Origin: Methylacidiphilales bacterium
Lineage (GTDB): Bacteria; Verrucomicrobiota; Verrucomicrobiia; Methylacidiphilales; UBA1321
Reading direction: 5' to 3'
Assembly (NCBI GenBank): GCA_021272165.1
Contig: JAJSLK010000061.1
Span: forward strand, 62,001-126,000
DNA length: 64,000 nt
Part shown: piece by piece, positions 1-64,000 of the stretch
How the letters are laid out: each line of letters opens with the position of its first letter
Numbering within the stretch: position 1 is the stretch's first letter
The notes under the pieces: model-generated
What the model was told of the DNA's origin: nothing
Databases searched by the model: none
What the model saw: only the letters and a program-made list of their open reading frames with translations
Made by a program: the position numbers and the translations under genes

Positions 1-1283
1 GCCAGCGCATCGGCGAGAAGGAAGATTATCAGGTGAAGACGGAATTCGGCGTGGCGGCGGCCCGCGGAACCGATTTTGTGACCGTGGCGATGCCGGCCCG
101 GACGGATGTATGGATTGCCCAGGGCACGGTGCAGTTGAGCCAGCCGGACGGAAAGCTGGTTGGCACGGTGAAATCGGACGGCGGCGGGCCATTGAAGATC
201 ATCCGTTTCCCGGTCATTGCCGATCCGCATCAGGCGATGTTGGCGAGCGCCGAAACGATGACGGCGGCGTTTAATTTCATTCCGATGGCAAACATCAAGA
301 TCAAGGCGTTGCGCGACCAGATGGCGCAGGGAGTAAAGCTGACGCCGACCGAGCAGAATTATCTGAGCCGGATCAAGAAAGTGCCGTGCCTGATTCATCT
401 GGTCCTGGTGCAACCTCCTCCTCCAGCGCCTGCCCCCGCTCCCCTGCCAGTTCCAGCCATGAAGACAGGTCCGGCTCCCGCCCCGGCGCCTGTTCCCGGT
501 GCGGCCGCTCCGGCTCCGATGCTGAAGCCCATCAATCTTCATCTGCGCGGTGATGGAAAGGTTGGGTTTGAGCGCAATACATTGAATCTGGATGAATTAA
601 AGCCCAAGCTGGCCGAGATCGCGCAGAAGACGCCCGACCGGCCGCTGACGATCAAGCCGGGCAAGAAAGCGACCCAGGAGCAGATCGACGCGCTGACGAA
701 GCTGTGCCAAGCCGCCGGATTCAAGTCGGTCACCGTCGCGCCGCAGCCGACACCCAAGCCCGCGACGCCAGCGGTTCCTGCGGCCAAAACGGCTGAGGCC
801 GCGGCCTTGGTTTCCACCCCGGCGGCTCCGACACCAGCACCTCCGCCCACCCCGACGTCGAAGCCTTTGCCGCCGGCGATGGAATTGCCGCTAAACCTCC
901 AGCTTCGACCAGACGGTAAAGTTGATTTCCAGAATGCGACGCTGAGCCTGGACGATCTGAAGATCAAGCTGGAGGAACTTTCAGTGATCAGCCCGGGGCA
1001 ATCGATTGTGGTGAATGGGAGTGAGAAGGTGTCGCACAAGGAGTTGAAGAAAGTCCTGGCCCTTTGCCGGGAGGCCAAGCTGAAGAATGTAACGGTGGCG
1101 AAGGCCACTCCGGCTCCGGCGGGATCGGTGCCGACACCAGCCGTGGCGGTGGCTCAGCCGACGACGGTGGCATCGAACCCAATACGGGCGAAGCCCTCGG
1201 CCGCCATGCATGTTTCTTCCGAAAGTCACGCGCCCGTTTATGGGGCGCCGCTCTCAACCGGCCCTGAAGATACCGTTCCCTGA
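1..1283 (+). CDS. FecR-like protein with two ExbD/TolR-like domains, 5' end missing
   Basis: The reading frame is open from base 3, so the gene begins upstream of the window; the GTG at 33 lies inside the domain and is not a start. The first residues read RIGEKEDYQVKTEFGVAAARG, the typical core of a FecR domain (periplasmic, usually sensing or binding). After a Pro/Ala-rich linker (about residues 130-170 counted from base 33) come two copies of a roughly 70-residue unit, each starting LNLxLRxDGKV and ending LCxxAxxKxVTVA. This resembles the periplasmic domain of ExbD/TolR, and the copies are separated by another Pro/Ala linker. No membrane segment is seen in the part present. The role is unknown; a periplasmic scaffold or peptidoglycan-associated sensor is inference. 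The domain assignments are by eye. Confidence 0.75.
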   Translation, partial: QRIGEKEDYQVKTEFGVAAARGTDFVTVAMPARTDVWIAQGTVQLSQPDGKLVGTVKSDGGGPLKIIRFPVIADPHQAMLASAETMTAAFNFIPMANIKIKALRDQMAQGVKLTPTEQNYLSRIKKVPCLIHLVLVQPPPPAPAPAPLPVPAMKTGPAPAPAPVPGAAAPAPMLKPINLHLRGDGKVGFERNTLNLDELKPKLAEIAQKTPDRPLTIKPGKKATQEQIDALTKLCQAAGFKSVTVAPQPTPKPATPAVPAAKTAEAAALVSTPAAPTPAPPPTPTSKPLPPAMELPLNLQLRPDGKVDFQNATLSLDDLKIKLEELSVISPGQSIVVNGSEKVSHKELKKVLALCREAKLKNVTVAKATPAPAGSVPTPAVAVAQPTTVASNPIRAKPSAAMHVSSESHAPVYGAPLSTGPEDTVP

Positions 1284-1310
1284 CGATTAGGGCCGCGCCT
1301 AAAGCCCGCT

Positions 1311-1841
1311 ATGATGGATCGAGCTCCTGCGCAAAATTCAAAAGGCAGGGCCATCCTCTCTTCTCCCTGGATACCTCTCGGTATCGCGACCGTTCTGGTC
1401 ATTTTCGGCATCATTCAATTAAGGCAGATTGTCAGTCTGAAAGCGCAGCTTTCAGAGGCTCGAAAAGAAGTTAACCGCCTGAATGAAAGCAATGCTCTGG
1501 ATGGACTGCGACTCTCAATATTACAGGCGCGCGATCCGGACCCGGCTTATGCCTCGGCCACGGTGCTGGTCGCATGGGATCCGCATCAGAATCGTGGGGT
1601 CCTGACGAGCCAAAACCCGTCCGCACCACCGGAGGGACAGAGTTACCATCTGTGGGTGCTGGATCCGACCGCGGCTGCGCCGATCAACACGGGGGCGATC
1701 ATACAAGCTAATGGATCGGTGCGGTTTGGAGCTGAGATGGTTAATTCGACTTCACCTGGTTTTGCCATTTCGCTGGAACCGGGGACAGGGCCAGCAACGA
1801 CGACGGGAACTGTTCTTTTTGCTATCTCGCCGGGGGAGTGA
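1311..1841 (+). CDS. RskA-like (anti-sigma-K C-terminal) membrane protein
   Basis: A 176-residue protein with one membrane segment near residues 24-42 (IPLGIATVLVIFGIIQL), a short coiled coil (about 45-65) and an extracytoplasmic domain. That domain contains VLVAWDP, a GQSYHLWVLDP stretch and FAISLEP, the pattern of the RskA anti-sigma-K C-terminal domain. RskA proteins normally carry an N-terminal zinc-binding anti-sigma domain that holds an ECF sigma factor; here the cytoplasmic part is only about 20 residues and has no such domain, and no sigma factor gene is adjacent. It follows the FecR-like gene by 27 bp and is followed by an FHA protein, so an envelope-sensing role is plausible but unproven. 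Confidence 0.7.
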   Translation: MMDRAPAQNSKGRAILSSPWIPLGIATVLVIFGIIQLRQIVSLKAQLSEARKEVNRLNESNALDGLRLSILQARDPDPAYASATVLVAWDPHQNRGVLTSQNPSAPPEGQSYHLWVLDPTAAAPINTGAIIQANGSVRFGAEMVNSTSPGFAISLEPGTGPATTTGTVLFAISPGE

Positions 1842-1868
1842 AGTGATACGGTAGAGAGAATTAGAGAC

Positions 1869-2801
1869 ATGGCTGAAGTAAAGAACATCTGTCTGGAAGC
1901 GCTCGAGCGCCGCTGTTCCAGTGGCGAGACGGGTCGTCTTGATTTGCGGCGCGGCCCGCATGAGGGCCAGATTTTCACGAAGGAACATTTTCTGATCCAC
2001 GCGCAACTGGCGGGGCTGGAGGGCATACCCGCGCTGTTTCGGATGTTCGACTGGGGCGACGCGGAGACGACATGGCAGAGCGGTGTGATGCCGGAGCGGG
2101 CGAGCCTGCACCTGACGATGTCTGCAGCCTCCGTGCTTTACGCGGAGCATTTGCAGGAGAAAGCCGAACTGGAGACGCGGGAAAAGGAACGGCTGGAACA
2201 GGCTTTCGGCACACCGGAATTCATGGCCGGGCAGGTAGGCGGAATCGAATCGGTTCTGAAATACTACACGATATCGCTCGAGTGCGCCGACCCGGAGATT
2301 TTGCCCGGGGGCTTTACTTTCGTCGACGCGAACAAGAGCAGCTATGTGATTGGCAGCTCAGATGAATGCGACGTGATCCTGCGTAATCCTTCGGTTGATC
2401 CGCTGCATTGCGGGCTGATTCTGGAAAAGGGCTCGGTGACAATTTGGGACCTTGGTGCGCAGTCGGGAGTCAAGCTCAACGGCTTTCCGGTGGCGCAAGA
2501 CACATTGAAGGTGGGCGATGTGATGACGCTGGGTTCGCTTGATCTTCATGTCCGCTTTCAATTAAGGCGGCCGACCATCAACCGGCCCAAACCGGTGGCG
2601 CCTGCCCCCGGGGCTACGCCGGCTACGACCATGCCCATGCCCAAACTGGGGCCGCCACCGAAGGAGCTGCCTAAAGGCGCGATCGCCTTCGACCGAATTT
2701 CAGGCAAACTCAAGGACACGGGCAAGGCGAAGCCCTTTTTGGCGAAATTGGGTTCACTATTTGGCGGCGGGAGCAAAGATCGCCATAAACCCCGGAAATA
2801 G
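1869..2801 (+). CDS. FHA-domain protein with N-terminal DUF4388-like region
   Basis: 310 residues. The N-terminal ~110 residues (GRLDLRRGPHEGQIF, GIPALFRMFDW) resemble the DUF4388/PATAN-like domain of signalling proteins. Residues about 155-235 form an FHA domain, with YVIGSSDECDVILRNPSVDPLH for the phosphothreonine-binding loop (Gly-Ser-Ser, then Ser/His) and a following G(V)KLNG strand. The C-terminal ~75 residues are Pro/Lys-rich and low in complexity. FHA domains bind phosphothreonine peptides, so this is probably a cytoplasmic adaptor. It begins 27 bp after the RskA-like gene and is followed by a receiver protein, suggesting one signalling cluster. No kinase is present in the window. Confidence 0.8.
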   Translation: MAEVKNICLEALERRCSSGETGRLDLRRGPHEGQIFTKEHFLIHAQLAGLEGIPALFRMFDWGDAETTWQSGVMPERASLHLTMSAASVLYAEHLQEKAELETREKERLEQAFGTPEFMAGQVGGIESVLKYYTISLECADPEILPGGFTFVDANKSSYVIGSSDECDVILRNPSVDPLHCGLILEKGSVTIWDLGAQSGVKLNGFPVAQDTLKVGDVMTLGSLDLHVRFQLRRPTINRPKPVAPAPGATPATTMPMPKLGPPPKELPKGAIAFDRISGKLKDTGKAKPFLAKLGSLFGGGSKDRHKPRK

Positions 2802-2879
2802 AAGTCGACTCGCAACGCTGTCTTGTCCTATTAGAAGAGAACTCCTAGGGTTTTTTCCAGCCTCCGGCCCCATCCAGCG

Positions 2880-3770
2880 ATGCATATTCTCCTGATCGAC
2901 GACAGTTCCTCCACGCGCAGCCTCTTGCGGACCTTGATCAATTCCGGGCAGTCGGTTCGGCATGAAATCAGCGAGGCGGCCAGCGGCGAGGAATCGCTGC
3001 AAAAAGTCGCCTCGGGCGAGATCAATCTGCCCGACCTGATCATCATGGACATCAACATGGGGGGAATGAGCGGCTACGAATTGTGCCGGGAATTCCGGGC
3101 TCAGTATGGCAATGGCTCGGACATGATTCCCTACATCATCATCGTCACGGCCAACGAGGGCGTCGACGTGATCAACCAGGCGCTCGAATCGGGCGCGAAC
3201 GATTACATGCCGAAACCGGTGAACGTGAAGGTGCTCCAGGTCCGGCTGCGTGTTGCGGAACGGCTCCTGGCCCTGGCTCATGCCGGTGGAAACGCCAACG
3301 CGGCACAGGCGGCGGCCAATCCGGCCATTGCAGCTGCCCCCGGCGATGAATTATGGGTTCCGCCCGGCACACCGGCGCCGGAGCCCCAAATTGTCGAGGT
3401 TCAGGTGCCCATCGGCGATCCACGGCACCTGCAAATCGGTGCTGCCATTGAGCTGGCCGATGCGCCGATTGTTTTGATCGATGCGAGCGGCGAGGAACCC
3501 GGTTTTCAGATCCTCTATGCAAATTACGCCTTTTCTTCCACGACGCAGTTTGATCAGCAGCAGTTGCTGGGGCGGTCGCTGGCGGAACTGGAAGCCTGGA
3601 CGCCCGAGTTCCTGAAGATGGTGCTGAGTTTTGTCGGGCGCGATTCGATCCTGTCGCATGTTCCACTCTGGAGCCATACCCGGCAATCGGTGCCGGTGCA
3701 CCTGAGTTTCTACCCGGTCCATGCCGAGGACGAATCGCAGCGGCATTACCTGATCATTCATCATTTTTAA
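2880..3770 (+). CDS. Response regulator with C-terminal PAS-like domain
   Basis: 296 residues. Residues 1-125 are a CheY-type receiver: the acidic pair D7-D8, phospho-acceptor D57 (in LIIMDINM), a Thr in IIIVTANE and the conserved Lys in YMPKPV. An Ala/Pro-rich linker follows. Residues about 190-296 look like a PAS domain (APIVLID, FQILYANYAF, LLGRSLAEL, VPVHLSFYPV). There is no DNA-binding output domain, so it likely acts through protein contacts or ligand sensing. A cognate kinase is not adjacent; the hybrid kinase at 14.4 kb is the nearest candidate. The ATG at 2880 gives a complete receiver beginning MHILLIDD. Confidence 0.88.
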   Translation: MHILLIDDSSSTRSLLRTLINSGQSVRHEISEAASGEESLQKVASGEINLPDLIIMDINMGGMSGYELCREFRAQYGNGSDMIPYIIIVTANEGVDVINQALESGANDYMPKPVNVKVLQVRLRVAERLLALAHAGGNANAAQAAANPAIAAAPGDELWVPPGTPAPEPQIVEVQVPIGDPRHLQIGAAIELADAPIVLIDASGEEPGFQILYANYAFSSTTQFDQQQLLGRSLAELEAWTPEFLKMVLSFVGRDSILSHVPLWSHTRQSVPVHLSFYPVHAEDESQRHYLIIHHF

Positions 3771-3800
3771 CCAAGATCGCCGGCATCTGGGCCCAACTTC

Positions 3801-4954
3801 GTGCGCATCGTCGTCACCGGTCTTCTTGGCCAATACGCCTTCGGCGGGGTGACGTGGGATTACATCCAGTACCTGATCGGGTTCCGGAGCCTGGGCCATG
3901 ACGTGTGGTATCTGGAGGATTCGGGCGCATGGCCCTACGATCCGGTAGGGCAGACGGTGAGCGAGGATTGCACCTACAACGTGAATTATCTCGCCGGGAT
4001 GATGAGTGAATTCGGCTTCGGCGACCGGTGGATTTATCGCAACGGGGCCGACGGCAAATTTCACGGGGCAGGTGAGACGGCAGCGCGCGATCTGATCAGG
4101 AACGGCGATCTGCTGGTGAACGTGTCGAGCGCCGGCTGGCTGCGCGATTACGATTTTGGTGTGAAGCACCAGATGTTCATCGACGGTGATCCGATGTTCT
4201 GCCAAGTGGGGCTGCTCGATCCGAAGAATGCCGATTACGCGGCGCGGGTGCGGGCGCATGACAGCCACTTCACCTTCGGGCTGAATGTGGGCAAGCCGGG
4301 CTGCCTGGCACCGGACACGGGTATTCGCTGGAAGAAAACGGTGCAGCCCATCGCGCTTGATTGTTGGCCGATGCAGGACGACGCGGTGCCGGACCGGTTT
4401 ACCACGGTGATGAACTGGGCGAGCTATGCGCCGATTGAATGGGCGGGAAAACTTTACGGCCAGAAGGATCTGGAGTTCGAAAAGTTCAAGCAACTGCCGC
4501 AGCGGACGCCGCAACGGCTGGAAATGGCAATGGGACAGGGGATTGGTTCACGGCGGCCGACGGAAGAGTTGCGCGCGCTCGGTTGGACAATTTTGGAGGC
4601 GGGCGAGGTGCTGCCCGATCACCGGAGCTATCACGAATTTCTGCGCACGTCGAAAGCCGAGTGGAGCGTGGCGAAGAATGGCTACGTGCAGGGGCGCACG
4701 GGCTGGTTCAGTTGCCGCACGGCCTGTTATCTGGCGCTGGGCCGTCCCGCCGTGGTGCAGGAGACGGGCTGGAGCGAGACGATTCCGGCGGGCGACGGGC
4801 TACTGGCGTTTTCGACTCTGGAGGAGGCGGTCGAGGCGATCGCGGACATTAACGATCACTACGCGGAGCACCAGGCCGCGGCACGGGCGCTGGCCGAGCA
4901 ATTCTTCGACGCAAAAAAGGTCTGCGCCGATTTGCTAGAGCAGGCGGAGTTGAT

Positions 4955-4958
<4 letters not shown>
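3801..4958 (+). CDS. Glycosyltransferase-like protein
   Basis: 385 residues from a GTG start ([16 protein letters not shown]). The N-terminal half has a Rossmann-like opening with a Gly-rich loop and [14 protein letters not shown], typical of GT-B enzymes that mention a donor site poorly. The C-terminal half has [23 protein letters not shown] and [15 protein letters not shown], the usual GT-B pattern of a late Glu and a sugar-nucleotide-binding helix. Similar proteins are commonly annotated only as hypothetical or glycosyltransferase in PVC bacteria. Substrate unknown. Its stop codon overlaps the stop of convergent purL by three bases, so neither gene has a separate terminator. Confidence 0.65.
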
Positions 4959-7210
<2,252 letters not shown>

Positions 7211-7219
7211 GGGCGAGAA

Positions 7220-7246
7220 AAATTTAGACGGAGTTAACGGAATTGC
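7220..7246. repeat. Repeat family D, divergent copy
   Basis: The stretch GACGGAGTTAACGGAATT between purL and the ORF6N gene matches the core of repeat D found four more times at 43.1-50.9 kb. It is the only copy noticed outside the phage-like region. The match is short, so this copy is less certain than the others. Confidence 0.45.
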
Positions 7247-7267
7247 GAAAATCCTTTTGGAAGAAAG

Positions 7268-7831
7268 TTAACGCCGCGACGGCCGCGCGAAACCGTAACG
7301 CGGCGATCTTTCGCGAAAGCCGATTTGCGGCTTGGGCGGATCGGGCGGCGGTTGAAGCAAGGGTAGCAGTTTCTGGTAAATCTCGCGGAGGGAGGCGTTA
7401 TGTTGAAGCAAGGTTTTGTCAATCTCGGCCAGCTTTTTCAGGATCGTTTTGTTGGCGGCGATGGTTTCGCGTTGCTGGATGAAGGCACGGACAACGTAGA
7501 CACTCATGGCCACCGCCTGTGCGCTGTTCAAAACATTTGCGGCCATGATCGCACCGTGCTCAGTAAAGGCATAAGGGCGGTATTTGATATTCTCCCCTTT
7601 CTTCAAGGTCGCAAATTGCGACCTTGAAGAAATAAGTGTATCAACTTCATCCGCAGTTAGTTGAAACATGAAATCGGAGGGAAATCGCTGCGGATTGCGT
7701 CTTACCTGTTCATTGAGCCGCTTGGTTTGTACGCCATATAGCTTCGCCAGATCAGAAGCCAGGATCACCCGTTGACCACGAATGCTCTGGATGAGGGAAT
7801 GGATGTCTTGCGTGGAAAGGGAGTCGCTCAT
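7268..7831 (-). CDS. ORF6N-domain protein inserted in the purine operon
   Basis: 187 residues beginning MSDSLSTQDIHSLIQ. Residues about 15-100 match the ORF6N domain (RGQRVILASDLAKLYGV, LNEQVRRNPQRFPSDFMFQLT, YAFTEHGAIMAANVL), a DNA-binding domain found in phage antirepressors and in stand-alone bacterial genes. The C-terminal part is a coiled coil (QQRETIAANKTILKKLAEID) ending in a basic, Pro-rich tail. The start is chosen one base after the purQ stop (TGA C ATG), which implies translational coupling; a longer in-frame extension would overlap purQ. Its place between purQ and purL is not explained by purine synthesis; recent acquisition or a regulatory role are both possible. Confidence 0.85.
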   Translation of the reverse strand: MSDSLSTQDIHSLIQSIRGQRVILASDLAKLYGVQTKRLNEQVRRNPQRFPSDFMFQLTADEVDTLISSRSQFATLKKGENIKYRPYAFTEHGAIMAANVLNSAQAVAMSVYVVRAFIQQRETIAANKTILKKLAEIDKTLLQHNASLREIYQKLLPLLQPPPDPPKPQIGFRERSPRYGFARPSRR

Positions 7832-7832
7832 G

Positions 7833-8543
7833 TCATGCCGCCTTGGCTGTTGATTGAGCCTGGCTGGCCAGAATGGAGGCGAAGAGGCCGAGGCCGTCAT
7901 CGCTGCCGAGGATTTTTTCCGACGCGCGTTCGGGGTGGGGCATGAGGCCGAGGACATTGCCGGCGCGGTTCATAATGCCCGCGATGTGGCGCTGGGAGCC
8001 GTTCGGGTTCGATTCGGGTGTGGTGCGACCCTGAAAATCGCTGTAGGTGAAGAGGACCTGCTTGTTGAGGAAAAGCGACTCGAGCGTTTCGTCATCGGCG
8101 ACGTAATGGCCCTCGCCGTGGGCGATGGGGAGGCGCAATACCTGGCCGGTGAGATATTCACTGGTGAAACGGCTGGCGGGATGTTCCACGCGCACTGGGA
8201 TCGTTTCGCAGCGGAAATGAAGGCTGGTATTGCGCACCAGGACACCGGGCAGCAGACCCGACTCGCAAAGGATCTGGAAGCCGTTGCAGATGCCGAGGAC
8301 GGTCTTGCCCTGCGCGGCGGTTTCCTTCACGGCGGACATGACGGGAGAAAAACGGGCGATGGCACCGCAGCGAAGATAGTCGCCATAGGAGAAGCCGCCC
8401 GGCACCACGACCGCATCGGCGCCGGAGAGGGAGGTATCCTTATGCCAGACGTAATCGACTTCCTGCGCCAGGACGTTTTTCAGGACGTGGTAGACATCCT
8501 GATCGCAATTGGAACCGGGGAACTGGATGACCGCCCAACGCAT
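7833..8543 (-). CDS. purQ: Phosphoribosylformylglycinamidine synthase glutaminase PurQ
   Basis: 236 residues. It hydrolyses glutamine and passes ammonia to PurL. The class I glutamine amidotransferase features are present: the nucleophile C86 in TVLGICNGFQIL, the oxyanion segment VVPGGFSYGDYLRCGAIA, and the His/Glu pair in LMPHPERA near the C terminus. The start MRWAVIQFPGSNCD is the canonical PurQ start. It lies 2 bp after purS and 1 bp before the ORF6N gene, so the cluster is probably one transcript. Confidence 0.97.
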   Translation of the reverse strand: MRWAVIQFPGSNCDQDVYHVLKNVLAQEVDYVWHKDTSLSGADAVVVPGGFSYGDYLRCGAIARFSPVMSAVKETAAQGKTVLGICNGFQILCESGLLPGVLVRNTSLHFRCETIPVRVEHPASRFTSEYLTGQVLRLPIAHGEGHYVADDETLESLFLNKQVLFTYSDFQGRTTPESNPNGSQRHIAGIMNRAGNVLGLMPHPERASEKILGSDDGLGLFASILASQAQSTAKAA

Positions 8544-8545
8544 AG

Positions 8546-8848
8546 TCAGGCCTTCTTCTTTCCCTTTTTTGCCGCTGCCGGCTTGACCTGGGCCAGGGCT
8601 TCGGCGGCGGCAAGTGTCAGCACGTAGTCCTCAATGACCGGGTTGGAGAGGAGGTCCTTGCAGATGGTTTCAAGCTGGGTGCGGGCCGCCGTGACATCGT
8701 CGCCGTCGAGTTCCAGCTCGATGCATTTGCCGACGTGGGCCTGTTTGACGGTGGAGACGCCGAGGTGCTGGATGGCGCGGCAGACGGCGTCACCCTGGGG
8801 ATCGAAAATGCTGGCGCGGGGCCGGACGATGACTTGGGCTCGAATCAT
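8546..8848 (-). CDS. purS: Phosphoribosylformylglycinamidine synthase subunit PurS
   Basis: 100 residues, slightly longer than the usual ~80 because of a Lys/Ala-rich tail (residues 88-100). It is the small bridging subunit of the PurSQL complex. IFDPQGDAVCRAIQHLGV and VRVGKxIELEL-type strands (here AHVGKCIELELDG) are typical. It is the first gene of the purine cluster. Its promoter must lie in the 151 bp shared with the divergent RDD gene; I do not recognise a purine riboswitch there. Confidence 0.92.
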   Translation of the reverse strand: MIRAQVIVRPRASIFDPQGDAVCRAIQHLGVSTVKQAHVGKCIELELDGDDVTAARTQLETICKDLLSNPVIEDYVLTLAAAEALAQVKPAAAKKGKKKA

Positions 8849-8999
8849 GATTCCTTTCTATCGCCTTTTGCCGGGGTTGGGGAACTTTTTTTGACCCGGG
8901 AGAAGGGATTTTAGAAAGGAGGCGCCTGTCCCAGAGAGTTTCATTTTCTCCAAGAAAGTCTCCCTGTTGGAGTTGGCGTGAATCTGATAGAACCGTGTC

Positions 9000-9686
9000 A
9001 TGCTGCCGGAAAATCGTGTCTTTTGGATCCGCGGGGATGACGACAAGGAATATGGGCCCGTTGGGTTGGAGGAATTGCGGGAATGGGTAGTGGAAAACCG
9101 GGCGGGCATCGGTACCGTCGTGCGGCTGGATGAACCGGACGCGACGTGGCAGCCATGGCAGAGCTATCCCGAGCTGGTGGCGCTATTGGCTGAAGTGCGT
9201 GTGACCGAACCATTGTCCGGGACGCTGGTGATCGCTCCCATCTTCCGGCGCATCCTGGCTTTTATCCTCGATATGGTTTTTAGCAGTCTGTGGGCGACGC
9301 CTATTCTCATCGTTATGGCGCTTTATTTCATCCCGGACTGGTGCATTCAGTTTGGGATCGCGGTGGGGCTGCCGGACCCGGTGCCACCGCCAAATTTGCC
9401 GCAACACGCGGAACTGGCAGGCGCTCTCATTTCGGATCTCGTGCTCGTCCTTTATTTCACGGGATTTCACGCGGCGCATGGCCGAACGCCGGGCAAGTCA
9501 ATGCTGCGGATTCGGGTAGTGGATAAGGGGGGGCAGAGCATTTCGTTGGGGCATGCCCTGCTGCGGGCGCTGCTGGTCATCATTTCGATCAGCGCCTATG
9601 GGATTCCGCTTCTTTATGCATTCTTCAATCCGCAGCGGCGCACCTTTCATGACGTGGCGACCGGTACCTATGTAGTCGAAGTATGA
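9000..9686 (+). CDS. GYF_2/RDD-domain membrane protein
   Basis: 228 residues. Residues 1-65 form a GYF_2-type domain (FWIRGDDDKEYGPVGLEELREWV), common at the N terminus of PVC membrane proteins. Residues about 78-228 form an RDD domain (IFRRILAFILDMVFSSL with the Arg-Asp pair, then HGRTPGKSMLRIRVVDKGG) with three or four membrane segments. RDD proteins are poorly defined; some act as ion antiporters. The stop overlaps the nadD start in an ATGA arrangement, so the two are translationally coupled, though no functional link is known. Confidence 0.87.
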   Translation: MLPENRVFWIRGDDDKEYGPVGLEELREWVVENRAGIGTVVRLDEPDATWQPWQSYPELVALLAEVRVTEPLSGTLVIAPIFRRILAFILDMVFSSLWATPILIVMALYFIPDWCIQFGIAVGLPDPVPPPNLPQHAELAGALISDLVLVLYFTGFHAAHGRTPGKSMLRIRVVDKGGQSISLGHALLRALLVIISISAYGIPLLYAFFNPQRRTFHDVATGTYVVEV

Positions 9687-10294
9687 AAAAAACGGACAAG
9701 ATATCCGCGAAGTCGCCGCGACTGCGGCTGGCGATCTACGGCGGGACGTTTGATCCGGTTCATCACGGACATCTGCTGCTGGCCCGCGACGCGCTGGAGC
9801 AACTGAAGCTGGACGCAGTCCTTTTCATGCCGTGCGTTCGATCGCCGTTTAAAGCGCAGAGGCCGCGGATCAGCGACGCGCATCGCGTGGCGATGCTGCG
9901 GCTGGCGCTGAAAGGAAATTCACGCTTCTGGCTGAGTCGTTGCGAACTGGACCGGCCGCCGCCTTCCTATGCCTATGACACGGCCATGGAAATCCGGGAG
10001 GCATTCCCGCGCGCGGAACTTTTCTGGCTGGTCGGAGGGGATCAGTCGGCGGAATTGCGTCAGTGGCATCGGGCGAAGGAACTGGCCCGGCTGGTGAAGT
10101 TTGTGCTGCTGCCGCGCGGAGCGGCGCCGGAGGGAAGGGTGTCGCGTACGGTTCTGAGCTTGCCGCAACCCCGGCGGATCGATATATCTGCCACAGAAAT
10201 TCGCCACCGCGTGAAATCCCGCCTGCCGATCGATCTTCTCGTCCCCGCCCCGGTCGCCGCCTACATCCAGCGCCACGGCCTTTATCTCGTTTAG
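9683..10294 (+). CDS. nadD: Nicotinate-nucleotide adenylyltransferase
   Basis: 203 residues. It adenylates nicotinate mononucleotide to deamido-NAD in NAD synthesis. The nucleotidyltransferase motif GGTFDPVHHGHL is at about residues 19-30 and the second motif ISATEIRHRV near the C terminus. The N-terminal extension of about 13 Lys/Ser-rich residues is the only unusual part. It is followed after 9 bp by rsfS, the common nadD-rsfS pairing in bacteria. Confidence 0.95.
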   Translation: MKKTDKISAKSPRLRLAIYGGTFDPVHHGHLLLARDALEQLKLDAVLFMPCVRSPFKAQRPRISDAHRVAMLRLALKGNSRFWLSRCELDRPPPSYAYDTAMEIREAFPRAELFWLVGGDQSAELRQWHRAKELARLVKFVLLPRGAAPEGRVSRTVLSLPQPRRIDISATEIRHRVKSRLPIDLLVPAPVAAYIQRHGLYLV

Positions 10295-10303
10295 AATCCT
10301 CTC

Positions 10304-10681
10304 ATGCCTGAAACCTCATCTGCATCGCCGACCGGGCTCGAACTGGCGCGCCGGTGCGTGCAATTTGCGCAGGACAAGAAGGCGCTGGAGCCGGTGATTC
10401 TGGATCTCCGGTCCATTTCGACCATTTGCGATTATCTCGTCATTTGTTCGGCCCAGTCGGAGCCGCAGATCAAGGCGATCGTCAACGGCATTGAAAAGGA
10501 ATTGAAGGATGTATTCGGACTCAAACCGCTGGCCGTCGATGGATTCCCGGCGAGCCAGTGGGTGGTGATCGATTACGGCGAGGTGATGGTGCATATTTTC
10601 CACGAACAAAGGCGGGGCTTTTACGCCTTGGAGGATCTTTGGAGCGACGCGCCGCAGATCAACGTGCTTCAGACCACTTAG
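10304..10681 (+). CDS. rsfS: Ribosomal silencing factor RsfS
   Basis: 125 residues, usual length. RsfS binds ribosomal protein uL14 and blocks subunit joining in starved cells. The family signatures are clear: LDLRSISTICDYLVICSAQSEPQIKAI and WVVIDYGEVMVHIFHEQRRGFYALEDLW. It is downstream of nadD as in many genomes, and is probably cotranscribed with it. Confidence 0.95.
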   Translation: MPETSSASPTGLELARRCVQFAQDKKALEPVILDLRSISTICDYLVICSAQSEPQIKAIVNGIEKELKDVFGLKPLAVDGFPASQWVVIDYGEVMVHIFHEQRRGFYALEDLWSDAPQINVLQTT

Positions 10682-10752
10682 GGGTTGGGACATATCGCCC
10701 GAGTTTTTTCTTTTTGAAAGCGTCTCGGTCTGGCAAAAACATCGGTTCTGCC

Positions 10753-11445
10753 ATGCGCCATATCCTGATCCTTTCCCTTTTTATTCTGGGCACGCTCGGC
10801 GCAATGGCTGAGACCCACGAGGAAATCGTGCTGACCGGCGGCCCGGCGCTGCGATTTATGGAGCACGGCAAGGGAGCGGTTTCGCACGATGTTTACTGGT
10901 TCAATTTTGTCGACGCCAGCGTGATCCGGCTGCAGCAACTGAAAAGCCAGTTGCCGGCGGGCGACATTCTTACCTGGCTGGTCTACCGGCCCGGCTACGC
11001 GGCGCGCAGCGAGGAAATGGGAATGGACCTGCTGGCGCAAATTGCAGCGAAGGCGCGGCAGGTTGGCGCAACGTTGCACTGGTTCAACACCAAGGAGGAA
11101 CTGATCGCTTATCTCAATAAGGGCCAGGACCGCGACCAGGTGAAGATCACCGACTTCGATTATATTGGTCACTCGAACAAGGCCTGTTTTCTCTTCGACT
11201 ACAGCAACACCATTGACACGATGTCGGTCGCTTGGCTGCACGTGAAGGACCTGCGGCTGATCGATGATGATATCTTCGCGCGCCATGCCATCTGCAAGAG
11301 CTGGGGCTGCCATTCAGGCGAGATGTACAGCCAATGGTGGAAGGATCATTTCGACGTGGCCATGACCGGCGCCATTGGCAAGACCGACTTTGCCCACGGC
11401 GGTTTGCCCGAGCTATCGAATTCAGACGGCCGCTGGGCGCAATAA
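10753..11445 (+). CDS. Secreted protein with caspase-like His/Cys pattern
   Basis: 230 residues with a signal peptide (MRHILILSLFILGTLGAMA, cleavage near residue 19). The body alternates predicted strands and helices (ILTWLVYRPGY, LAQIAAKARQVGATLHWF). It has His140 after a hydrophobic strand (FDYIGHS) and Cys186 in CKSWGCHSGE. A GHS/G motif followed some 45 residues later by CHSG is the arrangement of caspase-fold (clan CD, metacaspase-like) peptidases. This is pattern recognition only; no family match was verified, and the protein is short for that fold. It starts 72 bp after rsfS. The secreted protein that follows 8 bp downstream is probably a partner. Confidence 0.7.
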   Translation: MRHILILSLFILGTLGAMAETHEEIVLTGGPALRFMEHGKGAVSHDVYWFNFVDASVIRLQQLKSQLPAGDILTWLVYRPGYAARSEEMGMDLLAQIAAKARQVGATLHWFNTKEELIAYLNKGQDRDQVKITDFDYIGHSNKACFLFDYSNTIDTMSVAWLHVKDLRLIDDDIFARHAICKSWGCHSGEMYSQWWKDHFDVAMTGAIGKTDFAHGGLPELSNSDGRWAQ

Positions 11446-11453
11446 ATTCTGTC

Positions 11454-12074
11454 ATGGCCCTCTTGCGTTTTTTTGTCCCGGGCGTCTTTTTGGCGCTACT
11501 GATTTCGGTCGCTCCGCTCTCGGCCCAAAATGAATCCGACAGCGAGACCTACGTGCCGCCCGCAGGCGGGCCGCCGCCGGTGGCGCCGCCCTTGAAGAAA
11601 GGATCGCCATTGGACCACCTGGCGAACGATCCGAAGCAGGAGACCCCGACGCCCGGCTACAAGGAAGGCGATACGAAGGGGGACGATTACTGGATCGGGC
11701 ACCGTTTCATCGATACGCAGGGCGGCGAAGGCTGGGGCTGGATCAAAAAAAACGGAGCCGGCTGGGGCTCGGCGAAATGGATCGCTCTGCAGGAAACGCT
11801 TGGGCTGGCCGTGGCACCACACCGCAAATTGCTCAAGGCCGATGCCGATACGGATTGGGAATATAAATTCTGGGGTCATTTTGCCCCTTATAAGGCGTAC
11901 GATCCACACCTGGATGAGCAACTCCCGGTTTTTGTGCTGCAGGGTTACGAGGTCATCGGGCTGGCTTATCCGCTGAACAACAAGGTCGGGCCGCCCGACC
12001 GGATCCAGCATCGGGCCAGCGGCGCTTCGTCCCGGAACAATCGCCCGATTTTGAGCGATCCGGGCGTCGACTAG
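11454..12074 (+). CDS. Secreted protein of unknown function
   Basis: 206 residues with a signal peptide (VPGVFLALLISVAPLSAQ, cleavage after about residue 24) and a Pro-rich segment (residues 33-65). The remainder contains a Trp/Gly-rich stretch (GGEGWGWIKKNGAGWGS) and ends in a polar tail. I do not recognise a family. The start ATG at 11454 is 8 bp after the preceding stop, so it is very likely cotranscribed with the caspase-like gene and may act with it outside the cytoplasm. It converges on sua5, the two stop codons overlapping. Confidence 0.65.
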   Translation: MALLRFFVPGVFLALLISVAPLSAQNESDSETYVPPAGGPPPVAPPLKKGSPLDHLANDPKQETPTPGYKEGDTKGDDYWIGHRFIDTQGGEGWGWIKKNGAGWGSAKWIALQETLGLAVAPHRKLLKADADTDWEYKFWGHFAPYKAYDPHLDEQLPVFVLQGYEVIGLAYPLNNKVGPPDRIQHRASGASSRNNRPILSDPGVD

Positions 12075-13015
12075 GTTTCCACGCGGGCCGAGGCCCGGTC
12101 GAGGCGTTCATTGATGGCGCGGCCCAGGTCGCAATTAGGAAGGAGCTGCGCATAGATGGCCTGCGTGCGCGGATCGTCATCGAGCGAGCGCATCATCCGA
12201 AAGAAATGGGCCGCCGCTTCACGCAGGTCGGAGGAAGGGGAGAGATTGGCCACGATGCCGGGGAATGAATCGGAGACCGGCCCGAAGGCGAGCCAGGCGG
12301 AATCGGGACGGACCGGAATTTCGCCCGGCTCGTTGACGAGATGAAGAGGTTTGCGCGGAGCGTAGTGATGCTTGAGCTGGCCGGGGGATTGCGGGCGGGC
12401 ATCGACCGGCTGGGCCCGTTCAACCGGGCCGGTGATGGACTCGATTTCCTCCAGCGAAATGCCGCCGGCACGGAGCAGGACCGGTTTTTCTCCGGAGAGG
12501 TCGAGCACGGTCGATTCGACGCCGACGTTGCACGGGCCGCCATCGAGGATCAGTGGTACCGCGTCGCCCAGTTCGGTGTGGACCGCCGCGGCGTCGGTCG
12601 GGCTGATGCGGCCGAAGCGATTGGCGCTGGGCGCGGCGAGGGGACCGCCAAAAGCACGAAGAAGCGCCTGCGCGACGGGATGAACCGGGACGCGCAGGGC
12701 GACATTCGGCAGGCCGCTGGTGGCCAGATCGGGAACGATCTCCTTTTTGGCCAGGACAAGGGTGAGCGGGCCGGGCCAGAAACGCTCAGCCAATTGCCGT
12801 GCCTGCGGGGGAACGGTAGCGGCGAGGGAGAAGGCCGCCTCGGCCTCGGCGAAATGAAGGATGAGCGGATCGAAGAGGGGGCGTTGCTTGATTTCGAAGA
12901 TTCTGGCCAGCGCGGCGGGGTTCAATCCATCCCCGGCGAGGCCATAAACCGTCTCGGTGGGCAGGCCGATGACCTGTCCCTGACGCAGGAGTTCCACCGC
13001 GCGAGTGAGGGTCAT
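12071..13015 (-). CDS. sua5: L-threonylcarbamoyladenylate synthase (Sua5 type)
   Basis: 314 residues from the ATG at 13015. It makes threonylcarbamoyl-AMP for t6A37 of tRNA. The YrdC/TsaC domain covers residues 1-200 (VIGLPTETVYGLAGDG, IFEIKQRPLFDPLILHF, VALRVPVHP, SANRFGRISPT, VESTVLDLS). The rest is the Sua5-specific C-terminal domain beginning at SPGQLKHHYAPRKPL. A start at 13108 is possible, but it would overlap the divergent zinc-ribbon gene and add an ill-conserved extension, so the inner start is preferred. Confidence 0.93.
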   Translation of the reverse strand: MTLTRAVELLRQGQVIGLPTETVYGLAGDGLNPAALARIFEIKQRPLFDPLILHFAEAEAAFSLAATVPPQARQLAERFWPGPLTLVLAKKEIVPDLATSGLPNVALRVPVHPVAQALLRAFGGPLAAPSANRFGRISPTDAAAVHTELGDAVPLILDGGPCNVGVESTVLDLSGEKPVLLRAGGISLEEIESITGPVERAQPVDARPQSPGQLKHHYAPRKPLHLVNEPGEIPVRPDSAWLAFGPVSDSFPGIVANLSPSSDLREAAAHFFRMMRSLDDDPRTQAIYAQLLPNCDLGRAINERLDRASARVET

Positions 13016-13085
13016 TTCGGAGGCGGGAACGACGTTATTGGCTTGCCCGGTGCGGGCCGGGTCGGGTTTTATGCTAGGATTAGAT

Positions 13086-13298
13086 ATGGAACAGTTTGAG
13101 TCCTTCAAGGCATCCCGACTTTATTGCCGCAAATGCGGGAAGTCGATGCCAGTGCGGGAGAGGTTGCTGCTCGTTCTTCCGGACAAGGACCTGTATGAGT
13201 ATCTGTGCACCGGGTGTGGCAGCTCGCTGGGAGAGCGAGAAGTATCGCATACAGAGAAGCGGCTGGCCGCGTTGCGCGGCGCTCGCGGACGGCGTTAA
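13086..13298 (+). CDS. Small zinc-ribbon protein
   Basis: 70 residues, start ATG at 13086 (MEQFESFKASRLYC). Two CxxC pairs, C14-R-K-C17 and C41-T-G-C44, make a probable zinc ribbon. It is followed by a basic tail (ALRGARGRR). The stop is 18 bp before fmt, so the two are probably cotranscribed. The function is not recognised. It is divergent from sua5. Confidence 0.7.
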   Translation: MEQFESFKASRLYCRKCGKSMPVRERLLLVLPDKDLYEYLCTGCGSSLGEREVSHTEKRLAALRGARGRR

Positions 13299-13316
13299 AA
13301 GAGATAAACAGGAATC

Positions 13317-14258
13317 ATGCGCATCATTTTCATCGGCACCGGAGAGATCGGCCTGCCTGCGTTTTACGCCTTGGCAAAATCGCCGGACCATCAACTGCTG
13401 GCGGTGGTGACGCAACCGGACCGGCCGGTGGGACGCCAGCACAAGCCGGCGGCGAGCCCGATCAAGGAAGCGGCTTTCAAGTTGCACCTTAAAATCTACC
13501 AGCCGGAGAAAATCGGTGCGGCCTCGACAGTGGCGCAGTTGCGTTATCTCAAACCCGACCTGATCGTTGTCGCGGCTTATGGCCAGATTTTGACCAGGGA
13601 CATTCTCGATCTGCCCAGGTACGGATGCCTGAATCTTCATGCTTCGCTCCTGCCGAAATACCGCGGGGCGTCCCCGATCCAGTCGGCGATCATGGAGCGG
13701 GAGAAGCAATCGGGCATGACGATCATGTGGATGGATGAGGGACTTGATACGGGGGACATCCTGTTGCAGGAAGCGGTGACGCTGGGCCGCCGGGAAACGG
13801 CGAAGAGCCTGCATGACAAGCTGGCGAAGATCGGGGCCGAGGCGCTGTTCAAGGCATTGCCCTTGGTCGAGACGAGCCAAGCGCCGCGGACCAAGCAGGA
13901 CAGGGCGCTGGCTACGGTGACCAAAAAACTCAGCAAGGAGACCGGCTTAATCAAATGGGACCGCTCGCAAAAGGAGGTCGACGCCCATATCCGCGCGATG
14001 ACGCCGTGGCCGTCCGCCTACTCCTGGATCCCGCAGGAGGAGGATCACAAGATGCTGAAGATTTTCACGACCATCATTTCCAACCGGGCCAAGGGTAAGC
14101 CGGGCGAGGTGTTGCGGGTGGATAAACATGGCATTCTAGTTGCGGCTGGCGTGGGAGGGCTCCTTTTGCGAGAGGTCCAGATGGAGGGGAAGAAGCGGAT
14201 GCATGCGGCGGACTTCGCGCGCGGGTTCAATCTTCCGGTCGGGCTCATTTTGGAGTGA
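13317..14258 (+). CDS. fmt: Methionyl-tRNA formyltransferase
   Basis: 313 residues, the usual length. It formylates initiator Met-tRNA using 10-formyl-THF. It has the N-terminal FIGTGEIGLPAFYAL, the catalytic region LNLHASLLPKYRGASPIQ (Asn, His) and MDEGLDTGDILLQ (catalytic Asp), and the C-terminal OB-like domain. No def gene is adjacent. It is preceded by the zinc-ribbon gene in the same orientation. Confidence 0.96.
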   Translation: MRIIFIGTGEIGLPAFYALAKSPDHQLLAVVTQPDRPVGRQHKPAASPIKEAAFKLHLKIYQPEKIGAASTVAQLRYLKPDLIVVAAYGQILTRDILDLPRYGCLNLHASLLPKYRGASPIQSAIMEREKQSGMTIMWMDEGLDTGDILLQEAVTLGRRETAKSLHDKLAKIGAEALFKALPLVETSQAPRTKQDRALATVTKKLSKETGLIKWDRSQKEVDAHIRAMTPWPSAYSWIPQEEDHKMLKIFTTIISNRAKGKPGEVLRVDKHGILVAAGVGGLLLREVQMEGKKRMHAADFARGFNLPVGLILE

Positions 14259-14307
14259 TTAAATCGCGGGAACTTTACTCCTCTGGACGTTTTCCGATTT
14301 TGCGTAT

Positions 14308-14323
14308 ATTTGTTAACACAAAT
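14308..14323. promoter_or_regulatory. Palindromic operator-like site upstream of the hybrid kinase
   Basis: A perfect inverted repeat, arms ATTTGT and ACAAAT around TAAC, 56 bp before the kinase start. It stands in the AT-rich 120-bp gap after fmt. It could be a repressor or activator site; no regulator is assigned. Confidence 0.35.
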
Positions 14324-14379
14324 AAGTGAAGCAAGGCTGGAAGACATGGTTGCCGCCAGGCTTCGAGCGTACTGGCACT

Positions 14380-15951
14380 ATGTTGCACATCCTGCATCTC
14401 GAGGACTCGGCGGAAGACGCTTTTCTAATTGAACAGGCCTTCGTTGAGAGACAAATCGAGGCCATATTTAAGCAAGTCAAAGACCGGGCCGAATTTCTTC
14501 CGGCGTTAGAGGAGGGCGGATTCGATTTGGTGCTGGCGGACAGTTCCCTGCCCGGGATAGACGGTGTGGAAGCCCTGAAAATGGTCCGGCAGAAATATCC
14601 CGAGGTGCCGATGATCGCGGTCTCGGGCGCCATTACCGAAAAGCGGGCCCAGGCGGTTTATGAGGCAGGCGTCTCCCATTACGTTTTGAAGGATGAGCTC
14701 TGGCAATTGATTGCGGCGGTGCGTGTCGAGATGGAGAAGATTCGCCTGCAGCAGATCAATCGCGGACGGGCGCGGCTGATCCAGGCGGTCGAGGAACTTT
14801 CACTGGCCCGCGACCTTGATGCCATTATGGGAGTGGTGCGGAAAGCGGCGCGCGAACTGACGGGGGCCGACGGCGCCTCGTTTGTTCTGCGCGATGGCGA
14901 CAAATGCTTTTATGCGGAGGAGAACGCCATCGGGCCCTTGTGGAAAGGGCAGCGGTTTCCGATTGAAACCTGCATCAGCGGCTGGGCCATGCTCAACCGG
15001 CAACCGGCGGTCATCAAGGACATCTACGCCGACTCGCGTATTCCCGCCGATGCCTACCGTCCGACTTTTGTTAAAAGCCTGGCCATCGTGCCCATTCGCA
15101 CGGAGGAGCCGATTGGGGCCATCGGCAATTATTGGGCGAAGCAGCGGATGCCCACGCCGGATGAAGTCGAGCTGTTGCAGGCGCTGGCCAATACGACGGC
15201 GGTGGCGATGGAAAACGTGCAGGTTTACGACGAACTCGAGAAGCGGGTGAAGGACCGGACGGCGGAGCTGGAGTCGGTCAATCGCGAGTTGGAAACATTT
15301 TCCTACGCCGTTTCCCATGACCTGAAAGCGCCGCTGCGGAGCATCCTCGGCTTTGCCGGTATCATGGCCAAAAGCAGCGCCGACAAGCTGGATGAAAAAA
15401 GCCGGGTGCACCTGGAGACGATCCTTTCCTCCGGAAAGAAAATGTCCGGGTTAATCGACGATTTGCTCAAGCTCGCGAAATATTCCCGCACACCGCTGAA
15501 GAAGAGAAAGGTCGATCTGAGCGAGATGGCGCGGGAGATCACGGCGCGCCTGGCGGAAGCTTCACCGGAGCGGGAGGTTTCACTTCACATCACGGACGGC
15601 CTGGAGGCGGAGGGGGACGCCGGCCTGTTGCAGGCGGTGCTGGAGAACCTGCTTTCCAATGCCTGGAAATACAGCTCGAAGAATCAACAGGCCCGCATTG
15701 TTTTCGATGCGATGCCGCCGGAGGAGAAGGCCCGGGTCTATTTCATCCGCGACAACGGCGCCGGTTTTGACATGCAGGCGGCCCAAAAGCTCTTCCAGCC
15801 CTTCCAGCGCCTGCACAGCGAGCAGGAATTTGCCGGGACCGGCGTGGGCTTGGCGACGGTCCATCGCATCATCCAGCGGCATGACGGCCATATTTGGGCC
15901 GAAGCGGCCGTGGGCAAGGGCGCGACGTTTTATTTTTCGCTGCCGCTTTAA
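14380..15951 (+). CDS. Hybrid sensor: receiver, GAF and histidine kinase
   Basis: 523 residues from ATG 14380 (MLHILHLEDSAED), 18 codons after a weaker GTG at 14326. Order: receiver (about 1-120, with Asp in LVLADSSLPG and Lys in YVLKDE), GAF (about 140-275, FYAEENAIG, GISGWAMLNRQPAVIKDIY), a short coiled coil, and HisKA with phospho-acceptor His313 in SYAVSHDLKAPLRS. The HATPase_c domain has the N box LLSNAWKY and G boxes DNGAGFDM and GTGVGLATV. There is no membrane segment, so it is cytoplasmic. An N-terminal receiver ahead of the kinase suggests input from another kinase. The GAF ligand is unknown. Confidence 0.93.
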   Translation: MLHILHLEDSAEDAFLIEQAFVERQIEAIFKQVKDRAEFLPALEEGGFDLVLADSSLPGIDGVEALKMVRQKYPEVPMIAVSGAITEKRAQAVYEAGVSHYVLKDELWQLIAAVRVEMEKIRLQQINRGRARLIQAVEELSLARDLDAIMGVVRKAARELTGADGASFVLRDGDKCFYAEENAIGPLWKGQRFPIETCISGWAMLNRQPAVIKDIYADSRIPADAYRPTFVKSLAIVPIRTEEPIGAIGNYWAKQRMPTPDEVELLQALANTTAVAMENVQVYDELEKRVKDRTAELESVNRELETFSYAVSHDLKAPLRSILGFAGIMAKSSADKLDEKSRVHLETILSSGKKMSGLIDDLLKLAKYSRTPLKKRKVDLSEMAREITARLAEASPEREVSLHITDGLEAEGDAGLLQAVLENLLSNAWKYSSKNQQARIVFDAMPPEEKARVYFIRDNGAGFDMQAAQKLFQPFQRLHSEQEFAGTGVGLATVHRIIQRHDGHIWAEAAVGKGATFYFSLPL

Positions 15952-15962
15952 GCGATCTCTGT

Positions 15963-16970
15963 TCAGCTTTTTCCGACGAGGTGCTCGAGGATCTGCACGG
16001 CGTTCCACGCGGCGCCCTTGAGCAACTGGTCGCCGCTGACGAAGAGCGCGAGGCCGCGCGGATGGGAAAGATCGCGCCGGATGCGGCCGACGAGCACGTC
16101 GAACTGGCCGCTGGCTTCGAGCGGCATCGGGAAATGGTTTTTATCCCGGTGGTCGACGACCTTGACGCCGGGGGCCCTGGCGAGGATTTCACGAGCCTCT
16201 TCGGGGGAAAGCTCGCGCTTCGTTTCAATCACGATTGATTCGCTGTGGGCACGCAGCACCGGCACGCGGACGCAGGTCGCGACGACCGGCAGCGCGGGCT
16301 CGTGGAAAATTTTGCGCGTTTCCTCGATGACCTTGTTCTCCTCCTCGTTATAACCGTTCTCGGCGATGGCGGTGTTATGGGAGAAGACGTTGAAGGCAAT
16401 CTGGTGCGGGAAGACGGCGCGCTGGAGCGGCTCGCCGGCCGCGTAGGCGCGGGTTTGAGCCTCGAGTTCCGCCATGGCCTGAGCGCCCGCGCCGCTGGCG
16501 CTCTGGTAGGTCGAGACAATGATCCGTTCGATCTGCGCGGCCTGATGCAGCGGCCAGAGCGGCACGCACATGATAATGGCCGAGCAGTTTGGAACCGAAA
16601 TGATGCCCTGATGCTTCTTGAGATCGGCGGCGTTGATTTCAGGCACGACCAGCGGCACCTCGGGCTTCATGCGGAAGGCCGAGGAATTATCGATCATGAC
16701 CGCCCCGGCCTTTTTACAGGCATCGGCGAATTGGCGTGAGCGGGTGGCCCCGGCGCTGAAGAGGGCGTAGTCGACGCCGGTGAAGGCCGAGTCGTTGAGT
16801 TCCTCGACGGCGAGCTTTTTACCCTGGAATTCGACCGTTTTCCCAACGGAACGGGACGAAGCGAGGGGCTTGAGCTGGCTGACCGGGAAGTTGCGCCGTT
16901 CCAGCGTGCGCAGGATTTCCTGGCCCACCGCTCCGGTGGCGCCGACGACGGCAAGACGATACGAATTCAT
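15963..16970 (-). CDS. asd: Aspartate-semialdehyde dehydrogenase
   Basis: 335 residues from ATG 16970 (MNSYRLAVVGATGAVGQEIL). It reduces aspartyl phosphate to the semialdehyde for lysine, methionine, threonine and diaminopimelate. It has the NADP-binding GATGAVG loop, the active-site Cys in ISVPNCSAIIM, STYQSASGAGAQAM, and the base His in VVDHRDKNHFPMP. The sequence to 17036 is an unlikely extension, as it would overlap crcB. It is divergent from crcB. Confidence 0.96.
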   Translation of the reverse strand: MNSYRLAVVGATGAVGQEILRTLERRNFPVSQLKPLASSRSVGKTVEFQGKKLAVEELNDSAFTGVDYALFSAGATRSRQFADACKKAGAVMIDNSSAFRMKPEVPLVVPEINAADLKKHQGIISVPNCSAIIMCVPLWPLHQAAQIERIIVSTYQSASGAGAQAMAELEAQTRAYAAGEPLQRAVFPHQIAFNVFSHNTAIAENGYNEEENKVIEETRKIFHEPALPVVATCVRVPVLRAHSESIVIETKRELSPEEAREILARAPGVKVVDHRDKNHFPMPLEASGQFDVLVGRIRRDLSHPRGLALFVSGDQLLKGAAWNAVQILEHLVGKS

Positions 16971-17035
16971 GGGAAGTTCATTATGGGACAGGATCGACAA
17001 GTAATCAATCCGGTCGTAAAAGAGAGGCCAACGCA

Positions 17036-17461
17036 ATGCAGCTTGTGACGCAGTACCTCATCATCGGCCTGGGCGGCGCGCTGGGTAGCATGTTGCGCTT
17101 TGGCATCGCGTTCCTGATCGATTCGACCATGACGAGTCCGAGCGCGTCCAAAGCCAGCCCGGTTTTTCCCTGGGGCGTGATCATCGTCAACATCACCGGA
17201 TGCTTTGTCATCGGCTTCATCAACTCGATCTCCGCGCCGGAAGGCCGGATTTTTCTCAGCCCGCTGACCCGCCAGTTCATCATGATCGGCATCCTGGGCG
17301 GCTATACGACCTTCTCTTCCTTCAGCCTGCAGACGCTCAACTTGGCGCAGGACGGCCAATGGTTCAGCGCCGCGGCCAACGTGGTGATCTCGGTTGTGCT
17401 ATGTTTGGTGGGGGTCTGGCTCGGGGCGATGCTGGCCGGGACGTTGAATCAAATGAGGTAA
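17036..17461 (+). CDS. crcB: Fluoride channel CrcB (Fluc)
   Basis: 141 residues with four membrane segments. It exports fluoride as a dual-topology dimer. Motifs: GLGGALGSMLRFGI near residue 12, the conserved Asn in VIIVNITGCFVIGF, and GGYTTFSSFSLQT with the Phe-box and Thr/Ser of the pore. The stop overlaps the start of the DUF190 gene (TAATG), a known pairing. No crcB fluoride riboswitch could be recognised in the short gap to asd. Confidence 0.95.
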   Translation: MQLVTQYLIIGLGGALGSMLRFGIAFLIDSTMTSPSASKASPVFPWGVIIVNITGCFVIGFINSISAPEGRIFLSPLTRQFIMIGILGGYTTFSSFSLQTLNLAQDGQWFSAAANVVISVVLCLVGVWLGAMLAGTLNQMR

Positions 17462-17808
17462 TGATTATGGAAATTCCCCAGGACGCCATTTTGCTTCGCA
17501 TTTTCATCGGTGAAAGCGACCGTTGGGAGCACCGGCCGCTTTACGAGGCGATTGTGCTGAAGGCGCGGGAAATGCATATGGGCGGCGCAACGGTTTTGCG
17601 CGGGCCAATGGGTTTCGGCAAGACGAGTCGCTTGCATACGGCCAAGCTTCTTCAGCTTTCAATGGACCTTCCCCTCGTGATCGAAATCGTCGACAGTGAA
17701 GAGAAGATCAACAACTTCCTGCCCGAACTCGACAGGATGATCGGGGGTGGCCTCGTCACCCTCGAGAAGGTGAAGGTCGTCCACTACCGCGGCCAGTCCA
17801 AAGGCTGA
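17461..17808 (+). CDS. DUF190 family protein
   Basis: 115 residues. The sequence LLRIFIGESDRWEHRPLYEAIVLKAREMHMGGATVLRGPMGFG is characteristic of DUF190, a PII-like fold. It is very often encoded beside crcB and thought to be involved in fluoride handling, although its role is undefined. The start overlaps the crcB stop by one base, implying translational coupling. Confidence 0.93.
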   Translation: MIMEIPQDAILLRIFIGESDRWEHRPLYEAIVLKAREMHMGGATVLRGPMGFGKTSRLHTAKLLQLSMDLPLVIEIVDSEEKINNFLPELDRMIGGGLVTLEKVKVVHYRGQSKG

Positions 17809-17825
17809 CCGCGTGTTTGCTTAAT

Positions 17826-18176
17826 TTAGTGGTAACGACCACCCGAGCTGACATGGGCTGAGGCCGCATGGCCTGAGGTGTGGCTCACATGAGCGGTGGT
17901 ACTGCCATGATAGCTGGCGATGTGGCTGCCATGATAGGAACCATGCGATGAGGCATAGTCGGTATGACGGTAGCCGCTGTCATAATGATGGTAATGACCA
18001 TAATAGCCATGGTGATAGTAACCGCCGTCGTAGAACGCGATGCCGACATCAGGTCCCGCATAATAATCGGGGCCATAATAATAGCCGTCAGGATAGTCCG
18101 TATAATAAGGGCCGGTGGCACATCCAGCCAAGATGAACGGGACCAAAGCCAAAGGAAGAAGAAGCGACTTTTTCAT
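17826..18176 (-). CDS. Tyr/His/Gly-rich lipoprotein
   Basis: 116 residues from ATG 18176 (MKKSLLLPLALVPFILAGC); a lipobox LAGC gives a lipidated Cys at residue 19. The mature part is made of Tyr, Gly, His and Ser (GYYHHGYYGHYHHYDSGYRH) with no recognisable fold; such sequences are common surface or metal-binding lipoproteins in PVC bacteria. The codon usage reads as a real gene (signal peptide plus coherent reading frame), but the composition makes homology uninformative. A start eight codons upstream is possible but lacks the signal-peptide pattern. Confidence 0.6.
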   Translation of the reverse strand: MKKSLLLPLALVPFILAGCATGPYYTDYPDGYYYGPDYYAGPDVGIAFYDGGYYHHGYYGHYHHYDSGYRHTDYASSHGSYHGSHIASYHGSTTAHVSHTSGHAASAHVSSGGRYH

Positions 18177-18324
18177 ATATTTTTGATCGTTGTGAGGCAA
18201 TAGCCTCTTTCTTTCAATCTAGGCCCGCGACAAGTCGTCGCAATGAACCCTAAATCCGCAGGAAAATTAAATCGCGAGGGCGATCCCGCTAAGTCGATAA
18301 GGACGAAGCGATAGGGGAGGAGAT

Positions 18325-20016
18325 TCAGCTTTTTCCGCCGCCGAATTTCTTGCGGAAGAAGGCAACCAGTTCCATTGATTCTGGAACGCGGAGCAAGGTT
18401 GTGACGGCAAAATAGATCAGGCCGGCCAGCCCGATGTTAAAGCAGAGAATGATGGCGCCGAGGAACGAATGGGTCGTGCGATGAGCCAGGAGAAGGTGGT
18501 CGCCGAAGAAGACGACCAGGCCGCAGATCAGCGTTGCCGCTGTCACGCGGGTGAAGAAGGAGAGCCAGTCGCCGGGTGTGCCGAGATCGATTTTCTTTTG
18601 GATGGCATAAACGAGTTGAAGAAAATTGATGATGGCGACGAAGCCGGTGGTGAGCGCCAGTCCGACATGGCCCAGGCCGAGGTAATAATAGAGCACGAAA
18701 CAGAGCGCCAAGTTCAGCGCGATCCCGATGAGGCTGACGCGGGCCGGCGTGAAGAGGAGAACGTTCCAGATGAAATCGGAGAAGGAGGCCCAGAAACTCC
18801 GGCCCGGATGGGATTCGAAGCGGGGGGGCTGCATCGCGTAAAAGCAGGGGACAAGAATCTTGATGCCTGAATAACCGGCGAGGCCGATTGTGTAGGCCTG
18901 CAGGGCGAGGGCGGTCTGGGCGGTGCTGACGGCGGTGAAGGTGCCGTGCTCGTAGATGAGCTGGATGACCGGTTGCGCGACCACGGCCAGGCCCACCGAG
19001 GCAGGCAGGGTCAGATAGAACCCGAAGCGCAAGGCTTCCTCCACCGTCTTGCCGAAGGCTTTCAGGTCGTCGAGCGCATGCTGCCGGGCGACGGCCGGAA
19101 GCGTGACTGTGGCAATGGCGACGCCGAAAATGCCGATGGGCAGTTGCACCAGCCTGAAGGCGTAGTAAAGCCAGGACACCGGGCCGTGGCCGGAGATGTA
19201 GGAGGCGAACTGGCCATTCACGAGCACGTTGACCTGCACGGCTGATCCGGCGATGGCGCTCGGAACCATGAGAATCAACACGGTGCGCAACGCGGAATCG
19301 CGGAAGTCGAATTTCCAATGGAAGCGGAAGCCAAGGCCCCAGAGCGGGGGAAGCTGAATGGCCAACTGGGCCAAACCCCCCAGTAAAACGCCGAAGCACC
19401 AGCCGAAAATGGCCGGTTCCGTAAACTGAGGATGGAGCCAGCTTTTTTGCGGCTCGAACAGATTGGCGAAGATGAAGCCGCTGATGACCGAGACGATGTT
19501 GAAAATCGTGCTCGCGCTGGCGGGCAGGCCGAAAATGTGCCGGGCGTTGAGCATTCCCATCACGGCCGCGGCCAGGGAAACGAAAAGGATGAATGGGAAC
19601 AACAACCGCGTCATCTTCACGGTCAACGCGAAGGTCTCCGGCTGCTTCATGCCCCAGCCGCTGCTGGTGAGATAGACGACTTCGGGGCCGAAGATAATGC
19701 AGATTACGCAGATCACGCCGAGAATCAGCGTCAGCGTCGAGAGGACGAGTCGCGCAAGATGCCAAGCCGAGTCGGCGCCCTCCTTTTCCCAGGTTTTGGT
19801 GAAGGTCGTCGTGAACGCGGTAGAGAGAGCGCCCTCGGCAAAGAGATCGCGCAGCAGGTTCGGAATGCGGAAAGCTGCGATGAAGGCGTCGGCAAACATG
19901 GTCGCGCCGAACATGAAGGCGAAGACCTGTTCGCGGACTACGCCCATCAGGCGCGAGCCCATGACCGCAAGGCCGACGATTGCGGCGGAACGCTTGTTAC
20001 TTCTTGGCCGATTCAT
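18325..20016 (-). CDS. murJ: Lipid II flippase MurJ
   Basis: 563 residues with about 14 membrane segments. It flips lipid II for peptidoglycan synthesis. Diagnostic features are the start RSAAIVGLAVMGSRLMGVVREQVFAFMFG, FRIPNLLRDLFAEGALSTAF, and the HG(T/P)-type and YEHGTF motif region. The gene overlaps the end of the GT2 gene by 20 bp, so it is cotranscribed with GT2 and waaF. The long C-terminal tail (VAFFRKKFGGGKS) is basic and probably cytoplasmic. Confidence 0.95.
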   Translation of the reverse strand: MNRPRSNKRSAAIVGLAVMGSRLMGVVREQVFAFMFGATMFADAFIAAFRIPNLLRDLFAEGALSTAFTTTFTKTWEKEGADSAWHLARLVLSTLTLILGVICVICIIFGPEVVYLTSSGWGMKQPETFALTVKMTRLLFPFILFVSLAAAVMGMLNARHIFGLPASASTIFNIVSVISGFIFANLFEPQKSWLHPQFTEPAIFGWCFGVLLGGLAQLAIQLPPLWGLGFRFHWKFDFRDSALRTVLILMVPSAIAGSAVQVNVLVNGQFASYISGHGPVSWLYYAFRLVQLPIGIFGVAIATVTLPAVARQHALDDLKAFGKTVEEALRFGFYLTLPASVGLAVVAQPVIQLIYEHGTFTAVSTAQTALALQAYTIGLAGYSGIKILVPCFYAMQPPRFESHPGRSFWASFSDFIWNVLLFTPARVSLIGIALNLALCFVLYYYLGLGHVGLALTTGFVAIINFLQLVYAIQKKIDLGTPGDWLSFFTRVTAATLICGLVVFFGDHLLLAHRTTHSFLGAIILCFNIGLAGLIYFAVTTLLRVPESMELVAFFRKKFGGGKS

Positions 20017-20758
20017 TCAGTTGTTCCAGCAGCCGGTATTTAAGCCAGACCTCGCGCGCGTTGCCGATGGCGATGTCCAGGCCAACTGCGCCGTCGAGCA
20101 GGCCGCCCTTGAGAAAGAAGCCTTTACTGAAGCGGGCCAGCGCATGAAGCGGCGCGCTCCACGGCCGAGCCCGGCGGCCTTCCCGATGGGCGGTATGAGC
20201 CCAGAGCGCGGCATACTTGGCGCAACGGTTGGCGCGGTCGTCGGCGTTTTCATAAGTGAAATGATGGAGATGACCGGGCAGGATGGGATGCTGCCCGGGA
20301 AGTTCAAGTTTCTCATGCACCAGCCCGCCGCTGAACCGCGCCTCCGCCCGGCGAAAGAGCCGCACCAGTCGGTCGGGATACCAGTCGCCATAGCGGATCC
20401 AGCGTCCGCGATAATAGACGATACGCGAGACCTGGTAGCCGTTCGGCGCATCCGCGGCGGGATCGGCCTTAAGCTTCGCGATGGCTTCGGCCAGCTCCGG
20501 CGAAAGCTCCTCGTCGGCATCGATGCTCAGCACCCACGGATGGGCGGCCTGATCGAGAGCGAAATTCTTCTGGTCAACATAGCCGAGCCATTTCTGTTGA
20601 ATCACGCGCGCGCCGAATTGACCGGCCACCTCGGCGGTGGCATCCCGGCTGCCCGAATCGACGACCACGATTTCGTCCGCGAGAGGCGCAATGCTTTTCA
20701 GGCACCGGGGCAGGTTGCGTTCCTCATTAAGCGTGATCAGGCAGGCCGAAATCTTCAT
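19997..20758 (-). CDS. Family 2 glycosyltransferase (WaaE-like, LPS core)
   Basis: 253 residues from ATG 20758 (MKISACLITLNEERNLPRCL). It has a GT-A Rossmann fold with EIVVVDSGSRDATAEVA, the metal-binding DxD region in WVLSIDADEELS, and RWIRYGDWYPDRLVRLFRR. This resembles WaaE/KdtX-type LPS core glucosyltransferases. The ATGA overlap with waaF supports a joint envelope role. The sugar donor is unknown. Confidence 0.88.
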   Translation of the reverse strand: MKISACLITLNEERNLPRCLKSIAPLADEIVVVDSGSRDATAEVAGQFGARVIQQKWLGYVDQKNFALDQAAHPWVLSIDADEELSPELAEAIAKLKADPAADAPNGYQVSRIVYYRGRWIRYGDWYPDRLVRLFRRAEARFSGGLVHEKLELPGQHPILPGHLHHFTYENADDRANRCAKYAALWAHTAHREGRRARPWSAPLHALARFSKGFFLKGGLLDGAVGLDIAIGNAREVWLKYRLLEQLNESAKK

Positions 20759-21738
20759 GTCCACAGTGCTTCCGTTTCGGCGATCACCCGTTCCGGCGTG
20801 ATGCTCGTCATGCAGGCAAAGTCGAGCGGGCACTCGCGCAGGAAGCAGGGGCTGCACGGCACATGATGCCGCACGACCCGCGACTGCGCTCCCATCGGCC
20901 CGGTCAGTTCGTGTTCGGTTGAGCCGAAGATGGCGACGGTGGGCCGGCCGAGCGCGGAGGCCAGATGCATCGCGCCGCTGTCATTGGTCACCACGATGCG
21001 GGCCGAGGCCAGCGCCACGATGAATTCGGCCAGACTGGTTTTGCCGGTACGATTTTCTGCCTCGGGCAACTGCTTGATGAATTCATCCGCCACGGCGGTA
21101 TCGCCCGGAGCGCCGAAAACGACGATTTTTGCCTTCCGCTTTTCGGAGAGGTGTTTTGCGACCGCGACGAAACGATCGACCGGCCAGCGCTTGGCGGGCC
21201 CATACTCCGCGCCGGGACAAATCGCCACAAGCGGGGCCGATTCCGTCGGCGCCGGTTCTTTTTTTAATTCGGGCCAGGAAACGTCGGCAGGCGCGCCGAC
21301 GGCAGCGGCGAGATCGATATACCAGAAGCGTTGATGGAGCCGTACCGGGTTGCGCGGAGGCACGGGCACAGTATGGCTCATGAGAAGGCCGCGCGCGCCT
21401 CGGGCATAGCCGACCCGCTGGGGAATTCGCGCCAGCCACGCCTCGGCGGCGGAGCGGAGCGAATTTGGCAGCAACACGGCGGCGCCGAATTTCCCGGCCC
21501 GCAATTTGTCCGCCGCGCCGCGAAGATTCTTTGGTTCGGGCAGCGCGATAACCTGATCGACAAAGGGGCAAAGCTGCCAGAGCGCCGCGAGTTTTTCGGG
21601 TGTCGCCACGGCCAGCGGTTCCTTGCCCATAAGCGTCTTGAGATTGCGCACTGCGGGGAAGGCCATGATGGCGTCGCCGAGCCAATTGGGACTGCGTATG
21701 ACGAGCGGGCCTTGCAGGCTGAAAGCGGATTCGGACAC
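20755..21738 (-). CDS. waaF: Lipopolysaccharide heptosyltransferase, WaaF-like (GT9)
   Basis: 327 residues. It adds heptose to the inner core of LPS from ADP-heptose. It has IRSPNWLGDAIMAFPAVR near residue 14, ICPGAEYGPAKRWP, VTNDSGAMHLASALGRPTVAIFGSTEHELTGP and a Cys-rich C-terminal segment (CSPCFLRECPLDFACM) typical of family 9 heptosyltransferases. It is the first gene of the operon waaF-GT2-murJ. WaaC and WaaF are hard to separate by eye; WaaF is the better fit. Confidence 0.88.
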   Translation of the reverse strand: MSESAFSLQGPLVIRSPNWLGDAIMAFPAVRNLKTLMGKEPLAVATPEKLAALWQLCPFVDQVIALPEPKNLRGAADKLRAGKFGAAVLLPNSLRSAAEAWLARIPQRVGYARGARGLLMSHTVPVPPRNPVRLHQRFWYIDLAAAVGAPADVSWPELKKEPAPTESAPLVAICPGAEYGPAKRWPVDRFVAVAKHLSEKRKAKIVVFGAPGDTAVADEFIKQLPEAENRTGKTSLAEFIVALASARIVVTNDSGAMHLASALGRPTVAIFGSTEHELTGPMGAQSRVVRHHVPCSPCFLRECPLDFACMTSITPERVIAETEALWT

Positions 21739-21827
21739 GCTACAGACTGCGCGAAAAATGGTTTTGGGTCACGCGGAAAGGAATTTTCTTGCTGCGCGGT
21801 ATCCTTCGGCGGGCGATGATTCTGCGC

Positions 21828-22397
21828 ATGAAGAAGCGTTGTCCCTGGTGCCTGAGCGATCCGATTTACGTCGCCTATCATGACGAGGAATGGGGCCGGC
21901 CCGAGCACGACGACCGGCGTCTTTTTGAAAAGCTCATTCTCGACGGCGCACAGGCCGGGTTGAGCTGGATCACGATTCTCAAGCGGCGGGAAGGCTATCG
22001 CCGCGCCTTCGACCACTTTGATCCAGAAAAAATCGTACGCTACGACAAAAAGAAAATCACCGCGTTGATGAAAGACCCCGGCATCATCCGCAACCGGCTC
22101 AAGATCGAAGCCGCCATTGGCAATGCCAAGGCCTATCTGGCGCTGAAGAAGGAGCTGGGAAGTTTTGACCGGTATCTCTGGTCATTCACCGGGGGCAAGA
22201 CCCTGCGCCAGCCGCGCGGCACGATGGGCGATCTGCCCACCACCTCGCCTGAGGCCGAGGCGATGAGCCGTGATCTGAAGAAGAGGGGTTTTCGCTTTGT
22301 CGGCCCGACGATTTGCTATGCCTTTATGCAGGCCATCGGCATGGTTGATGACCACATCGACGATTGTTTCCGGTCCAAAAAGCGGAAGAGAAATTAG
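21828..22397 (+). CDS. tag: DNA-3-methyladenine glycosylase I
   Basis: 189 residues from ATG 21828 (MKKRCPWC). It removes 3-methyladenine from alkylated DNA. The Cys and His zinc ligands of the Tag family are present: the N-terminal Cys, His in YHDEEWGRPEHDDRRLFEKLILDGAQAGLSW, and DDHIDDCF at the C terminus. It converges with the ferredoxin gene, the stops overlapping. Confidence 0.93.
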   Translation: MKKRCPWCLSDPIYVAYHDEEWGRPEHDDRRLFEKLILDGAQAGLSWITILKRREGYRRAFDHFDPEKIVRYDKKKITALMKDPGIIRNRLKIEAAIGNAKAYLALKKELGSFDRYLWSFTGGKTLRQPRGTMGDLPTTSPEAEAMSRDLKKRGFRFVGPTICYAFMQAIGMVDDHIDDCFRSKKRKRN

Positions 22398-22741
22398 CCG
22401 CAAAGCGGATGGGCGCGGATGACCCATTCGTTAATGGGTTTCCCGTTGATGATATGCTCCTGCAGGATGCGCTCGCACCGTTCCGGCGTCACCGTGCCAT
22501 ACCAGGTGCCCTCCGGATAAATCAGCAGCCACGGGCCGCCGACGCAGACGCGGAGGCAGGCGGCCTTGGTGCGCATCACGGGAAGGTTTAACTCGGCGCA
22601 GCGCCGCTTGAGGTAATCCCAGGTGGCCTGACCCTCCGCCATCGGCGTGCAATCGGGGCCGAGACAGAGAAAGAGATGCCGCCCGGCCCGGTCGAGTTGC
22701 GCCGCTACGAAGCCCTCGTCGACGGAACTATACTTGGCCAT
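22394..22741 (-). CDS. Thioredoxin-like [2Fe-2S] ferredoxin
   Basis: 115 residues. Four Cys in the pattern C-x4-C (LFLCLGPDC) and C-x3-C (ACLRVC) with the flanking GPWLLIYPEGTWYG loop match the thioredoxin-fold [2Fe-2S] ferredoxins. An electron carrier is likely; the partner is unknown. It follows mdh by 24 bp on the same strand and is probably cotranscribed. Confidence 0.88.
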   Translation of the reverse strand: MAKYSSVDEGFVAAQLDRAGRHLFLCLGPDCTPMAEGQATWDYLKRRCAELNLPVMRTKAACLRVCVGGPWLLIYPEGTWYGTVTPERCERILQEHIINGKPINEWVIRAHPLCG

Positions 22742-22765
22742 TCCGTTCCTGGGCTCGCGCGGGAC

Positions 22766-23830
<1,065 letters not shown>

Positions 23831-23868
23831 TTACACCGGCGTCAAACTCGTCACAATAATTCCTCCTT

Positions 23869-24333
23869 ATGAAAAAATCGTTGTTTACCACGGCCCTTCC
23901 GGCCCTGCTCGGCGCTGCTTTGGTCAGTCTGCCATTCACCCTTCATGCTCAAACCACCCCGACGGCGACAACCACCGCTCCCGCGGCCAAATCAACCGCC
24001 AAGTCGAAGTATACTTCCTACGCGGGAAAATTGACAGCCATCGATACGGCGAATAACGACGTCACAGTCACCGGAACGAAGCGAACGCTGATCTTGAACC
24101 TGGCGACCACGACCACCTATCAGGTCGACAAGAAGAGCGCGACGCTTTCCTCCTTTGCGGTAGGCGATAAGGTTACCGGTTCCTATCTCAAAAATGCGGA
24201 CGGAAGCCTGACGGCCCATTCGCTGCACAAGTCGACGGTCAGGAAAAGCGCGGCCAAGGCTGCTGCGACTCCAGCCACCGCGGCGCCTACGCCCGCGCCG
24301 GCGACCCCCGCCGCTGCTCCGGCTGCTCAGTAA
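23869..24333 (+). CDS. Small secreted protein
   Basis: 154 residues. It has a signal peptide (LFTTALPALLGAALVSLPFTLHAQ), a Thr/Ala/Pro-rich stretch, a compact beta-rich core (SYAGKLTAIDTANNDVTVTGTKRTLILNL) resembling DUF5666-like beta domains, and an Ala/Pro-rich tail. It is probably periplasmic. A good ribosome-binding site (TCCTCC upstream is the complement of the anti-SD, so the actual SD is weak) is not obvious; the start is chosen from the signal peptide. The gene is separated from the convergent 24376 gene by a strong hairpin. Confidence 0.75.
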   Translation: MKKSLFTTALPALLGAALVSLPFTLHAQTTPTATTTAPAAKSTAKSKYTSYAGKLTAIDTANNDVTVTGTKRTLILNLATTTTYQVDKKSATLSSFAVGDKVTGSYLKNADGSLTAHSLHKSTVRKSAAKAAATPATAAPTPAPATPAAAPAAQ

Positions 24334-24352
24334 GCAGCCGAGGCCTCTGCAG

Positions 24353-24380
24353 AATAGCCGCCGGCCATCCGGCGGCTATT
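24353..24380. terminator. Bidirectional terminator hairpin
   Basis: A perfect 12-bp stem (arms AATAGCCGCCGG and CCGGCGGCTATT) around CCAT, lying between convergent genes. It is followed by TTTGT on the plus strand and by AT-rich sequence on the other. The right arm overlaps the stop codon of the minus-strand gene. It is a clear intrinsic terminator candidate for both. Confidence 0.8.
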
Positions 24381-25038
24381 TGTCGACCGTTCGTTCGCCG
24401 GTGAAGAATTCCTCCAAATCGCCGCCGATTCCGAGGAACGTATTCTTGACGTCATTGGCGAAGCCGCCGACTCCTTCGCTATCCGAGCTTTTGTGCGAGG
24501 AATTGGGCGAGACATAGGCGGCCACGGTGTCATCCACGGCATTTACCATCACGTAACCCTTTACGTTATGGTTGCTCAGCAGGCCGATCTTCCACCGGAA
24601 GGGGCGATTGGTACCGGCCTGCTTGAGCAGCGCCGTGACTGAATCGTAGGTAATGTCGTGCTTGGCCGCGTAGCCCTGGGCGGCGCTCAGGGCCGGGCCT
24701 TCGCTGGTGAGGCGCGATGGATCGAAGGTCAGGTCGGCCGAATAAGTCATGCCGCCATTAGCCGGATAGGTTTTGACGATCTGGTTGTTTTGCACCAGCA
24801 CGGCGCGCCCGTGGGAAGGGACGGACGAATCATAAAAGATAATATACCACTTCTCGATCATGGAAGGCGTTCCCACGCCATAGACCGAGACGACCTTGGT
24901 CTGGATGTCGGGATTTACCGCCTGCCTCGCCACTTGGAAGGCCTGGTTAACGCTGCCGGAACTTTGTCCCCACGCCGTGGAGAAAATCAGCGCGGCACAA
25001 AAGATGGGCAGCCCAAAAAGAAAGCGCTTTGTTTGCAT
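24376..25038 (-). CDS. Secreted protein of unknown function
   Basis: 220 residues with a signal peptide (FLFGLPIFCAALIFSTAWG). The mature part has YIIFYDSSVPSHGRAVLVQNNQIVKTYPANGG and repeated strand-like segments. No family recognised. It is divergent from the LysM lipoprotein at 25158 and shares its regulatory gap. Confidence 0.65.
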   Translation of the reverse strand: MQTKRFLFGLPIFCAALIFSTAWGQSSGSVNQAFQVARQAVNPDIQTKVVSVYGVGTPSMIEKWYIIFYDSSVPSHGRAVLVQNNQIVKTYPANGGMTYSADLTFDPSRLTSEGPALSAAQGYAAKHDITYDSVTALLKQAGTNRPFRWKIGLLSNHNVKGYVMVNAVDDTVAAYVSPNSSHKSSDSEGVGGFANDVKNTFLGIGGDLEEFFTGERTVDK

Positions 25039-25157
25039 ACCTCAATTTTGCGCGGAAATCATAATGCGCAACTCCCAAAGCTTGGCGGATACTTAAGTCG
25101 GGATGGAGGTGGGGCATTGCACTTGCACGATCAAACCGGCTTGTTACTCTATTAGTC

Positions 25158-26078
25158 ATGATTCGCGGTATTTGCATCGTTCTTACTTCGTTGGCCATCG
25201 TGGGCTGCGACTACGCCGACCGGCAGGATGCCCAGCACGACGACCCGAGCAATCCTTACTACAAGAAAGCCCAGCAGGATCTCGACGACAATAATCCTTC
25301 CGGCGCCGTGTCCGACTATGAACAGGCCCTCGGCATCAATCCGAAGCTGGCCGGAGCCCAATATGAGCTGGGGGTGCTCTATAGCGAGAAGCTCAATGAT
25401 CCCATAGGCTCCATTTTTCACTTTAAGAGGTATCTCGAGCTGGCGCCGAACTCCGACAAGGCCGACCAGGTCAAAGCTCTGATCGACAAGCAGAGCCAGG
25501 CCTTTGCCGCCAGTTTGCCTAATTCACCGACCCAAAGCGCGAATGATTACGCCCAGCTTCAGGCCGACAACGCCACGCTGAAAAAGCAGGTCGATGACGC
25601 CAGCCATACCATCGCCCAGCTTCAGGCCCAGTTGGTGGATGTGACCAAACATTCGCACGATATGGCGCAGGTGCCGGTGCCGGCTTCGACTGACAATCCG
25701 GCTCCCGCCGTTGTGGCGGATGCCTCCACGCCGACTCCAGCTGCCTCCTCCTCTGCTCCGGCAACTTCCGCTCCCGCGAACGCTGATCCGGCGACGCCTG
25801 CCACCAATGCCGCTACTTCCACCACGCCGCCTCGCGCCCTGCCCGTCGATACCAATGCGCCGGACGTCAACGCCACGCCTTCAGGCAGCACGGCCGCTGT
25901 AGCCGGCGGTTCCGGACGCACCTACACAGTGGTCAAGGGTGACAGCCTCTGGAAAATCGCGCACAAAATGTATCCCGGCGATACGAAGAACGGCGTCGAC
26001 AAGATCGAGGAAGCGAACAAGGACGCCATCGGCAACAAGCCGCTGAAGATCGGGCAGGTCCTGGTCATTCCGCAATAA
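25158..26078 (+). CDS. TPR and LysM lipoprotein
   Basis: 306 residues. The signal peptide MIRGICIVLTSLAIVGC ends in a lipobox (IVGC, Cys 17). A TPR-like region follows (YYKKAQQDLDDNNPSGAVSDYEQALGINPKLAGAQYELG), then a coiled coil (about 115-155), a long Pro/Ala/Thr-rich linker and a C-terminal LysM domain (YTVVKGDSLWKIAHKMYPGD ... LKIGQVLVIPQ). LysM binds peptidoglycan, so this probably tethers the outer membrane to the wall or measures cell wall spacing. It heads a group with two coiled-coil membrane proteins. Confidence 0.82.
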   Translation: MIRGICIVLTSLAIVGCDYADRQDAQHDDPSNPYYKKAQQDLDDNNPSGAVSDYEQALGINPKLAGAQYELGVLYSEKLNDPIGSIFHFKRYLELAPNSDKADQVKALIDKQSQAFAASLPNSPTQSANDYAQLQADNATLKKQVDDASHTIAQLQAQLVDVTKHSHDMAQVPVPASTDNPAPAVVADASTPTPAASSSAPATSAPANADPATPATNAATSTTPPRALPVDTNAPDVNATPSGSTAAVAGGSGRTYTVVKGDSLWKIAHKMYPGDTKNGVDKIEEANKDAIGNKPLKIGQVLVIPQ

Positions 26079-26087
26079 CCTCTCCGC

Positions 26088-26732
26088 ATGCCCCGCAAAT
26101 CTCCCGCTGACGATTTTCCCGAAGCCCAGGAATTGCTGCCTTCGGACCCTCCGGTCGACGCCACTTCAACGGCCAACGAGATCAATCTCAAGGTCCAGCG
26201 GGTTGAGGAGCAGTTGCTCGATCTCAAGCGGCAGCAGGAGGAGATCGAACGGCAAAAGCGCGAACTCGACGACCTCAGTCGCAAGCAGCGCGAGTTTGAC
26301 GAAGGCCGTCGCGACATCGTGGAAAAGCTGACCCGCGGCCTGGTCCTGCTCGAGCGCGAGGAATTTGAGGTCAAACGGGAGCTGGAGCAAATCCGAATTG
26401 TCCGCGACAGCTTTGCCGAGCACCTTGGCCAGACGGAAAATATTAATCCGGCCGATTGGACCAGCGAGGAGCTCCCGACCGAGCTGACCAAGGCGCTCGC
26501 CCGCGTCGACCAGGCCAAGGCGATCTACAGCCAGTCCCGGGCGCGGCTTCTGGCGCTCCGCCAATCGGAAGAAGGGGAGACCGAGGAAATTTCGTCCGAT
26601 CTGGATACGGAGCCGGCCTCGAATGAAAAACCGTTCGGCGCCATGGTGCGCGAAGGGTTCGCCTATTCCGCGCTGCCGCTGGGTCTCATCAGTATTTTTC
26701 TGCTGCTCGCTTATCTTGTCCTTCACCATTGA
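26088..26732 (+). CDS. Coiled-coil protein with C-terminal membrane anchor
   Basis: 214 residues. Residues about 27-120 are a strongly heptad-like coiled coil (LLDLKRQQEEIERQKRELDDLSRKQREFDEGRR). A C-terminal hydrophobic segment (SALPLGLISIFLLLAYLVL) anchors it as a tail-anchored or bitopic protein. It starts 9 bp after the LysM gene and so is cotranscribed. The function is unknown; a structural or scaffold role is inferred from composition only. Confidence 0.72.
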   Translation: MPRKSPADDFPEAQELLPSDPPVDATSTANEINLKVQRVEEQLLDLKRQQEEIERQKRELDDLSRKQREFDEGRRDIVEKLTRGLVLLEREEFEVKRELEQIRIVRDSFAEHLGQTENINPADWTSEELPTELTKALARVDQAKAIYSQSRARLLALRQSEEGETEEISSDLDTEPASNEKPFGAMVREGFAYSALPLGLISIFLLLAYLVLHH

Positions 26733-26768
26733 TTCGGTTTAACCTCGGCGCTTCTCCCCTTCGCCTTC

Positions 26769-27125
26769 ATGCCGTGGCATCGCAATGACCATGATCCAGT
26801 AGAGGCCCTTCGCCGTCAGTTGGCGGAAAAGGAGCGGCTCATTTCCCAGCAGATGTCGCGGCTGAACGAGGAACTGCACCAGTCCGGCGAAGCGCCTCCC
26901 GTCGAGATCAAGCCGCCGGAGCCGCCCGTCTGGCGCCTGGAGGAGGAGGGACATTCCACCGTCCGCCCGGTCGACCCAACGCCCTCACGCAAGCGCCATC
27001 TGGCCCGCCAGACCCAGCGCGATATGATCGTCTTTTTCATTTGCGTTGGAGTATTCATCGTCGTTTTGCTTCTTTTCCTCTGGGTGGCCTATGTCCGCAA
27101 TACGGCGCTTAACAACGGCGCATAA
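26769..27125 (+). CDS. Small protein with coiled coil and C-terminal membrane segment
   Basis: 118 residues. A short coiled coil (ALRRQLAEKERLISQQMSRLNEEL) precedes a Pro-rich, basic stretch and the C-terminal membrane segment MIVFFICVGVFIVVLLLFLWVAYV. Same layout as the preceding gene, 36 bp away, so the two may be a related pair of membrane-anchored coiled-coil proteins. No family recognised. Confidence 0.65.
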   Translation: MPWHRNDHDPVEALRRQLAEKERLISQQMSRLNEELHQSGEAPPVEIKPPEPPVWRLEEEGHSTVRPVDPTPSRKRHLARQTQRDMIVFFICVGVFIVVLLLFLWVAYVRNTALNNGA

Positions 27126-27163
27126 ATCGTTCCGAAACGGCATCCGGTAAAAATTGCTGAATG

Positions 27164-27203
27164 TGCAAGCAGCTTGCAAAAAATAATTGCAAATAGGTTG
27201 CAT
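27164..27203. promoter_or_regulatory. TTGCA-rich operator-like region of the metal importer
   Basis: A perfect 15-bp palindrome (arms TGCAAGC and GCTTGCA around A, 27164-27178) is followed by two further TTGCAA/TTGCAT hexamers at 27187 and 27198. The hexamers begin 13 and 11 bp apart. The array ends 20 bp before the importer's first start codon. This is the layout of a metal-repressor operator, but which regulator (Zur, MntR, Mur type) is unknown. Confidence 0.55.
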
Positions 27204-27222
27204 ATCTGGCAGGCTTGGGACC

Positions 27223-28089
27223 ATGAGATTCTTATTGGCCATGGCGGCCGCTCTGACGGTCGTGGCGGGAACGACCCGGGCTGGAGAGGTTCGGATTGTG
27301 GCGGCGGAAAATTTCTACGGCGGGATCGCGCAGGCGATCGGTGGCAACGACGTGGAAGTGACGAGCATTCTGTCGAATCCGAACCAGGACCCGCATGAGT
27401 TTACGACCAGCGCATCGACGGCCAAGGCGGTGGCGGATGCCGACATCGTGATTTACAGCGGAATCGATTACGACCCGTGGGTGGACAAGCTGCTGGGGAC
27501 GGGAGGAAAGCCGGACCGGACGGTGATTTGTGTGGCGTCGTTGATCGGGGCAAAGCCGGGCGACAATCCCCACATCTGGTACGATCCGCGGACGATGCCG
27601 ACTCTGGCGGACAAGCTGGTGACGGTTCTGACGCAGCGCAATCCAGCAAAACAATTCTTCTATCAGGTGAACGCGGGCGAGTTCAAAAAGGCGATGGACC
27701 CGGTGCTGGTGAATATCGCGAGATTGAGGGCGAGCTTCCAGGGTACGGCGGTGACGGCGACCGAGCCGGTGTTCGGCTATATGGCGGACGCGCTGGGATT
27801 GAAGATGCTGAATTATGATTTTCAGGTGAAGATCATGAATGATACGGAGCCGGGAGCGGCGGAGACGGCGGCGTTCGAGCAGAGTCTGCGATCGAAGACG
27901 GCGAAGATGCTTTTTTACAACAGTCAGGTCACCGATCCGACAACGGAGCGGCTGAAGGGAATCGCGCGGGATTCGGGGATTCCAGTGATAGGAGTAACGG
28001 AGACGCAGCCGCCGGAGTACAAAAGTTATACGGACTGGATGCAGGCGGAGTTGAAGGCGGTGGAGAAGGGGATGAAGGGGGCCGACTGA
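27223..28089 (+). CDS. Metal ABC importer, substrate-binding protein
   Basis: 288 residues from ATG 27223 with a signal peptide (FLLAMAAALTVVAGTTRA). Cluster A-I (ZnuA/TroA) fold. Metal ligands read by position are His58 (NQDPHEF), His117 (DNPHIWYDP), Glu181 (TATEPVFGYMADALGL) and Glu260 (VTETQPP). ZnuA proteins usually have a third His where Glu181 stands; a Glu here is typical of Mn-binding members, so manganese is a plausible substrate, with zinc not excluded. It is the first gene of a three-gene importer. Confidence 0.92.
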   Translation: MRFLLAMAAALTVVAGTTRAGEVRIVAAENFYGGIAQAIGGNDVEVTSILSNPNQDPHEFTTSASTAKAVADADIVIYSGIDYDPWVDKLLGTGGKPDRTVICVASLIGAKPGDNPHIWYDPRTMPTLADKLVTVLTQRNPAKQFFYQVNAGEFKKAMDPVLVNIARLRASFQGTAVTATEPVFGYMADALGLKMLNYDFQVKIMNDTEPGAAETAAFEQSLRSKTAKMLFYNSQVTDPTTERLKGIARDSGIPVIGVTETQPPEYKSYTDWMQAELKAVEKGMKGAD

Positions 28090-28091
28090 TT

Positions 28092-28883
28092 ATGCCGACG
28101 GCCCTCGAGATTTCAGATCTGCATGTGACGCTGGGTGGACACAAAATCCTGGCCGGAATCAATGCGGAGATCGAGGCGGGGGAATTCATCGGGATTTTTG
28201 GTCCGAACGGGGCCGGAAAGACGACGCTGGTGCGGGCAATCCTCGGGACGCTGCGGCCGCAGGCGGGATCGGTGAAGATTTTCGGCCAGTCGCCGGGGCG
28301 GGCGTCGCGGGAGATCGGTTATCTGCCGCAGGGAAATCCGGGGCTGGAACTGACGGCGTTGAGCGCGCGGGCCGTGATCGAAGCGGCATGTGGAGGCGAG
28401 CGCTGGGGCGTGCCGTGGCCGAGTCGGGCGACGCAAGCAGAGATCGATCGGGTGCTGGAATTGACCGAAGCGGCGGCGCAGGCGGACCGGCCCTTCTCAG
28501 TGCTTTCAGGGGGGGAACGACAGCGAGTGATGCTGGCGCAGGCCTTGTTGGGCCGGCCGAAGATTCTGGTGCTGGACGAGCCGCTGGCGAGCCTTGATCC
28601 AAAGAATCAGGCGTTGTTGATTGAGCGGATCGCGGAGGTAAAGGAGCGGACCGGGACGACGGTGCTTTTCGTGGCGCACGATATGAATCCGCTGCTGCAT
28701 GTGATGGACCGCGTGCTTTATATGGCGGGGGGCGGGGCTGTGCTGGGCGAGGTGGACCGGGTGGTGAACTCGGAGTCGCTGACACGATTATACGGTTTTC
28801 CGATTGAAGTGATCCGGGCCGAGAATCGGATTTTCGTGGTTTCGAAAGAGGGGAATGTAACAGAGTCGGCGCATCATGATTAA
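28092..28883 (+). CDS. Metal ABC importer, ATPase
   Basis: 263 residues. Walker A is GPNGAGKTTL, the Q loop is in YLPQGNPG, the signature is LSGGERQRV, Walker B is ILVLDEPLAS and the switch His is in VAHDMNP. It starts 2 bp after the substrate-binding gene and overlaps the permease gene by 8 bp, so the three are one operon. It supplies energy for metal uptake at the inner membrane. Confidence 0.94.
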   Translation: MPTALEISDLHVTLGGHKILAGINAEIEAGEFIGIFGPNGAGKTTLVRAILGTLRPQAGSVKIFGQSPGRASREIGYLPQGNPGLELTALSARAVIEAACGGERWGVPWPSRATQAEIDRVLELTEAAAQADRPFSVLSGGERQRVMLAQALLGRPKILVLDEPLASLDPKNQALLIERIAEVKERTGTTVLFVAHDMNPLLHVMDRVLYMAGGGAVLGEVDRVVNSESLTRLYGFPIEVIRAENRIFVVSKEGNVTESAHHD

Positions 28884-29688
28884 TCTGCTTTTGACCTATC
28901 TGAGCTACGATTTCGTACGGGAGGCTCTGGCGGCGGGAACGCTGGCGGCGATCCTGGGGGCAATCGTGGGTTATTTTGTCGTGGTGCGAAACGTGGTGTT
29001 TGCGGCGCACGCGCTGTCGCACATTGGATACACGGGCGCGGCGGCGGCGACACTTTTCGGGCTGAATCCGCTGCTGGGAATGCTTTTCTTTACGGTGGGA
29101 GCGGGCGCGACGATGGGAGTGGCGGGCGACCGGCTGCAGAGGAGCGACATGGCCATTGGGATGGTGCTGTCGGTATCGCTGGGATTGGGGACGCTGTTCT
29201 TATGGTTGCATCAGGGCTTCGCGGGAAATGCCATGGCAATCCTGTTTGGAAATATTTTCGGAGTGTCGACGGAGCAACTGGCCGAGATGCTGGTGCTGTC
29301 GCTGCTGAGCATGGCGGGGCTGGCGCTGTTTTCGCGGAAACTGCTGTTTGCGAGCATTCAGCCGCGGCTGGCCGAGGCGCGGGGACTGTCGCTGACCGGG
29401 CTGTCGCTGGCGTTCATGGTCGTGCTGGCAATTTCGGTGACGCTGGCGAGCCAGATCGTGGGCGTTTTGCTGGTATTCACGCTGGTGATCGCGCCGGCGG
29501 GAATTGCGTTACGGTTGTGCGGATCATTCTGGCGGGGGATTTTGCTGTCGGTCTCGCTGGGAGTGACGGCGGTCTGGGCGGGAATTTTACTGGCCTGCGT
29601 AACCGACTTTCCGGTGACGTTCTGGATTACGGTAATTTTCTTTGTGACTTACGGGAGCGTGGAGGGATGGTGCCGGTGGCGGGGGTAA
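28876..29688 (+). CDS. Metal ABC importer, permease
   Basis: 270 residues with about eight membrane segments, of the ABC-3 family (ZnuB/MntB). The sequences ALAAGTLAAILGAIVGYFVVVRNVVF and AHALSHIGYTGAAAATL are typical, as is SQIVGVLLVFTLVIAPAG. It overlaps the ATPase gene. After it comes a short gap to the convergent PilT-like gene. Confidence 0.93.
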   Translation: MINLLLTYLSYDFVREALAAGTLAAILGAIVGYFVVVRNVVFAAHALSHIGYTGAAAATLFGLNPLLGMLFFTVGAGATMGVAGDRLQRSDMAIGMVLSVSLGLGTLFLWLHQGFAGNAMAILFGNIFGVSTEQLAEMLVLSLLSMAGLALFSRKLLFASIQPRLAEARGLSLTGLSLAFMVVLAISVTLASQIVGVLLVFTLVIAPAGIALRLCGSFWRGILLSVSLGVTAVWAGILLACVTDFPVTFWITVIFFVTYGSVEGWCRWRG

Positions 29689-29726
29689 AAAACTCACCTT
29701 CGCTCAGGACGATTGGATATTAAAAT

Positions 29727-30821
29727 TCAGCCTTTACCAAAGAGGCCCTTTTTGGCGGGGGCGGCGGGTTTGATGGCCTGAATGCGATTCGGATCGCGGG
29801 CGTTGCCAAGAGCGGTATCGCGGGAGATAAGGCCCTGGGCAAAGAGGCTGGAGACGCTTTCATCGAAGGTGATCATGCCTTCTTTGCCGCCAAGTTCGAT
29901 CATGCTGAGGATGGGTTGGAAGCGGCGGTCGCGAATGCAGGCGCGAACACCTTCGTTCATGAGCATGACTTCGACGCAGGGAATGCGGCCGATGCCATCG
30001 GCGCGGGGCAGGAGGCGCTGGGTGACGATGGCGAGGAGGGAATTGGCGAGCTGCGCGACGGACTGGCCCTGCTGGTCGGCAGGGAAGGCGTCGACGAGGC
30101 GGTCGATGGTGCGGGGGGCGTCGACCGTGTGGAGGGGAGCGAGGACAAGGCGGCCGGTTTCCGCGGCGGTGAGGGCGGCGGAGATGGTCTGATAGTCGGT
30201 GAGGTCGCTGACGAGGATGACGTCGGGGTCCTGACGCATGACATGATGCAGGGCGTTGGGAAAGGATCGGGTATCCGAACCGATCTCACGTTGTTTGATA
30301 CGGCAGAGCTTGTGGGAGAAGAGGTACTCGATGGGGTCCTCGATGGTGATAATGATGCCGGAGCGGGTGGAATTGATTTCCTGGATCATGGCGGCAAGGG
30401 TGGTGGTTTTGCCGGAGCCGGTGATGCCGGTAACGAGAATGAGGCCCCGTTCGGCGGAGCAAAGGCGCTTGATGATGGGTGGGAGGCCGAGTTTATCGAG
30501 GGAAGGGACTTCGTCGGGAATGTGGCGGAAGGCCGCTTCAACGGCGCCACGGTTAAGGTGGGCGTTGGAGCGGAAGCGGCCGAGATTGGCGACCGTGAGG
30601 GCGAAATCGAGTTCGAGGGTTTGCTCGAAGCGTTCGCGCTGGATCTCGGTGAAGCAGCTATAGACCAGGGCGCGGCAGGCGTCGGTGTCGAGGACGGTGT
30701 CGAGGAGGGGAACCATGAGACCTTGAATTCGGACCATGGGCTGGGAACCGGCGCAAAGGTGAAGATCGGAACCGCCCCGCTCCACGGTGGCGGCGAGGAG
30801 CTGGACGATGGAAAGTTCCAT
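29727..30821 (-). CDS. pilT: PilT-like type IV pilus ATPase with altered Walker B region
   Basis: 364 residues. Secretion ATPase of the GSPII-E/PilT family, retraction type: GGSDLHLCAGSQPMVRI N-terminal domain, Walker A GITGSGKT (residues 132-139), Asp box ITIEDPIEYLF and His box region PLHTVDAPRTIDRLVDAF. The usual GEMRDLET after Walker B reads SDLTDYQT (205-212), so the catalytic Glu is replaced by Asp and the Arg is missing, and Thr replaces the usual Ser in the Walker A loop. It may be a PilU-like or regulatory homologue, or less active. No other pilus genes are adjacent. Tail ends in KKGLFGKG. Confidence 0.85.
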   Translation of the reverse strand: MELSIVQLLAATVERGGSDLHLCAGSQPMVRIQGLMVPLLDTVLDTDACRALVYSCFTEIQRERFEQTLELDFALTVANLGRFRSNAHLNRGAVEAAFRHIPDEVPSLDKLGLPPIIKRLCSAERGLILVTGITGSGKTTTLAAMIQEINSTRSGIIITIEDPIEYLFSHKLCRIKQREIGSDTRSFPNALHHVMRQDPDVILVSDLTDYQTISAALTAAETGRLVLAPLHTVDAPRTIDRLVDAFPADQQGQSVAQLANSLLAIVTQRLLPRADGIGRIPCVEVMLMNEGVRACIRDRRFQPILSMIELGGKEGMITFDESVSSLFAQGLISRDTALGNARDPNRIQAIKPAAPAKKGLFGKG

Positions 30822-30879
30822 GGCCCGAGGCTAGCGGAAAACGGAGTGCGGGTCGCGTGAAAGATTTTTCAGTCAGCTT

Positions 30880-31084
30880 CTAATCCCGCTTGGAGTCGAA
30901 TTGCCATTTGTCGCGGGATTTAAGCCATGCGGTGCCAAAGTCAATGCCGAGACCGAGGGAATGATTGAGAGACTTGCGAGGGAGAGTTTCCTCTGCTCGA
31001 CGTGAAGAGTGACGTAGCCGCGGAATAGGCGGCGGGAGTCGAGGCCGATGAGGAAGAGTTGGTTTTTCGGACGCGGAGCGACAT
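30880..31084 (-). pseudogene. Frameshifted remnant of an unidentified protein
   Basis: Reading on the minus strand, one frame gives NQLFLIGLDSRRLFRGYVTLHVEQ. A shift of two frames near base 30990 continues as ETLPRKSLNHSLGLGIDFG and ends in KSRDKWQFDSKRD with a stop at 30880. Both halves look like ordinary protein, while neither frame alone does. This is probably a decayed C-terminal part of a gene. No family was recognised, and the call rests only on reading. Confidence 0.35.
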
Positions 31085-31102
31085 GACGGTTACCGGGGTG
31101 TA

Positions 31103-31879
31103 TTACTCGGCGAGAAGCTTTTGAATATAGTCGAAGCTGATGCGGATGGAGTCGAAGGGATCGCCGGCGCAGGTGTCTTGTTCGATGATGAGCCATTCGG
31201 CGCCCGATTTTTCAGCGGCGGCGAGGATGCGGCGCCAGTTGAGGTTGCCCTGGCCGATTTCGGCGAAGGCAGCCTTGCCATCCTTAAGAAAGGCGAAGTC
31301 CTTGAGGTGGAGAAGGGACATGCGGCCGGACATTTTTTCGATCCAGGCGACGGGGTCGCCGCCACCGTACTGGATCCAGTAGGTGTCGAGTTCGGCCTTC
31401 AGATGGTCCGGGCTGGTGGCTTGATAAATATAGTCGAGTACGGTGAGGGGGCCGAAGCGGACGAATTCGATGGCGTGGTTATGGTAGCTGAGGGTAAAGC
31501 CGCGCTTGGCGAGGACAGCGCCGGCATGTTCGAGTTGGCGGGCGAGGTTGCGGACGGAGGTTTCGTCGCCGAAATCGACGCCGCTGGGGTAGGGGAAGGC
31601 GGTATGCTTGACGCCGGCCTGATGAAGGCGTTCGCAGACGGCTTCGGGGTCCTGGCGGATGAAGTCACTCGATTCATGCGTGGCGCAGATAGTGAGCCCT
31701 GCTTCGTTGAGAATTTTTTTGGCCTCGGGGGGCTGGACGCCGACGCCGCTGATCTGGACGGACTGATAGCCGATCTTGCGGACTTTTTGCGCGGTGGCGG
31801 CAAGGTCGGTGGGAGTCTTGCAGAAGTCGCGAAGGGTATAGAGCTGAAGGGCAACCTGATCGATTTTAAATGAAGTCAT
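31103..31879 (-). CDS. Sugar phosphate isomerase/epimerase (AP endonuclease 2-like TIM barrel)
   Basis: 258 residues. A TIM-barrel sugar isomerase of the xylose isomerase-like family: VALQLYTLRDFCKTPTDLAATAQKVRKIGYQSVQISG at the start, LSYHNHAIEF and ELDTYWIQYGGGDPVAW, LLHLKDF and a late Glu in WLIIEQD, the metal-ligand pattern of these enzymes. The start codon overlaps the end of a truncated oxidoreductase (ATGA). Substrate unknown, perhaps inositol or a keto-sugar. Confidence 0.87.
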   Translation of the reverse strand: MTSFKIDQVALQLYTLRDFCKTPTDLAATAQKVRKIGYQSVQISGVGVQPPEAKKILNEAGLTICATHESSDFIRQDPEAVCERLHQAGVKHTAFPYPSGVDFGDETSVRNLARQLEHAGAVLAKRGFTLSYHNHAIEFVRFGPLTVLDYIYQATSPDHLKAELDTYWIQYGGGDPVAWIEKMSGRMSLLHLKDFAFLKDGKAAFAEIGQGNLNWRRILAAAEKSGAEWLIIEQDTCAGDPFDSIRISFDYIQKLLAE

Positions 31880-32124
31880 ACACTTGTATTTTTTGGGGGA
31901 GATGGGATGCGGATGGAAATCAGGCGGCTTGGGCCATTTTTTTTGAGCCAGGCTTCATAGGCGGCCGAGTTGAGGGCCTCGCCGGAGGTGAAGGGTTTCT
32001 GGTCGGGATACTTCCGGGCGAAGGCGGTGAGATAGGTGCCGGAGACCTTACCGGAGAGAATGCCTTGGCTGTAGCCGGCGCCGACGCCTCCGATATCGAT
32101 GAGTCCGAGGCGGACGTTATTCAT
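31876..32124 (-). pseudogene. N-terminal remnant of a Gfo/Idh/MocA-type oxidoreductase
   Basis: 82 residues. It opens MNNVRLGLIDIGGVGAGYSQGILSGK with a GxGxxG-like NAD-binding loop and YLTAFARK, as in Gfo/Idh/MocA dehydrogenases (usually 330-400 residues). After about 55 residues the family similarity stops and the tail (NGPSRLISIRIPSP) looks out of frame. So the bulk of the gene is missing. The remnant still overlaps the isomerase start (ATGA), keeping the original operon arrangement of the pair. Confidence 0.55.
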
Positions 32125-32281
32125 AAGAGTAATTCCTGTCTTAATAAAGAAGCCGGCGCGATTTGGCGCTTGGACGCAAAGAATAAGATTATGATCTTTT
32201 GCGCCCTATCGACAAGTCTGGTGCCGGTGTGATCCGAGAGATATGTAACATTTGCAGGGGTAATGGCGTCTTAAGAAGAGT

Positions 32282-34108
32282 ATGGGTCGTTTTTACGCCT
32301 TTTTCTCCCTATCTTGCCGCCTGGCGAGCGCTATTTTGACGTTGAGCATGGCGGGCTTGATTCAAGCCCAGGATGCGACATCGGACCGGGCGGAGATTGT
32401 TCATGTGCTGAACCGGATTACGTTCGGGCCGCGGCCCGGTGATGTGGAGAAGGTGGAGCAAATGGGGCTGCGAAATTACATCGAGCAGCAATTGCATCCG
32501 GAAAGTATTGACGATTCAGCGGTGGAGAAGGACGTAGCGAGATTTGAGCTTTTACAGATGTCGCCGCAGCAGTTAAGCCAGCTTTTCCTGGAGGACACGA
32601 AGCGATTTATCAAGAAACAGAAGGAAAAGCAGGCGGCAGATGCCGGGCAAACGGGACAGGGTGCTCAGGCAGTGACCTCCGAGGCCACACCACCCGCAGG
32701 CGGCGGGACGATGAACCTGATCAATCAGGCGAGCCAATGGCGGTCGGTGGCGGCGATTGGGCAGTTGGAGCAGGCGAAGCTGGTGCGGGCAGTCGACTCA
32801 CAGCGGCAATTGCAGGAGGTGCTGGTCGATTTCTGGGGCAACCATTTTAACGTCGACGTGAAGAAAGGGCCGGACCGGGTTTACAAGATTATCGATGACC
32901 GGGACGTGATCCGGCCTCATATCTGGGGAAGTTTTCGCGACCTGCTGGAGGCATCGGCCAAAAGCCCGGCCATGCTTTTTTACCTTGATAACGCATCGAA
33001 CACGGTGCAGCGGGACATGACGCCGTTAGAGCAGGAAATGCGGGAAATGTATTTCCAGAAAACTCTGGGCATTGCCGATCCGGAAAACACGACCCAGCCG
33101 GGCGAGCCGATGAAGACGAAGAAGCAGGGGGGGATCAACGAGAATTACGCCCGGGAGATCATGGAACTGCATACGCTGGGGGTGGACGGCGGCTATACGC
33201 AACAGGATGTGCAGGAGGTGGCACGATGTTTTACCGGGTGGACAATCAACCGGATGGCGGGTGAATTTATTTTCCGGCCCCGGCTGCATGACAACGGGGC
33301 GAAGGTGGTGCTGGGCCATGAGATTCCGGCCGGGGGCGGAATACAGGACGGGGAGACAGTGCTCGATATTTTGTGCGCGAGCCCGGCGACGGCGCATCAC
33401 ATCGCGCTGGAAATGTGCCAGCGTTTCGTGAGCGACAATCCGCCTCCCTCCCTGGTGGAGCGGATCGCGGGAGTGTTTCAGGCGACGAACGGAAATTTGA
33501 GCCAGGTGACGGAAGCGATCCTGACGAGCCCGGAATTTCTTTCGCCTTCCGATTACGGGAATAAAATCAAGTCGCCGCTTGAATTCGCGGTATCGGCGGT
33601 GCGGGCCTCGGATTCGACGCTGATCGCGCAACAACCGCCGCCCTTCGACAAGCTCGTCCCGGCCATGGAGGGCGGGGGCGTAATGGGCCGTGGCCAGGTG
33701 GCGGACCGGATTTCTCACCGCCCTCGGCAGTCGCTGAACTGGCATATCCTGGAGCTGGGCGAACCTCTTTTTGCCTGCACGCCGCCGACCGGATACAAGG
33801 AAGTTTCGAGCACGTGGGTTAGCCCCGGCGCCTTGATCGAGCGCCTGAATTTTGCCATGGCGCTGACGGGGCAGGAACTAAGCGACGTGGTTTTCGATCC
33901 ACAGAGGATCCTGGACGGGATCGATGTGGATCATCCCGAGGATGTGCTGAACCGGTGCGTGACGACGTTGCTGCAAAACAATATCACCGATGCAACGCGG
34001 AAGGTGCTGGAGAAAACCGCGCTGCCGGCGCCAGGCGAGAGCCAGACGGTAAATCCGTCGAAGCTGATCGCCCTGATGATCGGATCGCCGGAGTTTCAGA
34101 GAAAATGA
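32282..34108 (+). CDS. DUF1800 secreted protein
   Basis: 608 residues with a signal peptide (LSCRLASAILTLSMAGLIQAQ). The DUF1800 signature is clear from about residue 38: VLNRITFGPRPGDVEKVEQMGLRNYIEQQLHPESIDD, then VLVDFWGNHFNVDVKKG, INENYAREIMELHTLGVDGGYTQQDVQEVARCFTGWT, and GVFQATNGNLSQVTEAILTSPEF. A low-complexity Gln/Gly-rich insert lies at about 115-145. DUF1800 and DUF1501 genes travel as a pair in Verrucomicrobiota and Planctomycetota and are thought to act on the outer side of the cell, but the function is undefined. It is followed by the DUF1501 gene after 22 bp. Confidence 0.93.
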   Translation: MGRFYAFFSLSCRLASAILTLSMAGLIQAQDATSDRAEIVHVLNRITFGPRPGDVEKVEQMGLRNYIEQQLHPESIDDSAVEKDVARFELLQMSPQQLSQLFLEDTKRFIKKQKEKQAADAGQTGQGAQAVTSEATPPAGGGTMNLINQASQWRSVAAIGQLEQAKLVRAVDSQRQLQEVLVDFWGNHFNVDVKKGPDRVYKIIDDRDVIRPHIWGSFRDLLEASAKSPAMLFYLDNASNTVQRDMTPLEQEMREMYFQKTLGIADPENTTQPGEPMKTKKQGGINENYAREIMELHTLGVDGGYTQQDVQEVARCFTGWTINRMAGEFIFRPRLHDNGAKVVLGHEIPAGGGIQDGETVLDILCASPATAHHIALEMCQRFVSDNPPPSLVERIAGVFQATNGNLSQVTEAILTSPEFLSPSDYGNKIKSPLEFAVSAVRASDSTLIAQQPPPFDKLVPAMEGGGVMGRGQVADRISHRPRQSLNWHILELGEPLFACTPPTGYKEVSSTWVSPGALIERLNFAMALTGQELSDVVFDPQRILDGIDVDHPEDVLNRCVTTLLQNNITDATRKVLEKTALPAPGESQTVNPSKLIALMIGSPEFQRK

Positions 34109-34130
34109 AGGAGATGACCGAAAGGAACCT

Positions 34131-35435
34131 ATGAACATCAATCGCCGGATTTTTTTGAAACAGGGTGCGCTGTCCTTTATCTGTCTCGGATCGGGGCCGT
34201 TCTGGGGCCCGGGCTTTTTGCGGCAGGCGGCGTTCGCGGCCGATCTCGGTTCATCGATGAGCAACAAGATTTTGATCTGCATTTTCCAGCGGGGCGCGGT
34301 CGACGGTCTCTCGATGGTGGTTCCCTACGGCGATCCCTTTTATTACCAGAACCGCCAGGAAATCAGTGTGGGGGCGCCCAGCCAGGCGGCGGGAGATGCC
34401 GGAGCGCTGGATCTGGACGGCTACTTTGGGTTGCACCCGGCGATGGCGCCGCTCTTGCCGCTCTATAAGCAGGGACACCTGGCGGCGATCCAGGCATGTG
34501 GCTCGCCCAATGCCTCGCGGTCTCATTTCGATTCGCAGGATCTCATGGAATCGGGCGTGGACGAGGACAAGAGCGTGCAGGAGGGTTGGCTGAACCGGCT
34601 GTTGGGATGCTGTCCGGAAGACGCGGCAAAAAAAACGGCATTCCGGGCGGTGTCGATGACGTCGGTGGTGCCGCGGAGTTTGCAGGGTCCGGAAGATTCG
34701 CTGGCGATCCGCGACCTGGACACTTTTGGATTGGCGGGCGATTCGTCGACATTGCTGGCCGGGCCCACGGGAACGACCGATGGCTTCGAGAGCATGTATG
34801 GCTCCGCGGTCGACACGGTCTTGCACGGAACGGCGCGGGAATCGTTCGACGCGCTCGATCTGCTGAAGCAGGCGCGGACGGCGCACAGTCAGCCCTCGAA
34901 CGGGGCGGTTTATCCGCAGGGCAATTTTGGGCGGAACCTGAAGCAGATTGCGCAGTTGATCAAGGCGAACGTAGGGGTGCAGGTGGCTTTTGCGGAGGTG
35001 GACGGATGGGACACGCACGCGAACCAGGGTGGGGCGAAGGGGCAGCTCGCGACCCGGCTGGGGAGTTTCGCGCAAGGGCTGGCGGCGCTACATCAGGACC
35101 TGGGTGACCGGATGGCTGACGTGGTGGTGGTGACGATGAGTGAATTCGGTCGGGCGGTGCACCAGAACGGGAATCGCGGCACGGACCATGGCCACGGAAC
35201 CTGCTTTTTCGCGTTGGGCGGCAGCGTCAAGGGTGGAAAGGTTTATGGCGACTGGCCGACGCTTTCACCGGACAAGCTTTTTCAGGATCGAGATCTGGCG
35301 GTGACGACCGATTTCCGGGACGTGTTCGGGGAGATTTGCGCGAAGCATTTTGGCGTGCCGATGTCGGCGATGCCGCAGTTGTTTCCGCATTACGCGGTGG
35401 ATGCGCAACGGTTCCGGAATTTTTATACGGCGTGA
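34131..35435 (+). CDS. DUF1501 secreted protein
   Basis: 434 residues. The start MNINRRIFLKQGALSFICLG resembles a Tat-type signal (RR-x-FLK). The DUF1501 features are KILICIFQRGAVDGLSMVVPYGDPFYYQNR, DGYFGLHPAMAPL, ACGSPNASRSHFDSQDLMESG, EVDGWDTHANQG, VVVTMSEFGRAVHQNGNRGTDHGHG and TTDFRDVFGEIC; the conserved His and Asp residues recall the alkaline phosphatase/sulfatase fold. It is encoded 22 bp after DUF1800 in the same operon. A GGA-rich ribosome-binding region precedes the ATG. Confidence 0.93.
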   Translation: MNINRRIFLKQGALSFICLGSGPFWGPGFLRQAAFAADLGSSMSNKILICIFQRGAVDGLSMVVPYGDPFYYQNRQEISVGAPSQAAGDAGALDLDGYFGLHPAMAPLLPLYKQGHLAAIQACGSPNASRSHFDSQDLMESGVDEDKSVQEGWLNRLLGCCPEDAAKKTAFRAVSMTSVVPRSLQGPEDSLAIRDLDTFGLAGDSSTLLAGPTGTTDGFESMYGSAVDTVLHGTARESFDALDLLKQARTAHSQPSNGAVYPQGNFGRNLKQIAQLIKANVGVQVAFAEVDGWDTHANQGGAKGQLATRLGSFAQGLAALHQDLGDRMADVVVVTMSEFGRAVHQNGNRGTDHGHGTCFFALGGSVKGGKVYGDWPTLSPDKLFQDRDLAVTTDFRDVFGEICAKHFGVPMSAMPQLFPHYAVDAQRFRNFYTA

Positions 35436-35442
35436 GAACGGC

Positions 35443-35462
35443 CCGTCGCCATCAGGCGATGG
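35443..35462. terminator. Weak hairpin between convergent genes
   Basis: Arms CCGTCGCC and GGCGATGG around ATCA (one G-T pair) directly before the stop of the minus-strand glycosyltransferase. There is no U run, so termination is uncertain. Confidence 0.35.
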
Positions 35463-36596
35463 TCAGAGGCCGGCCTCAGCGTGAAGTCGCAATGTTTCGC
35501 GGATCACCATCTCACCGACGCGCTGGCGTTTCTTGTGTTCGATGGTGAAAGCACGGGTGCGCTCGGAGATTTCGGCGAGCTTGGCGGGATCGGCCAAGGC
35601 GCGGGCGACGGTATTTTCGAAATCGGTGCCGATGAGGGAGAAATAGATGGCGTGGAGATCGGGCTCGAGCTGCATGTAATTCTGGGCGTAAGGCCAGTTG
35701 ACGAGAGGGACGGCGCCGGCGGCGGCGGCTTCGTAGAGGCGGAAGGTTTCGCAGCCGAAACTTTCGGTGCAGACCATCAGCTTGGAGCGCTGGAGGAGAT
35801 CGAGATATTCCTCGTGGGGAACGATGCCGTTATAGCAGTAGACATTGTAGCGGTCTTTGAGCTTGAGGCAGCGTTCGTAAATTTCTCGGCGGACGGAATT
35901 GAGGGTGAGGTCCGGGTAGGGATTGACATCGCCTTTACTGCGAACCGGAACAATGCTGCCGGTAAAACAGAGGTCGATGTCGCGCTCGCGCATGGGGCGG
36001 GAAGTGGCGGGAATGGAATGATGGGCGACGCCGTGAGTGAGCGGATGGAGTTTGGGAACGAGTGGGGTGACGCGGCGGACGCTATAAAGGGTTTCGAGCG
36101 GCATGAGGGAGCGCCGCGGCCAGAAATAGAGATTGAGCTTGAAGTAAATCGTGGCGGCTTTGAGGAGCGGGTAGTCCTTGGGCAGGACGTAGGAGGTGTC
36201 CAGAAAGTCGATCACGCCAAAAGGGACGCGGCCCTTGAGACCGGCGAGGAGCCAGGGAGCCCAGTAGCTGTCGAGCATCCGATGTTTGTAGGTGAAGAAG
36301 CGCAAGGCTTGGGCGAGGCAGGTGGCGAAGCGCTTGGGCCGGGGCCACGCGGTGTTCTGAATGGAACTGCTCAGAACGAGGTCGAATTCGCCGCGAACGA
36401 GGCGGCGACGGAGACTCAAAAGACGTCCCCAGGAGGCGGCATGGGGCGAGCGGGAGCGGGAACGGTCGCCGGAAACGAGTTCAAAATCGTGATCGGGATT
36501 ACCGAGGAGGAGATCGTTGAGGTAGTTGTGATTTTCGGACATGGCCGCACCCCAGAGAACGAGGATGCGGAGGCGCTTGTTCGGGGCTGAGGTCAT
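35463..36596 (-). CDS. Glycosyltransferase (CgeB-like, GT-B)
   Basis: 377 residues. The C-terminal half has RDIDLCFTGSIVPVRSKGDVNPYPDL, YNGIVPHEEYLDLLQRSKLMVCTESFGCETFRLYEAAAAGAVPLVNWPY, the pattern of CgeB/glycosyl transferase 1_2 proteins with a conserved Glu and Ala-rich loop. No membrane segment. It overlaps the reductase-like gene by 4 bp (ATGA), so both probably make or modify a surface glycan. Substrates unknown. Confidence 0.82.
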   Translation of the reverse strand: MTSAPNKRLRILVLWGAAMSENHNYLNDLLLGNPDHDFELVSGDRSRSRSPHAASWGRLLSLRRRLVRGEFDLVLSSSIQNTAWPRPKRFATCLAQALRFFTYKHRMLDSYWAPWLLAGLKGRVPFGVIDFLDTSYVLPKDYPLLKAATIYFKLNLYFWPRRSLMPLETLYSVRRVTPLVPKLHPLTHGVAHHSIPATSRPMRERDIDLCFTGSIVPVRSKGDVNPYPDLTLNSVRREIYERCLKLKDRYNVYCYNGIVPHEEYLDLLQRSKLMVCTESFGCETFRLYEAAAAGAVPLVNWPYAQNYMQLEPDLHAIYFSLIGTDFENTVARALADPAKLAEISERTRAFTIEHKKRQRVGEMVIRETLRLHAEAGL

Positions 36597-37711
36597 GCGG
36601 CGGGGTCACGCCGGTCGCTGCGATGGGCGATGCGCTCGAGCTCCGACTGGAGCCGGTGTTTGACGTAGGATTCGAGATCGAGCGGATGTTCCCGGACATT
36701 GGGGGAGAGATCGCGGTTGGTGTTGGCGCGATCGAAATGAATATCGGCCTCGAGATACTGGCGAAGTTCGGTCACGGCCTTGTCGAAAATCTTGGAGGCG
36801 GTGGGGAGATCGGAGCGCTGAAGATTGGGCTCGAAGCTGACCTTGAGATTGGGGACGAGGCGCTCAAGGATGGTGGCGATGTCCCGGATATGGGTGTCGC
36901 GGGGAGCGGTGAGGTGATAGGTGTTGCCGAAGCCGGAGGGAAGGCGGGCGAGATCGGCGAGGGCGGCGATGACCCAGTCGCTATGGATCATGTTGAGGTT
37001 GGCGCAGGGCTTAAGGCGGAAGACGAAGGGTTCGCCGCGTTTGACGGCGAGGGCGACCGCGTAGGCGGCGGCGTCCATCATCTTGATGCCGCCGGTGCCA
37101 GCCTGGTCGTCGACGACGACGCTGGGCCGGAAGATGACGCCGGGCATGCCCGCGGCGAAGGCGCGCAGAACATGGGTTTCCGCGGCGAGCTTGGAGGCCT
37201 CGTAAGGATTGCGGAAGTTCTGGTCGAGGGCACTTTCGGTTTCGAGCACGGTGCCGGAGCGGTCGCCGGCGACATAGGCGGTGCTGACGTGGTAGAAGGG
37301 GCCGGCACCGCGATATTTGAGCCGGGCGTTGACGAGGCGGCGGGTTCCCTCGACGTTGACTTCGTTGATTTCGCGCGTGATGGTTTCATCCTGCGCGGTG
37401 AGGGCGGTGAGGGCGGCGAAGTGCCAGAGGCCGCCGTCGCAGGGAAGAAGCGCGTCGATTTGGTCCGCCTTGAGCTGGCGGACATCGCCTTCAACGAGGG
37501 TGAGGCGGCTTTGGTTGGCGGCGAGCCAGGATTGAAAGGTTTCGGACTGGAACGCGGAGGAAGTTTTGCGGACGAGAATCGTGGCCTTGAGCTGCGGATG
37601 GGCCCGGAACATGTGCTGCAAAAAGGCAAATCCGAGCGCCCCGGTGGCCCCGGTCAGGGCGAAGCTTTTCGGCAGATAAGTGTCCATGGTCGGTGAAGAA
37701 TGAACGTTCAT
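36593..37711 (-). CDS. NAD(P)-dependent SDR (extended, thioester-reductase-like)
   Basis: 372 residues. Start at ATG 37711 or 37687. Extended SDR fold: ALTGATGALGFAFLQHM (GxxGxxG), WHFAALTAL, YxxxK with YEASKLAAE, HVSTAYVAG, VIFRPSVVVDDQAG. It resembles male-sterility/thioester-reductase NAD-binding_4 proteins more than sugar epimerases, so a lipid or polyketide substrate is possible. Its C-terminal tail is rich in Arg and Asp. It lies just before the CgeB-like gene in the transcript. Confidence 0.8.
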   Translation of the reverse strand: MNVHSSPTMDTYLPKSFALTGATGALGFAFLQHMFRAHPQLKATILVRKTSSAFQSETFQSWLAANQSRLTLVEGDVRQLKADQIDALLPCDGGLWHFAALTALTAQDETITREINEVNVEGTRRLVNARLKYRGAGPFYHVSTAYVAGDRSGTVLETESALDQNFRNPYEASKLAAETHVLRAFAAGMPGVIFRPSVVVDDQAGTGGIKMMDAAAYAVALAVKRGEPFVFRLKPCANLNMIHSDWVIAALADLARLPSGFGNTYHLTAPRDTHIRDIATILERLVPNLKVSFEPNLQRSDLPTASKIFDKAVTELRQYLEADIHFDRANTNRDLSPNVREHPLDLESYVKHRLQSELERIAHRSDRRDPAA

Positions 37712-37958
37712 GCTAATGAAGTGGCCCGTGCGGGCAATGGCAAAAATGGAACAAGGGCCCCTTTTGCCGTTTTAGCCGGGCTTATGGATCGATGGTTCAG
37801 ATGGCAGCGGGAAAATAGTCAATCGGTCACGGGATGACCAGCATCGCGGCGTTCCTTGGCAGCCAACGGAGTAGAAAACAGCTCGTTTTCAAATGGAGTC
37901 TGGGAATAAGGAAAATTACGTATACAATCCAATTCCAAAAATCGGAACCCGCAATTCC

Positions 37959-38261
37959 ATGAAGAACAGAAAGAAGCCTTTGCGTGAACGGGGATTCTAC
38001 ATCGTCCTTTGGAGCATCCTTGTTCTGCCAGTCAGCGGGTATATGCTCTTTCTGATTATTCTCTTCGGCAGTTACTTTTTTTATCAGACAGATTCAATGC
38101 AAGGCATGCCCCAAGATCATGGATTAATGGTCTGGGGAATCATCAGCGGCGTCTTTATGGTGCCTTTTTTTATGGGGCTTCTCCGTTTCCATCCCATCAT
38201 TAGATCCCGTGACTTGGAGAGGGAGAGGCACCGGGACAGATACATATCCAAAGACTGGTAA
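37959..38261 (+). CDS. Small membrane protein of unknown function
   Basis: 100 residues from ATG 37959 (MKNRKKPLRERGFYIVLWSIL). Two membrane segments: about residues 13-37 (FYIVLWSILVLPVSGYMLFLIILFGSYFF split near Gly) and 59-78 (WGIISGVFMVPFFMGLL), followed by a charged tail (RSRDLERERHRDR). The surrounding sequence is more AT-rich than its neighbours, suggesting foreign origin. An ORF start at 37893 is possible but begins with no clear RBS. Confidence 0.6.
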   Translation: MKNRKKPLRERGFYIVLWSILVLPVSGYMLFLIILFGSYFFYQTDSMQGMPQDHGLMVWGIISGVFMVPFFMGLLRFHPIIRSRDLERERHRDRYISKDW

Positions 38262-38358
38262 CCTGAATCGCCGCCCCATAGACGCAGGCGGAAATATTTT
38301 GGACGATTGTATCCCGGATCTTTGGCGAAGGGCCGAAGACTGTGCAGCGAGCGTGGTC

Positions 38359-38517
38359 CTACTCGATGTATCGGGTCAATGGCCCAGTCGCAGGGCGACG
38401 GATCATATCCTCCACATGAATGAATAAACGCCCGCTCTCGGTGGTCTCCCGAACGACCTTACGCACGGGCCGGATTTGGCTCGTCTTGGTACTCGGCGGT
38501 TGAGGCTTGGATGTCAT
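38359..38517 (-). CDS. Possible small protein, 52 residues
   Basis: The minus-strand frame reads MTSKPQPPSTKTSQIRPVRK and ends in RRPATGPLTRYIE, coherent, charged and without repeats. No family, and no strong ribosome-binding site. It lies in the region between the small membrane protein and rsmD that otherwise holds no gene. It may be a decayed fragment. Confidence 0.35.
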   Translation of the reverse strand: MTSKPQPPSTKTSQIRPVRKVVRETTESGRLFIHVEDMIRRPATGPLTRYIE

Positions 38518-38594
38518 GGTCGCAATGATTTAGCAAAGCTTATGCCAAGACTATTCGGGAAATTAAGCACGGGTTTATTTTTTTGCAAATGGCT

Positions 38595-38618
38595 CTTTCT
38601 TAACTAATTGTAAGAAAG
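38595..38618. terminator. Hairpin downstream of rsmD
   Basis: An 8-bp stem (CTTTCTTA and TAAGAAAG) around an 8-base loop, just past the rsmD stop on the minus strand. The sequence beyond is AT-rich but has no clean U run. Confidence 0.4.
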
Positions 38619-38627
38619 GAAAATTCT

Positions 38628-39191
38628 CTATTTTTCACGCGAAAATGTTAAAAATGTTAAGCCCGTTTCACCGTAGGTTCGATTGCGAAGGATTTTCCAA
38701 CTTGTGTCATCATTTTGCACAGTACCCCCTGCAAAATGTTCCCAGATGAAGACACCGCCTGAGACGAGAAACGGAGTGAGCTTCCTGAGGAGGTGCTCGT
38801 TGTTAAGCGGGCCGCGGCTTTTGATGTAGGGGGGATCGGCGAAAATGAGATCAAAACGGGGCGCATCGGGCGGCCGGTCGAGATAGGCGGAGACGTCGCT
38901 TTTCACGGCCTCGCCTTGCAAATGGCAATGGGCGAGGTTGGCGCGGATGCATTCAACAGCCTCCGGCTCTTTTTCGATGAAGGTGGCGGAAGCGGCGCCG
39001 CGGCTGAGAGCTTCGATGCCAAACGAGCCGGTGCCAGCGTAGAGATCGAGGACGTGCGCGCCGGGAACAACGTCAGCGAGGCTGGAGAAGATAACCTGGC
39101 GGATACGATCCTGGGTGGGCCGGAGGGCATGGCGCTTGGGTGATTGGAGATGAAGGCCGCCGGCGGTGCCGGAAATGACGCGGAGAGGCAT
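38628..39191 (-). CDS. rsmD: 16S rRNA (guanine(966)-N2)-methyltransferase
   Basis: 187 residues. It methylates G966 of 16S rRNA. It has MPLRVISGTAGGLHLQSPK at the start, VLDLYAGTGSFGIEALSRGA (SAM-binding) and the N-methyltransferase motif DLIFADPPY. It follows the MBL-fold gene on the same strand after 24 bp. Confidence 0.93.
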   Translation of the reverse strand: MPLRVISGTAGGLHLQSPKRHALRPTQDRIRQVIFSSLADVVPGAHVLDLYAGTGSFGIEALSRGAASATFIEKEPEAVECIRANLAHCHLQGEAVKSDVSAYLDRPPDAPRFDLIFADPPYIKSRGPLNNEHLLRKLTPFLVSGGVFIWEHFAGGTVQNDDTSWKILRNRTYGETGLTFLTFSREK

Positions 39192-39215
39192 GACGGCTGA
39201 ATGTAGCGCGACGGT

Positions 39216-39998
39216 TTAATCCCACGCGAGAGTGTCGCAGGGTTTGTCGGGAGCGGTGCTGTGAAGGCGGGCGAAGGCGCGGCCGGTTTCCTGGAGCTTG
39301 CGGGAGACGGTGTCGAGGGCACGGCGGGGGCTGTTGCAGTCGGCGCTGAGATGGCCGAGGTAGAGGTCTTCCATCTGGTCGGTTACGACTTCAGCGGCAA
39401 CGTCGGCGGCCGCATCATTGGAGAGATGGCCGTGGCGGGAGAGGATGCGTTGCTTGACGGCCCAGGGGCGCTTGGTGTCCTCCTGAAGCAGGCGGAGATC
39501 GTGGTTGGCTTCGAGGACGAGGGCGCGGGCCTGGCGGACGCGCTCGATGACAAGGCGGGTGGCGTAGCCGAGATCGGTGAGAAAGCCGATGTTGCCGAGA
39601 GCGTGATGGAACATGAAGCCCACGGGATCGTAGGCGTCATGGGGGACGGAGAAGCTATTGACCTTGAGGTCGGCCAGCTCCACGGTGGCCCCGGATTCAA
39701 AGAGGTGCCAGCGGGAAAAGCTGGGCATTTGGGGATGAAGATATTCGGCGGTGAGGCGGTTGCAGTGGATGGGGATGTTGTGACGGCGGGCGATGACGGG
39801 GAGTCCGCAGACATGGTCGCTATGTTCGTGGGTGACGAAGATAGCCTGGACATCAGCGAGGGAACGGCCGATACCGGCGAGGCGGAGGTCAATCTGCTTG
39901 GCGCTGAACCCGGCGTCGACGAGAAGGCGGACGTGATCGGTCTCGAGATAGGCGCAGTTGCCGCTGCTGCCGCTGCCGAGAATGGTAAAACGCAGCAT
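39216..39998 (-). CDS. MBL-fold metallo-hydrolase (WalJ/YycJ-like)
   Basis: 260 residues. It starts MLRFTILGSGSSGNCAYLETDHVRLLVDAGFS, the WalJ/YycJ-type opening; the metal motif is FVTHEHSDHVCG (HxHxDH), with further His in the second half (EANHDLRLL, GHLSNDAAADVA). It is a phosphodiesterase- or nuclease-like hydrolase with unknown substrate. It precedes rsmD and is divergent from rpoN, sharing a 162-bp gap that holds a candidate sigma-54 promoter. Confidence 0.9.
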   Translation of the reverse strand: MLRFTILGSGSSGNCAYLETDHVRLLVDAGFSAKQIDLRLAGIGRSLADVQAIFVTHEHSDHVCGLPVIARRHNIPIHCNRLTAEYLHPQMPSFSRWHLFESGATVELADLKVNSFSVPHDAYDPVGFMFHHALGNIGFLTDLGYATRLVIERVRQARALVLEANHDLRLLQEDTKRPWAVKQRILSRHGHLSNDAAADVAAEVVTDQMEDLYLGHLSADCNSPRRALDTVSRKLQETGRAFARLHSTAPDKPCDTLAWD

Positions 39999-40119
39999 GG
40001 TTATCTATCCGATTTTCGACGGGGAAAGGCAAGCGGGGAAACGCACCATAGAACTATCTTCGATGATACAGAAGGGCCTCAAAGGTTCTTGTTGCTACAT
40101 AGTTAAAACCCAAGATAAA

Positions 40120-40135
40120 TGGCACGAAGAATGCT
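40120..40135 (+). promoter_or_regulatory. Candidate sigma-54 promoter upstream of rpoN
   Basis: The sequence TGGCACGAAGAATGCT has the -24 element TGGCAC and a -12 element ATGCT in place of the consensus TTGCW. The GG and GC dinucleotides are at the exact sigma-54 spacing, with 25 bases from the -12 end to the rpoN start. This gives nine of ten core matches and suggests autoregulation. It was recognised by eye and not tested. Confidence 0.5.
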
Positions 40136-40160
40136 TGCATAGAAAAGGTTCCCCGGTAGA

Positions 40161-41567
40161 TTGAGTCTTGTGGCCAGTATAGGACTCCACCAAAACTTCT
40201 CGCTCGGGCAGACCCTTTCGCCTCAGATGCAGCAGTCGCTGCAATTTTTGCAGGCGGCGGCGATGGAACTGCAATCACTGGTACAGCAGGAGATCGAGAT
40301 CAATCCGGTTTTGGAAGAAGCGGCGGAGGAGAGCAAGCCGGAGGCTGACACGGAAGACTGGGACAAGCAGTTGGAAGAACTGCGCCAAAAAGACGAGGAG
40401 TGGAAAGAGTATTTCTCCCAAAGCAATACCACGGCGACGAGCTATAACCCGGAGGCGGCGGAGCGCCGGCAATTTCTTTTTGATTCGCAAGTGGAGGCGC
40501 CGCACCTCTCGGATCATCTGGAGCGGCAACTGACGCTTTCGACGAGCAATCCGGAGATGATCCGAGTGGGTGAAGAGATCATTGGCAATCTGGATGAGGC
40601 GGGATTTTTGAAGATTCCGCTGATGGAAGTGGCGCAGTCTGCGCAGGTGGAATATGCGGTGGCGCAGAAGACGCTGGAGCGGATCCAGACGTTCGACCCG
40701 GTGGGGGTTGCGGCGCGGGATTTGCGGGAATGCCTGCTAATCCAGATCAACCGGCTCGGCAAGAGCGGGGAACTGGAGGCGGTGATCGTCGGGCAATACC
40801 TGGCCGAACTGGGGCGCAAGAAATACCAGGAGATCGCGCGCGCGCTGAAGGTGCCGCTGGAACGGGTGCAGGCGGCGGCGCAATTCATCGCGACGCTGCA
40901 GCCGCGACCGGGATCGAGCTTCAGTTCCGACGACAAGCAGAACGTGGTGCAGGCGGAGCTGGCGGTGCACAAGGTGGGCGACGATTGGGTCGTGGTGATG
41001 AACGATGATCCGGTGCCCCGGCTGCGGATCAGCGACACCTACAAGGACCTATTGGTGAACAACGGCCACGACGCCGGGCTGCGGGAATATTTGAAGGAGA
41101 AAATCCGGGCGGGGAAATTCCTGATCAAGTGCCTGCATCAGCGCCAGCAAACGATTTTCAACATCGCGACGGAAATTGTGAAACGGCAGCGGGCCTTTTT
41201 TGACCAGGGCGTGGCGCACCTGAAGCCGCTGACGATGAACCAGGTGGCCGAGGTGGTGGGCGTGCACGAGACGACGGTGAGCCGGGCGATCGCGAACAAG
41301 TATGTGCAGACCCCCTACGGGCTCTTTGACCTGAAATATTTTTTCACGCCCGGTTACCAGACGGCCACCGGCGAGGTGATGTCGAACACGAGCGTGAAGG
41401 ACGCGATCCAGGAACTGATCGCGCGCGAAAGCGGCTCGCATCCGCTGTCGGACCAGGAGATCGTGAAGATCCTGGGCGAGCGGGGAATTCCACTGGCCCG
41501 CCGGACGGTGGCGAAGTATCGCTCGGAGCTGGGACTGCTGCCGTCGAACCTGCGCCGCAGCATCTAG
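40161..41567 (+). CDS. rpoN: RNA polymerase sigma-54 factor
   Basis: 468 residues from a TTG (a GTG at 40170 is an alternative). It directs RNA polymerase to -24/-12 promoters that need enhancer-binding ATPases. Region I is Gln-rich (LGQTLSPQMQQSLQFLQAAAMELQSLVQQEIEINPVLEE), an acidic spacer follows, then the core-binding and HTH regions, and the RpoN box ARRTVAKYRSELGLLPS at the C terminus. Length is normal. The start codon is weakly supported, as no good RBS is seen. Confidence 0.95.
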   Translation: MSLVASIGLHQNFSLGQTLSPQMQQSLQFLQAAAMELQSLVQQEIEINPVLEEAAEESKPEADTEDWDKQLEELRQKDEEWKEYFSQSNTTATSYNPEAAERRQFLFDSQVEAPHLSDHLERQLTLSTSNPEMIRVGEEIIGNLDEAGFLKIPLMEVAQSAQVEYAVAQKTLERIQTFDPVGVAARDLRECLLIQINRLGKSGELEAVIVGQYLAELGRKKYQEIARALKVPLERVQAAAQFIATLQPRPGSSFSSDDKQNVVQAELAVHKVGDDWVVVMNDDPVPRLRISDTYKDLLVNNGHDAGLREYLKEKIRAGKFLIKCLHQRQQTIFNIATEIVKRQRAFFDQGVAHLKPLTMNQVAEVVGVHETTVSRAIANKYVQTPYGLFDLKYFFTPGYQTATGEVMSNTSVKDAIQELIARESGSHPLSDQEIVKILGERGIPLARRTVAKYRSELGLLPSNLRRSI

Positions 41568-41648
41568 ACCTTTTGGGCTGAATTCGCCGAAGACTGGTTA
41601 GGCTTGGCCGGAAACGTCCCGATGGTGCCGACAGGCTGGAAAACTTCT

Positions 41649-41668
41649 GGTGCTTGCTCAAGAGCACC
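41649..41668. terminator. Weak hairpin after rpoN
   Basis: Arms GGTGCTT and (A)AGCACC around a short loop in the 200-bp gap between rpoN and the terminase. No U run follows, so function is doubtful. Confidence 0.3.
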
Positions 41669-41747
41669 TATATTAATTGCGAGCCGTTTCATTTATTCCA
41701 ATGCCTCGCTGAACAAACTTTCGATTCACCTGTCGAGGAATCGGAAG

Positions 41748-41778
41748 CTGATCCCTCGACAAGCCCAGGATGACAGAA
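41748..41778 (+). repeat. Repeat C copy 1 (overlaps terminase start)
   Basis: The copy carries TCGACAAGCCCAGGATGACA. It matches copies at 41873, 46490 and 50316 and is the same kind of imperfect palindrome (TCCTTCGAC with GCTCAGGA). The terminase ATG at 41770 falls inside it. Confidence 0.7.
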
Positions 41779-44127
41779 CTTTTATTTTATACGAAATGGA
41801 GTTTGGGAGCGAGACAGGCATTGAGGGAAGTGTTCCGCCGACGAGGACATCGGCGGCTACCCAAAAGGCAGGCTGAACTGATCCTTCGACAAGCTCAGGA
41901 TGACGGAACAAAAAAGGCGATCCGCCGCGTCTCCCGGCGCCTTGCCCGAGCTCGTCGCAACGCAGAACCTCCGCAGATCGATTCATTCGCGGAATTTTTG
42001 ACCCGGCATGCGCGGGTGAAGAGCGGATCGGGTTACGCGCCCTATCATTTTGCGGGACGCGAGGCATTGCGGCCCATTGTGGAACAGATCGACCGGATAC
42101 TGGCCTCGGGCGAACCGGACGCATCGCTGGCGCTTTGCGGCGGGGCGCAGTTCGGCAAAACGGTGCTGATGCTGAATCTGCTGGCTTACCTGGTGGCCGT
42201 TCGGTTTCGCAATGTGGGCTACTACCTGCCCGACGACGATCTCGTCTCCGGCCTGGTCGACGGCAAGCTGCGGCCCGATGTGCTGGACCAGGTGCAGTGG
42301 CTGGCGCGGCTGATCGCGGTGGGCAAGACACTGTCGCCGACGGGCCGGGCGGTGAACCGGAAGGGAGCGTTCCTTTGCACGGACGGCGTGCGGACGGCGC
42401 TGGCCTTCATGCGCGGGCTGGGAAAAATCCCGACGTCGTTTTCGATGGACGTGGTGATCCAGTACGAGAAGGACGACCTGCCGGAGGAGCACGCGCGGTT
42501 TTTGTCGGGCCGGATGACAGCCTCGAACCTGCGGCTGACGCTGATCATCGGGACGCAGCGTTATCACGGCGCGGGGCAGAACCTGGCCTTCACGGAAGGG
42601 ACGCAGCATATCGGACTGGTGACCTGCACGGGTTGCGGACGGAAGCTCAATCCCGAAACGGAATGGCCGGGCATTTGCCGGCTGGTAATGCCGGACGCGC
42701 CAATGAGCGAGTGGCCGCGGCTGACGGTGGAGGGAAGTTTTGAACGCGGAACGAAGAATTCAGCTCCTGGAGCGGAACCGGAATCGGCGCAATTCCGCAT
42801 TCCCTTCGCGCCGGGGCAGAAGTTTATGCTGGCGTGTCCGGACTGCGGCGGAGCGCTGGACCGTTCTCATCCCGAGTGGCACGCCCAGGCGCCGGAACGG
42901 GAGGCACAGCGCCGCTGGAGTTACCGGATTTCGCAGCTGCTCATGCCGGCGATTGACCTGGAGCAGATTGTGGCGGCATGGCAACTGGCGATCCGCGATC
43001 CAGCGCAGATGACGGTGTTTTGCACGGACCGGCTGGCCTTGCCGAAGTCTCTGACCCAGACGCTGACGCCGCATGATCTGCAGGCGGCGCAAGGGGATTA
43101 TTCCCTGGCCATGGGCAGAATCACGGAATTACCAAATTTCTCGGAATTAACGGAAAGGCGGAAGAAAAATGATCCTAATGGAGCCTTCCTTAAAAATTCT
43201 GTTCATTTGGTAAATTCCGTTAATTCCGTCAGGCTTCCTTTTGTTTCCTACGGAGGATTGGATCTCGGCGACCAGTGCTGGTTTGTGGCGCGGGCGGTGG
43301 AGGCGAAGGCGCCGCATGAGGTGCGTTTGTTGTGGATCGAGGCGATTGCGGCGGAGCGGGTGCGGTCGCGGGTGCCGGAGCTGTTCCGTGAGTTGGATCT
43401 GCGGGCGCTGTGCGTCGATGCCGGCCCACTGCGGGATCTGGCGCGCGATTTGGCTTTTCTGCTGAACGGCCTGGATGAGGTATGCGAACCGACGTCGACT
43501 GATCCGGCGCGGAATATTTATTTTAATCGCAGGTCGCCGGGAGTTCCGCCGATGGGGACATCGGCGGCTACCCATGAGACAAGGCTCGCGGAGACGACAT
43601 TGCACTGGCAGGCGGCAGCAGAGAAATGGCGGAACGTGCGGTGCGCGCCCGTGGAGTTTACGCAGCGGGAGGGGCAGGGCCTGCGGCACAAGGTGGCGCG
43701 GACGCAGGAGGGACGGATTTATCCGCTGCTGGCGGCGCATCGCGACGAAACCATTGGCCGTGTCATTTCGGAATTGCTTGCTCCCGATGCGACGCATCCC
43801 CGCCTGACGGAGAACGCGGACGGAACGGCGTGGATGATTTCGGGGCCGCGGTTCCGGTTGCCGAGGCCGACGGAGCAATCGCGGGCGGTGCTGGAGCTCT
43901 ACGAACGGCATTTGCTGGCGGGTTCGCGACAGGAGCGGAGCGGCGACGGCAAGACGCTGCGCTACCTCGACCATTGCGAAAATCATTTTCTTCTTGCGAC
44001 GGCCTATGCGGCGCTGGCCGAGCTGGTGACGCCGTCGGTCGCGGGAACAATTTCGACGACGACTGCTTTTCGAGCGTTGCCCGCGCCGCGTTCTCATGTG
44101 CGGCGGGAACGGAGCATGGCGGGATGA
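41770..44127 (+). CDS. Phage terminase large subunit (GpA-like)
   Basis: 785 residues. It packages DNA into the procapsid. The ATPase domain has Walker A GGAQFGKTVLML (about residue 125). The Walker B region reads DVVIQYEKDDLPE; the Asp before Glu that GpA-type terminases normally have is Tyr here. A Cys-rich zinc segment follows (TCTGCGRKLN, CPDCGG). The nuclease-like domain begins at GGLDLGDQCWF and has VDAGPLRDL. Three repeat insertions alter it: the first ~55 residues derive from repeats C and A, a palindromic D pair lies at about 451-488, and an A copy is near 593-600. The N terminus is therefore doubtful. No small terminase subunit is recognisable upstream. Confidence 0.85.
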   Translation: MTELLFYTKWSLGARQALREVFRRRGHRRLPKRQAELILRQAQDDGTKKAIRRVSRRLARARRNAEPPQIDSFAEFLTRHARVKSGSGYAPYHFAGREALRPIVEQIDRILASGEPDASLALCGGAQFGKTVLMLNLLAYLVAVRFRNVGYYLPDDDLVSGLVDGKLRPDVLDQVQWLARLIAVGKTLSPTGRAVNRKGAFLCTDGVRTALAFMRGLGKIPTSFSMDVVIQYEKDDLPEEHARFLSGRMTASNLRLTLIIGTQRYHGAGQNLAFTEGTQHIGLVTCTGCGRKLNPETEWPGICRLVMPDAPMSEWPRLTVEGSFERGTKNSAPGAEPESAQFRIPFAPGQKFMLACPDCGGALDRSHPEWHAQAPEREAQRRWSYRISQLLMPAIDLEQIVAAWQLAIRDPAQMTVFCTDRLALPKSLTQTLTPHDLQAAQGDYSLAMGRITELPNFSELTERRKKNDPNGAFLKNSVHLVNSVNSVRLPFVSYGGLDLGDQCWFVARAVEAKAPHEVRLLWIEAIAAERVRSRVPELFRELDLRALCVDAGPLRDLARDLAFLLNGLDEVCEPTSTDPARNIYFNRRSPGVPPMGTSAATHETRLAETTLHWQAAAEKWRNVRCAPVEFTQREGQGLRHKVARTQEGRIYPLLAAHRDETIGRVISELLAPDATHPRLTENADGTAWMISGPRFRLPRPTEQSRAVLELYERHLLAGSRQERSGDGKTLRYLDHCENHFLLATAYAALAELVTPSVAGTISTTTAFRALPAPRSHVRRERSMAG
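41835..41856 (+). repeat. Repeat A copy 1 inside the terminase
   Basis: Arms CCGCCGACG and CATCGGCGG around AGGA, with one mismatch. It is read in frame as RRRGHRR. It lies within the terminase N-terminal extension. Confidence 0.7.
41873..41908 (+). repeat. Repeat C copy 2 inside the terminase
   Basis: Contains CCTTCGACAAGCTCAGGATG, a widespread type of interspersed bacterial repeat. It is translated as LILRQAQDDGT in the terminase frame. Confidence 0.7.
43122..43232. repeat. Repeat D, inverted pair inside the terminase
   Basis: Left arm 43122-43157 (CACGGAATTACCAAATTT... then CGGAATTAACGGAA) and right arm 43194-43232 in opposite orientation (TTTGGTAAATTCCGTTAATT) form a large imperfect hairpin around about 36 bases. 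The whole unit is in frame with the terminase and adds roughly 37 residues between the ATPase and nuclease parts. Confidence 0.75.
43546..43567 (+). repeat. Repeat A copy 2 inside the terminase
   Basis: A perfect 9-bp hairpin: arms CCGCCGATG and CATCGGCGG around GGGA, a GNRA-type loop. It continues as CTACCC. It is in frame as VPPMGTSAATH of the terminase. Confidence 0.8.
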
Positions 44128-44138
44128 AAACAGGATTG

Positions 44139-44171
44139 GCCGCAAAGGAACACAAAGAGAACAAAGATGAA
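44139..44171 (+). repeat. Repeat E copy 1
   Basis: CCGCAAAGGAACACAAAGAG then AACAAAGATG between the terminase and portal genes. It resembles copies at 59622 and 63260. Confidence 0.6.
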
Positions 44172-44204
44172 GTTCGATTCCCTTTGCCTTGATCACTTTT
44201 AAAA

Positions 44205-45464
44205 ATGAAACCATCGACTTATCTAAAAAATCTTCAGCTCTCCACAAACTGGCGGGCGCAATACAATCCGCTGCGGGGCCTGACCATCGCGCAACTGGTG
44301 GCGATGCTGGAGGCCGGCGAGCGGGGCAATTATGCGCGGCTGCAATGGCTCTACCGTTTTGTGGAGAAGCGGAACGCGACGCTGCGGGCGGTGTTGCAGC
44401 GGCGGCGGGCGGCGTTGACGCGGCTCGACTGGGACATCCGGTTTCGCGAGGCGGCGCCGCAAGGGCGCGGATCGAGGACGCTGGCGGCGCGGCAAGCGAC
44501 GGTGCTGCGGGAGGCATACGAGCGGATCGGCAACCTGCGCGAGGCGGTGAGTTTCCTGGCGCTGGCAGAGTTTCGCGGATACGCGCACCTGGAGCGGCAT
44601 CTGGACGCGCAGGGCCGGACGATCCGGTTGCAGCCGGTGCCGCAGTGGTTCTGGGCGCGGTTGGGGCCGGAGGCGCCCTGGCAGTACAACGCGCAGGCGC
44701 GTCCCGGGCTGCCGATGCCGGGTGATCCGGTGCTGGACCCGGAGCGGTTCATCGTGCGCGAGAGCGCCGCGCCGATCGACGAGGTGGCGGTGATCGCGCA
44801 TGTGCGGCAGAGCCTGAGCCAGAAGGATTGGGACGGCTTCGTGGAGACGTACGGGTTGCCGCCTCTGTTCCTGGAATTGCCGCCGGACATTCCGGCGGAG
44901 AAGGAGGCCGAGTACCAGGCCCAGGCGGAGGCGATCATCGGCGACGCGCGCGGGACGGTGCCGCACGGGACGCGGATTCACACGGTCGATTCGGGCGCGC
45001 GCGGGCAGAATCCGTTCGCGGAGCATTAGCGTTACCAGGACGAGATGATCGTGCTGGCGGCGACGGGCGGAAAGCTGACGACGCTGGCCGAGCCGGGAAC
45101 GGGAACGCTGGCGGGTTCGGCACACCAGCGGGCGTTCGACGATCTTACGGAGTCGGAGGCGGCGCTGATCTCGGAGATTTTCCAGGAGCAATTGGATCGT
45201 CCGCTGCTGGCCCGGCATTTTCCGGGTCAGGCGCAACTGGCCTATTTCGAGATGTCGATGACGCGGTCGCTGGACGCGGCCGATGTGATCGACCAGGCGC
45301 TGAAGCTGGCGCGGGCGGGATACGAGATCGACCCGGCGGAGCTTTCGGAGAAGACGGGTTACCGGCTGCGGTTGCGGAATTATGCGCTGACGCCGATTCC
45401 CCGCGCGCCGATGCCGGAACCGGAAACGGCGGATGAGCCGGAGCCGGTGGAACAGGAGATTTGA
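44205..45464 (+). CDS. Phage portal protein (DUF935/Mu gp29-like), interrupted by an in-frame amber codon
   Basis: The reading frame is continuous from ATG 44205 to 45464, 419 codons, except for TAG at 45027-45029 (codon 275). The 5' part (274 residues) has the gp29 opening LTIAQLVAMLEAGERGNYARLQWLYRFVEKRNATLRAVL and RFIVRESAAPIDE. The part after the stop resumes without a shift as RYQDEMIVLAATGGKLTTLAEPGTGTLAG, which is ordinary portal sequence, and ends in a Pro/Glu-rich tail. Either this is a nonsense mutation or sequencing error, or the codon is read through or recoded. An ATG at 45045 could start a separate 139-residue product. Confidence 0.8.
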
Positions 45465-45467
45465 ATT

Positions 45468-46484
45468 TTGAGCGAAAGACTTTTTATCATGAACGAAACA
45501 ACTTCCTTTGCCCCGGCGCCGGACGGCTGGTTTCACATCGCGCCGCACGGCACTTTTCCGCACCCGACAGGTGCGCTGCAGGTGATCGACGCGGAGGCGT
45601 GCGAGGCGATGCTGGCGACGTTTCGGGAGGAATCGCGGCAGCCGAATTTTCCCGGACTGCTGGTCGATTTCGACCATGCGTCGCACGATCCGGCGCGACC
45701 CACGACAGCGGCGGGCTGGATCGGCGCGCTGGAGCATCGCGGTGACGGGCTTTACGCGCAGATCCGCTGGTCGGACCTGGGGCAGCAGGCGTTGACGGGC
45801 GGCCGTTACCGGCTGGCGTCGCCGGTGTGGAACCGGGCCGATTGCGATCAGTGGATGGCGGCCGGTTCTGATGGCCGCGAGGTCGCGCATTTGCGTCCGC
45901 GGCGGCTGGACCGGCTGGCGCTGACAAACGATCCGAACCTGCCAGGGCTGGCACCGCTGTCGAATCGCTTAATCCATTCAGCGGCGGTCGAGGACCGTCG
46001 CCCTTTAGTCAACGAAACCTATTCACCCATGAATCTACGAAACGAAATTCTTCAACATTTACAATTGCCCGCGTCGACGACGGATGCCGAGATCGCGGAG
46101 GCGATACGGCATCAGGCGTCCGAGCTGGAATCGTTGCGCAATCGCTGCCAGCGGCTGGCGGAGGTGCAGGCGGAGAACGACCTGGAGCGCTTTGCCGAGG
46201 TCATTACGAATCGCGATGTGGTGCGCGCGCAGTTGCTGGCGAACCGCGAGGCGACACTGGCGTTGCTGAACGCGCTGCGCCATCCGGAGCCGGCAGCGCC
46301 GTTGCATCAGCCGCATTTGTATCGGCCGAATCTTCACCTGCTGAGTCCGCTGGCGCCGGAACCGCAGTCGGCGGCAGCCCGGAAAATTGCGAATCGCGCG
46401 CGGCAGTTGCAGAGCCAACTGAAGATCGGACATCACGCAGCGTTCCGCATGGCGGAGGGCGAGGCGGAGACGGAGGTGGCCTAA
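45468..46484 (+). CDS. Phage protease/scaffold (Mu gpI-like)
   Basis: 338 residues. The start TTG at 45468 has GGAG 9 bases upstream; an ATG at 45489 is the alternative. Residues about 20-165 resemble the Mu gpI prohead protease (LLVDFDHASHDPARPTTAAGWIGALE, GLYAQIRWSDLGQQALTGGRYRLASPV). A repeat B copy (45982-46002) is then read in frame, and from residue 188 (MNLRNEILQHL) a helical, coiled-coil-like region follows, typical of a scaffold. The ATG at 46029 could start the scaffold alone, as in Mu I/Z. Confidence 0.8.
   Translation: MSERLFIMNETTSFAPAPDGWFHIAPHGTFPHPTGALQVIDAEACEAMLATFREESRQPNFPGLLVDFDHASHDPARPTTAAGWIGALEHRGDGLYAQIRWSDLGQQALTGGRYRLASPVWNRADCDQWMAAGSDGREVAHLRPRRLDRLALTNDPNLPGLAPLSNRLIHSAAVEDRRPLVNETYSPMNLRNEILQHLQLPASTTDAEIAEAIRHQASELESLRNRCQRLAEVQAENDLERFAEVITNRDVVRAQLLANREATLALLNALRHPEPAAPLHQPHLYRPNLHLLSPLAPEPQSAAARKIANRARQLQSQLKIGHHAAFRMAEGEAETEVA
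45982..46002 (-). repeat. Repeat B copy, inverted orientation
   Basis: Arms GCGGCGGTC and GACCGTCGC around GAG, the reverse of the copies that precede start codons. It lies in frame inside the protease/scaffold gene, 26 bases before the internal ATG at 46029. Confidence 0.7.
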
Positions 46485-46489
46485 AAAAT

Positions 46490-46522
46490 CCGTCATCCTG
46501 AGCTTGTCCAAGGATCAGGTCA
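46490..46522 (-). repeat. Repeat C copy 3, inverted
   Basis: CATCCTGAGCTTGTCCAAGG just after the protease/scaffold stop, the reverse of the copies at 41748, 41873 and 50316. Confidence 0.7.
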
Positions 46523-46561
46523 GTTATCCGATTTAAAACCACAAAACTTCTTACTTCAATT

Positions 46562-46990
46562 ATGAGTCAATCCAATACCCATCAAGGTGACATCCTGGTC
46601 ACTGCGAACGAGGATCTCTCCGCCCTGGCGGATGTGCTCGTCGTTCCGTACAACAATTCGGGCTCGCTGGTCGTGACACGGCCGGCGGCAAACAACGATT
46701 ATGCCGTCTACGTGCTGGTTTACGGCGCGACGCCCGGCGGCAAGGCGACGGTGCGTCCGCTGAATCCGGACTGGACGGTGCGGGTGGTCGCGAAGGGAGC
46801 GGGCAATCCGGGCGATCTGCTGGTGCTGGCGGACGGCGTGACAACGGCGGCGGACAAAGGGAAGGTGCGGTCGAAGGCAACATTAACGGTCGGTTCCGGG
46901 ACATATCGGCTGGTGGGGATCGCCGAGGAGGCGTTTGTCGACAGCCAACTGGTGCGGATGCGGCCGACATTCGGGACGGTGACGGTTTAA
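46562..46990 (+). CDS. Putative capsid cement/decoration protein
   Basis: 142 residues. Beta-rich and Gly/Ala/Val-rich (GDILVTANEDLSALADVLVV, VLADGVTTAADKGKV, YRLVGIAEEAF), with the layout of DUF2190-like cement proteins that stabilise phage heads. The position between protease/scaffold and major capsid agrees. The call depends on context and composition. Confidence 0.6.
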   Translation: MSQSNTHQGDILVTANEDLSALADVLVVPYNNSGSLVVTRPAANNDYAVYVLVYGATPGGKATVRPLNPDWTVRVVAKGAGNPGDLLVLADGVTTAADKGKVRSKATLTVGSGTYRLVGIAEEAFVDSQLVRMRPTFGTVTV

Positions 46991-47034
46991 TTTCACTCCG
47001 CCGCGGTGTGCGCGGTATTAACGACGAAAATTCC

Positions 47035-47051
47035 GCGGCGACGATCGCCGC
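47035..47051. repeat. Hairpin ahead of the major capsid gene
   Basis: A perfect 7-bp hairpin, arms GCGGCGA and TCGCCGC around CGA, 17 bases before the capsid ATG. It looks like a relative of repeat B (GCGGCGGTC arms), also followed by a short AT-rich leader. Confidence 0.5.
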
Positions 47052-47068
47052 ATCATAGAAAAATCATT

Positions 47069-48001
47069 ATGCCTAGTTTATCCGAAATTACTTCCAGCCC
47101 AATGCTGCGGGAATTCGCCCAGGGCGCGGCCCAGTCGGCTGTGCAGCCGGTGGCCGATTTTCTCGCGCCGACGGTCGAGGTGCCGACGAGCATCGGCCGC
47201 TACAAAATTTACACGGAAAAAAACCGGTTCCTGCCGCCCGACACGTTGCGGGCCATCGGCGGGCGGGCAACCGTGCTGAGCTTTGACGCGACTGACGCGA
47301 CTTACAACTGTCAGCCGAACGCGCTGGACTTCCCGATCGATTATCTGGAACAGATCGAGGAGGCCGCGCTGACGAACGCGCTGATGGAGGGCGCGACGAT
47401 CGTGGCCGAGGTGGCGGCGCTGACGCACGAGCAGAACGTGATCAACACAGCGCTAAGCGCGACGACGTCGGGCGCGCTGAGCAAGACGTGGTCGGGTTCG
47501 AGCGGGAGCGATCCGATCGACGACATCGACCAGCAGATCCTGAGCGTGATCAAGGCGGCGCGGTACGGTTCGCTGATGGGCGTGGGCGTGCTGTTCGGCG
47601 CCGGGGCCTGGCGGCTGTTCAAGAACGCGCCGAACGTGCGGGGCCGCTTCGTGGCGGCGGGTGATTATGCGATTCCGAACGTGACGCCGGCGGAGGCGAC
47701 GAAGCTTTTCGTGGGCAATCCCGAGGTGCGGACGTCGTACATGGTGGTGGACACGGCGAAGGAAGGGCTGGCGCCGAGCATCAGCTTCCTGCTCGATACG
47801 TCGGTGCTGATCTTTGCGCGGCTGCAGAATCCAACGCGGCGCGATCCGTCGTTCATGAAGACATTCCGGTTGATGGGCAACTACATGGTGCCGGGCTCGT
47901 ACGTGCGCGATGACGGGCGCGTCGAGGTGGCGAAGTTCGACTGGAGTGAGGCGATTGCAATTACCAACAGCTCCGCCGCGCAACTGCTCACCGTTTCCTA
48001 A
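47069..48001 (+). CDS. Phage major capsid protein
   Basis: 310 residues from ATG 47069 (MPSLSEITSSPMLREFAQG). Features of a Mu-T/major-capsid-like shell protein: an extended N-terminal arm, PTVEVPTSIGRYKIYTEKNRFLPPDTLRAIGG, NALDFPIDYLEQIEEAALTNALMEGATIVAEVAAL, and VVDTAKEGLAPSISFLLDTSVLIFAR near the C terminus. Position after protease/scaffold and cement genes supports it. No cleavage site is visible by eye. Confidence 0.8.
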   Translation: MPSLSEITSSPMLREFAQGAAQSAVQPVADFLAPTVEVPTSIGRYKIYTEKNRFLPPDTLRAIGGRATVLSFDATDATYNCQPNALDFPIDYLEQIEEAALTNALMEGATIVAEVAALTHEQNVINTALSATTSGALSKTWSGSSGSDPIDDIDQQILSVIKAARYGSLMGVGVLFGAGAWRLFKNAPNVRGRFVAAGDYAIPNVTPAEATKLFVGNPEVRTSYMVVDTAKEGLAPSISFLLDTSVLIFARLQNPTRRDPSFMKTFRLMGNYMVPGSYVRDDGRVEVAKFDWSEAIAITNSSAAQLLTVS

Positions 48002-48064
48002 TCTTACAACTCCAAAGGCCGGATCCGTCCAACCCGGACCGGCTGCAGGAGAGAAAATTCCCTT

Positions 48065-48508
48065 ATGGCATGGATAACTCCAAGTGAGAGCGATGTGCTG
48101 ACAGTGCTGTCCGAGACGGAGCTGGCGACGTATCGCGCCGCGGCGACCGCAAGCGGCCAGGCCGATCCCGTGGCGCCGACGCTGGCGCAGGTAATCGACC
48201 TGGTGCGTGGTTACGTGGGCGCATACAAGCCGAACACGCTCGGGCTGCCGGGAACAATTCCGCAGAAATTGCTGGCTCCGGCGCTGGACCTGGTGGCGGT
48301 GCGGCTGCCGCAGCGGGTGGGTGTGCCGCCGAAGGACGTGCGGCAGATGGCGGCGAGCCGAGCGGTGCGGCTGCTGGAGCAGGTGGCGGCGGGTATTTTC
48401 AACATCGAGGAGCCCGACTCCCCGACGCTGGAAACGACGTCGGCGCCGAGCCCGAGCATCGTGGCGCGGCATCGTCACTTTACCCCGCGCAGTGAGGAGG
48501 GGGTCTAA
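48065..48508 (+). CDS. Putative head-tail connector (DUF1320-like)
   Basis: 147 residues. The opening WITPSESDVLTVLSETELATYR, followed by VIDLVRGYVGAYKPNTLG and DVRQMAASRAVRLLEQ, resembles DUF1320/gp36-type connectors of Mu-like phages. It directly follows the capsid gene and is preceded by a good Shine-Dalgarno (CAGGAGAG). Its stop is 1 base before the next start. Confidence 0.6.
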   Translation: MAWITPSESDVLTVLSETELATYRAAATASGQADPVAPTLAQVIDLVRGYVGAYKPNTLGLPGTIPQKLLAPALDLVAVRLPQRVGVPPKDVRQMAASRAVRLLEQVAAGIFNIEEPDSPTLETTSAPSPSIVARHRHFTPRSEEGV

Positions 48509-48509
48509 G

Positions 48510-49190
48510 ATGCCGAGCGTCCTGACTTCGATCCAACAGGAAATCGCGGACCGGCTGCTGGCCGATCCGTTCTTCGCGACGATTCCGGTGTTGGTGGAGA
48601 ATCCGCGCGATGTGACCTATGAGCTGGAAGCCAGCGTTTCGGCGGCGGGGACGTGGGCGGAGGTGCTGGTGCCGGAGGCAGTGGTGAGCGCATCGACCGC
48701 GCCAGGGCCGATCTTCGACCCGGTGGAGATTGCGATCCGGGTGCGGGAGAATATTCCGGTGGCATCGGGACCGCACGCGCTGGAGGTGGCGGAGACAGCG
48801 CTGGCGCTGCTGCATCTCTACCGGCAGACAACAATCAACGAGGTGTTGAGCGCGGCGCCGAAGGCGTTGGGGCGGATCAATGAGCCGAACGTGGTGGCGT
48901 ATGAGGCGCGGGTGCGGACGCAGGCGGGCGCAAGTTACGCGGTGCCGCAGCTTGACGCGCCAACGATCAGCAGCGCCGGTTCGGTCTCGCCGCAGACGGT
49001 GACGCTGGCGTCGGACCAGCCGGGCGCGGCGATTTACTACACGCTGGATGGTTCACAGCCGGCGCCACGGTCGCCGACGTCGGTGCTTTATACGGCGCCG
49101 TTCACGGTGAGCGCGGCGGCACAGTTGCGGACGCGGGTGTGGCTGGCGGGTTTCATGGCGAGCTCGGAGGCGCGGGCGAGCTTCAGCTGA
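48510..49190 (+). CDS. Tail completion-like protein with a CHB_HEX_C domain
   Basis: 226 residues from ATG 48510. The N-terminal 150 residues (LTSIQQEIADRLLADPFFATIPVLVENP, LEVAETALALLHLYRQTT) look like a tail terminator/completion protein. From about residue 150 comes PTISSAGSVSPQTVTLASDQ then AAIYYTLDGSQPAP and SVLYTAPFTVS, the pattern of the chitobiase/beta-hexosaminidase C-terminal beta domain, sometimes found on phage and wall-binding proteins. Its neighbours are head and tail genes. Confidence 0.65.
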   Translation: MPSVLTSIQQEIADRLLADPFFATIPVLVENPRDVTYELEASVSAAGTWAEVLVPEAVVSASTAPGPIFDPVEIAIRVRENIPVASGPHALEVAETALALLHLYRQTTINEVLSAAPKALGRINEPNVVAYEARVRTQAGASYAVPQLDAPTISSAGSVSPQTVTLASDQPGAAIYYTLDGSQPAPRSPTSVLYTAPFTVSAAAQLRTRVWLAGFMASSEARASFS

Positions 49191-49196
49191 ACTGCA

Positions 49197-49235
49197 TGAC
49201 GGAATTACCAAATTTGACGGAATGAACGGAATTTT
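49197..49235 (+). repeat. Repeat D copy
   Basis: GACGGAATTACCAAATTTG then ACGGAATGAACGGAATTTTT just after the tail-completion gene; same core as at 43122 and 50929. Confidence 0.7.
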
Positions 49236-49294
49236 TAATGAGTCGCTAACGCGACAGGATGACACCGCCGTCCGGCGTGCGGTACCAAAAGATA

Positions 49295-49319
49295 CGGCGG
49301 TCCCAGACCGCCCCCTACA
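49295..49319 (+). repeat. Repeat B copy ahead of the tail-tube gene
   Basis: GGCGGTC and GACCGCC arms around CCA, then CCCCTACA ending at 49319. The start codon follows 10 bases later. The intervening leader has no GGAG-type site. Confidence 0.65.
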
Positions 49320-49329
49320 GAAAACATAG

Positions 49330-50265
49330 ATGCCGATCACACGAACGACTTTATTAAGCGGGCCGGCGGCAGCGACGTTCAACGGACACACATTTTTTGC
49401 TCGAGACGGAATTCTCGCGACGCCGGCCCTGGAGCTGGACGAGGTGGAGTCAGATGCGAACGGGTGGCTGGATGAGACGGTGGCGGAAGCGCCGGTGACG
49501 ATCCGGTTTACACCGTCGGCGCCGTTCGCCGATTTGATCGCGCTTTATCCATGGCTGGAGGGCGCGGCGGGGACGGCGTTGTTCGGAACGAGCGATGTGC
49601 CGTTAGTTTTGGTGGCGGCGAACGGGGTACGGCTGACATTTGCGGCGGCGGCAATCATCGAGATGCCGGAGCTGAAGTTGTCGGACCGGGGAACCGTGGC
49701 GGGAACGGTGACCTTCCTGGCGATTGGGGCGAGGGCGCAGGCGGTGACGGCGGCGAATCGTTTTGTGGCCATTGATATCGCAACACCGCCAACTCCGCCG
49801 GCGGGTACGCCGCAACTGACGGATGATTTTGCGATTACCTGGAGCGATTCGCCGTGGGCGAGCCTGAGATCGCTGGAGGGCATAACGGTAAAATTTGCAA
49901 TGAAGACCAGGCCGGTGTGGTCGGATGCGAATGCGCTGCTGGACGTGACGCTGGAGAAACTAGCGGTGGAGGCGCGATTCACTCCGGCTTCGCCGGGCGG
50001 CCCGGCCGAATCGGACCTGGTCGCGGCGCTGCAGCTTCAAGGCGCGAACGCGCTGCCGGGGAGATCGCTGGCGGCGACGGCAAGCACCCTGGACATCGCG
50101 GGAGAGCATCTCTGGGTGCGGTTGCCGCAGGCGCAATTGGTTCGGGGAGAGATGGCGTTTGATGCGACGCAGCCGCGGATAGGTGAACTGGTTTTTATGG
50201 CGGAACGGGCATGGATGAACTCGGGTGCAGAGGCTCTGGCGTTGTTAACGGAGGGGATGCCATGA
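49330..50265 (+). CDS. Putative tail tube protein
   Basis: 311 residues, beta-rich (GHTFFARDGILATPALELDEVESDANGWL, LRLTFAAAAIIEMPELKLSDRGTVAGTVTFLAIG). Its position after the connector and completion genes suggests the tail tube. The sequence is not a recognised family by eye. The start at 49330 is not preceded by a Shine-Dalgarno but by repeat B. Confidence 0.55.
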   Translation: MPITRTTLLSGPAAATFNGHTFFARDGILATPALELDEVESDANGWLDETVAEAPVTIRFTPSAPFADLIALYPWLEGAAGTALFGTSDVPLVLVAANGVRLTFAAAAIIEMPELKLSDRGTVAGTVTFLAIGARAQAVTAANRFVAIDIATPPTPPAGTPQLTDDFAITWSDSPWASLRSLEGITVKFAMKTRPVWSDANALLDVTLEKLAVEARFTPASPGGPAESDLVAALQLQGANALPGRSLAATASTLDIAGEHLWVRLPQAQLVRGEMAFDATQPRIGELVFMAERAWMNSGAEALALLTEGMP

Positions 50266-50315
50266 AAGCGGGTAGCGGCTTCGTGTGCCCTTCAACAAAT
50301 TGCTTCGGACTATCT

Positions 50316-50349
50316 GAACTGATCCTTCGACAAGCTCAGGATGACTGAA
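50316..50349 (+). repeat. Repeat C copy 4
   Basis: ATCCTTCGACAAGCTCAGG then ATGACTGA between the tube gene and the 50366 gene, matching copies 1-3. Confidence 0.7.
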
Positions 50350-50365
50350 TTTTGAAATAAGATTT

Positions 50366-50917
50366 ATGCGAATTTCTTTAAATAATATCTGGCTGACGAA
50401 TGACGGATCGGCGGCATTGCAGACATGGACGGACGCGCACGATGTGCGGTTGAACGGGCGTCAGATGGTGCAGGACGCGGAGTTTCTGCGGGCGGTGGCG
50501 GCCCAGCCACTGGCCCGGGGGAACCTGGTGAATCTTCTGCAGTTCACGGTGACACGGCAGCACGCGAGCGTGGCGGCGGCGGCGGCGTTTTTGCTGACAG
50601 CGTTCGGATCGCTCCCGACGAGCGGGCAGGCGACGATTGTTTGCGGTGCCTATGGGGAGTCGACGCTGACCTGCACATTTTCGGCGGTGCTGGAGGCGAT
50701 GCCGGAGAGTGTTTTTCACGGGACGCGGACGGATACGACGTTCGTGTTGCGCGGAGGTACGATCACGTCGCTGTCGCCCCTGGTGGAGAGCGCGGTGGAC
50801 GGGGCCTCATTTCAGATCGGTTACGGTGCGCCGCAGGGCGGGACGCTGGATGGCGGCAATCTGGCGGATGCGCTGGCTCCGAGCACGCTGGACCTCGATG
50901 GAGGGGCGTTTTCGTGA
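50366..50917 (+). CDS. Phage structural protein, unassigned
   Basis: 183 residues, mixed alpha/beta (RISLNNIWLTNDGSAALQTW, QFTVTRQHASVAAAAAFLL, STLTCTFSAVLEAMPESVFHG). It lies between tube and Mtd_N-like genes. A tail assembly role is inferred from position only. No tape-measure-like length or coiled coil is present. Confidence 0.55.
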   Translation: MRISLNNIWLTNDGSAALQTWTDAHDVRLNGRQMVQDAEFLRAVAAQPLARGNLVNLLQFTVTRQHASVAAAAAFLLTAFGSLPTSGQATIVCGAYGESTLTCTFSAVLEAMPESVFHGTRTDTTFVLRGGTITSLSPLVESAVDGASFQIGYGAPQGGTLDGGNLADALAPSTLDLDGGAFS

Positions 50918-50928
50918 ATGAGGAAAAT

Positions 50929-50968
50929 CACGGAATTACCAAATTGATCGAAATTGACGGAATTATTT
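50929..50968 (+). repeat. Repeat D copy
   Basis: CACGGAATTACCAAATTGATC then GACGGAATTATTT directly after the 50366 gene, sharing the D core. Confidence 0.65.
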
Positions 50969-51028
50969 ATGAAGAGGGCGAACGACGGAGTTATGGGAGC
51001 AAGGAAAATATATCAGTCGGGCAAGTAA

Positions 51029-51054
51029 GCGACGGTCGTAGACCGCCGCTACAT
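51029..51054 (+). repeat. Repeat B copy ahead of the Mtd_N-like gene
   Basis: Arms GCGACGGTC and GACCGCCGC (eight of nine paired) around GTA, followed by TACAT. The next start codon is 11 bases after the CTACA. Confidence 0.75.
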
Positions 51055-51064
51055 CAAAAATTTT

Positions 51065-51469
51065 ATGGCTCAAAAAATTCAAATTCGGCGAGGGCTTGAG
51101 GCCCAGCGTTCCCTGATCACCCCGGACGTGGGGGAACCGCTTTTCACGACCGACAACAAGCAGCTTTTCATCGGCGACGGCGCGACGGCGGGCGGCCTTT
51201 TTGTCGGGGGCGGATCGCCGGTCGGTTATGTGCAGAAATTCCGGGGGACGAAGGCAATCGGAGCGGGGGCCGATTCGGTGGCGGTGACGGGGCTGGGCCT
51301 TCCCTCCGTGCCGGCGCAAGTGCTGGTGACGGTGCGGAAGGTGACGGGCGGGCTGAATCTTTTCGCGACCGTGCGGGATGATTCGATCACGACGGACGGC
51401 TTTACGGTTGATCTTTCGGCGGCGACGAACGCGGCGACGTACAAACTCGATTACCTGGTGATTCCATGA
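51065..51469 (+). CDS. Tail protein with Mtd_N-like N-terminal domain
   Basis: 134 residues. IQIRRGLEAQRSLITPDVGEPLFTTDNKQLFIGDGAT (residues 5-41) matches the N-terminal domain of major tropism determinant and related tail proteins, a small beta fold. The rest is short and beta-rich. Probably a minor tail or receptor-associated protein. It overlaps the start of the 718-residue gene by 4 bases (ATGA). Confidence 0.65.
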   Translation: MAQKIQIRRGLEAQRSLITPDVGEPLFTTDNKQLFIGDGATAGGLFVGGGSPVGYVQKFRGTKAIGAGADSVAVTGLGLPSVPAQVLVTVRKVTGGLNLFATVRDDSITTDGFTVDLSAATNAATYKLDYLVIP

Positions 51470-53622
51470 GTTCGGTGTGGACGATACGCGACGCCACGGG
51501 AGTTGAAAAAACGGCGGCGGAGTGGGGGCTGTGCGGCCTGACGCGGGAACGGATCAACCAGCGGCCGGACCTGGTGACGTTTCGCGCGGAGAACGGGGCG
51601 AGCGACGCGGACCCGATTTTCGCGCACGGCTCGACGATCCTGATTTTCCGCAACGGGACGCCCTGGTTTTACGGGCGGGTGATTGAGGTGCCGGGGCGGG
51701 CGTCGGCGAAGGCGGAGGAGCAGCTCTACCGCGTGGCGGGGCCGTGGTGGTACCTGGAGAACCTGGTTTTTCAGCAGGCGTGGCAGACGACGAACGGCGT
51801 GGATGTGACTCTGATTTCGACGAACAAGAGCCGGCTGATTCTGAATCAGAAGGGCGACGGGTCGAAGCTGGCAACGGGGGCGGCGATCCTGGAGGTGCTG
51901 AATTACGCGACGGCGCGCGGCGTGCCGATGACGATCGGCTCGGTGACGCCGAACGCGACCGCACCCTACGCGGAGGAGCTGGACCAGTCGTGTGCGGAGG
52001 TGATCCGGAATTTCCTGCGCTGGACGCCGGACGCAGCGGCGGCGTTCGACTACACGACGACGCCCTACCCGACGCTTTCGATTTTGCGCCGGGCGGACGC
52101 ATCGACGTTGATGTTGCCGGCTTACGGCGCGCCGGTGTCAAAGCTGGAGCTGACGCCGCGGCATGATTTGCAGGCGCCGTCGGTGGTGCTGAAGTTTGAG
52201 CAGACGAACGACATCGACAACGACACGTTCACGTCGCTGATTGTGCAGCCCGCGCCGTCGACGGCGACGGGTGACGAGCTGGGAGCGATGGTCATGACGC
52301 TTGATTTAGCGGGGGCGCGGGAGACGTACCAGAAGCAGAAGGTGCGGACGGCATTCATCCCGCCCGATTCATCATCGGCGGGGGTGGTGGACTGGTGGAA
52401 GGGAAAATTTCCGTGGCTGAGCGACTTTGACGATACGGACCTGACGGTGGTGGCGGGATCGCATACGGTGACAATGGAGGACCCGGCCGATTATCCGGGG
52501 CTGACGCTGTCGAATGTGCCGAATGAATTGCTGGAGGGGTCGGTGGCGGCTTGGATGAATCTTTACGCGGCGCCGCTGCGGGTGCAGGCGACGATGCAGT
52601 ATACGGGCGCGGCGACGGATGAGTCGACGGAGGTATTTGGGCCGACAAACCAGCGGGTGTTGTACACGCGGGTGATCGGGACAAACGCGGAGACGCAGAC
52701 CTACAGCCGGCTGACATCGGAGACGGCGGCGGAGCCGGTACCGGCCGGGCTGGCGCAGGCGCTTTACGATGCGGTGTCGGTATTGCCGTACGACGGGACA
52801 ATCGAGTTGACGGAGGAGGAGTGCTCGGGTGTGGGTGCGCCGGGAAATCTTCTGAACCTGACGGGAGGGCGGGCGGAGTGGTCGACGATGGCGGCGCAAA
52901 TCCAGCGGATCGAGGAGCAGATCGATGCGGGGATCACGCGGCTGACAGTGGGGCCGGGAAAACATCTCGGTCACGGCGACCTGGCGGAGCTGTTGCGGGT
53001 GAACAGGCAGCGGCGTCCTTCGTGGCGATTGAATGAACGGACGAGCGGAAACGCAGGCGATCACGCGACGAAGGTGCAGGGCGGGGAGCAGTCGCCGCGC
53101 TCCGATTCGATTTTCCGACCATCGGCGGGAAGCACGGAGACGAACAAGCCGTTTGAACTGCTGGATGCGTCGGATGCGACGGGGCTGAAAGTGGTGGTGA
53201 ATGCGAATTCGTTTTTGCAAAAATCGCTGACGCCGAACGATACGGTGGCGGTCACGGGTCTGGGCGCGGCGATCGCGGTGACGGTGGGGTCGCTGATCTG
53301 GCTGGAGCTTGATTTTACGTCGTACGCGGTGACAAGTGCGGCGATTGGATCGGGGACGTCGGGCTGGAGCGGTTTTCCGAATCCGTTCGTCTACACGGGG
53401 ACATCGCCGAACCAGGTGATGACGACGGCCTACCTGCTGATCGGTTACCTGGCGGCGGCGAGTTCGACGCTGGACGGGACGGTGATCACGGGTGGGAGTC
53501 CAAGCTCGCCGGTGAGCGCGAAGATTATCCAGTGCGTGTCGCAAAACCTGCTGTTGCGGAACGGCTGCTTCAACGGGCTGCCGGCGATTTTTCCGTTCCC
53601 ACATCACGCTCCTTACGTATGA
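51466..53622 (+). CDS. Large tail protein, baseplate hub-like
   Basis: 718 residues. The start SSVWTIRDATGVEKTAAEWGLCGL, LYRVAGPWWYLENLVFQQAW and ITVGPGKHLGHGDLAELLRVNRQRRPSWR suggest a siphophage-type tail protein with an attached beta-sandwich region. I could not place it in a family; the size, position and ATGA overlap suggest a baseplate hub or central tail protein. It contains no long coiled coil, so it is not an obvious tape measure. Confidence 0.6.
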   Translation: MSSVWTIRDATGVEKTAAEWGLCGLTRERINQRPDLVTFRAENGASDADPIFAHGSTILIFRNGTPWFYGRVIEVPGRASAKAEEQLYRVAGPWWYLENLVFQQAWQTTNGVDVTLISTNKSRLILNQKGDGSKLATGAAILEVLNYATARGVPMTIGSVTPNATAPYAEELDQSCAEVIRNFLRWTPDAAAAFDYTTTPYPTLSILRRADASTLMLPAYGAPVSKLELTPRHDLQAPSVVLKFEQTNDIDNDTFTSLIVQPAPSTATGDELGAMVMTLDLAGARETYQKQKVRTAFIPPDSSSAGVVDWWKGKFPWLSDFDDTDLTVVAGSHTVTMEDPADYPGLTLSNVPNELLEGSVAAWMNLYAAPLRVQATMQYTGAATDESTEVFGPTNQRVLYTRVIGTNAETQTYSRLTSETAAEPVPAGLAQALYDAVSVLPYDGTIELTEEECSGVGAPGNLLNLTGGRAEWSTMAAQIQRIEEQIDAGITRLTVGPGKHLGHGDLAELLRVNRQRRPSWRLNERTSGNAGDHATKVQGGEQSPRSDSIFRPSAGSTETNKPFELLDASDATGLKVVVNANSFLQKSLTPNDTVAVTGLGAAIAVTVGSLIWLELDFTSYAVTSAAIGSGTSGWSGFPNPFVYTGTSPNQVMTTAYLLIGYLAAASSTLDGTVITGGSPSSPVSAKIIQCVSQNLLLRNGCFNGLPAIFPFPHHAPYV

Positions 53623-54335
53623 ACCTTGATTATTTTGAGACGTCGTTTTTTCCCTTTAGCGTGCCGGAGAAGGATTCGTCCTTTGCCAGCAGCGTGGGGG
53701 CGCAGACGGTTTACCCGGCGGGGTTCAGTCTCGATCAGGCGCTGCAAATTTATTGGCGGGCGAAGGATTACCTGCTGGTGGCGTCGGGGAACGGGACGCT
53801 GGGCGGGTTGAGCCAGTCGCTGAACGTGAACGGATTGTTGCCGCCGCGAAATGCCGTGGTGGGGCACAATTCGTACTCGCTGCTGACGGGCTTTGCGCCG
53901 ACGGGGCCGTGGGACCTGGTTTGTGGCCGAGGCGTGCAGCAGGTGGCGCCGGGCTCGGGGACGATCACGGCGAGCGGGTCGGCGGGTTCAGGGTCGAATC
54001 CGGCGGCGCTGTTCAACCTGCAGGTGAATTTGTTTTTCCCGGCGTATCTGGTGCCTGATCCGGTGGTGAAATATGACGGGCTCTGGTGGCCGGCGATGAG
54101 CATCTCGTGCTCGGTAACGAACACGGTGGAGCTTGATTCGGGCGGCGAGCTGGAGATGTCTTTCGACTGCACGACGCTGCCTGATCCGGAGAGCACGACG
54201 GAGATCAGCGCGTTTTCATTCTTCGGCGTTTCGGTGCCGGTTTTTTGCATGCCGCTGGCCCCGGCGAGCGGACCCGATCCCGCGGAGACGCGGACGTTTT
54301 CGGGGTCGTTGACGGTGGCCGATGAATGGTCGTGA
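53619..54335 (+). CDS. Tail or baseplate protein, unassigned
   Basis: 238 residues from ATG 53619 (MNLDYFETSFFPFSVPEKDSS), overlapping the preceding stop (ATGA). Beta-rich with Gly/Ser loops (GTITASGSAGSGSNPAALFNLQVN). Position suggests a minor tail protein. No family recognised. Confidence 0.55.
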   Translation: MNLDYFETSFFPFSVPEKDSSFASSVGAQTVYPAGFSLDQALQIYWRAKDYLLVASGNGTLGGLSQSLNVNGLLPPRNAVVGHNSYSLLTGFAPTGPWDLVCGRGVQQVAPGSGTITASGSAGSGSNPAALFNLQVNLFFPAYLVPDPVVKYDGLWWPAMSISCSVTNTVELDSGGELEMSFDCTTLPDPESTTEISAFSFFGVSVPVFCMPLAPASGPDPAETRTFSGSLTVADEWS

Positions 54336-54399
54336 ACCGGGCTGGTCCCGGTCGAACGGATCCATTCTGAAATTTTAACCTCAATTTTTTTTAACTGAA

Positions 54400-56496
54400 A
54401 TGATTCCATCTTTTTCCTCTTCTTTACGGCATCGCGGGATGACGGTGGCGGGGATTCTCAGTGTGGCGCTGACGTCGGTGCTGCTGCTTTGCGGCGCCGG
54501 GTCGGTGCCGATCGAGAATTTTCTGCCGCAGGGTCCGATGCAGGGCGATCTCAATGCCGGTGGTTACAACATCACGAACGCGGCAACGGTCTGTGCCACG
54601 AATTTTGCGGGCAACGGCGCGGCTTTGACGAATCTGAACGCCAATGCCTGCGTGCCGTTGCCGCTCAAGACAAACCTGAATGCGAGCGATGTGGTGATCG
54701 TGATCGGGGAAAGCCTGGCGGCGGGCTCGAACGTCAATACCGAGGACCCGACGCATCACAATGCGGTGAGTTATGCCGGGCCAGGCAAGTGCTGGGCGCA
54801 ATGGTTGTCGCAGTTTCTGCCGAACATTCCGGTTTATAGCTATGGCGTGGGTGGCGCGGACAGCAGCAATGGCCTGGGCGTGCTGGCGGGGACGTCGGGT
54901 TTTTATGGCGCGACGAAATATGTGAACGGGTCCGTGGTGGGGAGCTATAGCGGCATTTCCTCGCTGCCGGGCGCTCTGATTCCGTCGTCGGGTTCCGGCG
55001 GGACGGCTTACTTCATCAATACATACGATGGAAATAATGACAACGCGGATGGACGGAACGCGGCGACCTTTGCAACGAACATGGCGGCGATCTTTGCCGC
55101 CGAGCGGGCGCTGGCAAGCAACGTGAAGATTTGCGCGGTGACGAGCCAGTTTGTGAACAACCGGACGCCGGGGACGATAGATCCCTATAATTCATGGACG
55201 CGGTCGCAACTGGGACAGACGGGCGGCTTCGACATCCTGATCGATGTGACGCCGACTTTCACGAATCCCTACGATACGAATTTTTATGATGCGGATCACG
55301 CGCACCTGGTGTCGGCGGGTTGCTACGCTTACGCGGAGGACGTGAGGAACGCGCTGCTGGGCAATCCTTCACCGGTGAACCTGACAAGCCTTTTCATTCC
55401 GCAGGCCGGAACGGGAACGGCCGGGTTCACCTGGACGGGGCCGCTGACTTATAACAATCAGACATTTCTGGATACCTACAACGGCGACACGTTGTTCGAG
55501 TTGCAGAGCACGACTCCTTCAACCGGGCATTATTATACGTTTCAATCGAGCCATCTTGGGCAATTGGCGGTTTATCGCGATAGCATGGGATTCACGGGGC
55601 TGCTCTGGGACATCAACGGCAATCAGACTTACGTGGTGCCGAACAGCGGCAATTTCACGATCAATTCCGCCGGTAATGGTCAGTTGAATTTCGTGCTGGG
55701 CAACAGCGTCCACAATTGGACGAGCGCCGTGGACACGAGCGGCAACTGGAATCTTTATCGGGACAGCATGGGGCTGACCGGCGTGGCGATCGCCGCCGGG
55801 GGCAATCAAACTTACACCGTACCTGATTCGGGATCGTTCACGATCAATCCGAAAAGCTCGGGGCAACTGAATTTCGTGTTGGGGAATACGGTGCACAATT
55901 ACACGACAGCGATTGATTCGAGCGGCAATTGGAATCTTTATCGCGAGGCGATGGGGCTGACGGCGGAGGTGCTTTCGGCTTCCGGCAATTTCACCTACAC
56001 GGTGCCGAATGGGGGAAGTTATACGATCAATGGAAATGGCAGCAGCGGACTAAGTTTTGTCCTGGGCAATACGGTCAACAATTACACGATGCAGATCGAT
56101 CCCAGCGGCGGTTTTGATCTTTATCGCAATTCGCTCGGGTTCACGAACTTGGCCATCAGTCAGTCGGGGAACTGGACGGTGACGCTGCCCAGCGGAGGTC
56201 AGTTCAATGTCATGTCGGGAACGGTGGCGGCCGATACGGCCGGCTATGGATTCGCGACGAAGGAGGGCTCGAATGCGAAGCAGGGGACGGCGACATTGAC
56301 CGGCGGAACGGTGACGGTGAGCGACAGCGCCGTGACAGCGAACAGCCGGATTTTTCTGACCGTGCAATCGCCGGGCGGGACGGTGGGCGTGCCTTATGTG
56401 TCGGTGCGGACGGCGGGGACGTCATTCACGATCACAAGCACGAGCGGGTCCGACACGAGCACGGTGGCTTACGAACTTTTTGAACCGGCGCCATGA
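54400..56496 (+). CDS. Tail fibre with SGNH-hydrolase domain and internal repeats
   Basis: 698 residues. After a hydrophobic N-terminal segment and NGAALTNLNANA comes an SGNH/GDSL-type esterase domain: the nucleophile Ser105 in VIGESLAAG and the DxxH motif D299-x-x-H302 in DADHAHL. Residues about 395-605 contain four ~61-residue repeats (core LYRDSMGFTG, then an NxTYxVPxxGxFTIN end). The C-terminal part has a trimerising-like fibre sequence (TLTGGTVTVSDSAVTANSRIFLTV). Probably deacetylates a surface glycan during host attachment. The hydrolase role is inferred from motifs. Confidence 0.75.
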   Translation: MIPSFSSSLRHRGMTVAGILSVALTSVLLLCGAGSVPIENFLPQGPMQGDLNAGGYNITNAATVCATNFAGNGAALTNLNANACVPLPLKTNLNASDVVIVIGESLAAGSNVNTEDPTHHNAVSYAGPGKCWAQWLSQFLPNIPVYSYGVGGADSSNGLGVLAGTSGFYGATKYVNGSVVGSYSGISSLPGALIPSSGSGGTAYFINTYDGNNDNADGRNAATFATNMAAIFAAERALASNVKICAVTSQFVNNRTPGTIDPYNSWTRSQLGQTGGFDILIDVTPTFTNPYDTNFYDADHAHLVSAGCYAYAEDVRNALLGNPSPVNLTSLFIPQAGTGTAGFTWTGPLTYNNQTFLDTYNGDTLFELQSTTPSTGHYYTFQSSHLGQLAVYRDSMGFTGLLWDINGNQTYVVPNSGNFTINSAGNGQLNFVLGNSVHNWTSAVDTSGNWNLYRDSMGLTGVAIAAGGNQTYTVPDSGSFTINPKSSGQLNFVLGNTVHNYTTAIDSSGNWNLYREAMGLTAEVLSASGNFTYTVPNGGSYTINGNGSSGLSFVLGNTVNNYTMQIDPSGGFDLYRNSLGFTNLAISQSGNWTVTLPSGGQFNVMSGTVAADTAGYGFATKEGSNAKQGTATLTGGTVTVSDSAVTANSRIFLTVQSPGGTVGVPYVSVRTAGTSFTITSTSGSDTSTVAYELFEPAP

Positions 56497-56529
56497 AGGC
56501 GCCGGCCAACCCTTAACCATGGAAAAATC

Positions 56530-57066
56530 ATGAACATGAATCTTCTCTTTAAAATAAGCGGTCTCGGTCTGCTTTTGAGCCTGACGGCGTGCGGAACGAC
56601 GGCAACGGAAACCGGAAGCACAACGGCTTCCGCGACGGCCACGACGGCGGCGAGCATCGAATCGGCGCTGCCGTTGATCCGGACGGGGGCGGCGGTGGCG
56701 ACGGGAGCGGTCCTCGATTTCGCGGTGAATCAGCCAGGGACGCGGACGAGACTGGCGAATGAGATGTATGCGGCGGCGAGCGCCGTTTATTCGCTTTCGG
56801 GCGGATCGTTCCCGACTCCGGCGCAACTTCAGGCGAGCATTTTGGCGTTTGGGGGATCGCAGACGGACGCGAATTACGCGACGTTTTCGACGGCGGTTGC
56901 CGGGTTGTACGCCGCCTATTATCCGAAGCTGGCGACGGGGGACACGAAGACGGCGACGGATCTGCTGAACGCGATTGCAGGCGGGATCGAGGATGCGTCG
57001 GCGGCCTACGTGACGACGCCCGCGCTGGCGACGGCTTCATCAACGACGGCAACAACGAGCTTTTGA
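56530..57066 (+). CDS. Phage-associated lipoprotein
   Basis: 178 residues. Lipobox LTAC after MNMNLLFKISGLGLLLS gives a lipid-anchored Cys near residue 22. The rest is Ala/Thr-rich and helical (SIESALPLIRTGAAVATGAVLDFAVNQPG). No family. Its position just after the tail fibre and before the DPBB protein suggests a lysis or exclusion role. Confidence 0.6.
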   Translation: MNMNLLFKISGLGLLLSLTACGTTATETGSTTASATATTAASIESALPLIRTGAAVATGAVLDFAVNQPGTRTRLANEMYAAASAVYSLSGGSFPTPAQLQASILAFGGSQTDANYATFSTAVAGLYAAYYPKLATGDTKTATDLLNAIAGGIEDASAAYVTTPALATASSTTATTSF

Positions 57067-57070
57067 GGCA

Positions 57071-57520
57071 ATGAGCGAGATTGTTTCCCTGGGCTTGGGG
57101 AAGATGAGCATTTTTGGCGGCCCGGCCGACGAGGGGGTCGGGCCGCACGAGGGGCTGGCGCTGATCGGTCCGACGGACCTGGGCATCTGGTGGTTTTCGT
57201 GCCTGTTTCTGCCGGAACAGCCAGCGGGGACGACGGGCCTGGCGCGGCGGCTGAATCCGCGGGCGTTTTACCTGGCAATGCGGTGGGACTACACGCGGTG
57301 GCCGAAGGACCTGCTGCGGCACACGGTGGTGAAGCTGACGAATCCGGCGAATGGATTATGGGTGCTGGCGAGGCCGGTTGATTTCGGGCCGGGGGACGGT
57401 TCGGTGATCGACGGGCAGCCGACCAAGGACACGGGACGGATTGCGGATTTGTCGCCGGGTGCGGCTAATGCTTTGGGACTATGTACCGATGATAAGGTAG
57501 GGTGTGAATTATTAAAGTAG
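57071..57520 (+). CDS. Double-psi beta-barrel protein, possible cell-wall enzyme
   Basis: 149 residues. LPRHTVVKLTNPANGLWVLARPVDFGPGDGS and IADLSPGAANALGL (the LxNGxxxxAxVxDxGP ... DLSxxAAxxLG pattern) fit a double-psi beta-barrel, as in RlpA, lytic transglycosylases and endolysins. The Asp residues expected for catalysis are present (DFGPGD). It starts 4 bp after the lipoprotein gene. It is the only lysis-like gene in the cassette, and enzymatic activity is unproven. Confidence 0.55.
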   Translation: MSEIVSLGLGKMSIFGGPADEGVGPHEGLALIGPTDLGIWWFSCLFLPEQPAGTTGLARRLNPRAFYLAMRWDYTRWPKDLLRHTVVKLTNPANGLWVLARPVDFGPGDGSVIDGQPTKDTGRIADLSPGAANALGLCTDDKVGCELLK

Positions 57521-57563
57521 ATGGGAGTCATTTATTTTTAACAAAATCTCATCGAGGTTCACC

Positions 57564-57592
57564 TTGCTAAAATAAGTTTAAAATGGCATATT
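57564..57592 (+). promoter_or_regulatory. Candidate sigma-70-like promoter
   Basis: TTGCTA, 17 bases, CATATT in a strikingly AT-rich gap, followed by a GGAG site (57602-57605) seven bases before the 57612 start. The -10 match is weak, so this is tentative. Confidence 0.3.
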
Positions 57593-57611
57593 GAATTATA
57601 TGGAGATTACC

Positions 57612-57803
57612 ATGAATACTTCCGATGCTATACAAAAGGCCCGCTCAAGCATCTTGAACGAGGAAGCGCAGGATATTCTCAGCGAAGCCGCAAAAGGTAT
57701 ACCTTCAGAAATATGGCGAGCAATTGCCCTTGCTGAGCAAGCAGAAGCACCCAAACCAACGCCTACATACATTTACACGAGTTCAGGCACAATGGGAATA
57801 TAA
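57612..57803 (+). CDS. Small protein paired with an SDH-type protease
   Basis: 63 residues from ATG 57612, which has a GGAG 6 bases upstream (MNTSDAIQKARSSILNEEAQ). Mostly helical N-terminal half, then a Pro/Thr-rich tail ending GTMGI. The sequence is AT-rich, unlike all neighbours. Its stop overlaps the protease start (TAATG), so the two are coupled. No family recognised. Confidence 0.6.
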   Translation: MNTSDAIQKARSSILNEEAQDILSEAAKGIPSEIWRAIALAEQAEAPKPTPTYIYTSSGTMGI

Positions 57804-58813
57804 TGCCTTCACGTGCTGAGATCACCAACAGGCTTGGCGAAATTCAGCGAGAAGGACAACTAATCGCTGGTGGGGCTATTGATACAATTCGACGGGGCTA
57901 CCTGAAGGAGTTGGCTGATTATACTGGAAGAAATACCGTTATTTATGCTGCTAGTCAGCTGCCCATTATTCCTGATGATATTCGGGGATTCATGACCGCC
58001 TTTCATGAACTTCAGGGCGATAAACTAGATTTGATTATTCACAGTGGAGGTGGTTCATCTGAAGCAACCGAGCAAATTGTGCAATATGCTCGAAAGAAGT
58101 TTGCTCATATTCGGGCTCTTATTCCTGAACGAGCAATGTCGGCTGCCACTATGCTTGCTTGTGCTTGTGACGAGATCGTCATGGGCAAGCAATCGGCCAT
58201 TGGTCCTATTGACCCGCAATTCACTATAAATGGAGCATCGGTTCCTGCATATGCGATTCTTGAAGACTTTAATAGAGCCATTGCTGACGTCAAAACTGAT
58301 CCAAAAACGGCTGCACTGTGGGTTCCCAAGTTAAACAAGATCCCACATGGACTGATAAGTTTGTGCGAACAAACTATAGCTCGTTCCGAAGAGCTAGTAA
58401 AAAAATGGTTGATGGATTACGGCAAAAAATCTGAAGCTCAGGCGACGGAAATTGCCCATTGGTTAGCTTCCTATGTGCACAAGAGTCACGGTAAGCCTAT
58501 CGACGCCATTCAGGCTAGAGAGAAGGGGCTTAACATAGTGCTTTTGGAAGAGGATCAGCAACTGCAAGATAAGTTGTTATCTGTTTTCCACTCGACCGTT
58601 CTTACATTTGAGACGAATCCATGTCTTAAGTTAACGGAAAATCATTTGGGAAAGGGTTACTATTTAGTGCAGCAACAACAGCTCCAACTTATACCGCAAC
58701 ATCCTTTTCAACCGCAGATGCCATTTCCTTTGCCACTACCATTTCCTCAGCCACCTCCTGATACGCCACAGGTACCACCTCCATCTCCACAACCAGATTT
58801 ACCAGGAACATAA
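57803..58813 (+). CDS. SDH (serine dehydrogenase proteinase)-family Clp-fold protease
   Basis: 336 residues. SDH/SppA-type features: LDLIIHSGGGSSEATEQIVQYARKKFAHIRALIPERAMSAATMLACACDEIVMGKQSAIGPIDPQF, with the probable nucleophile Ser113 in AMSAATML and a GGGS oxyanion-type loop. A C-terminal Pro/Gln-rich tail (about 285-336) is unusual. The codon use is AT-rich, quite unlike the host, which suggests recent transfer. It follows the small protein with overlapping stop/start. The substrate is unknown. Confidence 0.82.
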   Translation: MPSRAEITNRLGEIQREGQLIAGGAIDTIRRGYLKELADYTGRNTVIYAASQLPIIPDDIRGFMTAFHELQGDKLDLIIHSGGGSSEATEQIVQYARKKFAHIRALIPERAMSAATMLACACDEIVMGKQSAIGPIDPQFTINGASVPAYAILEDFNRAIADVKTDPKTAALWVPKLNKIPHGLISLCEQTIARSEELVKKWLMDYGKKSEAQATEIAHWLASYVHKSHGKPIDAIQAREKGLNIVLLEEDQQLQDKLLSVFHSTVLTFETNPCLKLTENHLGKGYYLVQQQQLQLIPQHPFQPQMPFPLPLPFPQPPPDTPQVPPPSPQPDLPGT

Positions 58814-58840
58814 AGCCATTTTTTCTAGGCTTGTTTATGT

Positions 58841-59887
58841 ATGGTCATGGGTTTGCAATCGGAGGGCATGCCGATTTTTATCGTGGGGGCGACGGGGACG
58901 GGGAAGAGCGCGTTGGCGATGGAGCTGGCGCGGGCGTTCGCGAGCACCGGAGGTGCGGCGATTCTGGTGATGGACGCGATGCAGGTTTATCGCGGGGCGG
59001 ACATCGGGACGAGCAAGGCGTCGGCTGCGGAGCGGGCGGAGGTTCCTCATGGGGGATTGGATCTGGCCGATTTCGGCGCGGCGTTCGACGTGGCCCAGTA
59101 TGTGAAACACGCGGAGAATTTTTTGCGGGAACAGCAGGCGGCCGGACGGCAGGTGATGGTGGTGGGCGGGACGGGGCTTTATTTCCGGGCGTTGACGCGG
59201 GGGCTTTGCAAGGCGCCGCAGGGTTCGGAGGAGCTTCGAGCGGAGCTGAACGGTTTGCCGGTGGAGGAATTGCAGGCGCGTCTAAGAAAGATTGATCCGG
59301 GGATGCTGGAACGGCTGGACCGGTCGAATCCGCGGCGGCTGGTGCGGGCGATTGAGGTGATGGAGGGGACGGGGCGGTCGCTGCGGGAGTGGCAGGAAGA
59401 GACGCCGGAACCGGTGGTGAAGGATTTCCGGGCATTCTGGATCCAGCGGGAGAAGGACGAATTGCAGGAGCGGATCGAGGCGCGGGTGGAGGAGATGTTT
59501 GCCCGGGGCTGGGTGGAGGAGGTGCGGGAATTGGTGGGGCAGTACGGGCTGGAGGCGGTGCGGAATTTCGCGGGGATCGGGTACCGGGAGATTGGGGAGA
59601 TGTTGGCAGGGGAAGGTTTCGCACGGAGGACGCAGGGAACACGGAGGAAATCGGAGGAAGAGGACTGGCCGAATCCGCCGGTGGGGACATCGGCGGCTAC
59701 CCGGGAGTCGATGCCCGAGGATTCCGTGGTACAAAATATGGCGGCTACGCTGAAACGTGACATTTTGGTGGCGACGCGGCAATACGCGAAGCGTCAGTTG
59801 ACTTGGTTCGCGCGTGAGCCTAATTTGCAGCCAGTGATGCTCTCCGGCAACCAGCCCTTTCCCGCTGTCGTGCCCTCCCTGCTTTGA
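58841..59887 (+). CDS. miaA: tRNA dimethylallyltransferase with an in-frame repeat insertion
   Basis: 348 residues; a start at the M of MPIFIVG is also possible. It adds dimethylallyl to A37 of tRNA. P loop GATGTGKSAL, DAMQVYRGADIGTSKA, GGTGLYFRAL and the C-terminal ATRQYAKRQLTWF are typical. Between GIGYREIGEMLAGEGF and the C-terminal motif, residues 261-288 are composed of repeat E (59622-59657) and repeat A (59675-59696), absent from ordinary MiaA. The frame is kept, so the protein may still function. The stop overlaps the hflX start (TTG). Confidence 0.9.
   Translation: MVMGLQSEGMPIFIVGATGTGKSALAMELARAFASTGGAAILVMDAMQVYRGADIGTSKASAAERAEVPHGGLDLADFGAAFDVAQYVKHAENFLREQQAAGRQVMVVGGTGLYFRALTRGLCKAPQGSEELRAELNGLPVEELQARLRKIDPGMLERLDRSNPRRLVRAIEVMEGTGRSLREWQEETPEPVVKDFRAFWIQREKDELQERIEARVEEMFARGWVEEVRELVGQYGLEAVRNFAGIGYREIGEMLAGEGFARRTQGTRRKSEEEDWPNPPVGTSAATRESMPEDSVVQNMAATLKRDILVATRQYAKRQLTWFAREPNLQPVMLSGNQPFPAVVPSLL
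59622..59657 (+). repeat. Repeat E copy 2, in miaA
   Basis: CGCACGGAGGACGCAGGGAA then CACGGAGG, in frame within miaA, followed at once by repeat A. It gives FARRTQGTRRKSEEE. Confidence 0.65.
59675..59696 (+). repeat. Repeat A copy 3, in miaA
   Basis: Arms CCGCCGGTG and CATCGGCGG around GGGA (one G-T pair) then CTACCC; translated as PPVGTSAATR. It forms the E-A composite with the copy just upstream. Confidence 0.75.
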
Positions 59888-61212
59888 AAGCGTCCCACCT
59901 GACTTCTCCACCTCCCGGCAACGAGCGTACCCTGCTGGTGGGATTGGAACGGCCCGAAGATAATCATTGGGACCACGCGGAGTCCCTGCATGAGTTGGGC
60001 GAACTGGTGAAGAGCGCGGGGGGCGAGGTGACGCAGACGGTGGTGCAGCGACGGCAGTCGCCGACGGCGCCGTTTTATATCGGCAAGGGGAAGGCGGCGG
60101 AGCTGGCGCAGGTGTGCCGCGACGAGAACATCGGGACGGTGATTTTCAACGATGAGCTGAGTCCCGCCCAGAGCCGGAACCTGGAAAAAGTTTTTGAGCG
60201 GAAGATTTTGGACCGGACGCAACTGATCTTGGACATTTTCGCGCAGCGGGCGAAGTCGAAGGACGGGAAACTGCAGATCGAGTTGGCGCAATTGCAATAC
60301 CTGTTGCCGCGGCTGACCGGGATGTGGACGCACCTGTCGCGGCAGAGCGGCGGAATCGGAACGCGGGGCCCCGGTGAAACGCAGCTGGAAGTGGACCGGC
60401 GGCGAGTGACGGAGAGGATCGCGCGGCTGTCGCGGGAATTGAGCGAGGTGCGGCAGCAGCGGGGAATCCAGCGGGCGGGGCGGTTGCGGCAGCACTGGCC
60501 GATCGCATCGCTGGTGGGCTACACGAACGCGGGGAAGTCGACGCTGCTGAACCGGATGACGAACGCGGAGGTTTACGCGGCGGACCAGCTTTTCGCGACG
60601 CTGGATCCGACGACGCGGCAGTTTGTTTTGCCGAATAAGCAGAAGCTGCTGCTGACCGATACGGTAGGTTTCCTGAAGCAGTTGCCGCATCATTTGATCG
60701 AGTCGTTCAAGGCGACGCTGGAGGAAGTATCGGAAGCGGATCTGCTGCTGCACGTGGTGGACCTGAGTCATCCGCTCTATGAGCAGCAGATGGCGGCGGT
60801 GCAGGCGGTGCTGGAGGAGTTGAACGCGTGGGGCAAGCAGATGATCGTGGTGTTCAATAAAATCGACCGGGTGACGAATCCGGCGCTGGTGGAGTTCGCC
60901 TTGCACAAGCATCCGGGGAGCGTGGCGATTTCGGCGGTGACGGGCGAGGGGATGGAGGCGCTGTTCGAGGAGATCGAGCACCAGGTGAAGTCGTGGCGAC
61001 TGCGAGTGAAGCTGGTGATTCCGAACCATCTGACGGCGCTGGTGGCGGAGCTGTATCGGGTGGGGCGGGTGCTGGATGTGAGTTACCAGGGGGATGCGGT
61101 GGCGCTGACGGCGCACGTGCCGCCGCAGTTGCAGGGGAAGATTCGGCCCTACATGGTGGAAGAGGAAGGGGAGCTGGCAGGGGTGGAGCCTCGAAAACAG
61201 GCCGATCTCTGA
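59884..61212 (+). CDS. hflX: GTPase HflX
   Basis: 442 residues from TTG 59884. A ribosome-associated GTPase. HflX N-terminal region (GLERPEDNHWDHAESLHELGELVKSAG, GKGKAAELAQVC), GTRGPGETQLEVDRRR linker helix, G1 GYTNAGKSTLLN, DPTTRQF, G3 DTVGF and NKID (VVFNKIDRV). The gene overlaps miaA by 4 bases, a common linkage. The start codon is TTG, which is unusual but supported by the overlap. Confidence 0.93.
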   Translation: MKASHLTSPPPGNERTLLVGLERPEDNHWDHAESLHELGELVKSAGGEVTQTVVQRRQSPTAPFYIGKGKAAELAQVCRDENIGTVIFNDELSPAQSRNLEKVFERKILDRTQLILDIFAQRAKSKDGKLQIELAQLQYLLPRLTGMWTHLSRQSGGIGTRGPGETQLEVDRRRVTERIARLSRELSEVRQQRGIQRAGRLRQHWPIASLVGYTNAGKSTLLNRMTNAEVYAADQLFATLDPTTRQFVLPNKQKLLLTDTVGFLKQLPHHLIESFKATLEEVSEADLLLHVVDLSHPLYEQQMAAVQAVLEELNAWGKQMIVVFNKIDRVTNPALVEFALHKHPGSVAISAVTGEGMEALFEEIEHQVKSWRLRVKLVIPNHLTALVAELYRVGRVLDVSYQGDAVALTAHVPPQLQGKIRPYMVEEEGELAGVEPRKQADL

Positions 61213-61240
61213 GGAAAAAACCGGCACGACGTTTGAGCTA

Positions 61241-61266
61241 GCGACGGTCACAGACCGCCGCTACAT
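61241..61266 (+). repeat. Repeat B copy ahead of radC
   Basis: Arms GCGACGGTC and GACCGCCGC around ACA, then CTACATT. It lies 9 bases before the ATG at 61275, or 24 bases before the better-supported ATG at 61290. Confidence 0.75.
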
Positions 61267-61289
61267 TGTGGATCATGGGGGGAACCTCG

Positions 61290-61973
61290 ATGCGCGAACT
61301 TCCACCGGCGGAGCGGCCGAGGGAGAGGTTATTGAATCAGGGGGCGAACGCGCTGAAGACGACGGAGCTGCTGGCCATTCTGTTGCGCACCGGCACCGCT
61401 GAGCGGCCGGTCCTCGAGCTGGCGGAATTTTTACTGAATCATTTTGGTTCGCTGGAGGCGTTGAGCCGCGCACCGGTGGGTGAGCTGGCGCGGATCAAAG
61501 GCATCGGGCAGGCGAAGGCAATCGGGCTGAAGGCGGCGTTTGCCTTGGCGGCGCGGCTGGCCCGGAGCGAGGCGGAAGCGCGACCGATCGATACGTCGGC
61601 GGATGTGGCGCGTTTGCTGGGCGAGGAGATGCGATTGCTGGATTACGAGAGCGTGCGGGTGCTCTGCTTGAACGCAAAACACAAGGTGTTGGCGGTGGAG
61701 GAAGTGACGCGGGGGATTCTGAACGAGAGCCTTTTTCATCCGCGGGAGGCGTTCCGCCCGGCCTTGGCGCGGCAGGCGCATGCGGTGATCCTGGTGCATA
61801 ATCATCCGTCGGGTAATCCGGACCCATCGGATGCGGATATCGCGGTGACGCGGCAGATGAAGGAGGCGGGGAAGCTGTTGCAGATCGAGCTGCTGGACCA
61901 TGTGATTCTAGGCGCACCGCAGGCGGAAGCGGGGAAAAATTATTTCAGTTTCAAGGATGAGGGGTTGTTGTGA
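61290..61973 (+). CDS. radC: RadC-family JAB/MPN-domain protein
   Basis: 227 residues from ATG 61290, which has a strong GGGGGA site 7 bases before it; a start at 61275 is also possible. The start is MRELPPAERPRERLLNQGAN, as in RadC. The JAB motif HNHPSGNPDPSDADI (with HxH-x(7)-S-x(2)-D) is present. RadC's role is unsettled despite its name; MPN proteins are often deubiquitinase-like peptidases or DNA-associated. Confidence 0.92.
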   Translation: MRELPPAERPRERLLNQGANALKTTELLAILLRTGTAERPVLELAEFLLNHFGSLEALSRAPVGELARIKGIGQAKAIGLKAAFALAARLARSEAEARPIDTSADVARLLGEEMRLLDYESVRVLCLNAKHKVLAVEEVTRGILNESLFHPREAFRPALARQAHAVILVHNHPSGNPDPSDADIAVTRQMKEAGKLLQIELLDHVILGAPQAEAGKNYFSFKDEGLL

Positions 61974-62017
61974 CTCCTGCGGAGGGCAGCAATTGGAAGA
62001 CGAGGGACTTTTGAGGT

Positions 62018-62042
62018 GCGACGGTGACGGACCACCGCTACA
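62018..62042 (+). repeat. Repeat B copy ahead of lpxA
   Basis: GCGACGGTGACGGACCACC then GCTACA, with weaker pairing (CGGTG and CACCG around ACGGAC). The lpxA ATG begins 8 bases after the CTACA. Confidence 0.65.
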
Positions 62043-62050
62043 GTAGCGGG

Positions 62051-62857
62051 ATGAGCACGCAGATTCATGGGACGGCGATCATTGACGGGTCGGCGCGGCT
62101 GGGAACCGGAGTGAAGGTGGGACCGTACGCGATCATCGAGGAGGATTGCGTGATCGGGAACCATTGCGAGGTGCGGGCGCATGCGATAATTTGCCGCGGG
62201 ACAGTGATGGGCGATCGCAACCAGATCGGGTATGGGACGGTACTAGGAGCGGAGCCGCAGGATTACGGCTACAAGGGCGGGGCGTCGCGAGTGGAGATTG
62301 GGTCGGGGAACCGGATCCGCGAGTATGTGACGATTCACCGGGCATCGAAGGAGGGGAGCGCGACAGTGGTTGGAAATGAGAATTTTATCATGGGTGGCGT
62401 GCATCTGGGGCATGACGTGCGGGTGGGGAACCGGTCGGTGCTGGCGAACAATACGCTGTTGAGTGGTTATGTGCAGGTGGGAGACCGGGTGTTTTTGGGC
62501 GGGGCGACGATTGTGCATCAGTTCACGCGGATCGGGGACTTTGCGATTACGCGGGGCGGAACGCGGCTGGGGAAGGATGTGCCGCCTTATTTCATGGCGG
62601 TGGCGACGAACCAGGTGAGCGGGATCAACCGGATCGGGCTACGGCGGGCAGGGTTTTCGCACGAGACGCGGCGGACGATCCAGGCGGCATATGATCTGAT
62701 TTATCGTTCGAACCTGAATGTGAGCCAGGCGCTGGAGGAACTGCGGCATAAGTTTCATCTGCCGGAGATCGCGCGGCTGGTTGATTTTGTGGCGGCGTCA
62801 AAGAGGGGAATCTGCCGGGAGCGGGGCGCGGGTGGCGGCGACGGGGACGAGGAGTAA
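62051..62857 (+). CDS. lpxA: UDP-N-acetylglucosamine O-acyltransferase
   Basis: 268 residues from ATG 62051 (MSTQIHGTAIIDGSARLG). It performs the first step of lipid A synthesis, adding a hydroxyacyl chain to UDP-GlcNAc. It has a left-handed beta-helix of hexapeptides (GVKVGPYAIIEEDCVIG), HLGHDVRVGN with the catalytic His region, and FMAVATNQVSGINRIGLRRAGF in the C-terminal helices. The C-terminal Gly/Arg/Asp tail is an unusual addition. It shows the organism makes lipid A. Confidence 0.95.
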   Translation: MSTQIHGTAIIDGSARLGTGVKVGPYAIIEEDCVIGNHCEVRAHAIICRGTVMGDRNQIGYGTVLGAEPQDYGYKGGASRVEIGSGNRIREYVTIHRASKEGSATVVGNENFIMGGVHLGHDVRVGNRSVLANNTLLSGYVQVGDRVFLGGATIVHQFTRIGDFAITRGGTRLGKDVPPYFMAVATNQVSGINRIGLRRAGFSHETRRTIQAAYDLIYRSNLNVSQALEELRHKFHLPEIARLVDFVAASKRGICRERGAGGGDGDEE

Positions 62858-62860
62858 GCC

Positions 62861-63262
62861 ATGCCGACGGAAGGCGCGGGCGGGGTGGACCCGAAGATCG
62901 AGGCGGAGGGGCTGAAGGTTTACGAGCAGGTGGGGGCGTTCGAACGGCTGAGGACGTGGCGGTTGCCGCTGGGTTATGTGGTGTTCGTGCTGATCCCGGT
63001 GTTGAACGGAGCGGGGATGTGGTGGATCGGGCACACGCTGACGGCAGTGGCGACGTTGGTGGCGGCGATGATCTTTGCGCTATTGTCGTGGTTTCACTGG
63101 AGCCGGCTTAAAGCGCAATATGAAAAAAATCTGGCGCGGCTGACGGAACTGGAGAAGACGCATGGCGACGCGCTGCCATGGGTGCAGGTGGAGAAGCACT
63201 TCGAGGCGCTGGAGCAGTTGAAGCGGGAACTGGCGGAGGAACGGGAGAAGGAAGGTATTTAG
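62861..63262 (+). CDS. Small membrane protein of unknown function
   Basis: 133 residues. Two membrane segments (about residues 38-58, LGYVVFVLIPVLNGAGMWWIG, and 60-80, TLTAVATLVAAMIFALLSWF), then a charged coiled-coil-like tail. It begins 3 bases after lpxA, so is probably cotranscribed. No family recognised. Confidence 0.6.
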   Translation: MPTEGAGGVDPKIEAEGLKVYEQVGAFERLRTWRLPLGYVVFVLIPVLNGAGMWWIGHTLTAVATLVAAMIFALLSWFHWSRLKAQYEKNLARLTELEKTHGDALPWVQVEKHFEALEQLKRELAEEREKEGI

Positions 63263-63290
63263 CCGCAAAGAACGCGGAGAAGGAAAAGAC
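63260..63290 (+). repeat. Repeat E copy 3
   Basis: CCGCAAAGAACGCGGAGAAGG then AAAAGAC just at the 3' end of the 62861 gene, followed immediately by repeat A. It forms the second E-A composite. Confidence 0.65.
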
Positions 63291-63293
63291 ATC

Positions 63294-63321
63294 TCCACCG
63301 ATGGGACATCGGCGGCTACCC
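63294..63321 (+). repeat. Repeat A copy 4
   Basis: CTCCACCGATGGGACATCGG then CGGCTACCC, lacking one base in the loop compared with the others. Confidence 0.65.
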
Positions 63322-63334
63322 GATACGGAGCTTT

Positions 63335-63511
63335 TTAGATGAGGGGGCTGGCGAGCCAGCGGATAAGCGACCAGACGATTTTGCCGCCATGGAGCAGATC
63401 GGTGCCGACGAAGAACATGCCGAGGAGGACGAGACCGGCGATGATGGAGAGCGCGGTCCAGGCCACGATGTAACGCTGATCGTAGGGGGGCTGAGAGTGA
63501 TCGTCGCTCAT
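63335..63511 (-). CDS. Small single-pass membrane protein
   Basis: 58 residues, MSDDHSQPPYDQRYIVAWTA on the minus strand, with two membrane-like stretches (IVAWTALSIIAGLVLLGMFF and IVWSLIRWLASPLI). It is too short for standard cutoffs but is coherent and has charged N and polar loops. Just upstream of the ABC exporter gene's 3' end, so it may be in the same transcript as that exporter. Confidence 0.5.
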   Translation of the reverse strand: MSDDHSQPPYDQRYIVAWTALSIIAGLVLLGMFFVGTDLLHGGKIVWSLIRWLASPLI

Positions 63512-63553
63512 GGGAGGGAAAGTAGAAGGAGAAGGTAAAAGGTAAAAGAAAAT

Positions 63554-64000
63554 TTATACCGGCTGGGGTTGGGGGAAGATGCTTTGGCGGGCGGCCATGG
63601 CGGTGAAGATGCCGCCGCGGGCGAGGAGTTCATCGAAGCCGCCCTGTTCGGTGATGCGGCCTTTTTGCAGGACGATGATCTGGTCCATGGCGCGGAGGGT
63701 GGAGAGGCGGTGGGCGACGCAGACGACGGTGCGGTTTTCGGCGAGGTGGTCAATCGCTTTCTGGACCTCGGCCTCGGATTGGGAGTCGAGGGAGGCGGTG
63801 GCCTCGTCGAGGACGAGGATGGGGGCGTTGCGGATGAAGGCGCGGGCGATGGCGATGCGTTGGCGCTGGCCGCCGGAAAGGCGGAGGCCACGTTCGCCGA
63901 GGGGGGTGTCGTAGCCGTTGGGGAGGGCCTCGATGAAATCGTGGGCGTGAGCTTCGCGGGCGGCGGTGATGATTTCCTCGCGGGTGGCGCCGTTTTTACC
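63554..64000 (-). CDS. ABC exporter, C-terminal ATPase part (5' end outside the window)
   Basis: The minus-strand frame is open to the window edge, so the gene starts beyond 64000. The present 148 codons end in FPQPQPV. They contain the signature [15 protein letters not shown], Walker [13 protein letters not shown] and switch His in CVAHRLST, with [11 protein letters not shown]. The exporter type (LSGGQ plus short helical tail) fits MsbA/lipid A-type transporters, but the membrane domain is not visible, so the substrate is unknown. Walker A is outside the window. Confidence 0.9.

Follow-up and report, generated by a model that had tools for sequence, protein, structure and literature searches.

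A paired palindrome before a znuA-type importer operon in a Methylacidiphilales bacterium: a probable Zur-type operator with similar sites before zinc genes in related bacteria

The array and the importer operon

Within the 64-kb window, by which we mean the whole stretch of DNA analysed, three adjacent plus-strand genes encode an ABC importer of the Znu type (Table 1). The product of the first gene, znuA, has a signal-peptide-like start, and zinc would be the cargo of the importer. Three of its four nearest homologues are titled Methylacidiphilales or Verrucomicrobia, and the rest of the close homologues bear mainly proteobacterial titles. An earlier note on this DNA placed an array of TTGCA words just upstream of the first importer gene, and this placement is correct: the array ends with a palindrome whose core stops 21 bp before the znuA start codon. 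Such a placement, with a palindromic site shortly ahead of the leading gene in a zinc-uptake-type operon, is one of the features expected of a Zur operator.

The same note described a perfect 15-bp palindrome and two further hexamers at 13- and 11-bp steps. Read from the letters of the window, TGCAAGCAGCTTGCA at 27164-27178 is indeed a perfect 7-1-7 palindrome, and TTGCA starts at 27174, 27187 and 27198, which gives the steps described. The two further hexamers are not loose, however, but are both arms of a second palindrome, TGCAAATAGGTTGCA at 27188-27202, whose form is identical to that of the first. The array, at 27163-27203, consists of the palindrome GCAA-N5-TTGC in two copies, 24 bp apart.

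Table 1. Features of the array and of the importer operon (positions in the window)
Feature	Position	Strand	Basis
Box 1, core GCAAGCAGCTTGC in the 17-mer GTGCAAGCAGCTTGCAA	core 27165..27177; 17-mer 27163-27179	.	aligned with 8 other operators
Spacer, 11 bp between cores	27178..27188	.	24 bp from the start of one core to the start of the next
Box 2, core GCAAATAGGTTGC in the 17-mer TTGCAAATAGGTTGCAT	core 27189..27201; 17-mer 27187-27203	.	palindrome, pattern counts, spacing
Metal-binding protein of ABC importer, znuA-type	27223..28089	+	Pfam PF01297, 158.9 bits
ABC importer ATPase, znuC-type	28092..28883	+	Pfam ABC_tran, 103.7 bits
ABC-3 permease, znuB-type	28876..29688	+	Pfam PF00950, 148.4 bits

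The sequence TGCAA-N5-TTGCA occurs twice in the window, both times in the array, and 100 dinucleotide shuffles of the window contained a mean of 0.08 occurrences, with none of the 100 holding two. The paired pattern with its N11 spacer has one place without mismatch in the window, and the next place has three mismatches. A chance origin of the array was rejected on the basis of the shuffles, these window counts, and the reversed-profile control described below.

A search of the whole genome (G000), which the earlier note had proposed as a check, found the exact palindrome at four places, two of them in the array. A third box precedes an OprB-family porin gene (G000:C7:75734-75748, L097; also L255 and L256) and stands before such genes in three genus genomes (G000, G002, G004), which suggests that the porin is part of the regulon. 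The fourth, a single GCAA-N5-TTGC box, precedes a gene for an HtrA-like protease (G000:C49:10359-10373, L098; also L146, L148 and L150); gene and box are kept in G002, G006 and G007, and the proteins are 82-85% identical. The porin and protease genes are further, though less certain, candidate targets, and an HtrA-like protease would be an unexpected one for a zinc repressor. Both of these boxes front genes outside the classical zinc set, which counts against reading the palindrome as a Zur site. When one mismatch is allowed, the genome holds 38 sites, as compared with 20 for a reversed control pattern, indicating that its single one-mismatch copies are mostly due to chance.

Occurrence of the motif in the genus and the class

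The paired pattern, consisting of 16 fixed bases and the N11 spacer, was searched for in 286 related genomes. Eight exact sites were present in seven of the 286, namely in five of the eight genomes of the own genus (G000, G002, G004, G006, and G005 with two) and in G166 and G201 of the same class. The exact pair precedes znuA in G000, G002, G004 and G006. The znuA operator of G007 is a paired site with one mismatch, znuA of G001 is preceded by one intact box, and that of G003 by two boxes 63 bp apart. Both exact sites of G005 front TonB-dependent receptor genes, and a TonB-dependent receptor gene lies divergently from the site in G006. The G166 site fronts a gene for a ZigA zinc-chaperone GTPase (627 bits, NCBIfam cut-off 600), and the G201 site a pseudopilin-like gene followed by one for a choice-of-anchor M protein (117.7 bits, cut-off 55). 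With up to one mismatch the paired pattern matched 38 of the 286 genomes and its reversed control 20 of the 286, so that the one-mismatch paired matches are mostly due to chance. The single exact palindrome occurs at 17 sites in the eight genus genomes, as compared with five for the control.

The distance between boxes is not fixed. Forty spacings were measured, ranging from 17 to 82 bp, and the 24-bp spacing was seen in nine of the 40, all of them the nine sites later used for training, most of which had been found with the 24-bp pattern itself. Five of the seven genus znuA operators retain the 24-bp pitch. A rigid 24-bp double site was therefore rejected as the defining unit, and the variable spacing outside the training sites suggests independent dimers. 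In three genus genomes (L139, L140, L137) a third palindrome lies 36 bp away from the pair, and the interval contains GGCTAGC or its complement.

A profile built from sequence alone, R1, was made from the nine operators of 24-bp pitch and for this reason favours that pitch. R1 matched 82 of the 286 genomes at E<=0.1, with a best E-value of 4.6e-11, whereas the profile with its columns reversed matched six of the 286, with a best of 0.020. A phylum-wide search of 387 genomes returned only two weak matches (E<=0.001) outside the class.

Among the matches listed, 37 distinct sites at E<=0.01 lay outside the training set, and 36 of these were examined, G029 being left out. Their surroundings were compared with a zinc query set comprising ZnuA, ZnuB, ZigA, ZIP, Zur, anchor-M, TonB receptor and OprB, which had been drawn in part from motif-found sites. 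A zinc-set gene was present within 1.5 kb of 19 of the 36 listed sites, of 17 of 34 once two sites matched by queries taken from themselves were removed, and of 12 of 28 when every site from the three training genera (those of G000, G166 and G201) was set aside. The corresponding figure for a hand-picked control set (22 chance matches to the paired pattern, six matches to the reversed profile, and five exact but seemingly chance palindromes) was 0 of 33. It becomes 1 of 34 with the addition of L108 (G229:C81), which was first omitted from the controls as real-looking; this one-mismatch copy of the motif has a ZnuA-type gene and may be a true site.

The neighbours of the motif include genes for ZnuA, ZIP, ZigA, TonB-dependent receptors and Fur-family proteins. 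ZnuA is found near R1 sites in G099, G243, G264, G105 and G003, and ZigA-type GTPases in G178 (together with PRA-CH), G280, G162, G123, G009 and G065. The earlier note had allowed for the outcome that no second copy of the motif would lie near metal genes; in the relatives, many copies do. One site shared by several zinc-starvation genes is thus found among the relatives, and the importer is the only clear case in the own genome. About half of the listed R1 sites at E<=0.01 are without a recognised zinc gene, and some are intragenic, for example in G024 and G035. No zinc-set gene was found within 1.5 kb at 17 of the 36 (G023:C5, G163, G234, G024, G035, G087, G229:C2, G155, G004:C15, G188, G133:C33, G092, G174, G015, G257, G191 and G158). 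In G188 a ZnuA-type gene lies somewhat beyond this range, and the other 16 sites are unclear or chance.

Two further kinds of gene were observed beside the motif. Near it, a pseudopilin-like gene is repeatedly found adjacent to one for a choice-of-anchor M-like, partly PEP-CTERM, histidine-rich exoprotein (L143, L237, L243, L246, also L241), and this pair is perhaps akin to ZepA. The proteins encoded at L258:3550-4488 and L251:2611-3522, also beside the motif, are similar by eye, each having early histidines and a start resembling a signal peptide, and neither had a Pfam match.

The Fur-family regulator

The own genome contains one Fur-family gene, on the minus strand at G000:C53:13506-14000, outside the window, and each of the eight genus genomes has one, the proteins of the genus relatives being 67-82% identical to that of G000. 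In the genus member G001, downstream of the operator come znuA, znuC and znuB and then that genome's only Fur-family gene, whose product is 68% identical to the own-genome protein over 136 residues. The same order of motif, znuA, znuC, znuB and Fur-family gene is present in G245 and G105, which belong to other families of the class. The motif is followed by a TonB receptor gene and then a Fur-family gene in G206, and by a ZIP transporter gene (71.9 bits) and then a Fur-family gene in G133, both likewise of other families. The motif and a ZIP gene (96.8 bits) flank a distant Fur-family gene in G016, and a Fur-family gene is divergent from the motif in G228. The R1 E-values of these seven Fur-linked sites range from 0.0007 to 0.037. 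We estimate, roughly and by no formal test, that about 0.5 coincidences of Fur-family gene and motif would be expected, as compared with the seven genomes seen; the inputs were about 160 listed R1 matches, two Fur matches per genome, a 6-kb window and a genome of about 4 Mb. Thus, the Fur-family gene expected to accompany a Zur operator is present, linked to the motif in G001 and six other genomes and unlinked in the own genome.

In a phylogenetic tree, a branch with support of 100/100 parts the genus and motif-linked proteins from Fur-type paralogues of G008, G009 and G011, although, according to a warning from the tree program, the split separating these paralogues is one at which long branches come together; the positions of the G016 and G228 proteins are unsure. 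The own Fur-family protein scores 25.6 bits against the NCBIfam Zur model NF008646, below its cut-off of 167. Its best NCBIfam model is Bacillus Fur, at 85.6 bits and below the cut-off of 220, and it passes no curated cut-off. The nearest solved sequences are the ferric uptake regulators 6d57 and 4ets, followed by FurB/Zur 2o03. Since the curated models leave the protein unnamed, the assignment to zinc rests on the genes tied to the motif and not on the sequence of the regulator. Three residues before the first CxxC, all eight genus proteins and four of 33 others compared carry a tyrosine, whereas 29 of the 41 proteins compared have a histidine there, suggesting that the sensory or metal site of the genus protein may be unusual or shifted.

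The own genome also has two genes of the DtxR family. One of these (G000:C2:98-277, L173) has an Nramp-family gene (68.4 bits) nearby, and this locus is likely to be a separate manganese or iron unit.

Comparison with known operators and interpretation

The array resembles the Zur boxes of Escherichia coli znuABC, Streptomyces coelicolor znuA and Bacillus subtilis yciC in being palindromic and in its association with a Fur-family regulator. Additionally, as with those boxes, its sites precede genes for Znu-type importers, COG0523 proteins, ZIP transporters and TonB-dependent receptors. A doubling of the box within a single promoter is reported, in the available part of one source, for both S. 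coelicolor znuA and B. subtilis yciC (PMC6103462). The letters differ, GCAA-N5-TTGC standing here against the GTTAT-type box, which was the one type of Zur box used for the comparison. Among 69 non-verrucomicrobial loci, these being ZnuA-homologue importer loci with enough upstream sequence, a GTTAT-type box with up to two mismatches lies upstream of 53, with 2.9 expected, and the exact GCAA-N5-TTGC of one, with 0.5 expected. Nine verrucomicrobial importer loci gave the opposite picture, with the GTTAT-type box (up to two mismatches) at none of the nine and the exact GCAA-N5-TTGC at five of the nine, four of these five being contigs of the genus genomes G003, G004, G006 and G007 and so not independent of the paired-pattern count. 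One of the four, L002, carries a Bacteroidetes title and was grouped with the verrucomicrobial loci. Because the counts for the GTTAT-type box differ in this way, the operator over the same kind of importer appears to differ between the two groups. A further counterpart is the zepA site of Luteolibacter yonseiensis. According to the accessible portion of its report, one predicted Zur palindrome, likened to clostridial sites, precedes zepA, and in the PVC superphylum zepA has Fur-family genes close by (PMC10957091). Compared by these descriptions only, the two cases share a verrucomicrobial or PVC species, a palindrome, a zinc exoprotein gene and a Fur-family gene.

In its letters the array matches a nickel operator. 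The S. coelicolor Nur box, given as tTGCaa-N5-ttGCAA in the portion available of its publication (PMC3919588), has the same half-site and the same N5 centre, and each of the two copies fits it at 11 of 12 positions, so the earlier note, which could not match the array to a well-known Zur, MntR or Mur motif, needs amending. Nur is described, in the excerpt at hand, as a nickel sensor controlling nikABCDE and sodF/sodN (PMC7055735). It is this fit that favours a Nur-type operator, at which the Fur-family protein would sense nickel and the importer would bring nickel in. We nevertheless consider this very unlikely. The genes under the motif are of zinc type (ZIP, ZigA, PRA-CH beside ZigA, and ZnuA), and the boxes are often paired; among the neighbours read by eye, no nik operon and no sodF or sodN was noticed. 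Furthermore, the zinc-type box is found at most of the importer's proteobacterial relatives. As the linked genes are of zinc type, the site seems to function as a Zur box does, though it is spelled like a Nur box.

It is similarly improbable that the array is a manganese or iron operator to which one of the genome's two DtxR-family proteins, or the Fur-family protein in the role of Mur, would bind. The half-sites of the alphaproteobacterial Mur/Fur box are TGCA-like, the genome does hold two DtxR-family genes, and ZnuA-family proteins also serve manganese, the second-best NCBIfam model being a manganese one, though far below its cut-off. One of the DtxR genes, however, adjoins the Nramp gene, suggesting that manganese is handled at that locus. 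In seven genomes it is Fur-family genes, which were the ones looked for, that adjoin the motif, and ZIP and ZigA point to zinc. That the repeats are promoter elements or leader RNA hairpins with no repressor involved is scarcely credible: TTGCAA is like a -35 hexamer and GCAAGCAGCTTGC could pair in RNA, but a sigma-70 promoter array was rejected after no sigma-70-like promoter (and no terminator) was found at 26700-27400, an RNA element was rejected after no Rfam match up to E=1 was found at 26600-27800, in G006 and G003 the array separates divergent genes, which fits a DNA site with strand symmetry, and a general promoter element would not pick out zinc genes as the motif does.

The conservation of the palindromes, the sharing of the motif by zinc-type genes, and the co-location of Fur-family genes in relatives argue for an operator. 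The earlier view of the array as a metal-repressor operator gains support from its retention before znuA in the genus, its occurrence before zinc-type genes in other families, and its linkage to Fur-family genes. On this sequence evidence, the array is very probably a tandem Zur-type operator read by the single Fur-family protein of the genome. Each GCAA-N5-TTGC palindrome would be the site of one dimer of this protein, acting as Zur. In its zinc-bound form, two dimers would occupy the promoter and start region of znuA-znuC-znuB next to each other and prevent transcription; under zinc shortage they would lose their metal and leave, and the importer would be made. We infer from the comparative data that the Fur-family protein binds the site, that zinc is its ligand, that the sign of regulation is repression, and that the two dimers are independent.

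Similar sites lie before zinc genes in related bacteria, and the box is probably a new, class-level variant of the Zur operator. A literature search, which extended to subscription papers in small part, found no description of the motif for zinc or for Verrucomicrobia. Zinc control in Verrucomicrobia seems to be little described, the group being unmentioned in the available parts of two Zur reviews and of the COG0523 survey.

On a wider interpretation we are evenly divided. The class may use a Zur box of the type of the nickel sensor Nur, one DNA word being read for different metals in different phyla. The genus may have lost a classical Fur and kept a single Fur-family protein in which the histidine cluster is altered, its regulon having grown to include the OprB porin and the HtrA-like protease, and the importer gene set may have been wired to two different Zur boxes, GTTAT-type in proteobacterial relatives and TTGCAA-type here.

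The presence of the motif in several families of the class, together with a named candidate regulator, provides a directly testable regulon, and the motif can guide the annotation of zinc genes in uncultured representatives of the class. A nickel-type Fur-family DNA word that seemingly serves zinc is also a case for examining how, in Fur-family proteins, specificity for DNA is separated from specificity for the metal. Finally, a rule for zinc control in these little-studied bacteria is now testable.

Follow-up and report, generated by a model that had tools for sequence, protein, structure and literature searches.

An in-frame TAG in the portal gene of a Mu-type head-tail cluster in a Methylacidiphilales genome

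Closest described systems and the genes of the cluster

The closest described counterparts of the portal studied here are those of Mu and JBD30 (PF06074; PDB 9khx/9knu and 8rka), which belong to the same family by both profile and fold. They also share its gene neighbours, with the large terminase gene terL placed before the portal gene and the genes for a Mu I-like protease and a head protein placed after it. However, their identity to this portal is about 20-27%, the portal gene here contains an internal stop, and no transposase or integrase was detected in the cluster. A second comparison is with RcGTA and other viriforms, which the cluster resembles in being a compact head-tail cluster, present in one copy per genome and flanked by housekeeping genes, that appears to co-diversify with its host at the depth resolvable here. 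It differs from them in its gene families and its phylum, in the interrupted portal gene and in the split of the cluster in this genome; its packaging and transfer of host DNA are putative.

Two other kinds of system share the stop itself. As in phage stop-codon recoding, by means of a suppressor tRNA or TAG reassignment, the reading frame continues past the TAG, but here the TAG is not conserved, a suppressor tRNA was not found and TAG serves as a normal stop. Defective prophages with a nonsense mutation likewise carry a structural gene with an in-frame stop, whereas the remainder of the present cluster shows no decay, and the cluster occurs throughout the genus and in its sister genus. The Mu-like genes of a Verrucomicrobia bin were interpreted in an earlier study as a degraded prophage (PMC6920513).

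The window, which is the whole stretch of 64,000 nucleotides analysed, lies on contig C34 of this genome (G000), a 2.87-Mb draft of 88 contigs that is 88% complete with 2.5% contamination. The features of the cluster and its surroundings are listed in Table 1. The small gene between the protease and head protein genes had no family match in the profile searches, and its position suggests that the product is a head decoration protein. The order of most tail-side genes is conserved in the relatives, and family matches among them are few.

Table 1. Positions in the window of the cluster genes and the adjoining host genes.
Feature	Coordinates	Strand	Matches and remarks
rpoN (sigma-54)	40161..41567	+	PF04552 and PF04963; host gene adjoining terL; ends in TAG
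Large terminase, terL	41770..44127	+	phrog_675, 6.7e-30; similarity to relatives from ~41965
Mu-type portal gene	44205..45464	+	274 + 144 codons, split by TAG; PF06074 on both sides
Possible restart ORF	45045..45464	+	ATG 15 bases past the TAG; 139 codons
Mu I-like head maturation protease/scaffold	45468..46484	+	PF10123, 1.7e-21; phrog_328, 9.2e-25
Small conserved gene between protease and head protein	46562..46990	+	75-86% identity in genus relatives
Major head protein	47069..48001	+	phrog_1005, 4e-27; 92-95% identity in genus relatives
Head-tail adaptor-like protein	48065..48508	+	phrog_195, 6.1e-05; 78-88% identity in genus relatives
Tail-side genes	48504..57520	+	48504-49190, 49330, 50366, 51065, 51466 (718 aa), 53619, 54400, 56530, 57071
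miaA, hflX, radC, lpxA	58841..62857	+	host genes 3' of the cluster; same in G002

The gene that follows the adaptor gene (48504-49190), which is conserved in the cluster, encodes a C-terminal chitobiase/hexosaminidase-type domain (PF13290, 4.8e-14) that is unusual beside head-tail genes. The 698-residue tail-side protein encoded at 54400-56496 has a K1-lyase C-terminal domain at its end (PF24146, 2e-27). Since it resembles its relatives at the N-terminal end alone, in the first ~80-280 residues, it looks like a fast-changing tailspike. A 555-codon ORF on the minus strand (44223-45890) is antisense to the portal and protease genes and partly open in relatives, and is probably a shadow of the high third-position G+C. 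Dispersed repeats of approximately 30 bp, of the GATCCTTCGACAAGCTCAGGATGAC and GCCGACGAGGACATCGGCGGCTACC types, occur at 46489-46523, 50314-50345, 43543-43574 and elsewhere; both types are present in the spacers of the cluster, and the GCCGACGAGGACATCGGCGGCTACC type is also found inside terL.

The portal gene in this genome and its relatives

The assembly contains a TAG at 45027..45029 on the plus strand, which is codon 275, in frame, of the portal gene that starts with the ATG at 44205 and ends with the TGA at 45462-45464. The initial annotation described this codon as an in-frame stop with portal sequence on either side and no shift between them, and the profile matches agree with that description. 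The whole frame aligns to positions 2-335 of the 336 positions of PF06074 with a score of 156.8 bits (cut-off 23.9), and the two parts pass the cut-off separately, the 274 residues before the TAG matching Portal_Mu over profile positions 2-223 (7.1e-23) and the 144 residues after it over positions 227-335 (6.1e-16). The two halves are thus separated by no frameshift and by almost no gap in the profile; what is missing is the uninterrupted single frame that is expected of a PF06074 portal. A whole-genome search of the draft identified one portal copy, with one internal TAG, and no second, intact copy. An artefact of a chance ORF was ruled out, as the relatives align through the codon at 74-86% identity.

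The same portal is encoded by five of the seven other genomes in the genus (G001, G002, G003, G005 and G007; 74-85% identity), and four further homologues are located on IMG/VR contigs (78-86% identity). All nine genus-level relatives have a leucine at the TAG site, encoded by TTG in four and by CTG in four, with one read as protein alone, while all three sister-genus genomes have an isoleucine. None of these nine genus-level and three sister-genus relatives contains an internal stop in the aligned portal gene, and no TAG version of the portal was retrieved from IMG/VR with a degenerate DNA pattern demanding TAG at the site. The conservation of the stop that is expected of a recoded gene is thus not seen, with a sense codon in every relative read, and by these alignments the TAG is private to this genome among the relatives compared.

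Another feature confined to this genome among those compared is a break of the cluster between terS and terL. In the relatives in which the region is assembled (G002, G003, G005 and G007), the genes ahead of terL are terS (so called for its position), a gene of ~100 codons and a gene for a 131-residue protein. In this genome, these three genes are on another contig (C59:16314-17676), where they adjoin the same host gene, for a protein of ~590 residues, as flanks the cluster of G003 and G005. The gene directly upstream of terL is rpoN here versus terS in the relatives. The split regions correspond to 41568-41961 in the window and C59:16031-16340, and the spacer at the split is rich in 30-bp repeats that are also found beside terS on C59. 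The rpoN gene keeps its usual upstream neighbours, and the sequence of the relatives past rpoN had no match in the DNA of this genome that was compared. A simple reciprocal exchange at the break was set aside, as the event is not reconstructable from the rpoN neighbourhood. The split is either a real rearrangement or an assembly join at the repeats.

Origin and effect of the TAG

We consider it most probable, at about 60%, that the TAG arose very recently as a nonsense mutation, confined to this lineage, and that it halts particle assembly. One substitution in a leucine codon, which four relatives have as TTG, would have produced the TAG. Ribosomes would then halt at codon 275, and release factor 1 (RF1) would free a fragment of 274 residues. 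In an AlphaFold2 model of the intact homologue in G007 (mean pLDDT 71), for which a Foldseek search ranks the JBD30 and Mu portals first, the residue equivalent to the TAG (residue 272) is placed within a helix (267-283) that is followed by a loop (284-301) and a 34-residue core helix (302-335), both located after the cut site. The model predicts that the truncated product would lack this tunnel loop together with the long core helix and all C-terminal parts, and from the architecture of portals we infer that such a fragment has no activity. Provided that the cells do carry the TAG, as this reading presumes, no portal ring would be formed, and DNA packaging and particle production would probably be lost. 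The cell would tolerate this because the cluster would be a host-inherited element, similar to a gene transfer agent, and not a selfish phage.

A recent mutation is in line with the separation of terS and its two neighbours from terL in this genome only, and with the draft genomes G004 and G006, in which neither the head protein nor the 718-residue tail-side protein was found, so that losses do happen among members of the genus. Points against it are that the TAG is a single base in a draft genome in which every other compared gene of the cluster is intact, and that the terS/terL split may be an assembly join at the 30-bp repeats.

If the mutation is real, the sequence suggests that it is young. 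The protein branch lengths of this genome are 0.11 for the part of the portal before the TAG and 0.10 for the part after it, within ranges of 0.05-0.25 and 0.03-0.43, respectively, for the other members of the genus. Mean pairwise dN/dS is 0.155 for this genome versus 0.124 among the others. The terminal dN/dS after the TAG, obtained as a three-point estimate, is ~0.27-0.30 versus 0.14-0.16, and this excess corresponds to ~14% of the terminal branch having evolved free of constraint (95% interval, 1-34%). Raised values occur in further genes of this genome, however, and synonymous sites approach saturation. We take this weak excess of replacements past the TAG as no more than a hint, and its presence in further genes counts against the mutation. 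Overall, the sequence past the TAG bears little or no sign of decay. Long-standing decay was rejected, as the constraint on both halves of the portal is near that in the relatives, and all other cluster genes compared with the relatives are open and constrained.

The main rival, less probable than the mutation, is a consensus error or a mixture of strains in the draft assembly, in which case the TAG would reflect an incorrect or minority base call and the portal gene would be intact in the living population. The event concerns a single base while all neighbouring genes are intact, the constraint past the TAG is nearly normal, the draft is fragmented, incomplete and slightly contaminated to the extent given above, and the terS/terL split at repeats may itself be a misjoin. 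However, in ~37 kb of DNA from this genome that aligns at 55% or more to proteins of the relatives, no stop other than the TAG interrupts a gene; the remaining flagged stops are at the ends of genes, ahead of start codons or in shadow frames, and the error rate is therefore not visibly high. Furthermore, the genome has one portal copy, so an alternative allele was not assembled.

It is very improbable that the portal is instead made as two chains that assemble together, with translation restarting at the ATG at 45045. This codon opens the restart frame listed in Table 1 and has an AGGA a few bases ahead of it, but several relatives have Gln, Val, Leu or Cys in place of the methionine, which argues that it is not a kept start. 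In addition, the cut interrupts a core helix of the portal in the G007 model, and no two-chain portal was encountered in this analysis.

As for the reading of TAG in this genome, it ends genes whose C-termini match the ends of their relatives, such as rpoN (41565-41567) and the gene at 38628, and the genome encodes RF1 (prfA). None of the 35 tRNAs recovered from the draft, all found with Rfam models and read by ARAGORN, has a CUA anticodon, in a set that is incomplete and contains no Gln/Asn gene. TAG is an ordinary stop in this genome, and reassignment of the codon was rejected on the grounds of its use at the ends of rpoN and other genes and the presence of RF1. The stretch of 100 bases from the TAG has a somewhat stronger fold than shuffled sequences (z -2.4), but the folding is modest and is matched by homologous segments with a sense codon (-35 to -53 kcal/mol), and a stimulatory RNA structure was accordingly rejected. 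Programmed readthrough or recoding of the UAG as a means of setting the amount of portal made is the least probable explanation, with hardly any weight left to it: the frame does run on past the TAG and is largely constrained, and a suppressor could sit in unassembled DNA, but the conserved signal is absent from the relatives and the codon terminates conserved genes.

Of the options of decay, error and recoding that were put forward in the initial annotation, the first two fit, decay at its earliest stage, while recoding is unlikely. The checks proposed there gave a sense codon in all relatives read and no amber suppressor among the recovered tRNAs, and the clear decay in other genes that it mentioned was not seen in the cluster genes compared, where the single further anomaly is the placement of terS and two neighbours on C59.

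The cluster as a candidate gene transfer agent

The stop codon itself would be an ordinary lesion, and its value is as a marker of the wider cluster, which is more interesting than the stop. The cluster is present in six of the eight members of the genus and in all three genomes of the sister genus, each of which has a single portal of this type. Where assembled, its borders are formed by the housekeeping genes miaA-hflX, msbA or gatAB, with borders in common between G000 and G002 and between G000, G003 and G005. No integrase or replication gene was found among the genes scanned, part of which could be identified. The sister genus and G001 split first in both the tree of the cluster and the tree of the host (RpoB, RpoN and HflX), and the remaining branches form a poorly resolved star in both. 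The G+C content is 0.62 for the cluster versus 0.60 for the host.

We compared these features with published criteria for gene transfer agents, or viriforms (PMC9662315). Proteins derived from tailed phages are represented by the matches to the terminase, portal, protease, head protein and adaptor. Full residence in the host genome, often over several loci, may be reflected in the housekeeping borders and, for this genome, in the additional locus on C59. The same criteria ask for vertical inheritance, with trees that match that of the host, and for particles too small to hold the cluster that carry mainly random host DNA into other cells. As far as can be judged from its genes, the cluster would fit some of the criteria, and without an obvious phage-like means of spread it is a candidate gene transfer agent. 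No such element in Verrucomicrobiota was described in the literature searched. The cluster resembles an undescribed gene transfer agent of this phylum that is possibly being lost here. More specifically, we tentatively suggest, as a possibility somewhat short of even odds, a vertically inherited and undescribed lineage of gene transfer agents with a Mu-type head in the genus and its sister genus, which this genome would be losing through the portal stop and the detachment of terS from terL. Most of the genus keeps the cluster under purifying selection, and one member has newly disabled it, provided that the TAG is real; such natural loss lineages would help to show whether particle-making pays.

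Related elements are also seen elsewhere in the genus. G006 encodes a different Mu-type portal, and G001 contains a second head protein (on C214) with 41% identity, which points to other related prophages in the genus.
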